Part shown: piece after piece, positions 1 to 28,520 of the stretch
Layout of the letters: each line of letters begins with the position of its first letter
How positions within the stretch are numbered: the stretch's first letter is position 1
Virus record (IMG/VR): IMGVR_UViG_3300028569_000132
Location: 1-28,520 of that record
Length of the DNA: 28,520 bases
Reading direction: 5' to 3' (one strand)
DNA from: a virus
Made by a program: the position numbers and the translations under genes
The notes under the pieces: model-generated
Database searches by the model: none
Told to the model about the DNA's origin: nothing
What the model saw: only the letters and a program-made list of their open reading frames with translations

Positions 1-2
1 CC

Positions 3-227
3 TATGGTGGTATGCCGATGGTCGAGAAGAACGGCCAGAAGGTTCCGGCTTTTGCTGCTGACGGCAAGGGCAAGATGGCCAAGGGCGGCAAGGCTAAGTG
101 TATGGCCAAGGGTGGTCTGGCGGCTGGTCACAAGGCAGCTGATGGTATTGCTAAAAAGGGCAAGACTAAGGCCATGATGCCCAAGATGGCCGGATCAACC
201 GGCATGAAGCGCGGCGGCAAGTGCTAA
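3..227 (+). CDS. KGG-motif small basic protein (5' partial)
   Basis: Short lysine-, glycine- and methionine-rich protein with repeated MAKGG elements and a C-terminal KRGGKC. The frame is open to the left edge (codons Tyr-Gly-Gly precede the first Met at base 12), so the gene probably begins outside the window; an internal start at 12 is the alternative. No enzymatic domain, signal peptide or membrane segment is visible. The same KGG element occurs in several other proteins here (238-597, 13600-13746, 19527-19775, 19777-20037, 20048-20374 and the C terminus of the 8754-11252 product). Function is unknown; the basic composition would suit nucleic-acid or capsid association, which is inference. 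The next gene begins 10 bases downstream after an AAGGAGA ribosome binding site. Confidence 0.65.
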   Translation, partial: YGGMPMVEKNGQKVPAFAADGKGKMAKGGKAKCMAKGGLAAGHKAADGIAKKGKTKAMMPKMAGSTGMKRGGKC

Positions 228-237
228 GGAGACGGAA

Positions 238-597
238 ATGGCTGATGAGAAGAAACCCAAGAAGAAGCTTTCTGCCAAAGTTAGAGAGGCGGCGGCGAGG
301 ATTTATGATAGAAGCGTTTACCCAAATAGCCGTACGGACCTGCTCGACATGGTAAATAATGTTCCAGACCCCCGAGGCCTGCCAGAGAAGATTTATGACT
401 TTGGTGGGGAACGTATAGTAGCTCCAATGGTTGATATGGTTGGGGCCGGGATGGAAAAAGTAGGTATGAGAAAAGGTGGGGAGGTTAAGCGGCGCGCTGT
501 TAAGAAAACATCTGCCGGCAGTTCAGCTAAAAAGCGCACCGCCACGAAAAGCGCACCGCCACGAAAAGCGGACGCCACGAAAAGCGGCCGCAAGTAA
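238..597 (+). CDS. basic KGG-containing phage protein, unknown function
   Basis: 119 residues, starting at an ATG preceded by AAGGAGACGGAA. The N terminus is lysine rich (KKPKKKLSAKV). The middle (about residues 25-80) is ordinary soluble sequence with an amphipathic segment VAPMVDMVGAGMEKVGM, followed by MRKGGEVKRR. The last 35 residues are almost entirely Lys, Arg, Ala, Ser and Thr and derive from a short repeated DNA unit (CCACGAAAAGCG, three times between 541 and 586). This low-complexity basic tail resembles a nucleic-acid-binding tail, but no known domain is recognisable. It shares the KGG element with the preceding gene and with the group at 19.5-20.4 kb. Function is not assigned. Confidence 0.75.
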   Translation: MADEKKPKKKLSAKVREAAARIYDRSVYPNSRTDLLDMVNNVPDPRGLPEKIYDFGGERIVAPMVDMVGAGMEKVGMRKGGEVKRRAVKKTSAGSSAKKRTATKSAPPRKADATKSGRK

Positions 598-625
598 TTT
601 GCTCCCAACCGGGGACCGTGCAACG

Positions 626-649
626 GCTCGTGGCTCAAGGGCCACGAGC
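626..649 (+). promoter_or_regulatory. leader hairpin upstream of the 670 gene
   Basis: GCTCGTGGC (626-634) pairs perfectly with GCCACGAGC (641-649) around a 6-base loop. It ends 10 bases before the GGAG of the next ribosome binding site. There is no T-tract, so it is more likely a leader or processing hairpin than a terminator. It resembles, at a greater distance from the start, the leader hairpins of 3.6-6.7 kb. Confidence 0.55.
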
Positions 650-669
650 TTGTTCAATAGGAGAAAGAA

Positions 670-855
670 ATGAGTGACTTCATGCAGCGGCAGTTCGACA
701 TCAGTCAGGAGCTTATCCGTCTGATGCATCGTGAGCATCAGGAGCGTGCTAAGCTGTCAGAGCTTTACGAGGCCCAGCTTGCGGAGAAAGATAAGGTCAT
801 CAAAAAGCTTCAGGCGACAGTCGAAGCTCTTGAACTTTTGACCAAATCGTCGTAG
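670..855 (+). CDS. small coiled-coil protein
   Basis: 61 residues, ATG preceded by AATAGGAGAAAGAA. Residues 10-60 form one long predicted helix with heptad-like hydrophobic spacing (ISQELIRLM, KLSELYEAQL, VIKKLQATVEALELL) and high charge, so a coiled coil is likely. There is no membrane segment, Cys pair or catalytic motif. It sits in a run of small same-strand genes. I do not recognise the family. A small oligomeric helix bundle that binds another phage or host protein is possible, but that is inference. Confidence 0.7.
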   Translation: MSDFMQRQFDISQELIRLMHREHQERAKLSELYEAQLAEKDKVIKKLQATVEALELLTKSS

Positions 856-897
856 CCTTACGGCAGGGAGATAGTTCCCTACACACAGGAGACACAC

Positions 898-1086
898 ATG
901 AACCCGTATGAACTGCGTTACGAGGTGTTGAAGACCGCGAGAGAGATGCTTGAACACCAGTTCCATGCCAACATGGAGCTTTGGCGTTTGGGTGAGAAGG
1001 CCCTTGAGTCGCTGCCCAAGCCGCCGACCCTTGAAGAGGTGTTGACATTCGCTGACAAGATGAATACTTTTGTCAGCAGCAAGTAA
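898..1086 (+). CDS. small conserved helical phage protein
   Basis: 62 residues, ATG after an ACACAGGAGACACAC leader (good GGAG). The sequence is helical: MNPYELRYEVLKTAREMLEH, then FHANMELWRLGEKALESLP, a PKPPTLEEV hinge and a second helix. The N-terminal pattern (NPYELR-x-VLKTAREMLE) recalls small conserved proteins of T4-like and environmental phages whose function is not known. It is the last gene before the hammerhead ribozyme, whose 5' strand starts only 7 bases after the TAA. Cleavage would therefore place this gene on the upstream mRNA product with a very short 3' end. Confidence 0.75.
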   Translation: MNPYELRYEVLKTAREMLEHQFHANMELWRLGEKALESLPKPPTLEEVLTFADKMNTFVSSK

Positions 1087-1092
1087 GAACTA

Positions 1093-1148
1093 GTCCTTCT
1101 GACGAGTCTTCAGTAGACGAAACGGCTACGAACGTAGCCGTAAAGGAC
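1093..1148 (+). ncRNA. type I hammerhead ribozyme (self-cleaving RNA)
   Basis: Every element of the hammerhead core is present in order. Stem I is GTCCTT (1093-1098) with AAGGAC (1143-1148). The first core is CTGACGA (1099-1105). Stem II is GTCT (1106-1109) with AGAC (1115-1118) around loop TCAGT. The second core is GAAA (1119-1122). Stem III is CGGCTAC (1123-1129) with GTAGCCG (1134-1140) around loop GAAC. The last core A (1122) pairs with T1141, giving the cleavage triplet GTA, so predicted scission is after A1142. All three stems pair perfectly and stem I is open, which defines type I. Hammerhead ribozymes are known in bacterial and phage genomes. In this location it would cut a + strand transcript between the 898 and 1257 genes. 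The in vivo role is inference. Confidence 0.92.
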
Positions 1149-1165
1149 ACGCCCCGTACCTTCCG

Positions 1166-1282
1166 GTGTATAAGTGGGGCAACAGGGATGACGCACCTCG
1201 GCCCACGGTTCTGACCAAGGCTCAAGTCGCCGCCCGTTATCGAGAAAGGAAGAAACGTGAACAGGTACAAAACCGTATTTGA
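1166..1282 (+). CDS. possible 38-residue ORF after the ribozyme (doubtful)
   Basis: A frame open from 1103 reads through the ribozyme 3' side and encodes, from a GTG at 1166, a charged peptide (YKWGNRDDAPRPTVLTKAQ, then a basic helix VAARYRERKKREQ). It ends at 1282, overlapping the 1257 gene by 26 bases. No convincing ribosome binding site precedes the GTG. The composition looks protein-like, so it may be a real short gene, a leader peptide or a remnant of a longer gene. The alternative is that 1149-1256 is simply an untranslated leader. Confidence 0.28.
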   Translation: MYKWGNRDDAPRPTVLTKAQVAARYRERKKREQVQNRI

Positions 1283-1514
1283 CGCCACTGTGGCTGGCAT
1301 TCCGTGCCAGATTGGTGTCCTGTCATATGAGCCGTTGATGCAGGGCCGCTACACAGCGGCACCTGAGAACTGCTACCCGGATGAGGGCGGCTTTGGTGAA
1401 TACGACGTACTAGACGGCAACGGACGACGCGCCTTGTGGCTTGAGAAGAAAATCAAGGACCGCGACGAAGAGCGTATCCAAGAGAGCATTTGTGCTCACA
1501 TGGAGGGTTGGTGA
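1257..1514 (+). CDS. unknown small phage protein
   Basis: 85 residues from a GTG start, chosen because GAAAGGAAG lies just upstream. Sequence features: MNRYKTVFDATVAGIPCQIGVLSYEP, an aromatic/acidic middle and a charged helix WLEKKIKDRDEERIQESI. The N-terminal part looks like a small beta-sheet domain; two to three Cys residues show no zinc pattern. No family is recognised. It overlaps the next gene by one base (TGATG), so the two are probably translationally coupled. It is the first gene on the downstream product of ribozyme cleavage. Confidence 0.7.
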   Translation: MNRYKTVFDATVAGIPCQIGVLSYEPLMQGRYTAAPENCYPDEGGFGEYDVLDGNGRRALWLEKKIKDRDEERIQESICAHMEGW

Positions 1515-1756
1515 TGAACCCAGTTATGGCCTTCCCGTTTAAGGACCCGGAGTTCGGGTTGCAACCGGGCATGAGTCTTCTTGATTTCTTCGCGGCTCAC
1601 GCGCCAGTGACCTTTGACATGGCCCTAAAGGCGTGGGGCGACGACAATATCAACCTGACTGGCAGCGACCTACAGGACTTCTACGCCATGTGGTCTTATC
1701 TGCGCTATGAATACGCCGCTGCGATGATTGGGGAAAGGGAGGCTAGAAATGACTAA
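1514..1756 (+). CDS. small conserved phage protein, unknown function
   Basis: 80 residues from the ATG at 1514, which overlaps the previous stop as TGATG and follows GGAGGG. A longer frame would begin at a TTG at 1490, but that lacks a ribosome binding site. The pattern MSLLDFFAAHAP ... YAAAMIGEREAR resembles the common small phage protein type that starts with a (S/T)LRDWFAGQA-like helix and ends with a YxxADAMLxARE-like helix; its function is unknown. It overlaps the next gene by 8 bases. Confidence 0.75.
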   Translation: MNPVMAFPFKDPEFGLQPGMSLLDFFAAHAPVTFDMALKAWGDDNINLTGSDLQDFYAMWSYLRYEYAAAMIGEREARND

Positions 1757-2003
1757 CGAAGAAATCGTTGAACAGATGGACCAAATCTGCAACGTATCTA
1801 ATTTCATCATGCAGTTGACCAACACGATTCACCCCGGCACGGTTGTCGGCGCTTGCGCCATGGCAGCAGGCTCGATTGGCACCGTCTGCTCCATGTCCAA
1901 AGAAGAGTTCATGGAGCACGTTAGCGGAATGGTCGGGCAAGCTTGGGACCGGCAGTTGGAGGCCCAAGTAGCACAGGCCAAGGACCACGGACCGCTGCAA
2001 TGA
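1749..2003 (+). CDS. unknown small helical protein
   Basis: 84 residues, ATG at 1749 preceded by GGGAGG (the in-frame codons upstream lie inside the previous gene). The N-terminal helix carries Asn/Gln/Ile-rich sequence (EEIVEQMDQICNVSNFIMQL). A Gly/Ala stretch (GTVVGACAMAAGSIGTVC) is moderately hydrophobic but probably too weak for a true membrane span. The acidic C-terminal helix ends KDHGPLQ, which is encoded by a copy of the dispersed GGACCACGGACC element. No family is recognised. Confidence 0.65.
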   Translation: MTNEEIVEQMDQICNVSNFIMQLTNTIHPGTVVGACAMAAGSIGTVCSMSKEEFMEHVSGMVGQAWDRQLEAQVAQAKDHGPLQ

Positions 2004-2098
2004 GCACCATCGACGGACTGGCCATGGTGTGCTGTCCAAAGTGCGGCAGCGACGAACACTTCGATAGCATGCCCCGTTGGGGCCGAAGATTTGATTGA
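2000..2098 (+). CDS. 32-residue zinc-knuckle-like microprotein
   Basis: An ATG overlapping the previous stop (ATGA, 2000-2003) opens a 32-residue frame: MSTIDGLAMVCCPKCGSDEH followed by a short basic tail ending RWGRRFD. The CCPKCG pair with nearby His is a half zinc-ribbon. The arrangement (stop-start overlap, same strand, ending 38 bases before a terminator) is typical of a coupled terminal gene of an operon. It is below the usual length cut-off of gene callers. A single CxxC cannot bind zinc alone, so dimerisation or a partner would be needed. Confidence 0.5.
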   Translation: MSTIDGLAMVCCPKCGSDEHFDSMPRWGRRFD

Positions 2099-2135
2099 AG
2101 AGCACTAGCAAACACGGCCCGTTGACCACGGACCA

Positions 2136-2159
2136 AGGGCCCTTCGGGGCTCTTTTTTT
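2136..2159 (+). terminator. intrinsic terminator with UUCG loop
   Basis: AGGGCCC (2136-2142) pairs with GGGCTCT (2147-2153, one G-T wobble) around a TTCG tetraloop closed by C-G, followed by a run of T to 2159. This is a standard rho-independent terminator closing the 1-2098 gene run. Confidence 0.88.
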
Positions 2160-2172
2160 GCGTCCGGTCTTG

Positions 2173-2188
2173 TGTCTTATATAAGACA
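2173..2188. repeat. palindrome TGTCTTATATAAGACA, copy 1
   Basis: Perfect 16-bp palindrome. A second copy (14 bp of it, GTCTTATATAAGAC) lies at 4998-5011, also in an intergenic leader and also preceded by GTCTT three bases upstream. The AT-rich core and dyad symmetry suit an operator for a dimeric regulator. No candidate regulator is visible in the window. Confidence 0.6.
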
Positions 2189-2360
2189 TAAGAGTCGATT
2201 TTTATCGTTAGTGCACTAAGGGTAGTGGCTCATTTGGTGAGCCACTAAAGTAAGTTAGGGGTGGGGGAGAGTGGGGGAAGAAACAAGGACCACGGACCAT
2301 GGACCACGGAGCTCAAAGTTTGAGCAGAAATCGCTCAAAAGTTGTGCAAAATGGGGGGTA

Positions 2361-2584
2361 TATAGAACTTTTTACCCCCCATGTGTTTTTTTGTGCGTGT
2401 TTGTGAGAATTTTGCCGTAATAGACGTAATGCCGTAATAAGTGAGTATCTATGCGGGTTACAGCTCGTACACTTCTATTACGTTTACTTTCTAGTGTAGA
2501 GTAAAGTAAACTTTTACAGGGAGAGGCGGGGTTTACCCCTATGACGAAAAAAAAAAACATGTAAGGGGGGTAAAAAGTTCTATA
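2361..2584. repeat. 20-bp inverted repeat flanking an iteron/hairpin segment
   Basis: Bases 2361-2380 (TATAGAACTTTTTACCCCCC) are exactly repeated in inverted orientation at 2565-2584, separated by 184 bp. The adjoining inner sequences (T-rich/ATG next to the left arm, A-rich/CAT next to the right arm) are also roughly complementary. The left arm additionally forms a local hairpin, because GGGGGG precedes it at 2353-2358. The enclosed DNA carries CGTAAT repeats and the GTTTACTTT/AAAGTAAAC hairpin. The right arm ends 40 bp before the terS start. Confidence 0.75.
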
Positions 2585-2624
2585 GGGCCCCTGTTTTCTA
2601 GAATCTGTCCAACGAGGAGCTAAC

Positions 2625-3257
2625 GTGTCAAAGAACGATGTCTGGAACGTCCCGCCTGTTATTGCCAATAAGGCGGCGAAGAGGCTGACCACTCCGGTCA
2701 AGCCCCTGAAGAAGTACAAGACCCTGAACCCGAAAGAATGGAAGTTTGTTCAGGAACTGGTTAGCAACGATGGCCACATCACCATGAAGGAAGCCGCCAT
2801 CCGTGCCGGCTATAGCGAACGCTCGGCTAGTGCGATTGCATGGCAACTGACGAACCCTGAAAAGGCACCGCACGTTGTCTCTGCTATTCAGGCTTATAGG
2901 GCAGAACTGAATGCCAAGTACAACACCACGTTCGAGCGCCACATGCGTGACCTTCAACTGATTCGGGACAAGGCTTTGGAAGCCGGTGCGTTCGGTGCTG
3001 CTGTTCAGGCCGAGTATCGTCGTGGCCAAGCCCTTGGCACCATCTACATTGACCGCAAGGAAATCCGGCACGGCACCATCGATTCGATGAGCCGCGAGGA
3101 AGTCGAGAGGAAGCTTCACGAGCTTAAAGCCCTGTACGGTGGACCTCCCCCTAGGGAAATCATTGACATCGCGCCCGAGAGCGTCGTAGAGGCCTCTAAA
3201 CGCGACGTAGACCCCGACTTTAACCCCAACGACTACATCGATGCCGACGAAGCCTGA
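2625..3257 (+). CDS. terS: terminase small subunit
   Basis: 210 residues from a GTG start preceded by CGAGGAGC. TerS recognises the phage packaging site and recruits the large subunit. Residues 30-90 match the typical terminase-small pattern: LNPKEWKFVQELVSNDGHITMKEAA-type helix, then IRAGYSERSASAIAWQLTNP, the helix-turn-helix seen in this family, followed by VVSAIQAYRAELN. Residues 95-170 form a helical oligomerisation region and the tail is acidic (DVDPDFNPNDYIDADEA), as usual for TerL contact. The gene sits directly downstream of the structured region 2160-2624 and overlaps the nuclease gene by 17 bases. Unusually, terL follows only about 4 kb later. Confidence 0.85.
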   Translation: MSKNDVWNVPPVIANKAAKRLTTPVKPLKKYKTLNPKEWKFVQELVSNDGHITMKEAAIRAGYSERSASAIAWQLTNPEKAPHVVSAIQAYRAELNAKYNTTFERHMRDLQLIRDKALEAGAFGAAVQAEYRRGQALGTIYIDRKEIRHGTIDSMSREEVERKLHELKALYGGPPPREIIDIAPESVVEASKRDVDPDFNPNDYIDADEA

Positions 3258-3660
3258 GAGCCGCTTAGCGCAACGTATCAAGGATGGCCTGACCGGCTGC
3301 TACGTCACTCGCATAGAGTCACGCGTGAATCTTGGCATACCGGATTGCTTGATTGCCTTTCCGGGGCGGTTCGTGATGGTCGAGCTCAAGGTGGTGGACA
3401 AGGGGCTCAAGGTGCACCTGAGCCCGCACCAAATTAGCTTCCTGATGACGCACGCCTCCCACAAGTGCCCCGTGTTCGTCGTGGTGCACTACAAAGCCCC
3501 CCGGGAGCGGTATGGCGAGCTTCTGGTGTACGCGGGGGCAGATGCTGACAAGCTTGCCGATATAGGCGTACGCCACGAGCCCCTAGCACGATGGCCAGTT
3601 AATGGCGTCATCTGGGCAGACTTCAAAAAAGTGTTGACAGGAGGATACGGTGTCGCCTAG
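3241..3660 (+). CDS. VRR-NUC / PD-(D/E)XK-type nuclease
   Basis: 139 residues, ATG inside the terS 3' end. The nuclease signature is clear: an N-terminal helix (SRLAQRIKDGL), then IESRVNLGIPDCLIAF with P34-D35, then FVMVELK with E48 and K50, and LSPHQISFL with Q64, matching the PD-(D/E)XK plus conserved Gln pattern of VRR-NUC domains. Such phage nucleases are thought to resolve branched DNA or trim ends during replication and packaging. Tight coupling to terS suggests a packaging-linked role (for example clearing junctions ahead of the motor), which is inference. A TTGACA promoter element for the next gene lies within its 3' end. Confidence 0.82.
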   Translation: MPTKPESRLAQRIKDGLTGCYVTRIESRVNLGIPDCLIAFPGRFVMVELKVVDKGLKVHLSPHQISFLMTHASHKCPVFVVVHYKAPRERYGELLVYAGADADKLADIGVRHEPLARWPVNGVIWADFKKVLTGGYGVA

Positions 3661-3704
3661 TCTGGTGTTGCGGCAGGGAGCCGCATAGAACTGGAGAATG
3701 AATA
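3634..3704 (+). promoter_or_regulatory. promoter plus 5'-hairpin leader cassette 1
   Basis: TTGACA (3634-3639), 18-bp spacer, TAGTCT (3658-3663), then the hairpin TGCGGC/GCCGCA (3669-3674/3680-3685, loop AGGGA), then TAGAACTGGAGAA as ribosome binding site before the ATG at 3705. A transcript starting 6-8 bases after the -10 would begin essentially at the hairpin. The same architecture recurs at about 4500-4575, 5074-5145, 5722-5794, 6253-6322 and 6643-6715. Confidence 0.65.
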
Positions 3705-4406
3705 ATGCTTAAGACAGTAGCTGTATCTGCTAATAAGAAAACTGGCCCGATTGCTGTAACGTATCGCGCCGGCCAGTCCCACACTTACGGCACGTGCCCG
3801 AGCCGCTGCGGATTGCATCCCCTGAAGGTTAGCGGTGCGTCGGCGGTGGACATGGAATATTTGCGGGCGGTGTTCGATGCTGTGCCGCGTGGCGGCGTGG
3901 CGTGGACCTACTCGCATTTTTCTGCCGACACGCTGCCGAAGCCGCAAGCCGGTAAGACGGTCATTAATAGTTCATGCGACACAATTGCGGAGGCGGTCCG
4001 CTCTATGTCCATGGGCATCCCTGCTACGTATACTGCGCCACGTGATAGTGGCGAATGGCCGCAAGTGCATGACGGCGTCAAGTTTGTGCGGTGCCCTGCT
4101 GAGACTGTGGACCGCGTCAACTGCCAGAATTGTGGCGGGGGCCGCCCGTTATGTGCACGTGGGGACCGGTCTTATGTCGTGGTTTTCGTGGCGCACGGTA
4201 CGGGGGCGAAGAGAGTAGGTAAGGACTGCGGCGGCGGTTGCTACGCTGCTAGCGGACCGACTGCTATCCAATGGCACAACACTCGCAAGTCTGGCGCTGC
4301 GAATGATGCGGACGCTCTGCGCCAGTTTGCGGATTCATTACCCCCCGGGTCCATGCTGCGCCACCATGTTGCCGGCGACATTGGCGCGGAGGCCATGGTA
4401 TGCTAA
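3705..4406 (+). CDS. DUF7227-like cysteine-rich phage protein, apparently permuted
   Basis: 233 residues, ATG after CTGGAGAA. Motifs in order: SANKKTGPIAVTY (8-20), TCPSRC (C31, C35), VAWTYSHF (65-72), INSSCD (87-92), VRCPAE (128-133), CQNC-x6-C (140-150), VVFVAHGT (159-166), GGGCYAASGP-x4-W (176-190) and LRHHVAGD (218-225). These match phage DUF7227-type proteins, whose biochemical function is unknown and whose Cys sets suggest metal binding. In the members I recall, the CYAE-GP-W and RHNVAGD blocks come right after TCP-x-x-C, before the TYTHH and AHGT blocks. Here they are at the C terminus. The membrane-peptide gene overlaps its last 7 bases. Confidence 0.72.
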   Translation: MLKTVAVSANKKTGPIAVTYRAGQSHTYGTCPSRCGLHPLKVSGASAVDMEYLRAVFDAVPRGGVAWTYSHFSADTLPKPQAGKTVINSSCDTIAEAVRSMSMGIPATYTAPRDSGEWPQVHDGVKFVRCPAETVDRVNCQNCGGGRPLCARGDRSYVVVFVAHGTGAKRVGKDCGGGCYAASGPTAIQWHNTRKSGAANDADALRQFADSLPPGSMLRHHVAGDIGAEAMVC

Positions 4407-4468
4407 TTATTGTGTTAGCGCTTTTTGTTTACTTGCTCATCGCTTACTTGTCTGATAACTGGGATTAA
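4400..4468 (+). CDS. 22-residue single-span membrane microprotein
   Basis: ATG at 4400 overlaps the end of the preceding gene and has a strong ribosome binding site, CGGAGG (4387-4392), at 7-base spacing. The product is almost all one hydrophobic segment, MLIIVLALFVYLLIAYL, then a polar SDNWD end. The Met-first hydrophobic span with an acidic tail is what a tiny inner-membrane peptide looks like. The length is too short for known holins or spanins. Possible roles are modulation of a host membrane protein or superinfection exclusion; none is shown. Confidence 0.62.
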   Translation: MLIIVLALFVYLLIAYLSDNWD

Positions 4469-4482
4469 CAAACAAGGTGATA

Positions 4483-4568
4483 TTGATAGGAATAAACGAT
4501 TAGACGCCGGCGGGGCACCGGCATAGAGTTCAGTCAACCGGCATGGGGCCGGCCTAGAAAGAGGGAAA
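4483..4568 (+). promoter_or_regulatory. promoter-like repeat plus double hairpin leader, cassette 2
   Basis: Starts with the repeated element TTGATAGGAATAAACGATTA (4483-4502, continuing GAC), also found at 5057, 5674 and 5705. It ends in a possible -35 TTAGAC (4500-4505), with a weak -10 near CATAGAG (4522-4528). Two hairpins follow: GCCGG/CCGGC (4506-4510/4518-4522) and CCGGC/GCCGG (4538-4542/4548-4552, loop ATGGG). Then CTAGAAAGAGGGAAAA forms the ribosome binding site of the next gene. Confidence 0.5.
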
Positions 4569-4575
4569 ATTGAGC

Positions 4576-4938
4576 ATGGACACTAACAGCAGAGTCGGGC
4601 CGTATGTGGGAGTGAGCCGAGATTTTAACCGTGGTCGTTATCGCATCCTGATTTATGGAGCCTTTAACGCATACGGCCTCATCGGTACCGAGTGCAACGG
4701 CGTTGCCGTGTTGGACGATGAAGAGCGGTTAATTGTGGCGGATGAACTTGGGCGTAGTCCAGAGGGCGGATGGTTCGGACCGACAGAAGAGCAGCATCAC
4801 CTTGCCGAATGGTTGCGACTGTGCCCGCCTGATAAGTTTGCGGAGTACATCAACAGCAGCGGCAGGAATCGCCACGTAGTGGACCCGGCTACCGTTCCGA
4901 CCGAGCCGCCGGACCCCTTTGTTTTGGTATCCGACTAA
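4576..4938 (+). CDS. unknown accessory protein
   Basis: 120 residues from the ATG at 4576; a TTG at 4570 in frame is the alternative and lies closer to GAGGG (4561-4565). The first 60 residues look like a compact beta-rich domain (YVGVSRDFNRGRYRILIYG, GVAVLDDEERLIVADELG). The middle is amphipathic helix (EEQHHLAEWLRLCPPDKFAEYI) and the C terminus is Pro-rich and acidic. I do not recognise the family. It belongs to the accessory set with individual promoter/hairpin leaders. A CCGACTA/TAGTCGG hairpin (4931-4947) covers its stop codon. Confidence 0.65.
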   Translation: MDTNSRVGPYVGVSRDFNRGRYRILIYGAFNAYGLIGTECNGVAVLDDEERLIVADELGRSPEGGWFGPTEEQHHLAEWLRLCPPDKFAEYINSSGRNRHVVDPATVPTEPPDPFVLVSD

Positions 4939-4997
4939 AGTAGTCGGGTATATCAACTATAAGGTTTTACTTATCAATGGCTTAGGGTAGGTCTTAT

Positions 4998-5011
4998 GTC
5001 TTATATAAGAC
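4998..5011. repeat. palindrome GTCTTATATAAGAC, copy 2
   Basis: Shares 14 palindromic bp with 2173-2188, and both are preceded by GTCTT-x-TG-type sequence. It lies about 60 bp upstream of promoter cassette 3, in a 207-bp intergenic gap (4939-5145) that holds no gene. Operator-like; function unproven. Confidence 0.55.
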
Positions 5012-5056
5012 TTGCCCGCCATGTATGTAAACCTAGCCCTTATTAGCGGCCCTTGA

Positions 5057-5140
5057 TTGATAGGAAAAAACGATTGGCCGTGGGCCGTGGACCGTGTAAC
5101 ATGGGCACTGTGGCATCCCGCCACACTTAGAACGGAGAAT
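5057..5140 (+). promoter_or_regulatory. promoter-like repeat plus 5'-hairpin leader, cassette 3
   Basis: Repeat element TTGATAGGAAAAAACGATTG (5057-5076). Candidate -35 TTGGCC (5074-5079), 17-bp spacer, -10 TAACAT (5097-5102). Hairpin TGTGGC/GCCACA (5109-5114/5120-5125, loop ATCCC). Ribosome binding site TTAGAACGGAGAA before the ATG at 5146. The spacer is made of GGCCGTGG-type repeats related to the dispersed GGACCACGG element. Confidence 0.6.
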
Positions 5141-5145
5141 GTGAC

Positions 5146-5499
5146 ATGAGCGCGAATTTTGAGCAGGCCGCACCGGCCCTTGATTTGTCCCAGTTCTACG
5201 GGACCGAGAACTATTACCGCCACATTAGTGGCAAGGTGTACACGGATGGCGTCCAGTACTTCGCCAGTCGGGCTGGGGCGTACTGGTTCGTGGACCTTAT
5301 GCTGTTGGAACTGGCAACGGACGAGGGGCCGTTTGTCGCGGTCACGTTGACCGTGAAGGGTGACGCTGCCGACATTTGCGTCACGGACGGTAACGACGGG
5401 GTGTTGGCCCGCAAGTCGATTGAATGGACCGACTGTCCCGAGGGTGAGTACACCTTTTATATCTGCGACGGCGTAATGATGTTGTCGTCGGAGTACTGA
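5146..5499 (+). CDS. DUF6876-family protein
   Basis: 117 residues, ATG with CGGAGAA upstream. The family pattern is recognisable: LSQFYGTENYYRH near residues 14-26, VYTDGVQYFASRAGAYWFVDLMLLE (residues 31-55), a middle beta-rich part (VAVTLTVKGDAADICVTDGN), IEWTDCPEGEYTFYI and a C-terminal LSSEY. DUF6876 proteins are small soluble proteins of phages and plasmids; to my knowledge their function is not known. It has its own promoter/hairpin cassette and is followed after 3 bases by the 5503 gene. Confidence 0.78.
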   Translation: MSANFEQAAPALDLSQFYGTENYYRHISGKVYTDGVQYFASRAGAYWFVDLMLLELATDEGPFVAVTLTVKGDAADICVTDGNDGVLARKSIEWTDCPEGEYTFYICDGVMMLSSEY

Positions 5500-5502
5500 C
5501 CC

Positions 5503-5694
5503 GTGGCCGTCGCAACGTATCACCGCGACGGCTCCGCCGTCGCGGTCCAGATAGGACCAAGGGATTGGTTCTGGCGGGCCTACGTCGAGGGGCGCGAAGT
5601 CGCGCAGGGACACGCCACGAGCAGGAACGCGGCCACGCAGCGCGCCCGCGCTGCGGCTATCAACAAGAGCGGCCTGATAGGAAAAAACTATTAG
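5503..5694 (+). CDS. small basic protein, unknown function
   Basis: 63 residues from a GTG 3 bases after the previous stop; GGAG at 5489-5492 could serve as ribosome binding site at long spacing. Beta-rich N-terminal half (VATYHRDGSAVAVQIGPRDW, then FWRAYVEGREVAQG), then an Arg/Ala-rich helix (SRNAATQRARAAAINKSG). This resembles small single-strand or substrate-binding folds but matches no family I can name. Its last five residues (IGKNY) and stop are encoded by the first copy of the 31-bp tandem promoter element, so the duplication overlaps its 3' end. Confidence 0.55.
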   Translation: MAVATYHRDGSAVAVQIGPRDWFWRAYVEGREVAQGHATSRNAATQRARAAAINKSGLIGKNY

Positions 5695-5736
5695 ACATGG
5701 CCGGCTGATAGGAAAAAACGATTAGACATGGCCGGC
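5674..5736 (+). repeat. tandem 31-bp duplication of the promoter-like element
   Basis: Two adjacent copies begin at 5674 and 5705, each CTGATAGGAAAAAAC-T/G-ATTAG and ending CATGGCCGGC. They differ only at one base (T5689 versus G5720). Copy 1 contains the stop codon of the upstream gene. Single copies of the same core lie at 4483 and 5057. Confidence 0.85.
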
Positions 5737-5790
5737 AGGACCGGGTATAGTGGTAATGTGGCAAGCCCGCCACACTTAGAACGGAGAACG
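5722..5790 (+). promoter_or_regulatory. promoter plus 5'-hairpin leader, cassette 4
   Basis: TTAGAC (5722-5727, inside repeat copy 2), 18-bp spacer, TATAGT (5746-5751). Hairpin TGTGGC/GCCACA (5757-5762/5769-5774, loop AAGCCC), then TTAGAACGGAGAA before the ATG at 5795. The predicted start of transcription coincides with the first base of the hairpin. Confidence 0.65.
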
Positions 5791-5794
5791 AAAC

Positions 5795-6247
5795 ATGAAA
5801 GTAGCAGACCTGATTCTTTTGCTTGCGCCGCTGTCAGACCGGACCATTAGCCTGCGCCATAGCGGCCTGCTCATGGCCCTTGACCGCGAATGCTTGCAAG
5901 TGCTGGACGAAGAGAACGCGGTATTCGAGATGCCGGCCCCCGCTCGCGTCACCCTCGATGACGCTCTTTGCACCTTGGCCGACTGGGTGCGCCACGCGGA
6001 ACTCCGCATCGCGGCGCTTGAGGAGAACGGCCCCGCCGGCATCGACTACAGCGAACTGGCCCTTAACCTCGACATGTCCGACCTCGCAGGCGAGGTTGAC
6101 CGGTCCGACCTCGCCGGATACGTCGACATGTCCGACCTCGCCCAATACGTCGACATGTCCGACCTCGCCGGACACCTTAACATTGATGACGCCGTAGAGG
6201 AGGCGGTCAACGACACGCTGCGCGACGCTCGGTTTAGGTTAGCGTGA
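5795..6247 (+). CDS. acidic DMSDLA-repeat protein
   Basis: 150 residues, ATG after CGGAGAACGAAAC. The first 85 residues form a predicted alpha/beta domain (MKVADLILLLAPLSD, LLMALDRECLQVLDEEN). A helix follows (ALCTLADWVRHAELRIAALEE). Then come four copies of a 9-residue acidic repeat of the form (Y/L)VDMSDLAG (about residues 90-128) and a C-terminal helix. Similar (I/V)D-x-x-DLA repeats occur in other phage proteins and are thought to form extended solenoid or coiled surfaces; their role is unknown. The TGA stop is the first element of the 62-bp repeat at 6244. The gene has its own promoter cassette. Confidence 0.72.
   Translation: MKVADLILLLAPLSDRTISLRHSGLLMALDRECLQVLDEENAVFEMPAPARVTLDDALCTLADWVRHAELRIAALEENGPAGIDYSELALNLDMSDLAGEVDRSDLAGYVDMSDLAQYVDMSDLAGHLNIDDAVEEAVNDTLRDARFRLA
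6068..6178 (+). repeat. 27-bp tandem repeats in the 5795 gene
   Basis: GACATGTCCGACCTCGC or close variants start at 6071, 6098, 6125 and 6152, a strict 27-bp period encoding nine residues per unit. Copy 2 reads GACCGG in place of GACATG. Confidence 0.9.
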
Positions 6248-6320
6248 TTCGCTTGCACCTGCCCGCAAGGGCAGGTTATAATGCAGGGGCAGCATCCCGC
6301 TGCCCCTAGAATGGAGAACG
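6244..6320 (+). promoter_or_regulatory. promoter/double-hairpin leader, cassette 5 (62-bp repeat copy 1)
   Basis: Begins with the upstream stop codon. TTGCAC (6253-6258), 18-bp spacer, perfect TATAAT (6277-6282). The spacer itself is a hairpin, ACCTGCCC/GGGCAGGT with a GCAA loop (6257-6276). Downstream of the -10 is GGGGCAGC/GCTGCCCC (6286-6293/6299-6306, loop ATCCC), then TAGAATGGAGAA. Bases 6244-6305 are identical to 6634-6695. The first hairpin could alternatively end upstream transcription. Confidence 0.72.
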
Positions 6321-6322
6321 AA

Positions 6323-6637
6323 ATGCGTACTATTAAAATCGGTTATCACCGCTTTGCTGTCCCGTCTAACTGGACTTCTAAGAACGTGGGCGAGTTTGCG
6401 GCCCAGATGTCGGAACTGACTCAGGTTAGCGACTTGTCCGAAAAGGTTGGCGAATCGTGGACTTCAGTCCCTTACCTGAATGAATTGGACGGCGTGACCA
6501 TCGGCCATGTCGGGTTCGTGCTGCCGAACTACGAGTCCGCCCGCCAGCATCTTGACGGCCTGAAGGATGCCGCCGAAGACCAGCGGCAGGAGCGGGACCG
6601 GCGCGGCGTGTCCAACATCGGCAGCGTAGCGACGTGA
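6323..6637 (+). CDS. unknown accessory protein
   Basis: 104 residues from the ATG at 6323, placed by TAGAATGGAGAA; an earlier in-frame ATG at 6281 overlaps the -10 element and is unlikely. The N terminus, MRTIKIGYHRFAVPSNWTSK, looks beta-rich. The rest is NVGEFAAQMSELTQVSDLSEK, VTIGHVGFVLPNYES and a charged helix (LDGLKDAAEDQRQERDRRG). The layout (leading strand, VPSNW, then helix) suggests a small soluble regulator, but no family is recognised. The stop lies at the start of the second copy of the 62-bp leader repeat. Confidence 0.65.
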   Translation: MRTIKIGYHRFAVPSNWTSKNVGEFAAQMSELTQVSDLSEKVGESWTSVPYLNELDGVTIGHVGFVLPNYESARQHLDGLKDAAEDQRQERDRRGVSNIGSVAT

Positions 6638-6712
6638 TTCGCTTGCACCTGCCCGCAAGGGCAGGTTATAATGCAGGGGCAGCATCCCGCTGCCCACTAG
6701 AACGGAGAACGA
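6634..6712 (+). promoter_or_regulatory. promoter/double-hairpin leader, cassette 6 (62-bp repeat copy 2)
   Basis: Exact 62-bp copy (6634-6695) of 6244-6305: TTGCAC (6643-6648), TATAAT (6667-6672), the GCAA-looped spacer hairpin and the ATCCC-looped 5' hairpin (GGGCAGC/GCTGCCC). It diverges just after the hairpin (CACTAGAACGGAGAA versus CCTAGAATGGAGAA), showing that the leader rather than the gene has been duplicated. Confidence 0.72.
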
Positions 6713-6715
6713 ATT

Positions 6716-6925
6716 ATGACAATGATTATCGGCAACCAGATTCCTTTATTCCGCCTGATGGTCCTGCGGAGCGGACTAACACTTGAAATCAAGGGGCTGC
6801 GGGTCAGCAACGGCCGCTCGTGCGCCGCCATCATCCGCGAGATGATTGGCAGCAAGACCAGCGACAAAACCGCGCTGCTGCTCGAGTTCGAGCAATGGCT
6901 GGAACGTCACGCGGAAATCGCCTAA
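6716..6925 (+). CDS. unknown small protein
   Basis: 69 residues, ATG after CGGAGAACGAATT (a second ATG follows at 6722). The sequence reads MIIGNQIPLFRLMVLRSGL, LTLEIKGLRVSNGRSCAAI, then a helix (REMIGSKTSDKTALLLEFEQWLERH). The N-terminal half looks like a small beta element and the C-terminal half is helical, similar in size to small phage inhibitors or DNA-binding proteins, but I recognise no family. It is the last gene before the 315-bp hairpin region that precedes terL. Confidence 0.6.
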   Translation: MTMIIGNQIPLFRLMVLRSGLTLEIKGLRVSNGRSCAAIIREMIGSKTSDKTALLLEFEQWLERHAEIA

Positions 6926-7239
6926 CGCACCGGGCACGGTTCTTGCCTTAGCAAGGACCGTGCCATCCGAGCAGGCATGGTTCTTGCCTTAGCAAGAACC
7001 ATGCCAAGGTACCCTAGTACCGAAAGGCGCTAGGGAAAGCGCCTTTATGCAATATTCTTCTTCCCACAAGGCGGTGGCGGGGGTGGGCGGGCCCGCCACT
7101 CTCGATTTTGGACAAACAGCTACCACCAAACGCATTTTGCCCCCATAGTTAGTAGGCGCTTCTTGCCAAACCCACCCCCTTGTTTTATTTTGCAAATCTG
7201 GCTCAAAATTTATGCAAAATTTTTTCAAACGGAAAGTTC
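6926..7239. other. non-coding hairpin-array region between accessory genes and terL
   Basis: No gene seen. Hairpin 1 is 6934-6963 (13-bp stem, loop CTTA, one G-T wobble). Hairpin 2 is 6975-7004 (13-bp perfect stem, loop CTTA). Hairpin 3 is GGTAC/GTACC (7008-7021, loop CCTA). Hairpin 4 is AAAGGCGC/GCGCCTTT (7023-7030/7039-7046) with a short T-rich tail, a weak terminator candidate. Hairpin 5 is GTGGCGGG/CCCGCCAC (7074-7081/7092-7099) around a G-rich loop. The last 60 bases before terL are AT-rich. Confidence 0.7.
7023..7050 (+). terminator. candidate terminator after the accessory cluster
   Basis: AAAGGCGC (7023-7030) pairs with GCGCCTTT (7039-7046) around TAGGGAAA and is followed by a short T/A stretch (TTTATGC). 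The stem is good but the T-tract is weak, so termination may be partial. Confidence 0.4.
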
Positions 7240-8715
7240 ATGACAGACGATAAGCGGCGTCAGGAAATCGAGACAGAGATAGCCAAATACGAGCTTCGTC
7301 TGGCTCTTTTGGCGTCACAGGACAAAGCAAAGACCGACTTCCTGTCTTTCTGCCAATACGTCTGGCCCGAGATGCTTGTTGGGGAGCATCATCGCAAGAT
7401 TGCCGAGGCCCTTGATAGGGTAGTCGAGGGCAAGTGCAAGCGTCTGATGATTGCAATGCCGCCGCGTCATGGCAAAAGCCAGATGGGCAGCTATCTGTTC
7501 CCCGCGTACATCATGGGCCGTAAGCCGAATTCCAAGGTCATTGTTGGGTCACACACGGCTGAACTCGCGCAACGCTTTGGCCGGATGATTCGAAACCTTG
7601 TCTCTGACCAGAAGTACAAGGAAATCTTCCCCGGGATGAGCCTCTCTGCCGACAGTAAAGCCGCTGGCCGGTGGGACACGAATGAAGGCGGTGAAGCGTT
7701 CTTCATTGGTAAGGGCGGTGCAATGACGGGCCGTGGGGGCAATATTGTCGTTCTGGATGACATCTTGGACGAACAGGATGCAACGTCCGAGACTGCTATG
7801 GAGAACACTTATGAGTGGTACACCTCTGGACCACGGCAACGCTTGCAACCGGGCGGGGCCATTATCATCATCAACACCCGTTGGAGTCCTGACGACCTGT
7901 CTGGTCGGCTCTTACGACAGCAATCACGGCTCAAGGCTGACCAGTGGGAGGTTTTGGAGTTTCCTGCAATCCTGCCTAGCGGCAATCCGTTGTGGCCGGA
8001 ATACTGGAACATTGACGAACTCGAACAAGTAAGGGCGTCTCTTGGGCCGAAGAAGTGGTCCGCGCAGTGGCAACAGCAGCCCACGAATGATGAGGGTGCG
8101 ATTCTCAAGCGGGAGTGGTGGAACATCTGGAAGCACGACGAGCCGCCGCCGTGTGATTATGTGATTCAGAGTTTGGATACTGCGTATTCCAAAAAGGAGA
8201 CGGCTGACTATTCGGTTATTACGACGTGGGGTGTGTTCCGTCCCGGCCCAGATGCCCCTGTCTCAATTATCCTGCTCGGAGTCGAGCGTGGTCGGTGGGA
8301 CTTTCCTGAATTGAAGCGGGTAGCGTACGACGCGTATAAGGCGTGGAATCCGGACAACATCCTGATTGAAGCAAAGGCTTCGGGTATGCCGCTCATGCAG
8401 GAGTTGAGGCGGCTGGGTATCCCTGTCACCTCCTTCAGCCCCGGTGGGCGGCGCACGGGCACTGACAAGGTAGCGCGGGCCAATTCCATTGCGCCTATGT
8501 TTGAGGCCGGTTTGGTATGGGCCCCGGACACTTATTGGGCGGAGGACCTCATCGAAGAGTGCGCCGCGTTCCCTGTTGGGCAGCACGATGACCAAGTCGA
8601 TAGTACGACGGCTGCATTGGCGCGTTTTCGTCAGGGTAATTTTGTCAGTTTGCCTTCTGATTATCCGGACGAGGAAACTCCCGAAGAGGACGCTAGCCAA
8701 TATGAATACTACTGA
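7240..8715 (+). CDS. terL: terminase large subunit (packaging ATPase and nuclease)
   Basis: 491 residues from the ATG at 7240, preceded by CGGAAAG (an upstream in-frame ATG at 7180 has no ribosome binding site). ATPase: Walker A MPPRHGKS (73-80), Walker B IVVLDDI (169-175), coupling region IINTRWSPDDLSGR (210-223). RNase H-like nuclease: SLDTAY with D313, ILIEAKASG with E378, and HDDQVDSTTAAL (449-460) with the last acidic residues. All expected catalytic residues are present. It drives DNA into the procapsid through the portal and cuts concatemers. The C terminus is acidic (PDEETPEEDASQYEYY). It is unlinked from terS by about 4 kb of accessory genes. Confidence 0.95.
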   Translation: MTDDKRRQEIETEIAKYELRLALLASQDKAKTDFLSFCQYVWPEMLVGEHHRKIAEALDRVVEGKCKRLMIAMPPRHGKSQMGSYLFPAYIMGRKPNSKVIVGSHTAELAQRFGRMIRNLVSDQKYKEIFPGMSLSADSKAAGRWDTNEGGEAFFIGKGGAMTGRGGNIVVLDDILDEQDATSETAMENTYEWYTSGPRQRLQPGGAIIIINTRWSPDDLSGRLLRQQSRLKADQWEVLEFPAILPSGNPLWPEYWNIDELEQVRASLGPKKWSAQWQQQPTNDEGAILKREWWNIWKHDEPPPCDYVIQSLDTAYSKKETADYSVITTWGVFRPGPDAPVSIILLGVERGRWDFPELKRVAYDAYKAWNPDNILIEAKASGMPLMQELRRLGIPVTSFSPGGRRTGTDKVARANSIAPMFEAGLVWAPDTYWAEDLIEECAAFPVGQHDDQVDSTTAALARFRQGNFVSLPSDYPDEETPEEDASQYEYY

Positions 8716-8753
8716 CTTACAATACGGTTGACATTTTCCGAGGACCGTGGTCC

Positions 8754-11252
8754 ATGGCCCAAGAACCCGTAACTAATCTCATCCGTACTGAGGCGCAGAA
8801 GCAGGGTGTCAACCCAGATTTGGCGATTCAGATTGCGAGTGTTGAGTCGGGCCTGAACCCGTCCGCTCAAAACCCCAAGTCAAGTGCTGCTGGCCTGTTC
8901 CAGTTGATTGACAGGACGCGCAAAGAGCTTGGTGGTGACCCCAAGAAGAAGCTTGACCCGTTGGAAAACGTGCGTTTGGGCGTGAAGCTCATCAAGCAGA
9001 ATGAGGGTCAGTTGATGAAGAACCTTGGACGACGGCCCACGGACCATGAATTGTACATGGCGCACCTGTTTGGGCCTACTGGTGCGGTCAGTTTGATTCA
9101 GGCGGACCCGACTACACCGGTGCAGAAGGCGGTTTTGGGGTTTTCTAGTCCTAAAACGGCGGATGCCATCGTCAAAAACAACCGTTTGACGGGTACGGTG
9201 GGCGACGTTATTGGCAAGTTCCAACAAAAATTTGGTGGAAAGCCTCAAACCCAACAAAAAACTGCGCCGGTAAAGCAAAAACCGGCTGCGCCTGAGGGCC
9301 CGATTCCGTTTACGACGGGCTTTGACTTTGCTGACCTAGGGCCGAGCTATCAGGCGGCTTTTGCGTTGGCGAGTCTGGGCATGTTGGAGGCTCCTACGGA
9401 AGGTGAGGAGCAGGAGAAAAAGAAGGTTGAGGTAGAGAAAGAGCCGCAGCAGCCGAGCAAGTCGTCGCAGATGCTGGCCGGCATGAAGTTGCCGGAGCCT
9501 TTGGCTTTTGCAGGAGGCGGAAGTGCGGAAAAAGCGCCCCCGGTGGTTGTAACCCCGGAAGAAAAGCCCAAAACTGAGGCCAAGAGTATGCTGGACAAGC
9601 TTTTGGAGACACGGAAAGAGGTCATCAGCACACTTCCGGGGTTACAACCACCGGAAGAAAAGCCCAAAACTGAGGCCAAGAGTATGCTGGACAAGTTTTT
9701 GGAGACACGGAAAGAGGTCATCAGCACACTTCCGGGCATGGGAGCGGACATGGCCGCGTCCACGATTAACCCTGTCTACGGTGCGGCTGCGTCAGCAGCG
9801 GACTTTGAGATTGCACGGCGCGAAGGCGACCTTCTGGGCATGGGCCTGTCTGGCATTGGCCTTATTCCCGGTCTTGGGCCGGCGCTCAAGGGCATCGGCA
9901 TGAAGGCCGCTCCGGCTATTCTTGGTGCGATTCGCCCCAAGGGCGGCGTCTTCATGACTTCTGGTAAGTACGGGGAAGTGGTGGGACCGAACAAGCGGGC
10001 AGACACCTTCTCCAAGTTTGACAACGACATGAACAACATTTTGGACAGGGTGGAAATTAAAGCCAAAGCGGAGATTAGCGGCATTTCTCAGGAATCGGCG
10101 GACGCTATCAGGGAACTGTTCGACAAGAAGGCCCGCAAGTACTTCACGACGCAGTTTGCGTCCGTTGATGACCCGCTTTATGACGCTCTCAAGGAAGGCC
10201 GCATCAAGCCGGTTGGGGAACCAGACAAGAAGCTGTTCCGTAGATACATGGTCACCAAGGCACAAGAAGGTGACCCGGAAGCACTGGAAGATTTGGCTGT
10301 TGCCTACGACAAGGCACTTCATCGGTCTGTTTTTGTTCCAAAGGGCCAAATGTATTCAACGGAAGCGTTTAACCTGAGTGGACGCAGAAAAAAAGAAGCA
10401 CGGGAGTTGGCAGAGTCGCAACGTCTTGCAGCCGAAGAAAAGTTGGCCCCGGAAGAACTGCGTAGCATGGAAGTTTTATTCGTTGACCATAAAGAGCTCG
10501 ATAGTCTTCTGCATGGAGAAGGGGCCAACGTACCTCCGCACATTCAACGCGCCCTTTCGGAGGGCGAGATGGTCTACGACATCAGCAATTTTGATGTGCC
10601 TAAGTTTATGAAACCGTCCGAAGAAATGATTGATGAACTGGCCAAGATTGACCCGGCGGTTCTCAAGAAAATGAACTATCCAGAGGCGGTAGTCGCCATT
10701 AACAAGCCGATGCGCTTTGCAGTAGACTGGGTGGATGTTGTCAATACCGCGGACAAAAAGGGCGCAAAAGCAGTGCCCAAGGAAAGCAGAGCCATGTTCA
10801 CCCAGACTGTGATACCTCTGGGCGACGGACAAAAGTGGGTCAGGCTCACCGACAGTAAGGCCGCTGCTCTAGAGGGCAAGATGATGAAGCACTCTGTCTG
10901 GCTCTACGACAAGAAAGGGAATTACGGACCGCTCAAAGGTGGGAAGGACGATTTTGACTCTGGGAGGGTTGAGGTGTTCTCGCTGCGTGGCCCCGACGAT
11001 ATACCTGAACTTACCATTGAAGTGGATAAGGCAACATCACTTACGGGCGACGGTATCGTTACTCAGGTTAAGGGACGCTTTAACGAGAGTCTTGAAGGTC
11101 TCCTGCCTTACGCAGACCAGATTGTTTCCTTCTTCGAGAAGACCGGTTATGTTCCGGGTGGACTAGACATTCCAGACGAAATCCTGCAACGCATCAGAAA
11201 ACCAGTTGGTAAAGCCAAAGGCGGTATGGTAGATAAGCCGCTGTACTCCTAA
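8754..11252 (+). CDS. large virion protein with N-terminal lytic transglycosylase domain
   Basis: 832 residues, ATG 9 bases after GAGGA. Residues 5-140 form an SLT-type transglycosylase: IQIASVESGLNPSAQNP carries the catalytic Glu (E31), followed by SSAAGLFQLI and VRLGVKLIKQNEG. Residues 155-290 are a Lys/Gln/Pro-rich linker, then two tandem copies of a 32-residue unit (about 268-328). Residues 330-395 are Gly/Ala-rich and moderately hydrophobic (GLIPGLGPALKGIGMKAAPAIL). The C-terminal 430 residues are soluble and unrecognised, ending in a KAKGGMVDKPLYS tail. Known phage proteins of this build are ejected with the DNA and locally cut peptidoglycan. Position between terL and portal is unusual. 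Confidence 0.82.
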   Translation: MAQEPVTNLIRTEAQKQGVNPDLAIQIASVESGLNPSAQNPKSSAAGLFQLIDRTRKELGGDPKKKLDPLENVRLGVKLIKQNEGQLMKNLGRRPTDHELYMAHLFGPTGAVSLIQADPTTPVQKAVLGFSSPKTADAIVKNNRLTGTVGDVIGKFQQKFGGKPQTQQKTAPVKQKPAAPEGPIPFTTGFDFADLGPSYQAAFALASLGMLEAPTEGEEQEKKKVEVEKEPQQPSKSSQMLAGMKLPEPLAFAGGGSAEKAPPVVVTPEEKPKTEAKSMLDKLLETRKEVISTLPGLQPPEEKPKTEAKSMLDKFLETRKEVISTLPGMGADMAASTINPVYGAAASAADFEIARREGDLLGMGLSGIGLIPGLGPALKGIGMKAAPAILGAIRPKGGVFMTSGKYGEVVGPNKRADTFSKFDNDMNNILDRVEIKAKAEISGISQESADAIRELFDKKARKYFTTQFASVDDPLYDALKEGRIKPVGEPDKKLFRRYMVTKAQEGDPEALEDLAVAYDKALHRSVFVPKGQMYSTEAFNLSGRRKKEARELAESQRLAAEEKLAPEELRSMEVLFVDHKELDSLLHGEGANVPPHIQRALSEGEMVYDISNFDVPKFMKPSEEMIDELAKIDPAVLKKMNYPEAVVAINKPMRFAVDWVDVVNTADKKGAKAVPKESRAMFTQTVIPLGDGQKWVRLTDSKAAALEGKMMKHSVWLYDKKGNYGPLKGGKDDFDSGRVEVFSLRGPDDIPELTIEVDKATSLTGDGIVTQVKGRFNESLEGLLPYADQIVSFFEKTGYVPGGLDIPDEILQRIRKPVGKAKGGMVDKPLYS
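9555..9736 (+). repeat. 96-bp-period tandem repeat inside the transglycosylase gene
   Basis: Copies at 9555-9640 and 9651-9736 differ at a single base (C/T in AAGCTTTTGG versus AAGTTTTTGG). In addition, the 19 bases at 9540-9558 recur in inverted orientation at 9636-9654, bracketing copy 1. The duplication is in frame and looks recent. Confidence 0.9.
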
Positions 11253-11261
11253 GGAACAGAC

Positions 11262-13622
11262 ATGCCCATTGACAAGGCCCTCAACTCTCTGCCTGAGGTT
11301 GACATTGAAATCGAAGCTCCTCCTGCTTTGGAAGACGCTCCTGACGTTGAGATTGAACTCGAATCGGACGGTAGCGCAACGGTATCTATTGAAGAGAAGG
11401 AAACGGACTTCTACGCCAACCTAGCGGAAGTCATGGACCCGGCCGACCTACGGAACGTCAGCAATGACTTGATGGCCCTTTTTGAAGCAGATGCCTCCAG
11501 TCGAGACGACTGGGAAAAGCAGTACAGCAAGGGCATGGAGATGCTGGGCTTTACGTTTGAAGAGCGCACACGCCCGTTCAAGGGCGCGTGCGGCGTAAAG
11601 CATCCAATGCTGACCGAGGCCATCGTGCAGTTTCAAGCACAGGCCATGAAGGAACTGATGCCGGCAGATGGACCGGTACGTACGCAAATCCTTGGCAAGG
11701 AGACGGTAGACAAGCTTCAACGTGCTGACCGCGTCAAGGAGTTCATGAACTACCAGATTACTACCGGGATGCCTGAGTACACCCCGGAGTTCGACCAGAT
11801 GCTGTTCTATGTCGGCTACGGCGGTTCGGCATTTAAGAAGGTTTACTACGATGCGGCCGGCGATAAGGCGGCTAGTCCACTGCTGCTACCTGACGATGTG
11901 TACATCCCGTACAACGGTTCGTCGGTCATGAGCAAATGCGAACGCATCACGCAGCGTGTCCACATGTCCATCAACGCATACCGTAAGGCGGTGGCCAGTG
12001 GCATGTATATGGACATGGCTCAAGAAGGGGAGCAAAACACCTTTACTTCTACTGATATCCAAGACGCTATCGACAAGATTAGCGGCTTGTCGCCAAGTGG
12101 CGAGGAAGAGGAAGTTAGCTTGCTGGAGTTTCATGTTGACTATGACCTCCCCGGCTTTGAGGACGAGGACAGCATTCGTCTCCCGTACATCATCACGGTA
12201 GATGAGACCAGCGGCCAAGTTCTGGCGATTCGCCGTAACTGGAACGAGGACGATAAGAAGTGCTGCCGCAAGGAGTACTTCGTACACTACATGCTAATCC
12301 AAGGTCCGGGAGCCTATGGCCTTGGTTTCTTGCACTTGATTGGTGGTCTGACCAAGGTATCGACGGCTGCGCTACAGCAGCTTATCGACGCTGGTACGCT
12401 GGCCAACCTGCCGGGAGGTTTCAAGGCCAAGGGCGCACGAATCATGAACGATGACGTGCCTATCCAGCCGGGTGAGTTCCGAGACATGGACGCTGGTGGC
12501 CAAGAGCTTTCTGCCTCGCTTCTGCCTCTGCCATACAAGGAACCCAGCCAAACCCTGTTCACTCTTCTTGGCTTCACGGTTCAGGCGGGCCAACGTTTGG
12601 CAGCGATTGCTGACCTACAGGTGGGTGACGGCAACCAACAGGCCGCTGTAGGCACCACTCTGGCTATGCTGGAGCGGGGGTCCACGGTCATGTCTGGAAT
12701 CCACAAGCGCCTGCATTACGCGCAGAAGCTGGAGTTCCAACTTCTGGCTAGGGTGTTTGGAGAGTATCTCCCCGACGATTACCCGTATGACGTGGTGGGC
12801 GGTAGCCGCCGCATCAAGCGAAAGGACTTTGACGGGTCTATTGGTGTCATCCCAGTTGCAGACCCCAATATTTTCTCAATGGCGCAACGCATCACTTTGG
12901 CTCAGACGGAACTGCAACTGGCCCAGAGTGCCCCCCAGATGCATGACATGTACGAGGCCTATCGCCGCATGTATGAAGCAATCGGGGTGAAGGACATCGA
13001 CTCACTGCTCATGCCTCAGCATCAGGATAGGCCCAAGGACCCGATGGAGGAAAACAGCCTGTCTTTGGACGGCATGCGCCTCAAAGCATTCGCTGGGCAG
13101 CAGCATGACGCCCACATCATGAATCACCTGATGTTCACGATGTCCCCAATGATTCAGGGGCTGCCCCAGACCGCTATCAATCTCATGAAGCACGTTCTTG
13201 AGCATATTCGTCTCAAGGCGGAGGAGACCGTTGAGGCTGAATTATTTATGCAATACGGCACTGACCCGGACAAGATGGTATCCATGCTGCAACGTGAAGC
13301 GATGGTAGCTCTGAAGGAAGCCCAGTTCTACCAAGAGCTACGTCAGTTGCAAAACCAACTATCCGGTGGTGAAGGCCAAGAAGACCCGTTAATCAAGCTC
13401 AAGGAGCAAGAACTGCAACTTGTGTCTCAGCGTGACCAGACCAAGGCTCAGGAGTCGCAGGCCAGATTGCAGTTGGATGCCCAAAAGGCTCAGAAAGAAA
13501 TCGAAATGCAGCAGGCCCGCATTAGTTCTCAGGAAAAAATTGCGGACCAGCGTACCACTGTTGCTATGCAACGCGTAAATGAGATGAGGAACAAAGCAAA
13601 TGCCACTCAAAACCGGACGTAG
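11262..13622 (+). CDS. portal protein (long, P22-like type)
   Basis: 786 residues, ATG after AAGGAACAGAC. A variable acidic N terminus (1-60) precedes the portal core: DDWEKQYSKGMEMLGF, RTRPFKGACGVKHPMLTEAIVQFQAQAMKELMP-type helix and DQMLFYVGYGGSAFKKVYYD. A wing/stem region follows, and the C-terminal 130 residues are Gln-rich coiled coil (KLKEQELQLVSQRDQTKAQE and following), as in long podovirus portals with a barrel. It forms the dodecameric DNA entry/exit channel at one vertex. Family assignment rests on pattern and position (after terL, before scaffold and capsid). The 13600 gene overlaps its last 23 bases. Confidence 0.85.
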   Translation: MPIDKALNSLPEVDIEIEAPPALEDAPDVEIELESDGSATVSIEEKETDFYANLAEVMDPADLRNVSNDLMALFEADASSRDDWEKQYSKGMEMLGFTFEERTRPFKGACGVKHPMLTEAIVQFQAQAMKELMPADGPVRTQILGKETVDKLQRADRVKEFMNYQITTGMPEYTPEFDQMLFYVGYGGSAFKKVYYDAAGDKAASPLLLPDDVYIPYNGSSVMSKCERITQRVHMSINAYRKAVASGMYMDMAQEGEQNTFTSTDIQDAIDKISGLSPSGEEEEVSLLEFHVDYDLPGFEDEDSIRLPYIITVDETSGQVLAIRRNWNEDDKKCCRKEYFVHYMLIQGPGAYGLGFLHLIGGLTKVSTAALQQLIDAGTLANLPGGFKAKGARIMNDDVPIQPGEFRDMDAGGQELSASLLPLPYKEPSQTLFTLLGFTVQAGQRLAAIADLQVGDGNQQAAVGTTLAMLERGSTVMSGIHKRLHYAQKLEFQLLARVFGEYLPDDYPYDVVGGSRRIKRKDFDGSIGVIPVADPNIFSMAQRITLAQTELQLAQSAPQMHDMYEAYRRMYEAIGVKDIDSLLMPQHQDRPKDPMEENSLSLDGMRLKAFAGQQHDAHIMNHLMFTMSPMIQGLPQTAINLMKHVLEHIRLKAEETVEAELFMQYGTDPDKMVSMLQREAMVALKEAQFYQELRQLQNQLSGGEGQEDPLIKLKEQELQLVSQRDQTKAQESQARLQLDAQKAQKEIEMQQARISSQEKIADQRTTVAMQRVNEMRNKANATQNRT

Positions 13623-13746
13623 TAAGAAGGTCGTCTCCAAAAAGCCGGTCAAAAAGGCTGATGGCGGGGAAATTACGTACAAAAGGGACGGAAATAACCC
13701 TGTACACTTGTATTCTAAAGGCGGTTGCGTTAAAAAGAAGCGTTGA
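13600..13746 (+). CDS. 48-residue basic KGG protein
   Basis: ATG at 13600 within the portal 3' end, with TGAGG at 13582-13589 as a plausible ribosome binding site. The product is very basic: MPLKTGRSKKVVSKKPVKKA, DGGEITYKRDGNNPVHLYSK, then GGCVKKKR. The YSKGGCVKKKR end matches the KGG element of the other small basic proteins here. Short length and overlap make it easy to miss. Function is unknown, probably nucleic-acid or capsid associated by composition (inference). Confidence 0.6.
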   Translation: MPLKTGRSKKVVSKKPVKKADGGEITYKRDGNNPVHLYSKGGCVKKKR

Positions 13747-13762
13747 CTTGGTCAACAGCCCT

Positions 13763-13784
13763 CAAGCGGTGGCATAACCGCTTG
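13763..13784 (+). promoter_or_regulatory. hairpin upstream of the 13803 gene
   Basis: CAAGCGGT (13763-13770) pairs with ACCGCTTG (13777-13784) around a 6-base loop and is followed by CTTTTC. It could be a weak terminator or an mRNA processing/stability hairpin in the gap between the portal-linked gene and the next gene. Confidence 0.45.
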
Positions 13785-13802
13785 CTTTTCATGGTGAGTC
13801 CC

Positions 13803-13988
13803 ATGCTTGAATTCGCAGAAAGTGTGATGAATGAGATTCGAATGCTCAGGAAGGACGCTGAACGTCACGTTTTGGACGGTACAGTCAAATCCATGGAGCA
13901 ATATCGCCATCTCATGGGCCGTCTTGAGGGTTATACGTTCGTGGAACAGGCAGTACGCCAACTTCTGAACAAAAACCCTAACCTATAA
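13803..13988 (+). CDS. small helical phage protein
   Basis: 61 residues from the ATG at 13803 (GGTGAG just upstream); in-frame alternatives are ATG 13791 and TTG 13743, both without good ribosome binding sites. The product is helical: MLEFAESVMNEIRMLRKDAE, then VLDGTVKSMEQYRHLMGRLEG, then FVEQAVRQLLNKN. The pattern 'E-x-x-M-x-E-I ... G-T-x-x-S-M-E-x-Y-x-x-L-x-G' is common among small proteins encoded beside portal genes of environmental phages; function unknown. The next ribosome binding site AAGGAG overlaps its stop. Confidence 0.7.
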   Translation: MLEFAESVMNEIRMLRKDAERHVLDGTVKSMEQYRHLMGRLEGYTFVEQAVRQLLNKNPNL

Positions 13989-13999
13989 GGAGAAAATCC

Positions 14000-14452
14000 T
14001 TGGAAAAGACGGCGCTTGAGCGCAAATGGGAGGAAGAAGCCGCAAACTGTGAGCCGAGTCTTAATGATGCTTACGGTGAAGACGGCAAACTTGTTCCAGA
14101 CGGCATCAACCAGTCAGTTTTGGACCGTATTCCGCGCCCAGCCGGGTGGCGGATTGTTCTTCTGCCTTATCGGGGCGCACAGAAGACAAAAGGCGGCATT
14201 GTACTTGCGGACCAGACCATCGAGAGGAATCAACTCACGACGGTGTGTGCGTACGTCCTGCGTGTGGGCGACTTGGCCTACAAGGACACGAGCAAGTTTC
14301 CTAACGGCGCTTGGTGCAAGGAAGGCGATTGGGTGATTTTTGGCAGATATGCCGGTGCCCGCCTTGGTATTGACGGAGGCGAGATTCGCATCCTTAACGA
14401 TGACGAAATTCTGGCCGTAATCAACGACCCCGAAGACATTCTTCACATGTGA
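14000..14452 (+). CDS. GroES-like co-chaperonin (phage Cpn10)
   Basis: 150 residues from a TTG start 7 bases after AAGGAG. Residues 40-145 match the Cpn10 fold: RIPRPAGWRIVLLPY (first strand), then the mobile loop QKTKGGIVLADQTIE with GGIVL (65-69), the residues GroES uses to dock on GroEL. These are followed by AYVLRVGDLAY, CKEGDWVIFGRYAG and IRILNDDEILAVI. An N-terminal extension of about 40 residues is additional to bacterial GroES. Phage co-chaperonins (T4 gp31 is the classic case) help fold the major capsid protein. Its place between portal and scaffold/capsid genes fits that role. Confidence 0.82.
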   Translation: MEKTALERKWEEEAANCEPSLNDAYGEDGKLVPDGINQSVLDRIPRPAGWRIVLLPYRGAQKTKGGIVLADQTIERNQLTTVCAYVLRVGDLAYKDTSKFPNGAWCKEGDWVIFGRYAGARLGIDGGEIRILNDDEILAVINDPEDILHM

Positions 14453-14459
14453 GGTAGAG

Positions 14460-15350
14460 ATGAACGTAATGAGCAATCAAGAAGACCTTGAGTTTGACGT
14501 GGGTGAGGGTGAAAAGCCCGTAACCATTGCTCTGGAACAAGAGCCCGAAGAACACAATGCATCGGAGCCGGAAGAATCAGTAGCAGCCAAGGAGCATGAG
14601 TCCGAACTAGACCGTGTTTCCGAACAGGTGCAAAAGCGCATCGACAAGTTGACCGCTCGTATGCGTGAGGCCCAGCGTCGGGAGCAGGCCGCGCTTGAGT
14701 ACGCCAAGGGGCTTCAGTCACAAGCACATAATTTGCATCAACGTCTGATGTACGTTGATGACTCGAGAGTTACGGAAAGTAAGTCTCGTATTGATAGCCA
14801 ACTTATAGCCATCAAGCAGATTATTGCCAAGGCCCGTGAAGAAGGCGACATCAGCACTGAAGTTGAGGCCCAAGAACGTCTAGCGTTTCTTATCGGAGAA
14901 CATCAGCAATTGGCTGGCTATGCCGCTCAGCGTCAAACACAGCCTATTCAACAACAAATCCAACAACCGATTCAAACTCAAGCTAAGCCGCGTGGTCCTA
15001 GTGTCAAGGCTGAATCTTGGGCGGAGAGGAACGCGTGGTTCGGGCAAGACAGAGTAATGACTCATGCAGCTTGGGGTATTCACTCTCAACTTATTGAAGA
15101 AGAGGGATTTGACCCAGAATCAGATGAGTATTATGATGAACTCGATTCACGCTTGCGGAATGAATTTCCGCATAAGTTTGAACAAAACAGGAAACCGAAG
15201 AACGTCCAATCGGTTGCGCCTGCTACCCGGAGTTCCGGGGTTACGACTGTTGGTGGACGCAGGACGGTGAAACTTTCACCGAGTCAAGTTGCAATTGCTC
15301 GTAAGCTGGGTGTTCCTCTTGAGGAATACGCCAAATACGTTAAGGAGTAA
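14460..15350 (+). CDS. scaffold-like capsid assembly protein
   Basis: 296 residues, ATG after GAGGTAGAG (a second ATG at 14469). The N terminus is strongly acidic (residues 1-60). Residues 60-160 are predicted coiled coil (VQKRIDKLTARMREAQRREQ, then EYAKGLQSQAHNLHQR). A Gln/Pro linker (QTQPIQQQIQQPIQTQAKPR) precedes a soluble region (AWFGQDRVMTHAAWGIHSQL), and the C terminus is short and basic/aromatic (LGVPLEEYAKYVKE). This build and its position before the capsid gene are typical of phage scaffolding proteins. The C-terminal segment would be the capsid-binding helix (inference). Confidence 0.72.
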   Translation: MNVMSNQEDLEFDVGEGEKPVTIALEQEPEEHNASEPEESVAAKEHESELDRVSEQVQKRIDKLTARMREAQRREQAALEYAKGLQSQAHNLHQRLMYVDDSRVTESKSRIDSQLIAIKQIIAKAREEGDISTEVEAQERLAFLIGEHQQLAGYAAQRQTQPIQQQIQQPIQTQAKPRGPSVKAESWAERNAWFGQDRVMTHAAWGIHSQLIEEEGFDPESDEYYDELDSRLRNEFPHKFEQNRKPKNVQSVAPATRSSGVTTVGGRRTVKLSPSQVAIARKLGVPLEEYAKYVKE

Positions 15351-15352
15351 TC

Positions 15353-15835
15353 ATGGTTGATGAAAAAGTCGAGGTAAATCGTGCCCCCCGCAACGCGGCA
15401 AGCCGCGAAAAAGACGCACGTCGTAAGCCATGGGCTCCTCCCTCCCGTCTGGATGCCCCTCCGGCTCCGGATGGTTACAAGCATCGCTGGATTCGCGCCG
15501 AAGTTAACGGCTTTGAAGACAAGCAGCACGTTTATGGTCGCCTTCGTGAAGGTTATGAACTCGTCCGTCAGGAAGAGCTTCCCGAAGAGTACCAAGGCAT
15601 GCTTCCTTGCATCGAAGACGGTAAGCATGCTGGCGTCGTGTCCGTAGGCGGCTTGCTTTTGGCTCGTATCCCGGTTGAAACGGTTGAAGAACGCAATGCG
15701 TACTTTGCCCGTAAGGCTCGTGAACAGCTTGATGCAGTTGATAATGAGATGTTGCGGGAGAACGCTCATTCGTCCATGCGAATTCAATCGCCCGAACGGA
15801 GTTCTCGCACCACTTTCAAGGGTCCTCAGGGATGA
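15353..15835 (+). CDS. conserved virion-associated protein, unknown function
   Basis: 160 residues, starting 2 bases after the scaffold stop (AAGGAGTAATC upstream). Basic N terminus (NRAPRNAASREKDARRKPW) followed by PPSRLDAPPAPDGYKHRWIR, a compact beta domain (VYGRLREGYELVRQEELPEE, KHAGVVSVGGLLLARIP) and a helix ERNAYFARKAREQLDAVDNE. The pattern 'RKPWxPPSxLDAPPAPxGYxHRWIR ... GGLLLARIP' is conserved in many environmental podovirus-like genomes between scaffold and capsid genes. It is probably a head protein, but its exact role is not known to me. Confidence 0.75.
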   Translation: MVDEKVEVNRAPRNAASREKDARRKPWAPPSRLDAPPAPDGYKHRWIRAEVNGFEDKQHVYGRLREGYELVRQEELPEEYQGMLPCIEDGKHAGVVSVGGLLLARIPVETVEERNAYFARKAREQLDAVDNEMLRENAHSSMRIQSPERSSRTTFKGPQG

Positions 15836-15868
15836 GAACCCGTAACCTTTTAAACTCAGGAGATACAA

Positions 15869-16441
15869 ATGGCTAATACCAATAAGGCCTTTGGTTTCCG
15901 CCCGGTAGGTAAGGTCGGTAGCGGTTATGATGGCCAAGGCCAAAACAGCTACCCCATTGAAGCCAACTACAACACGGCTATCTATCAGGGCGATTCCGTC
16001 ACCCTTAGCGGCGGTTATCTGACCGTTGCCACCACGGGTCCGCTTCTCGGTGTTTTCATGGGCTGTCAGTACACTGACCCCACCACCGGCAAGCCGACGT
16101 GGAAGAACTACTACCCGGCCAGCACCAACGCTTCGGACATCGTCGCGTTCGTCGTTGACGACCCGAACGCTGAGTTCGTGGTCCAATGCTCGGGTACGGC
16201 TGCTGCCACCTGCCGTGGTCGTAACGCAACCATCGTTACCTCCACCTCGGGCAGCGCAACCACCGGTGTCTCGGGCCAGCAAGTTAGCGCCCCGGCTACC
16301 GGCAACGCCACCCACCCGTGGAAGGTTGTCGCCGTTTACGAAGCGGATGGTAATGATGATGTTGCCTCCGACTACGCTGACCTTATCGTCGTGCCGAACA
16401 ATCATCTGTTCAAGGGCTCGACGGGCACTGCGGGGGTCTAA
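15869..16441 (+). CDS. putative capsid decoration / head-stabilising protein
   Basis: 190 residues, ATG after CAGGAGATACAA. N-terminal AFGFRPVGKVGSGYDGQGQN, then a beta-rich domain with IYQGDSVTLSGGYLTVATTG, VFMGCQYTDPTTGKPTWKNY and DIVAFVVDDPNAEFVVQC. A Ser/Thr/Gly-rich tail follows, and the last strand is VVAVYEADGNDDVASDYADL. The 'FGFRPVGK-x-G ... IYQGD' pattern is frequent in proteins encoded immediately before the capsid gene in aquatic phages, often taken as decoration or head proteins. The gene is GC-rich with very regular codon use, as is the capsid gene, which suggests high expression. Confidence 0.65.
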   Translation: MANTNKAFGFRPVGKVGSGYDGQGQNSYPIEANYNTAIYQGDSVTLSGGYLTVATTGPLLGVFMGCQYTDPTTGKPTWKNYYPASTNASDIVAFVVDDPNAEFVVQCSGTAAATCRGRNATIVTSTSGSATTGVSGQQVSAPATGNATHPWKVVAVYEADGNDDVASDYADLIVVPNNHLFKGSTGTAGV

Positions 16442-16443
16442 TC

Positions 16444-17358
16444 ATGGCTATTACTCGTGCACAACTAGTAAAGGAACTGGAGCCGGGTCTTAACGCCCTC
16501 TTCGGTATGGAATACAACCGTTACGAAAACGAGCATGCCGAGATTTTCTCGGTTGAAAGCTCGGACCGTGCGTTTGAAGAAGAAGTCATGCTGACCGGTT
16601 TCGGTGCCGCTCCGACCAAGTCGGAAGGTGCTGGCGTCTCGTATGACTCGGCCCAAGAGTCGTTCACCGCTCGTTACACCCACGAGACGGTGGCTCTGGC
16701 GTTCGCCCTGACGGAAGAGGCCATCGAGGACAACCTCTATGACCGTCTGTCGGGTCGTTACACCAAGGCTCTGGCCCGTTCGATGGCTCACACCAAGCAA
16801 GTCAAGGCTGCTTCGGTCCTGAACAACGCTTTCAACGCCGGCGTTCACGCTGGCGGCGACGGTGTTGCTCTCTGCGCCGACAACCACCCGACTGCTCTGG
16901 GCCCGAACTTCTCGAACGAGCCGGCCACCGCTGCCGACCTGAACGAGACCTCGCTGGAGCAAGGCATCATCGACATCGCTGCGTTCACCGACGAACGTGG
17001 CCTAAAGGTTGCTGTTATTGCCCGCAAGCTGGTCGTGCCGAAGGAACTTCAATTCACGGCTGAACGCCTGATGAAGTCCACCCTCCGCACTGCCACCGCT
17101 GACAACGACATCAACGCTGTCAAGTCGATGGGCCTGATTCCGGACGGTTATGTGGTTAACCACTACCTGACCGACACGGACGCTTGGTTCCTGCTGACCG
17201 ACGCCCCGAACGGCCTGAAGATGTTCCAGCGTTCGAATATCAAGACCGCCTTTGAAGGCGACTTTGATACCGGCAACGTTCGTTACAAGGCTCGTGAGCG
17301 TTACAGCTTCGGCTGGTCGGACCCGCGTGGTATCTACGGCTCGACGGGTGCCGCCTGA
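16444..17358 (+). CDS. major capsid protein (Mu gpT-like)
   Basis: 304 residues, ATG 2 bases after the previous stop. The pattern of the Mu-type major head subunit is visible: MAITRAQLVKELEPGLNALF, YENEHAEIFSVESSDRAFEEEVMLTGFGAAPTK (N-arm region, residues 23-60), TARYTHETVALAFALTEEAIEDNLYDRL (74-102), KQVKAASVLNNAFNAG, ALCADNHP, and TAERLMKSTLRTATADNDINAVKSMGLIPDGYVVNHYLTD-type central domain. It ends YKARERYSFGWSDPRGIYGS. HK97-fold subunits build the icosahedral head. Codon use is strongly biased (ctg, cgt, aag, gac), typical of the most abundant virion protein. A UUCG terminator follows at 17378. Confidence 0.88.
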   Translation: MAITRAQLVKELEPGLNALFGMEYNRYENEHAEIFSVESSDRAFEEEVMLTGFGAAPTKSEGAGVSYDSAQESFTARYTHETVALAFALTEEAIEDNLYDRLSGRYTKALARSMAHTKQVKAASVLNNAFNAGVHAGGDGVALCADNHPTALGPNFSNEPATAADLNETSLEQGIIDIAAFTDERGLKVAVIARKLVVPKELQFTAERLMKSTLRTATADNDINAVKSMGLIPDGYVVNHYLTDTDAWFLLTDAPNGLKMFQRSNIKTAFEGDFDTGNVRYKARERYSFGWSDPRGIYGSTGAA

Positions 17359-17720
17359 TTCTTAGCTGAGTCAGTTGAAAAGGGGGCTTCGGCCCCCTTT
17401 TCTTTTTGTCTTTCGTCCCAGTGCAGCTTGCGGTGGCAGTTAGCGCATAGGACAACGCACTTGGCCGCTTCTTCTCTTGCCTTACCGTAACGTCCTTGGT
17501 TGATGAACTCATTCACGCAACCATCTTTTTCGTCCTTGTTGGGGTGGTGAAAGTCAAAGGTTGCCGGGTGCTTTTCCCCGCAAACAGTGCAACTAAGAGT
17601 AGCTTTGAACTCCCACCACTCTTTCCGGCTTTTTTGCCTGTTTTTCTTGGTTGCCGCTTTTACGCGCTCCTTGTTTCGCTCGTAATAAGACTTTCCGTAG
17701 TTCTCGTAATGAGTGGCCAT
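17334..17720 (-). CDS. HNH endonuclease (free-standing, homing-type)
   Basis: 128 residues on the opposite strand to all neighbours. An N-terminal basic helix region (YYERNKERVKAATKKNRQKS) precedes the HNH core: zinc Cys pair C44-x-x-C47, catalytic FDFHHP (H58, H59), then VVLCANCHRKLHW with C92, C95, H96 and H100. This matches small phage HNH nucleases that spread between genomes. There is no obvious ribosome binding site before the ATG (complement of 17718-17720). Its 3' end runs 25 bp into the capsid gene, and the C-terminal Lys/Ala/Pro tail is encoded by the terminator region. Context: inserted between the capsid gene and the next structural operon. Confidence 0.88.
   Translation of the reverse strand: MATHYENYGKSYYERNKERVKAATKKNRQKSRKEWWEFKATLSCTVCGEKHPATFDFHHPNKDEKDGCVNEFINQGRYGKAREEAAKCVVLCANCHRKLHWDERQKEKGAEAPFSTDSAKNQAAPVEP
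17378..17407. terminator. bidirectional intrinsic terminator after the capsid gene
   Basis: AAAAGGGGGC (17378-17387) pairs perfectly with GCCCCCTTTT (17392-17401) around TTCG, followed by CTTTTTG. T-tracts on both strands (the AAAA arm reads TTTT on the other strand) allow termination in both directions: of the capsid transcript on + and within the end of the HNH gene on -. Confidence 0.88.
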
Positions 17721-17736
17721 ATGAATACCGTCTAAC

Positions 17737-17765
17737 TTGACCGTGCAACGGTAATCTGATAAAAC
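17737..17765 (+). promoter_or_regulatory. candidate promoter for the post-capsid genes
   Basis: TTGACC (17737-17742), 17-bp spacer, TAAAAC (17760-17765). It includes a small hairpin ACCGT/ACGGT (17740-17752). It lies upstream of the 17855 gene and just upstream of the HNH start on the other strand. The capsid terminator and the HNH insertion would otherwise cut these genes off from upstream transcription. The -10 match is only partial. Confidence 0.4.
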
Positions 17766-17854
17766 GAAGTTGTCTAGGATTTTAGCTCTATCGACTGGCC
17801 TAGCAGACTTTGTAGAGACGATAGGGCGGTGTGCTACAACACAAAGGAAATACT

Positions 17855-18346
17855 ATGGCTTCGACTACTTTTTCTGGTCCAGTTCGCTCGCAGAACGGCT
17901 TCCAAACTATTTCGATTAACGCAAATACTGGCGAGGTTACCACCACCTCGACCATTGGTGCTAACACTTCTGTCACCACCCTAACTGCTACTGGCGCTAT
18001 TACTTCTACGGGTACCGGCGGTGTGGGTTATGCAACCGGCGCAGGCGGCGTTGTAACCCAAGGCACAAGCCGTACTACTGGCGTGACGCTTAACAAGCGT
18101 TGTGGTGCCATTACCCTGTTCACCGCCGCCGGTTCTACCACTGCCGCTAGCTTTACCGTCACCAACAGCACTGTTGGCGCGAACGACGTTATCATCGTGA
18201 ACCAAGCATCGGGTACCAACCTGTATAATTTGTTCGTTACTTCTGTTGCCGCAGGCAGCTTCACTGTTACTTTCTTTACTACGGGCGGCACCGCTTCTGA
18301 CACTCCGGTGATTAACTTTGCAGTGATTGATGGTGTAGCTGCTTAA
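17855..18346 (+). CDS. virion surface / head protein with SGPVRSQNGF pattern
   Basis: 163 residues from the ATG at 17855, placed by AAAGGAAATACT (an in-frame TTG upstream at 17831 lacks a site). Sequence: ASTTFSGPVRSQNGFQTISI, Thr/Gly/Ala-rich repeats, then a beta-rich domain (TSRTTGVTLNKRCGAITLFT, DVIIVNQASGTNLYNLFVTS) ending PVINFAVIDGVAA. No Cys pattern or catalytic site. This is a widespread type in environmental phage genomes found near the capsid gene; the Ser/Thr-rich beta character suits a decoration or fibre protein. I assign it only as virion-associated. Confidence 0.65.
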   Translation: MASTTFSGPVRSQNGFQTISINANTGEVTTTSTIGANTSVTTLTATGAITSTGTGGVGYATGAGGVVTQGTSRTTGVTLNKRCGAITLFTAAGSTTAASFTVTNSTVGANDVIIVNQASGTNLYNLFVTSVAAGSFTVTFFTTGGTASDTPVINFAVIDGVAA

Positions 18347-18370
18347 GTTTGCTAAACAAGGAGTATCAAA

Positions 18371-18655
18371 ATGGGCTTCTGTAGCGACGTTAAGTCTGCA
18401 AACATCACCACTAGTGCTTCGGTATTCGGTGGCCGTGGTCGCGTAAAGGCGATTTACGTCCAACCGGGTACTGCGGCTGGTTCTGTGACGATTAAGGATG
18501 GCGGAAGCAGCGGCACCAACGTTATCGTGTTGGACACGATTGCGAACGGTCAGGCTGTCTACCTTCAGCTTCCTGAAGACGGGGTGCTTTGCGAGACGAG
18601 TGTTTACTGCACTCTCGCGGGCGCTGCAACCAAGGCCACTGTGTTTTACGCCTGA
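18371..18655 (+). CDS. small beta-rich structural protein
   Basis: 94 residues, ATG after AAGGAGTATCAAA. It carries SANITTSASVFGGRGRVKAI, YVQPGTAAGSVTIKDGGSSG, NVIVLDTIANGQAVYLQLPE and DGVLCETSVYCTLAGAATKA. The pattern of 8-10 short strands with Gly turns fits a small beta-sandwich or jelly-roll of the kind found in head or tail spike attachment proteins. I do not know a specific family. It lies in the head gene cluster, with the next gene beginning 2 bases after its stop. Confidence 0.6.
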   Translation: MGFCSDVKSANITTSASVFGGRGRVKAIYVQPGTAAGSVTIKDGGSSGTNVIVLDTIANGQAVYLQLPEDGVLCETSVYCTLAGAATKATVFYA

Positions 18656-18657
18656 CC

Positions 18658-18948
18658 ATGGCTAAGTCAAAGGGAATGGGGATTGCAACATCGGTCAAGT
18701 CGGGCAACTTTCGCTCGACTAAGTCCGGTGCCGGGATGACTAAGAAGGGCGTCGCCGCCTATCGAAAGGCCAACCCCGGCAGCAAGTTGCAGACAGCCGT
18801 TACCGAAGACAAGCCCTCCGGAGCGAGAGCAAAGCGTCGTAAGTCGTTTTGCGCTCGTTCTGCTGGTCAAGCAAAAATGCACGGTGTAAATTGTTCCGAG
18901 ACCCCTGAAAAGCGTATCTGTCAGGCTCGGCGTAGATGGAAATGCTGA
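18658..18948 (+). CDS. DUF6321-like basic protein
   Basis: 96 residues from the ATG at 18658; longer in-frame start codons upstream lie inside the previous gene. The DUF6321 pattern is recognisable: SGAGMTKKGVAAYRKANPGS, KLQTAVTEDKPSG, AKRRKSFCARSAGQAKMHG, and a C-terminal RICQARRRWKC. Family members occur in phages and large DNA viruses, and their function is not established. The protein is strongly basic with four Cys, two in SFCARS/VNCSE, so metal or nucleic-acid binding is plausible (inference). The next gene overlaps by 13 bases. Confidence 0.75.
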   Translation: MAKSKGMGIATSVKSGNFRSTKSGAGMTKKGVAAYRKANPGSKLQTAVTEDKPSGARAKRRKSFCARSAGQAKMHGVNCSETPEKRICQARRRWKC

Positions 18949-19145
18949 AAATGACCCAAGACCCGTTAGAAGCAGCCAAGCAAACAGTTGACGCTGTCTC
19001 TGTTGTAACCGTTGTAGGGACCCTTATGGACGTGCTCCCAGCAATCGCGGCTTTGTTTACTATCTGCTGGACAGCCATTCGTATCTGGGAAACCAAGACC
19101 GTTCAGGATTGGATTAACCGTGGCAAAGACAAAGAAGGCCAATGA
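18936..19145 (+). CDS. putative holin
   Basis: 69 residues from an ATG at 18936 inside the previous gene's end; starts at 18942 or 18951 are equally possible because no strong ribosome binding site is seen. Residues 20-52 form a hydrophobic region (VSVVTVVGTLMDVLPAIAAL, FTICWTAIRIW) with one long or two short membrane spans, an acidic N terminus and a basic/charged tail (ETKTVQDWINRGKDKEGQ). This is the layout of small phage holins that time lysis by piercing the inner membrane. The IRIWETKTVQ end resembles holins of other phages. No endolysin gene is adjacent; the transglycosylase domain at 8754 is in a virion protein. Confidence 0.65.
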   Translation: MEMLKMTQDPLEAAKQTVDAVSVVTVVGTLMDVLPAIAALFTICWTAIRIWETKTVQDWINRGKDKEGQ

Positions 19146-19269
19146 CGCTTGTGCCAAGAAGGTAAAGGCACGGTACGCGGTGTGGCCTAGCGCCTACGCC
19201 TCTGGTGCTGTTGCCAAGTGCCGTAAGGTAGGGGCAAAGAACTGGGGGAAGAAAAGTGGCCGTTCGTAA
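19120..19269 (+). CDS. 49-residue basic protein with WPSAYASGAVAKCRKVG motif
   Basis: Opens at a GTG (19120) within the holin gene and ends at 19269, overlapping the next gene by 14 bases. Product: MAKTKKANDACAKKVKARYA, VWPSAYASGAVAKCRKVGAK, NWGKKSGRS. The motif KVKARYxVWPSAYASGxxxKCRKVGAKNWG is strongly conserved in environmental phages and some giant viruses, where it can be fused to the DUF5872-like CGRK domain found here in the following gene. Two Cys and many Lys suggest nucleic-acid association. It is easily missed because of the GTG start and overlaps. Function is unknown. Confidence 0.72.
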   Translation: MAKTKKANDACAKKVKARYAVWPSAYASGAVAKCRKVGAKNWGKKSGRS

Positions 19270-19519
19270 GACCGCCAAAGGTCTAGCCCTCAAGAAATGG
19301 TTTGCCGAAGACTGGGTGGACGTATCCCGCACAGACAAAAAAACCGGCAAGCATCCGGCCTGTGGCCGTAAAGAAGCAAGTCTATCCAGTAAGGGGTATC
19401 CTAAGTGCAGACCAGCGGCAAAGGCCGCTGCAATGACTGAGGGTCAAAAACGCGCGGCTGTTCGCCGCAAACGCGCCAAGCCGCAAGGTGTAGGCGGCAA
19501 ACCAACCAACGTTAAGTGA
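19256..19519 (+). CDS. DUF5872-like basic protein
   Basis: 87 residues from a GTG at 19256, with GGGGGAAGAAAA upstream. Pattern: LALKKWFAEDWVDVSRTDKK, HPACGRKEASLSSKGYPKCR, PAAKAAAMTEGQKRAAVRRK, RAKPQGVGG. The 'LKKWFxExWVDVSR ... CGRKxA ... YPKCRPxAKAxxMTxxQKxxAVRRKRA' signature matches DUF5872-like proteins of phages and giant viruses, which appear beside or fused to the WPSAYASG motif of the preceding gene. Two Cys could bind metal with those of the neighbour. Function is unknown. Confidence 0.78.
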   Translation: MAVRKTAKGLALKKWFAEDWVDVSRTDKKTGKHPACGRKEASLSSKGYPKCRPAAKAAAMTEGQKRAAVRRKRAKPQGVGGKPTNVK

Positions 19520-19526
19520 GGTAATC

Positions 19527-19775
19527 ATGCCCGGTTGTGGAAAAAAGATGGCAAAGGGCGGCATGGCGGATGTTAAGGGCCGTGCCATGAAGGGTAGTTC
19601 TCCGGACCGTATTGGCCGCGCAGTCATGAAGGACCGTCGCGACCCGGACATCGGTAAGATGATGAAGGAAACCAAGGTCAAGGCCCCGGCCAAGCACATG
19701 GCTTCCGGCATGAAGAAGGGTGGCGAGATGATGGTCTCCCCCCGCAAGCGCATGGCTATGGGCAAGGGGAATTAA
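19527..19775 (+). CDS. KGG-motif basic protein
   Basis: 82 residues, ATG after GTGAGGTAATC. MPGCGKKMAKGGMADVKGRA, MKGSSPDRIGRAVMKDRRDP, a basic helix and MKKGGEMMVSPRKRMAMGKG. Two KGG elements and an unusually high Met content (over 15 percent) are shared with the 3-227 protein. There is no predicted enzymatic fold. The genes at 19527, 19777, 20048 and 20377 form a block of small basic proteins between the holin candidate and the connector genes. Function is unknown. Confidence 0.68.
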   Translation: MPGCGKKMAKGGMADVKGRAMKGSSPDRIGRAVMKDRRDPDIGKMMKETKVKAPAKHMASGMKKGGEMMVSPRKRMAMGKGN

Positions 19776-19776
19776 C

Positions 19777-20037
19777 ATGGACGACAAGAAGATGGAAATG
19801 GAGCGTAATCGCTCTATGAAGCGCCGAGAGCTAGAAAAGCGCCTTCAAAAAGAAGGTGAGCGCGGCTTGGAACCTATTGGTCCCGGGTACATGACCAAGG
19901 AAGAAAAAGACACTATCCAGCAAATGATGAAAATGGATGAGGAGAGCAAAATGAAGCCCAAGGGCTACAAGAAGGGCGGCATGGTCACACGTGGCCAAGG
20001 TTGCGTTGTTCGTAAGAAGTCTTGCAAGATGTGCTGA
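19777..20037 (+). CDS. charged KGG protein with cysteine-rich end
   Basis: 86 residues, ATG one base after the previous stop, AAGGGGAATTAAC upstream. The N-terminal half is a charged helix (MEMERNRSMKRRELEKRLQK), then a linker with PIGPGYMTKEEKDTIQQMMK. The end is GYKKGGMVTRGQGCVVRKKS, CKMC with three Cys in the last 15 residues. The KGG(M/S)V-x-RG tail is a recurring phage pattern of unknown purpose. The Cys cluster might bind metal or form disulphides in the particle (inference). Confidence 0.68.
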   Translation: MDDKKMEMERNRSMKRRELEKRLQKEGERGLEPIGPGYMTKEEKDTIQQMMKMDEESKMKPKGYKKGGMVTRGQGCVVRKKSCKMC

Positions 20038-20047
20038 GGAGACTATT

Positions 20048-20374
20048 GTGACTAAGAAGACGATTAAACCCAAAAAGATGCTTGCAGGCGGGATAATTAA
20101 AGCCGCCGTGAAGGCGGGCGGCAAGGCTGTACAGGCAGCTAATAGCCCCCAGCCCCCCGCAGCACGTGGTCGGGGTCTTTCCCGCGCTATTGGTTCGGCG
20201 GTGAATTTGGCCGGCAAGGCTGCACAGCCCCCCGCAGCACGTGGTCGGGGTCTTTCCCGCGCTATTGGTTCGGCGGTAAATAAAGTTGGTTCGGCGGTGA
20301 ATAAAGCACAGGAGGTCGCTGTCGAAAAAGCAAAGGGCGGTTCCGTGACTAAAAAACCCAAGAAAAAGGTCTAA
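20048..20374 (+). CDS. basic repeat protein with KGG tail
   Basis: 108 residues from a GTG at 20048 preceded by GAGGAGAC (the longer in-frame start at 19991 overlaps the previous gene and lacks a site). Two near-identical copies of PPAARGRGLSRAIGSAVN (about residues 35-80) lie between Ala/Gly/Lys-rich segments, and the C terminus is VEKAKGGSVTKKPKKKV. The protein is lysine/arginine-rich and probably disordered in part. No family is recognised. The repeat is encoded by a recent 75-bp-period DNA duplication. Its basic, repeat-built character suits DNA condensation or structural binding in the head (inference). Confidence 0.68.
   Translation: MTKKTIKPKKMLAGGIIKAAVKAGGKAVQAANSPQPPAARGRGLSRAIGSAVNLAGKAAQPPAARGRGLSRAIGSAVNKVGSAVNKAQEVAVEKAKGGSVTKKPKKKV
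20150..20281 (+). repeat. 75-bp-period direct repeat in the 20048 gene
   Basis: Bases 20150-20206 and 20225-20281 are identical at all but one of 57 positions (G/A near the end). A third partial unit, GGTTCGGCGGTGAATAAAGC, follows at about 20287. Confidence 0.85.
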
Positions 20375-20376
20375 TC

Positions 20377-20562
20377 ATGGCTAAGACTACTAAGGCTCGT
20401 GGTGTAGGCGCTGCAACCCAAGGCTTCGGTGCGGTTTCAAAGCGTTCTGAGGAAACCTACTTCTCACCTGAACCGGTTGACGAAAATCTGGAAAAGCAGA
20501 AGTATGCGGGCGAGATGGAAAGCCCGGTATTCCCGCGTATTCCTCAACCCACTTCGTTCTAA
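20377..20562 (+). CDS. small protein, unknown function
   Basis: 61 residues, ATG 2 bases after the preceding stop. The N terminus is basic (MAKTTKARGVGAATQGFGAV), then SKRSEETYFSPEPVDENLEK, ending VFPRIPQPTSF. No domain or motif stands out beyond the basic, Gly-rich N terminus. It belongs to the small basic protein block and precedes the connector genes. The upstream site (AAAGGTCTAATC) is weak. I recognise no family. Confidence 0.6.
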   Translation: MAKTTKARGVGAATQGFGAVSKRSEETYFSPEPVDENLEKQKYAGEMESPVFPRIPQPTSF

Positions 20563-20565
20563 GAC

Positions 20566-21237
20566 ATGACCACCTCAGGGACTAGCTCATTCAACCTAGA
20601 TATTGCCGACCTCATCACCGAGGCCTATGAACGGTGTGGTATCTCGGTTCAGGACGGCTATGCCCTAAGGACGGCCCGTCGTTCTTTGGACTTGTTGTTT
20701 GCGGACTGGGCCAATCGCGGGCTTAATTTGTGGCGCATTGAGCAGCGAACATTGGCCCTGACCACAGGCGTGAACACTTACGACCTCCCCTTGGATACCG
20801 TCGATGTGTTGTCTGCTGTGGTCAGATTCAGCAATCAGGGTGTCAACACCGACATCACTATTGACCGAATCAGCCGCGCTGAGTATCTGCATACACCGGT
20901 CAAGAGTCAGCAGGCCCGTCCCTCGCAGTATTACGTCGAACGTACGATTCAGCCCAAGCTTTATCTGTATCCTACGCCTGACCCGTCTATTTCGTACACG
21001 TTCGTGTATTACGCGATTCGTCGTATACAAGATGCCGGGGATTATTCGAACACGCCGGATGTTAATTTCCGCTTTCTCCCCTGCCTTGCTGCCGGCCTTT
21101 CATACTACCTGTCACTCAAAAAATCCCCGGATAGAGTGGGGCTGTTGAAGCAGATTTACGAGGAGGAGTATGCACGGGCTGCGTCGGAAGACCGCGAACG
21201 AGCCAGTGTGTTCTTGACCCCTGACTTTGGAAACTAG
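20566..21237 (+). CDS. head-tail connector/adaptor-like protein
   Basis: 223 residues, ATG 3 bases after the previous stop. Pattern: LDIADLITEAYERCGISVQD, TARRSLDLLFADWANRGLNL, WRIEQRTLALTTGVNTYDLP, then PSQYYVERTIQPKLYLYPTP, YYAIRRIQDAGDYSNTPDVN, FRFLPCLAAGLSYYLSLKKS and a helical C terminus. The 'AxRSLNLLxADWANRGxNLWxIEQ ... YDLP ... LYPTPD' pattern matches proteins encoded next to SU10-type adaptors in short-tailed phages, with similar motifs (NxYxLP, YLYPTPD). Probably part of the ring below the portal; the exact role is inference. Confidence 0.7.
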   Translation: MTTSGTSSFNLDIADLITEAYERCGISVQDGYALRTARRSLDLLFADWANRGLNLWRIEQRTLALTTGVNTYDLPLDTVDVLSAVVRFSNQGVNTDITIDRISRAEYLHTPVKSQQARPSQYYVERTIQPKLYLYPTPDPSISYTFVYYAIRRIQDAGDYSNTPDVNFRFLPCLAAGLSYYLSLKKSPDRVGLLKQIYEEEYARAASEDRERASVFLTPDFGN

Positions 21238-21239
21238 CC

Positions 21240-21572
21240 ATGGGGGCCTACGCCTCAGGTAAGTATGCTCTGGGTATATGCGACCAATGTGGTCAGCAGT
21301 ACATGCTTAACGAACTGAAAAAGACTTGGGAGGGCTTCAAGGTTTGTCAGGAGTGTTACGAACCTAAACACCCCCAGCTTCAGCCCCTTCGTTCCGTATC
21401 TGACCCGCAAGCTCTATATCAGCCTAGGCCCGAGAAGTACGAGATTTTTGTTGTTTATGTAGGCATACCCGGAGACTCAACGTTTGAGTCCATCGGGATG
21501 CAGCCCGCTCCCGTATCTCAACCGGTTGTTGGACTAGGCTCGGTTGGAACCGTAATGGTATCGATAACATGA
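21240..21572 (+). CDS. zinc-ribbon structural protein
   Basis: 110 residues, ATG 2 bases after the previous stop. The first 45 residues carry two Cys pairs, GICDQCGQQYMLNELKKTWE then VCQECYEPKHPQ, a complete zinc ribbon with the characteristic KTWEGFKVC spacer. The rest is Pro/Val-rich and poorly ordered. The 'YALGICDxCGQxYxLxELKKTWEGFKVCxECYEPKHPQ' pattern is common in environmental phages between connector genes. It probably helps assemble the head-tail joint, but no function is proven. It overlaps the adaptor gene as ATGA. Confidence 0.75.
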   Translation: MGAYASGKYALGICDQCGQQYMLNELKKTWEGFKVCQECYEPKHPQLQPLRSVSDPQALYQPRPEKYEIFVVYVGIPGDSTFESIGMQPAPVSQPVVGLGSVGTVMVSIT

Positions 21573-22219
21573 ACTACAACGAGCTAGTAACCAACATTCG
21601 TAACTACACGGAAGTTGGGGACAACGTATTTACTGAATCCGTTATCAATACGTTTATCACGATGGCGGAAAGTCGCATCCTTCGTGATATCGACCTCGAT
21701 TACTTCAAAAAAGAGGTTGCTGGCGTGTTGACCACAGGCAATCGATTCCTGTCCGCCCCGAACGACATCTTGACTCATCGATACTTAATGATTACCTACC
21801 TTGGGGAACAAATCTTCCTTGAGTTCAGGGACACGTCGTTTATGAAGGAGTATTGGCCCAACAGTGCTGTACGCGATGTTCCCAAGTATTACTCCGTGTG
21901 GGACCAAGACACCTTTTATATTGCCCCTACTCCCAGTGAGGACTTCCCGGCTGAACTGGGATACATCTACAAACCGGCTCAAATTTCATCGGCTAACCCA
22001 ACCACTTGGATTAGCTTAAACGCTCCCGAGGCGCTTCTATACGCCTGTCTTATTCAAGCGTATAGTTATACGAAGGGACCACCCGAAATGATGCAATATT
22101 TCGAGAATAGTTATGCTCAAGCTATTCAAGGTCTTGGTGTTGAGCAACAGGGCCGTCGCCGTCGAGATGAGTACAGGGATGGCATGCCCCGAATTAAGGT
22201 TAGGTCGGAGAACCCGTAA
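21569..22219 (+). CDS. SU10-type head-tail adaptor protein
   Basis: 216 residues, ATG overlapping the previous stop (ATGA). Pattern: MNYNELVTNIRNYTEVGDNV, FITMAESRILRDIDLDYFKK, VLTTGNRFLSAPNDILTHRY, EFRDTSFMKEYWPNSAVRDV, PKYYSVWDQDTFYIAPTPSE, LGYIYKPAQISS, NAPEALLYACLIQAYSYTKG and EYRDGMPRIKVRSENP. This is the arrangement of the SU10-type adaptor family, which forms the ring that joins the portal to the short tail. It overlaps the next start by one base. Confidence 0.8.
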   Translation: MNYNELVTNIRNYTEVGDNVFTESVINTFITMAESRILRDIDLDYFKKEVAGVLTTGNRFLSAPNDILTHRYLMITYLGEQIFLEFRDTSFMKEYWPNSAVRDVPKYYSVWDQDTFYIAPTPSEDFPAELGYIYKPAQISSANPTTWISLNAPEALLYACLIQAYSYTKGPPEMMQYFENSYAQAIQGLGVEQQGRRRRDEYRDGMPRIKVRSENP

Positions 22220-22506
22220 TGTATATCGAATCCTGTGGCGCTCTTCTTGGAGACATTCGCGTGATGCACGTATCTGGTCGTGGTTTCACACCAGAGGAAG
22301 TTGCGGAGATGGCTCTTGAAAAAATTATCTACGTTGGCAGCGATTCGCATCCGGCAATTCGTGACCAAGCCGAAGCATTTAAAAGACAGATTCGAGATGT
22401 CTTGGTGCGGTACATGCGCCAAGCAATCATGTCCCACAACACGACGGTATCCAACCGGCTGAAAGCCGCCGGTCACGAGGACCTCGTTAAACTTTTGGAG
22501 ATTTAA
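22219..22506 (+). CDS. conserved phage protein of the connector region
   Basis: 95 residues, ATG overlapping the previous TAA by one base, GGAGAACCC upstream. Sequence: HVSGRGFTPEEVAEMALEKI, IYVGSDSHPAIRDQAEAFKR, QIRDVLVRYMRQAIMSHNTT, VSNRLKAAGHEDLVKLL. The 'GRGFTPEEIAExAxDKIIYVGxxxHPAIRDQAxAF' pattern is strongly conserved among environmental phages directly after the adaptor gene. It is helical and compact, with no catalytic residues evident. Function is unknown, presumably structural or assembly-related given location. Confidence 0.75.
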   Translation: MYIESCGALLGDIRVMHVSGRGFTPEEVAEMALEKIIYVGSDSHPAIRDQAEAFKRQIRDVLVRYMRQAIMSHNTTVSNRLKAAGHEDLVKLLEI

Positions 22507-22507
22507 C

Positions 22508-22969
22508 ATGCCCGGATTTACCAATGCAATGCCCACCTCTTTCAAGGTGGAAATTCTCAAGGCGGTCCACAACTTCACCGCCTCGACTGGTAACACATTC
22601 AAGATTGCCCTCGGTAAAGGCAGCGCAACTCTCGCCGGTACGTATGGTGCTGCCACCACTAGCTATACAACCCTTACGGGCAACACAGACGAGTTGGCGA
22701 ACGGTAGTGGTTACACCACTGGCGGTAACACTCTGACCTCGGTGACCCCGGTTGCTGACGGTACGACTGCGGTGTGTGACTTTGATAACACCACTTGGAG
22801 TGCCGCAACGTTTACCACATCTGGCGCAATCATCTACAACGATAGCGCAGCCGGTGACCCTGCATGTGCTGTGTTGAGCTTTGGCGGCGACCAGACCGTG
22901 ACTTCGGGTGATTTCCAAATCCAGTTCCCGGCCCCTGTCTCGACCACTGCAATCATCCGCATCGCTTAA
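22508..22969 (+). CDS. virion appendage protein (beta-rich)
   Basis: 153 residues, ATG after TTGGAGATTTAAC. MPGFTNAMPTSFKVEILKAV, HNFTASTGNTFKIALGKGSA, then Thr/Gly-rich strands with CDFDNTTWSAATFTTSGAII and IQFPAPVSTTAIIRIA. The FTNAM-x-TSFKxELLxxxHNF pattern is widely seen in environmental phages ahead of tail-fibre genes and suggests a shared collar or appendage component. No catalytic motif. Function unproven; structural by context. Confidence 0.7.
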   Translation: MPGFTNAMPTSFKVEILKAVHNFTASTGNTFKIALGKGSATLAGTYGAATTSYTTLTGNTDELANGSGYTTGGNTLTSVTPVADGTTAVCDFDNTTWSAATFTTSGAIIYNDSAAGDPACAVLSFGGDQTVTSGDFQIQFPAPVSTTAIIRIA

Positions 22970-22977
22970 GGTGACGT

Positions 22978-23445
22978 ATGGCACTTTTCATTGCTGACCG
23001 CGTAAAGGAAACAACGACCACTACTGGTACGGGCACGATTACGCTTGCCGGTGCCTCTACGGGGTTTCAGTCCTTTGCTGCTGTTGGTAATGGCAACACC
23101 ACCTTCTACACCATTGCTGCACAAAGCGGCTCTGAGTGGGAGGTGGGCATGGGCACCTATACGGCGTCGGGAACTACTCTCTCTCGGGACACGATTCTTG
23201 CTTCAAGCAACTCCGGGTCGGCGGTTAACTTCAGTGCTGGCACCAAGGATGTGTTTGTCACGTACCCCGCGAGTTACGCCTTGTTCGGTGCGGGTGGTCA
23301 GGCGATTATCACCAACAACACGGTAATCAACACAAGCACACCGATTCAGCCGGGGTTCAACGCGCAGAGCATCGGACCCATTACAATCTCCAGCAGCAAG
23401 TTTGTCTCGGTGCCTACTGGTCAGTCTTGGCTGGTATTCAGTTAA
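22978..23445 (+). CDS. virion / tail-associated protein
   Basis: 155 residues, ATG after TTAAGGTGACGT. LFIADRVKETTTTTGTGTIT, LAGASTGFQSFAAVGNGNTT, FYTIAAQSGSEWEVGMGTYT, LSRDTILASSNSGSAVNFSA and GTKDVFVTYPA. The 'DRVKETTTTTGTGTITLAGAxTGFQSF ... EWEVGxGTYTxSGTTLxRxTxLxSSNSGSAVxFSAGTKDVF' pattern is a well-known phage virion module, often annotated with tail fibres. The last 45 residues form a separate beta segment. Role in adsorption or fibre attachment is inferred. Confidence 0.78.
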   Translation: MALFIADRVKETTTTTGTGTITLAGASTGFQSFAAVGNGNTTFYTIAAQSGSEWEVGMGTYTASGTTLSRDTILASSNSGSAVNFSAGTKDVFVTYPASYALFGAGGQAIITNNTVINTSTPIQPGFNAQSIGPITISSSKFVSVPTGQSWLVFS

Positions 23446-23457
23446 AAAGGAATCACC

Positions 23458-23673
23458 ATGAGCAATTTCAAGATTCAGGGAAATGCTAGCGGTACCGGGA
23501 CCACGACTTTCCAGACCGCTAATACTTCTTCTAACACGACTTTCACCCTGCCGGGTACGGACGGTACTAGCGGTCAGGCCCTCGTTACTGATGGTTCTGG
23601 CAACTTGTCCTTTGGGTCGGCTGGGATTTCTACCGGCAAAGCCATCGCTATGGCGATGATTTTCGGATTCTAA
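23458..23673 (+). CDS. small fibre-type protein
   Basis: 71 residues, ATG after AAAAAGGAATCACC. MSNFKIQGNASGTGTTTFQT, ANTSSNTTFTLPGTDGTSGQ, LVTDGSGNLSFGSAGISTGK, AIAMAMIFGF. The 'GTxTFxxPxTxSxxTFTLPxxDGTxGQxLxTDGSGxLSF' pattern is a trimeric fibre or chaperone-like repeat in many phage fibre proteins, here as an independent short gene with a hydrophobic end. It could be a fibre tip or trimerisation module. Confidence 0.68.
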   Translation: MSNFKIQGNASGTGTTTFQTANTSSNTTFTLPGTDGTSGQALVTDGSGNLSFGSAGISTGKAIAMAMIFGF

Positions 23674-23683
23674 GGGGCAACAA

Positions 23684-24061
23684 ATGGCAAACCCAAATAT
23701 CGTAAACGTTGCCGCCATCTACGGTAACTCTTCGCAAGTCGCATTATCATCAACTAGCGCCACAAGCCTTGTAAGTAATGCGGCGTCTAGCGGCAAGGTG
23801 TTCAAGATTAACAGCATCGTCGTTGCTAACGTGGATGGCTCGTCTGCTGCTGATATCACTATCAACATCTACAGCCAAGCCGCTCTTGCTGGTACTGCGT
23901 ACGCAATTGCTTCGACCATCTCTGTTCCGGCAGACGCCTCTTTGATTGTCACGGACAAGACCACATCGTTCTACTTGCTTGAAAACCAGTCCATCGGTGC
24001 GGTTGCCGGTGCGGCTAACGACCTCGTAGTTACTGCAAGTTGGGAAGAACTTAACAGTTAA
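23684..24061 (+). CDS. beta-rich virion protein
   Basis: 125 residues, ATG after AAGGGGCAACAA. ANPNIVNVAAIYGNSSQVAL, SSTSATSLVSNAASSGKVFK, INSIVVANVDGSSAADITIN, IYSQAALAGTAYAIASTISV, PADASLIVTDKTTSFYLLEN and QSIGAVAGAANDLVVTASWE. The strand/turn layout and the C-terminal LVVTASWEE pattern are typical of phage structural proteins encoded next to fibre genes, probably with a beta-sandwich fold. No specific function is assigned. Confidence 0.7.
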   Translation: MANPNIVNVAAIYGNSSQVALSSTSATSLVSNAASSGKVFKINSIVVANVDGSSAADITINIYSQAALAGTAYAIASTISVPADASLIVTDKTTSFYLLENQSIGAVAGAANDLVVTASWEELNS

Positions 24062-24070
24062 GGCAACGCC

Positions 24071-26230
24071 ATGTCGATGCGCTACAAGGGCGGAGTTCTC
24101 TCCGCCACACCTCCGACTGTAACTATCTCCTCGGCTCCCGGCTTGTGGACAATGCAGGACCAGATGCGTTACCAAGCTGCTGGTACGTGGCCCCCTGCTA
24201 TCCTCCCTGACCCGTATTTTGGAAACGTGGTTGCCTTGATGCACTTCGACGGCACCAACGGCGCTCAGAACAACACGTTCCTAGATTCATCGACTAACGC
24301 CTTCAGCATCACCCGTAACGGCAATACCACTCAAGGGGCGTTCAGTCCGTTCAGCCGTGCGGATGGGGGGTGGAGTAACTATTTTGATGGGAGTGGCGAC
24401 TACTTATCGGTGGGGGCTACCAATACCCTAAACGTAGGCGCTGGTAATTTCACCATAGAAGGTTGGTTTTACATGACCTCGGCTCCCGGCGCATACGTAA
24501 CCCTAATGTCATACACCCAAGCCTCGCAAACTACGGGTATGCGCTTTGGTGACGGTGGATTTGGTACCAAACTTCAAGTTGGGCTTCATTTAGATAGCAT
24601 TGGGAATGTATATAGCACTGCATATACGCAGAGTTCTTTTAGTAATCAATGGCACCACGTTGCCATGACCAGACAATCTGGGGTGGTTCGCTTTTTTGTG
24701 GACGGACAGCAACAAAACTTAGGGACTGGAGTCAACCCCTCAATCTACCCGTTGACAGATTTTACGGACACCCGGTCACTAGGCACAAGTTCTACTTGTG
24801 AGATTGCTGGTACCGCTTTTCAGGGATATGTGAGCGGAGTTCGTTTTATTAAGGACACCGCACTGTACACATCGTCTTTTACCCCGCCCACCACTCCACT
24901 TACAGCCATCGCTAACACGTCTCTCCTGACGTGTCAGTCCAACCGCTTCAAGGACAACAGCACAACCGCTTCTACTATTACTCCTGTGGGCAACACATCC
25001 GTCCAAGTCTTCAGTCCGTTCAATCCCACGACTGCCTACTCTGCTGCATCTAACGGCGGCTCGGGGTACTTTGATGGTAACGGTGATTACCTCGCCGTGC
25101 CTGACAACGCGGCGTTTGATATGGGCACGGGGAACGTAACTATTGAGGCGTGGATATACGTAACAAACATTCCGTCTGCTACCGCACAGGGCATTTTTGG
25201 CAACCTTAACAGTGGGTACGAGTTCTACATGTATCCGTACGGTGCCGCTGGAACAATATCAATTGGTGTTCAGACCTTTGAGGGTGGGTATCAACAAATC
25301 TATACAATCACCAACAATGTGCGCCTTAATGAGTGGGCCCATGTTGCTTTTACGCGAGCGTCAGGAACTAACAGATTCTTTGTTAACGGTGCACTTTGCA
25401 GCACTACTGGAACCCTGACTAATCCGCTAAATGCCGGTGGAACACAAGAGATTGGAAGACGTGCCTATACCTCGACTGATTTCTTCTTTGGGTACATGTC
25501 TAGCCTTCGCGTCGTCAAAGGCACCGCCGTCTACACAGCGGCATTTACCCCGCCTACGGCCCCACTCACTGCTATCTCCGGCACCAGTCTGCTCTGCAAC
25601 TTCACCAACGCTGGGGCATTTGATAATGCGGCCATTGAAGATTACGAGACAGTAGGCAGTTCGCAACTTTCTACTACCCAGTTCAAGTTTGGTACTTCTT
25701 CGCTGATTCTTAACGGCACCGGAACTAATGCTCAGAACACTCTGCGTGGAGCCACCACGTCGGACAATTTTAGGTTAGGTACTGGCCCATTTACCGTCGA
25801 AGGGTTTTTACGGCTTAATTCCTCATCAGTTAGTTATCCGTACATATGGAGCCTATACAACCCCGGAACTAATGTAAGCGTACTTACAATGTTCTTTGGG
25901 GATGCAGGATTTTTGCACAATCTGCTTATTTACCACAATAACAATCTAATCAATGTTAATAATGGGGCTTCAAGACAAAGCGCCTTCTTAAATACATGGA
26001 AGCATTTTGCTTTTGTTAGAGATAGTTCTTCTACATTTACGGTGTACGTAGATGGAGTATCTGTTTACTCGGCAAACCTTAGTACAGACCTTGGCTCTTC
26101 TAAACTCCACTTTGGTAATATTGGAGACGGCTCTACCTACGGCTATCTAGACGAGTTTCGTATCACCAAGGGCGTTGCCCGCTATACCGCCAACTTCGCG
26201 CCGCCCACCGATGCATTCCCGAATCTGTAA
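24071..26230 (+). CDS. LamG/concanavalin-like fibre protein 1
   Basis: 719 residues. Residues 1-50 form an N-terminal anchor (MSMRYKGGVLSATPPTVTIS, then GLWTMQDQMRYQAAGTWPP). Three lectin-type (LamG-3/concanavalin) domains follow: about 53-290, 300-505 and 515-719. Each has YFDGSGDYL(S/A)V or its equivalent, FT(I/V)E(G/A)W, WxHVA(M/F)TR and FVDG/FVNG, and ends G(Y)xSxxRxxKGTAxYTAxFTPPTxPLTAI. The final strands include YLDEFRITKGVARYTANFAP. Such domains bind glycans, so this is a likely receptor-recognition fibre. It is a tandem paralogue of the next gene. Confidence 0.85.
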   Translation: MSMRYKGGVLSATPPTVTISSAPGLWTMQDQMRYQAAGTWPPAILPDPYFGNVVALMHFDGTNGAQNNTFLDSSTNAFSITRNGNTTQGAFSPFSRADGGWSNYFDGSGDYLSVGATNTLNVGAGNFTIEGWFYMTSAPGAYVTLMSYTQASQTTGMRFGDGGFGTKLQVGLHLDSIGNVYSTAYTQSSFSNQWHHVAMTRQSGVVRFFVDGQQQNLGTGVNPSIYPLTDFTDTRSLGTSSTCEIAGTAFQGYVSGVRFIKDTALYTSSFTPPTTPLTAIANTSLLTCQSNRFKDNSTTASTITPVGNTSVQVFSPFNPTTAYSAASNGGSGYFDGNGDYLAVPDNAAFDMGTGNVTIEAWIYVTNIPSATAQGIFGNLNSGYEFYMYPYGAAGTISIGVQTFEGGYQQIYTITNNVRLNEWAHVAFTRASGTNRFFVNGALCSTTGTLTNPLNAGGTQEIGRRAYTSTDFFFGYMSSLRVVKGTAVYTAAFTPPTAPLTAISGTSLLCNFTNAGAFDNAAIEDYETVGSSQLSTTQFKFGTSSLILNGTGTNAQNTLRGATTSDNFRLGTGPFTVEGFLRLNSSSVSYPYIWSLYNPGTNVSVLTMFFGDAGFLHNLLIYHNNNLINVNNGASRQSAFLNTWKHFAFVRDSSSTFTVYVDGVSVYSANLSTDLGSSKLHFGNIGDGSTYGYLDEFRITKGVARYTANFAPPTDAFPNL

Positions 26231-26239
26231 GGAACATAA

Positions 26240-28285
26240 ATGAGCCTTCGTTACCCCGGTGGCCTTATCACAAAGAACCCCGTAGTCCCCAGCACTTCGT
26301 CGGCTGCGGGTATCTGGACTCTTGAGCAAGCACTTGAGTACATCAAGGCAGGCACGTGGCCGAGTACTGGCGACCCGTATTTTGAGTACGTCACGATGCT
26401 CCTTCACGGGGACGGCACCAACGGCGCTCAGAACAACACGTTCCTCGACTCGTCTACTAACGCCTTCAGCATCACCCGTAACGGGAATACCACTCAAGGT
26501 ACGTTTAGCCCGTATGGGAGCAATTGGAGTAATTACTTTGATGGGAGTGGGGATTTCCTATCGACAAGTGTATCGCCCGCCACCCTTTCTGGGGATTTTA
26601 CGGTTGAGGGTTGGATTTATCTTGATAACCTTTCGGCAACTAGATTATTTGTTTGTCTTGGAGATAGCTTAAATGCAACTGGTGTCGCATTTTATGTGAC
26701 AACAGGAGGCCGCTTAACCGTATATGGAAATAATGCAGCAATCCTTACAGGCACTACGCAAAGCGTGCCTACAAATTCATGGGTTCATGTTGCTTTCGTT
26801 CGGTCCAGCGGAACAATTAAGGTTTATTTGAACGGCACGGCAGATTCGACAACTGCTTCTAACGCAACTTCATTTACTGGAAATTGCAGAGTTGGAGCTG
26901 AACTATATAACGGTGGATTAGGCTCTGTTATTCAGGGTTATATATCCAGTTGCAGAATAGTAGCTGGCACCGCCGTCTACACCTCCAATTTCACTCCACC
27001 TCCCACCCCCCTCACCGCAATCGCCAACACATCCCTGCTGACCTGTCAGAGCAACCGCTTCATCGACAACTCAGCCAACGCCCTTGCCATCACGGTTAAT
27101 GGCAACACCAGCGTACAACGCTTCAGCCCGTTCTCACCGACTGCTGCCTACTCTGCTGCCACTATTGGCGGTAGTGGGTATTTTGATGGGAGTGGGGACT
27201 ACTTAACACTCGGAGGCCAAACCGAACTTACATTTGGTACAGGGGACTTTACTGTCGAAGTGTGGGTTTACAGGATGGGGGAGATAGGGTTTGCTTATGA
27301 CAACAGACCGAACGGCACTAATGGGGCGTATTTAACGTTATTTGCTGCTGCATCAGTGATTATTTACTATAACACTACAGAAGTATTAAATGCGGGTTCA
27401 ATACCATTAAATGCTTGGACGCATGTTGCTGTGTCTAGGTCTGGAACTAGTCTTAGGGCGTTTGTAAATGGTTTGCAGGTAGGCAGCACGGTTACTAATA
27501 GTGTAGATTTTTTAAGTGGCGGCGCAGGTCGCCCAATTATTAACGCCAACGGCTTCAATACCAGTGTTAGTAATGGTGTTGGGTATATTAGCGGGCTGCG
27601 CGTTCTTAAGGGAACCGCTTTGTATACGGCTAACTTTACGCCACCCACATCACCTCTTACCGCAATAGCAAATACCAGCCTGCTCTGTAATTTCACCAAC
27701 GGCGGCATCTTCGACAACGCCGCCATGAACGACCTAGAGACTGTTGGTAACGCGCAAATCTCTACCGCTCAGAGCAAGTTTGGTGGCGGGTCAATGCTGT
27801 TTGATGGGAGCGGGGATAGGTTACAAGGGCGTTCCACTCCAGAAGTTACTTTTGGCACTGGTGCTTTTACTGTTGAAGGATGGCTGTACTTAAACTCTGT
27901 AGCATCAATTCAGATTATATTTGACCAGCGCCCCGCGAGTAGCAACGGGGCATACCCAATGTTGTACATGAACGGCGCCGCTATGACTTGGTATGTAAGT
28001 TCTGCGGAGAGGATAGCTAGTAGCAGTCTAACTACAGGTACTTGGTATCACTTTGCTGTTAGTAGGTCAGGCGCTTCTACCAAAATGTTTATCAATGGTA
28101 CACAGTCCGGCTCTACTTACACGGATAGCATTACTTATTTAGCATCAAGTTTATACATAGGGGCTTCTGCATTTGATGGTGGAGGGGTTTTAAACGGCTA
28201 CCTAGATGAGTTTCGTATCACCAAGGGCGTTGCCCGCTACACCGCCAACTTCACGCCGCCCACCGATGCATTCCCTGACAAGTAA
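26240..28285 (+). CDS. LamG/concanavalin-like fibre protein 2
   Basis: 681 residues, ATG after AAGGAACATAA. Same layout as the preceding gene: N-terminal anchor (MSLRYPGGLITKNPVVPSTS, GIWTLEQALEYIKAGTWPS), then three LamG-type domains (about 48-275, 280-475, 485-681), each with YFDGSGD(F/Y)L, FTVE(G/V)W, WxHVAF and a terminal TAxYTxNFTPPxxPLTAI linker. It ends YLDEFRITKGVARYTANFTP. Linker and terminal segments are nearly identical in DNA to gene 1, while domain interiors differ strongly and are more AT-rich. This suggests duplication with exchange of binding domains. Confidence 0.85.
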   Translation: MSLRYPGGLITKNPVVPSTSSAAGIWTLEQALEYIKAGTWPSTGDPYFEYVTMLLHGDGTNGAQNNTFLDSSTNAFSITRNGNTTQGTFSPYGSNWSNYFDGSGDFLSTSVSPATLSGDFTVEGWIYLDNLSATRLFVCLGDSLNATGVAFYVTTGGRLTVYGNNAAILTGTTQSVPTNSWVHVAFVRSSGTIKVYLNGTADSTTASNATSFTGNCRVGAELYNGGLGSVIQGYISSCRIVAGTAVYTSNFTPPPTPLTAIANTSLLTCQSNRFIDNSANALAITVNGNTSVQRFSPFSPTAAYSAATIGGSGYFDGSGDYLTLGGQTELTFGTGDFTVEVWVYRMGEIGFAYDNRPNGTNGAYLTLFAAASVIIYYNTTEVLNAGSIPLNAWTHVAVSRSGTSLRAFVNGLQVGSTVTNSVDFLSGGAGRPIINANGFNTSVSNGVGYISGLRVLKGTALYTANFTPPTSPLTAIANTSLLCNFTNGGIFDNAAMNDLETVGNAQISTAQSKFGGGSMLFDGSGDRLQGRSTPEVTFGTGAFTVEGWLYLNSVASIQIIFDQRPASSNGAYPMLYMNGAAMTWYVSSAERIASSSLTTGTWYHFAVSRSGASTKMFINGTQSGSTYTDSITYLASSLYIGASAFDGGGVLNGYLDEFRITKGVARYTANFTPPTDAFPDK

Positions 28286-28293
28286 GGATTAGC

Positions 28294-28520
28294 CATGCTC
28301 TATTCCAAAAACGGTTCGATTCCAAAGCCCGAGACTGACGGCACCGAAGGGTGGATTGAAGTCGGGGACCCTCCGAGTATCCAAGAAGGCGTCGGCCTTG
28401 AAGTAGTATGGTGGTACCCACCGGGCTGGATTGTGCGTACGCACCAACCGCCGGACACAGAAACAACTGTTTGGAAGTGGTCCCAAACGGAAGTAAAATG
28501 GGTCGAATACCCCCGCACCC
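28294..28520 (+). CDS. conserved phage protein downstream of the fibres (3' partial)
   Basis: At least 75 residues, running off the right edge; ATG after AAGGATTAGCC. MLYSKNGSIPKPETDGTEGW, IEVGDPPSIQEGVGLEVVWW, YPPGWIVRTHQPPDTETTVW and KWSQTEVKWVEYPRT. The Trp/Pro-rich 'LYSKNGSIPKPxTDGTEGWIEV ... PEGKEVVWWxPPGWxxR ... WSQxxxxW' pattern is common in phages after fibre genes, where it is probably a small virion accessory or chaperone. Function is not established. Confidence 0.7.

Follow-up and report, generated by a model that had tools for sequence, protein, structure and literature searches.

Type I hammerhead ribozymes from phages and prophages have been proposed to process mRNA, and prophage examples were found to cleave both in vitro and in E. 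coli, although the 2011 survey in which this was reported left the role of phage hammerheads open (Perreault et al. 2011, PMC3088659). The locus described here, which lies in a 28,520 nt stretch of viral DNA (IMG/VR record IMGVR_UViG_3300028569_000132, referred to below as the window), resembles these hammerheads (PMC3088659, RF00163) in its core, three stems and open stem I, as well as in its site between phage genes and in the proposed cutting of long phage transcripts. It differs from them in belonging to a subgroup in which a specific conserved RNA normally begins at the cut. The HDV-like theta ribozymes (Kienbeck et al. 2024, PMC10879173) are similarly self-cleaving and tied to the processing of phage tRNA arrays, but they are of another class and are proposed to trim tRNA 3' trailers, whereas the product here would be the 5' end of an RNA which is not a tRNA, made by a hammerhead.

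Three further systems share features with this RNA. The VIPR guide RNA arrays (PMC13142463) are also phage non-coding RNAs with hammerheads interspersed, but their vrRNAs carry 9–16 tandem YNNGG repeats, and identity with these was rejected as such repeats are absent from our 27 sequences when inspected by eye. The phage T4 species 1 and 2 RNAs (rnaC and rnaD; 119 and 139 nt) are likewise stable and located beside a tRNA cluster, but are without a hammerhead, and a relationship was rejected as visual comparison showed no clear similarity other than short motifs like GAGTAGCG. Finally, the COG2908 RNA (RF02939) has the block ACCUUUCGGUGUA between complementary bases in common with it, but was rejected as an identity at 16 bits against a cut-off of 58.7 and was absent from the matches in the eight loci that have a complete copy.

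We consider it probable that the window carries an intact hammerhead of a subfamily which most likely makes the exact 5' end of a folded downstream RNA, and that this RNA is truncated here. We hold with almost the same confidence that the subfamily represents a new class of phage non-coding RNA which makes its own 5' end, with a hammerhead directly before a pseudoknotted RNA of ~110–180 nt of which the window has a truncated copy, and, as part of this second reading, that the RNA would serve either as a free stable RNA released from tRNA arrays or as a self-made protective 5' domain on mRNAs and tRNA precursors. The ribozyme of the window and its surroundings comprise the following features:

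898–1086 (+), upstream gene of 62 aa, function unassigned
1093–1148 (+), complete type I hammerhead ribozyme, recognised by direct reading, Rfam match, fold and scanner
1093–1098 (+), 5' strand of stem I, GUCCUU, making 6 Watson-Crick pairs with AAGGAC at 1143–1148 (from the sequence)
1099–1105 (+), catalytic core CUGACGA (from the sequence)
1106–1118 (+), stem II hairpin of 4 bp (1106–1109/1115–1118, GUCU/AGAC) with loop UCAGU
1119–1122 (+), core GAA (1119–1121) plus A15.1
1122–1141 (+), stem III hairpin of 8 bp (1122–1129/1134–1141, A1122-U1141 included)
1142–1143 (+), predicted cleavage site after A1142, triplet G-U-A at 1140–1142, from its position in the core
1257–1514 (+), downstream gene of 85 aa with a GTG start, YuA Gp49-like (PF20788, phrog_6858)
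2135–2160 (+), terminator-like hairpin plus T run, the likely end of the operon

The hammerhead at 1093–1148 (+) is genuine. All of the type I invariants are present (CUGACGA for the consensus CUGANGA, GAAA, and GUA as the NUH triplet), stem I is open, and stems II and III are closed by loops (6, 4 and 8 bp for the three stems). It lies between two co-directional small phage genes. This agrees with the initial annotation, which had reported a complete hammerhead between two small phage genes and had judged the chance of such a full match to be very small: an independent scanner found exactly one full hammerhead when both strands of the window were searched, and none in 300 first-order Markov randomisations of the window. 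The distance of 108 bases from the ribozyme to the next probable start had also been given correctly (the GTG is at 1257, 114 nt from the predicted cut), while the spacing from the upstream stop codon at 1084–1086, given as 7 bases, is in fact 6. Hammerhead chemistry leaves a 2',3'-cyclic phosphate on the upstream product and a 5'-OH on the downstream product; A1142 would bear the former behind the stem III hairpin, which would form the 3' end of the upstream product, and A1143 would bear the latter.

The Rfam model RF00163 aligns to the window copy over model positions 1–45 of 45 with 26.2 bits (E-value 3.3e-4 in a search of 501 bases and 4.5e-6 in the genome search). The covariance check suggested by the initial annotation thus succeeded in aligning the type I model end to end but not in reaching the gathering score of 34 bits, so that the hammerhead goes uncalled at the curated Rfam threshold. 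It should be noted that this is a database threshold and not a structural feature, and that most of the sister ribozymes having a perfect core score below it too. The hammerhead fold is the minimum-energy fold of 1085–1155 (z -2.99), and the equilibrium probability of stem I ranges from ~0.06 to ~0.99 depending on the longer flanks included, over which the folding predictions disagree. As to a peripheral contact between stem I and loop II, which type I hammerheads use for activity at low Mg2+ and which may form here, the A on either side of stem I and the loop UCAGU are consistent, at the sequence level, with the pattern in 110 viral copies.

These 110 unique type I hammerheads, taken from other viral contigs (L017–L108), served as our comparison set. 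Their start lies no more than 6 nt from a stop codon upstream in 71% of cases compared to 7.5% for random same-strand positions (a share somewhat inflated by the UAA inside the common stem I GGUUAA), and cut 12–40 nt before the next ATG in 81% compared to 18%. Such tight placement makes mRNA processing a good general reading for phage hammerheads, and supports a sharper version of the proposal by Perreault et al. The window, with 114 nt to its GTG, and the subgroup with the downstream RNA are exceptions to the 12–40 nt spacing.

The subgroup was recognised in a first scan of the viral contig collection which required an exact stem I and core, and which gave 25 stretches having these in common; the constancy of stem I is therefore partly by design, and is softened by two scans made without the 5' strand or the ribozyme. 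A second scan in which the 5' strand of the hammerhead was not required added members, and altogether an RNA starting at the hammerhead cleavage site was found in 27 viral contigs besides the window, all of them from metagenomes. A scan for which the query was just the 3' half of the RNA gave six contigs, each of them previously in the set and each with a hammerhead, so that the linkage between hammerhead and RNA is also seen when the query omits the ribozyme, albeit in a small number.

The RNA has the layout 5'-AAGGACAC...ACCUNNNGGU...AACCNN, in which the cut is followed by AAGGACA, the P1 stem, the loop ACCUNNNGGU, a variable domain and the 3' end AACCNN; counted from the cut to shortly beyond the 3' strand, the RNA is 110–184 nt long. 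Stem I has its 3' strand within the conserved RNA itself, and stems II and III vary among the relatives yet remain paired. Stem I is CCCU/AGGG in L152, a compensated variant, and the L204 contig begins so near the RNA that any hammerhead would fall outside it. We also note that in L154, L159 and L166 the hammerhead before the RNA has GUAA in place of the core GAAA and a stem III insert of ~70–90 nt which may itself be structured, and that L154 and L159 share a further stretch (GGACAGGGTAACAACTCAG...) upstream of the hammerhead which may be a second structured RNA.

Comparative analysis indicates that the sequence downstream of the cut is a conserved structured RNA. For 14 distinct members with hand-aligned core columns (metagenomic contigs of shared ancestry), P1 together with the AGG/CCU and NNGGU/ACCNN pairings gave 96.4% standard pairs, and 34 two-sided changes were observed compared to a shuffled mean of 10.9, with covariation as high as this in 0 of 500 shuffles and only 21–51% paired in slid registers. 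Two-sided changes were seen at all five P1 pairs and, in the long-range NNGGU/ACCNN helix, at both of its variable inner pairs, while the AGG/CCU pairing is nearly invariant and is backed by conservation only. RNAalifold, given eight class A sequences, chose the AGG/CCU and CCGGU/ACCGG helices unaided, and a covariance model built from the same eight sequences matched class B and C members (E 4e-8 to 6e-3), all of which were outside of model building and were matched from the cleavage site onward. The fold energy of single RNA copies was mostly not below that of shuffles, which can occur with a pseudoknotted RNA; covariation was used in its place.

This hammerhead-headed phage RNA is apparently hitherto undescribed. 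No published description was found in the open-access literature, and when eight loci carrying the full RNA were scanned with Rfam, no match was obtained over the RNA itself and outside of it only tRNAs, a tmRNA, hammerheads and sub-threshold matches. BLAST of the window and of the hammerhead plus RNA of four relatives against 50,697 phage records gave no match, nor did a search of bacterial and archaeal species genomes with the class A core pattern. A looser core pattern gave matches lacking a hammerhead, which we judged to be due to chance.

The neighbours of the RNA differ from one relative to the next. A tRNA starts 1–19 nt past the 3' strand of the RNA in seven loci, a start codon is found 16–24 nt past the RNA in at least six, and L116, L118 and L128 have sigma-70-like boxes (TTGACA, then TACGAT; by eye) a few bases past the 3' strand. 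Several copies sit within large phage tRNA arrays with no downstream ORF close by. As the neighbours are tRNAs, start codons or promoter-like boxes, the RNA looks like an independent module and not the leader of one gene. Among individual contigs, L113 and L116 have a terminator-like hairpin plus T run just ahead of the hammerhead, L152 has 30 tRNA genes at 4851–12238 (ARAGORN; one labelled tRNA-Pyl(cta)) surrounding its hammerhead-headed RNA copy, and L114 has a permuted tmRNA match at 22–214 (-) (RF04321, 136 bits) on a contig that also has a tRNA array.

In the intact relatives, cleavage after the NUH triplet would leave a 5'-OH on AAGGACAC, the start of the RNA, and the hammerhead would in this way ensure that all molecules of the downstream RNA share one 5' end. 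The P1 loop would pair, through NNGGU/ACCNN, with the 3' end of the RNA to which it belongs and probably also, through AGG/CCU, with the 5' end of that RNA, and since it pairs with both ends, the new 5' end may be tucked into a pseudoknot. The placement before tRNAs or translation starts suggests that the RNA is either stable and free or a 5' domain which protects what follows, and in the tRNA arrays the other (3') end of the RNA would be made by RNase P. The subgroup offers a concrete and testable hammerhead product in the form of a conserved RNA starting exactly at the cut, and if this is a stable RNA of tRNA arrays or a protective 5' domain, it would amount to phage RNA processing and shielding without host enzymes.

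The main alternative is plain mRNA processing, by which the halves of the transcript would decay at different rates and the conserved stretch downstream would be incidental. The initial annotation had read the window ribozyme in this way, as splitting a polycistronic mRNA, and as a general reading this is strengthened by the placement of the 110 viral hammerheads at stop codons and 12–40 nt before start codons, and by the proposal and cleavage results of Perreault et al. (PMC3088659). We nonetheless regard it as unlikely: the next start is 114 nt away in the window and also far off in the subgroup, unlike in ordinary copies; several relatives sit in tRNA arrays and have no ORF close downstream, and the sequence after the cut is a conserved, covarying RNA. 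In the window, where this RNA is truncated and fused to a gene remnant, mRNA processing may be all that remains.

The reading that we prefer, of a hammerhead that makes the 5' end of a folded RNA truncated in the window, draws on two further features of the window:

1143–1170 (+), the 28 nt that survive from the start of the hammerhead-headed RNA (AAGGACACGCCCCGTACCTTCCGGTGTA), 26 of 28 identical to L131, with the model match starting from 1143
1166–1216 (+), 3'-terminal remnant of a helix-turn-helix gene, 41 of 51 identical to L329 405–455

Both the RNA start AAGGACAC at the cleavage site and the P1 loop ACCUNNNGGU are present in 1143–1170, and identity with the relatives ends at 1170. GCCCCG/UGGGGC is a candidate P1 stem that could close the loop, but with extra loop bases and a 3' strand which comes from the gene remnant. 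No 3' strand AACCNN (~5–7 bp with NNGGU) is found before the start codon at 1257, which makes the window a truncated copy and not a full member. The intact gene in L329 lies near 218–522 and is helix-turn-helix-like (a resemblance below Pfam cut-offs), and weaker similarity to the encoded tail continues in the window to ~1250. On this sequence comparison, the 108-base gap is a gene remnant rather than an ordinary leader, and the open frame 3' of the cleavage site (GHAPYLPVYKW...) was rejected as a gene in its own right as it is explained by the remnant. The RNA part and the remnant part share GTGTA at the join, and the simplest reading is that a deletion between the RNA and the helix-turn-helix gene made it.

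The closest phage by terminase in the collection is L329 (the same contig as L109), with a TerL 92% identical. It carries both the hammerhead and the RNA in complete form at 7.1 kb upstream of terL, and the window ribozyme is 6.1 kb upstream. None of the other TerL relatives fetched has the cassette, though many stop short of that region, and by flanking-protein synteny no ribozyme was found with the relatives of the 62 aa and 85 aa genes that were read. The initial annotation had held that homologous phages keeping the flanking genes but losing core bases uncompensated would speak against it, and this was found in part, as in one relative the upstream gene is retained (84% identical) and a plain hairpin stands in place of the ribozyme. 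Since that relative keeps the gene without it, the ribozyme is an accessory cassette and not a fixed part of the gene pair, and the cassette is sporadic in the relatives compared.

In the window the predicted cut between the 62 aa and 85 aa genes would remain while the finished RNA is lost. As only the first 28 nt of the RNA survive, the ribozyme probably still cuts mRNA with its usual product broken, and the window, in which the ribozyme has been kept and most of the RNA lost, can be seen as a natural experiment.

It is also conceivable that the window leader works anew, with the P1 loop CGGU pairing with ACCG at ~1272 and controlling translation of the 85 aa gene after cleavage. The covariance model does align to 1143–1279 over its full length, and its spacing of 129 nt is one that the family also shows, but the match is weak (30.4 bits) and owes most of this score to the first 28 nt, the candidate 3' pairing is of 4 bp and falls inside the 85 aa gene, and the middle is gene remnant. 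As about one in seven stretches of such length would contain AACCG by chance, and the predicted accessibility of the start site is nearly unchanged by cleavage, we find this reading improbable.

The least probable reading is that the hammerhead is a decaying relic, inactive and without a role in the window phage, for although the RNA that it heads is truncated, relatives carry the cassette sporadically and the GUA triplet is generally less used (12 of the 110 viral hammerheads), every core base and each of the three stems is preserved, and stems II and III are wholly unlike those of the closest relative yet paired, which suggests compensated change and not decay.

Two smaller observations concern short sequences. 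Short dispersed repeats of the type GGACCACGGACCATGGACCACGG occur in the window at ~1980–1992, 2121–2137 and 2281–2312, and also in the closest relative, L329, at ~49–57, 1610–1628 and 2546–2566. Among the ordinary hammerheads, the stem I GGUUAA is common to 34 (in loci L026, L029, L030, L039, L041, L048, L056, L064, L091, L094 and L105), where the cut would leave a leader of UUAACCAA plus ~12 nt before the ATG; these leaders have a median length of 22 nt, occur several per contig, and are mostly without an obvious Shine-Dalgarno sequence.

Follow-up and report, generated by a model that had tools for sequence, protein, structure and literature searches.

Repeated leaders with a predicted 5' hairpin precede small genes in a family of bacterial viruses

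In a family of bacterial viruses from fresh water and the sea, many small, uncharacterised genes are preceded by a recurrent leader cassette, in which a -10 box is followed by a hairpin and then by a strong ribosome site. We describe this cassette from a window of DNA, a 28.5-kb viral contig analysed over its whole length of 28,520 nucleotides, where it forms a module between the small and large terminase genes. Judged by comparison of sequences, the hairpin is real, is conserved as a structure, and extends more widely than the window. Stabilisation of mRNA is its likeliest role, an assignment that draws on its position and on general knowledge.

The module lies between the small terminase gene at 2625, with a nuclease-like reading frame at 3241, and the large terminase gene, which runs from about 7219; the portal gene is at 11262. 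All module genes are on the plus strand. The first (3705..4406) encodes a DUF7227 (PF23872) protein (family match 5.6e-36), and is followed by a small gene (4576..4938) that has no family match in PHROGs or Pfam. The next (5146..5499) encodes a DUF6876 (PF21781) protein (family match 2.2e-29), and a scan of viral contigs with this protein gave no match. The small gene at 5795..6247 contains tandem 27-bp repeats at 6052-6186, which produce a nine-residue repeat in the protein. The small gene at 6323..6637 is homologous to a family of genes found in relatives, fam3 (E 1.4e-7); comparison of an AlphaFold model of its protein (pLDDT 86, pTM 0.50) with PDB and BFVD turned up no convincing match in fold. 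A small gene of another family, fam14 (6716..6925), is the module's final gene ahead of the large terminase, and directly 3' of it, at 6933-7000, are two near-identical 27-bp copies, each readable as a long hairpin. In a DNA comparison with sequenced phages, the only match to the window was 254 bp of DSL-LC04.

The original prediction held that six leaders in this module share one architecture, and this has stood up: all six have a hairpin with a stem of 5-9 bp, located 2-8 nt 3' of a plausible -10 box, and promoter spacers of 17-18 bp. The leader of the DUF7227 gene (3634..3704, plus strand, as are the others) has the predicted promoter TTGACA-18-TAGTCT with its -10 box at 3658-3663, then, after 5 nt, the hairpin TGCGGC-AGGGA-GCCGCA (3669-3685), and TAGAACTGGAGAA. 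In the leader of the 4576 gene (4484..4575), the conserved block TGATAGGAATAAACGATTAGACG is found with a candidate promoter, TAGACG-17-TAGAGT (-10 at 4524-4529), whose spacer holds an inverted repeat (4506-4522); the hairpin CCGGC-ATGGG-GCCGG (4538-4552) starts 8 nt from the end of the -10 box and precedes a deviant ribosome site, TAGAAAGAGGGAAAA. The 5146 leader (5058..5145) consists of a conserved upstream block, TTGGCC-17-TAACAT (-10 at 5097-5102), the hairpin TGTGGC-ATCCC-GCCACA (5109-5125) at a distance of 6 nt, and TAGAACGGAGAA. The upstream block occurs twice (5675 and 5706) in the 5795 leader (5675..5794), followed by TAGACA-17-TATAGT (-10 at 5746-5751), the hairpin TGTGGC-AAGCCC-GCCACA (5757-5774) 5 nt further on, and again TAGAACGGAGAA. 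The last two leaders both use TTGCAC-18-TATAAT. Ahead of 6323 (6243..6322), a spacer inverted repeat (6257-6276) ends at the -10 box, the hairpin AGGGGCAGC-ATCCC-GCTGCCCCT (6285-6307) follows after only 2 nt, and the ribosome site reads TAGAATGGAGAA. Ahead of 6716 (6633..6715), the spacer inverted repeat is at 6647-6666, the -10 box at 6667-6672 and the hairpin GGGCAGC-ATCCC-GCTGCCC at 6677-6695, 4 nt from the -10 box, with TAGAACGGAGAA downstream.

A TAGAA/GGAGAA ribosome site had been claimed for all six leaders. Five of them have it, with TAGAAYGGAGAA exact in four and carrying one extra base ahead of 3705; the exception is the 4576 leader, whose degenerate site, TAGAAAGAGGGAAAA, has no GGAGAA. 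A reading of the hairpins as intrinsic terminators was rejected, since they precede TAGAA and the ribosome site, are not followed by a T run, and scored zero of six in a terminator scan. Rfam 15 at its gathering score gave no match in the window. Several other repeated elements were seen. The block TGATAGGAAAAAACGATTAGAC, which lies upstream of and includes the -35 element, has four copies (4484, 5058, 5675 and 5706) with none expected by chance, and in some relatives its GATAG forms the 3' arm of another hairpin. Sequence of the GGACCATGGACCACGG type recurs between genes and in promoter spacers, in the window at 2105-2310 and 5080-5096 and also in leaders of a related contig, L005. Finally, a 10-bp hairpin at 626-649, close to a ribosome site, lies ahead of the gene at 670, with neither TAGAA nor a clear -10 box.

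How much can be learned from the window by itself? An identical stretch of 63 bp is shared by positions 6243-6305 and 6633-6695, and the pair 5089-5149 and 5738-5798 is 74% alike across its 61 bp, so that the six leaders amount to about four independent stems. Folding z-scores are strong for the 6323 and 6716 leaders (-3.7 and -2.75) and weak for 3705 and 5795 (both -1.9) and 4576 (-0.8), while the 5146 leader scores -0.15 as a whole and -3.7 for the hairpin alone. Given this variation, the window on its own is no proof of selection on the fold. Bare consensus matches are likewise at chance level as evidence for promoters (7 found in positions 1-14000, 7.4 expected from shuffled sequence). Support for the promoters comes instead from the fixed position of the -10 box, the hairpin and the start codon in relatives. 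Within the window, the structural half, with starts from 7811 on, is nearly free of such hairpins, unlike the module starts.

Relatives of the terminase and of the DUF7227 protein were scanned for a -10 box, a ribosome site and an open frame, with no hairpin required. A stem of at least 6 bp was present in 67 of 224 promoter-plus-start candidates from terminase-related viral contigs (6.4 in shuffled sequence) and in 69 of 176 from DUF7227 relatives (again 6.4), counts that are not all independent since some contigs are closely related to each other. The pattern GATAGRAAVAAACNATTRGM matched 50 stretches, mostly from unrelated phages; those left after removal of contigs already in the set formed the negative control, which gave one such stem in 121 candidates (0.5 shuffled). 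When leaders with similar 40-base 3' ends were dropped, 235 non-redundant leaders with a ribosome site remained, and 75 of these have a stem of at least 8 bp, compared to 2.4 in shuffled sequence. The stem foot in relatives is mostly 4-7 nt 3' of the -10 box, where +1 is expected, which agrees with the predicted placement of the hairpin at the transcription start. In the full-length records whose cassettes were located by script (G001 and G002), the cassettes are grouped in a single block. Outside the module, a conserved hairpin leader was also seen 3' of the large terminase gene, ahead of a gene whose protein starts with MLEF (L020 10724, L028 16735, L033 10557, L082 13810 and others).

Leaders can also be compared by gene family, the downstream proteins having been grouped by likeness. 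The hairpin is kept in all 28 fam3 leaders, all 10 fam6 leaders and 36 of 38 fam2 leaders, but in just 12 of 48 DUF7227 leaders, and at the leader position in the module of the cultured phages HTVC023P and HTVC027P GC hairpins are absent. The expectation that hairpins would be conserved along with genes thus holds for three families and fails for DUF7227 and the two cultured phages, and these absences indicate that the hairpin is a gene-specific and dispensable option rather than an obligatory part. A search of fam3 that dropped the ribosome-motif requirement found a stem of at least 7 bp in 52 of 57 distinct leaders (1.7 shuffled); among the five remaining, three, the window's included, reflect starts called inside or beside the -10 box, and one, from L005, has a 5-bp stem. 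Our literature search, which reached few subscription journals, gave no account of this feature in HTVC023P-type phages or in DSL-LC04.

The fam3 stems are unrelated in sequence and show compensatory changes. In an alignment of 13 leaders that are free of register problems (A2), 99% of the pair cells hold a pair and four of the 10 pairs have changed on both sides, while slid controls of the same alignment are 13-32% paired; these 13 leaders come from two gene families with similar leaders, so the alignment also reflects leader copying. A larger alignment of 27 leaders (A1) was out of structural register in some rows, and only A2 was counted. Over a wider set, 122 hairpins have 110 distinct 5' arms and many loop sequences, and the prediction that stems differ while pairing is preserved is borne out. 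The further claim that the fold is under selection fares better on relatives than on the window: the z-scores in the window are insufficient, and it is the fixed position, pairing and covariation, as read from related sequences, that argue for it. A comparison of G-U with A-C mismatches in the stems gave 5 against 2, numbers too small to separate a constraint on RNA from one on DNA.

Leaders, to judge by their sequences, are copied between genes. Genes of fam2 in one phage and of fam3 in another can have the same hairpin ahead of them, and the counterparts in L005 of the window's two identical leaders differ from each other; one window leader has been copied over another.

The geometry of the cassette is regular. 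The 3' end of the hairpin is a median of 21 nt from the ATG (middle half 19-23), and the median hairpin energy is -15.4 kcal/mol, compared to -5.8 kcal/mol for shuffled sequence. In leaders that have no hairpin the -10 box is a median of 20 nt from the ribosome-site motif, as opposed to 34 nt in leaders with one. Predicted openness of the ribosome site is 0.627 with the hairpin intact, 0.631 when it is deleted in silico, and 0.596 when it is scrambled (p 0.001). From these distances and leader lengths, and from the unchanged openness, the hairpin resembles an insert that separates the start of transcription from the ribosome rather than a switch for the ribosome site.

The footprint of an initiating ribosome reaches about 20 nt 5' of the start codon. 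We propose that the leader is a reusable expression cassette, used in a large group of phages on the small, mostly uncharacterised genes that separate the two terminase genes. Transcription by host sigma70 RNA polymerase would begin at the hairpin foot or within about two bases of it, so that few bases at the 5' end, or none, stay unpaired. The 3' end of the hairpin would in turn sit at the edge of the initiating ribosome, about 21 nt from the ATG, and since it ends there, hairpin and ribosome together would cover nearly the whole leader. Both RppH and RNase E require single-stranded 5' ends, which is why 5' structures can stabilise mRNA (PMC3997798). Here the hairpin and ribosome may block RppH and 5'-end-tethered RNase E, giving a longer life to short transcripts from genes whose expression has to be strong and independent. 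A protective cap for short-lived messages seems probable because the hairpin's letters differ completely from virus to virus and yet still pair. Taken as a whole, the proposal of largely single-gene mRNAs, transcribed with host sigma70 and shielded by a 5' hairpin from decay that depends on the 5' end, is one that we favour with moderate confidence; the transcription start, the use of host polymerase, early timing and mRNA stabilisation are all parts that we infer.

What is known of the hosts bears on this proposal in several ways. One contig of a Rhodoferax metagenome-assembled genome (MAG) carries the same leaders together with a terminase of 77% identity, which suggests a Burkholderiales host for part of the phage group. 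RNase E/G proteins encoded in this genome favour the proposal. Against it stand the weak match to RppH in the same, incomplete genome, the modest reach of RppH in E. coli, where its inactivation affects only about 10% of mRNAs (PMC3997798), and the absence of the hairpin from most DUF7227 leaders and from the module of the two cultured phages. The cultured relative HTVC027P encodes no RNA polymerase and relies on that of its host, with its early genes uncharacterised (PMC12753301); this dependence fits expression from host promoters, but the HTVC027P data are no test of the hairpins, because its module lacks them.

Could the hairpin serve translation instead, stopping bases further 5' from annealing to the ribosome site or providing a standby structure, and hardly influence decay? 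Its location just beyond the expected ribosome footprint would suit such a role, as would the slight loss of openness on scrambling (0.627 to 0.596, p 0.001). However, deletion is without effect (0.631), and leaders with the same ribosome site exist that have no hairpin; we regard this explanation as unlikely.

Less likely still is that the inverted repeats act in DNA, as an operator or a supercoil-sensitive element around the promoter. Such an action would account for the perfect pairing of most leader stems (77 of 92) and for a second class of inverted repeats, which lie outside the downstream mRNA, in the spacer between the -35 and -10 elements. These occur in 35 of 100 hairpin cassettes (10.6 in shuffled sequence), and 21 of the 35 end at the -10 box. 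Yet stems differ among the promoters of one genome, unlike the operators of a single protein, and the leader repeat begins at the predicted +1 and does not span the promoter. The spacer repeats, three of which lie in the window, are variable in sequence. About half of those that end at the -10 box have that box no more than 35 nt from an upstream stop codon; others are far from any stop, and a T run follows few. One speculative idea, to which we assign a low probability, is that the spacer repeat is the 3' end of the preceding mRNA while the leader hairpin caps the next, giving a chain of hairpin-bracketed single-gene messages. If true, a 3' end and a promoter would be fused into a single element whose letters drift while its pairing is kept.

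The original prediction also raised binding of the hairpin by a shared regulator. A phage protein that binds the hairpin and controls the module has a precedent in the operator hairpin upstream of T4 gene 43 (PMC3014915), and many loops in the closest relatives of the window are rich in C (A-N-CCC). Across the hairpin set, however, neither stem nor loop sequence is conserved (110 of 122 5' arms are distinct), which makes a common sequence-reading regulator unlikely, although a binder that recognises structure only would be unaffected by this argument. Overall we doubt this explanation as much as an action in DNA. The weakest alternative, that perfect repeats are kept by template-switch correction and leader copying rather than by functional selection, can call on the 63 identical bp in the window and the hairpin shared by fam2 and fam3 genes of different phages, but is very improbable given the fixed place of the hairpin between the -10 box and the ribosome site, its near-complete conservation in fam3, fam2 and fam6, and its near absence from unrelated phages and from the window's structural genes.

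How does a protective 5' hairpin compare with known systems? The 5'-terminal stem-loops of E. coli ompA and papA mRNAs are demonstrated stabilisers of single genes (PMC3997798). The cassettes resemble them in having a stable predicted 5' hairpin upstream of the ribosome site that would be expected to block RppH and RNase E, and in conserving pairing rather than sequence; they differ in the hairpin's recurrence on many genes within a single phage module, and in being known from sequence alone. Among phages, the leader of T4 gene 32 and hairpins with a CUUCGG loop are reported to confer mRNA stability (cited in PMC8948821). These too are phage leader hairpins, but the CUUCGG loop is fixed, while the loops of the cassettes differ and are not in general CUUCGG.

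Repeats near start codons have also been described. In cluster K mycobacteriophages, short start-associated sequences (SAS) and their extended form (ESAS) occur at the starts of many non-structural genes, with function not established; about half of the SAS sites have an inverted repeat just upstream, and the 17-bp ESAS repeats have a consensus, for which the authors saw little support for an mRNA hairpin (PMC3203893). The likeness lies in a repeated short site by start codons with an inverted repeat upstream. The repeated sites in our cassettes are TAGAAYGGAGAA and AGAAAGGATAGAG, and not the 13-bp SAS 5'-GGGATAGGAGCCC; unlike ESAS, the cassettes vary in sequence, with stems that differ between genes of one genome, while they retain their pairing and have a -10 box immediately 5' of them. 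Citrobacter phage Mordin has a 26-bp SAS-like repeat with CTGGAGAA before eight hypothetical genes (PMC4611695), reported as a sequence repeat, with no hairpin or promoter described (PMC4611695). The cassettes bring RNA-level covariation to leaders resembling SAS/ESAS, whose hairpin formation was doubted.

In sum, the cassette puts a known kind of element to a new use. Stabilising 5' hairpins are known from single genes; here, in a large group of phages, the hairpin is apparently a standard, swappable part, used gene after gene, with a position set by the promoter at one end and by the ribosome at the other while its letters are free. The cassettes offer more than 100 natural variants for studying 5' structure against mRNA lifetime, and may mark out in the sequence those genes whose strong and independent expression matters to these phages.
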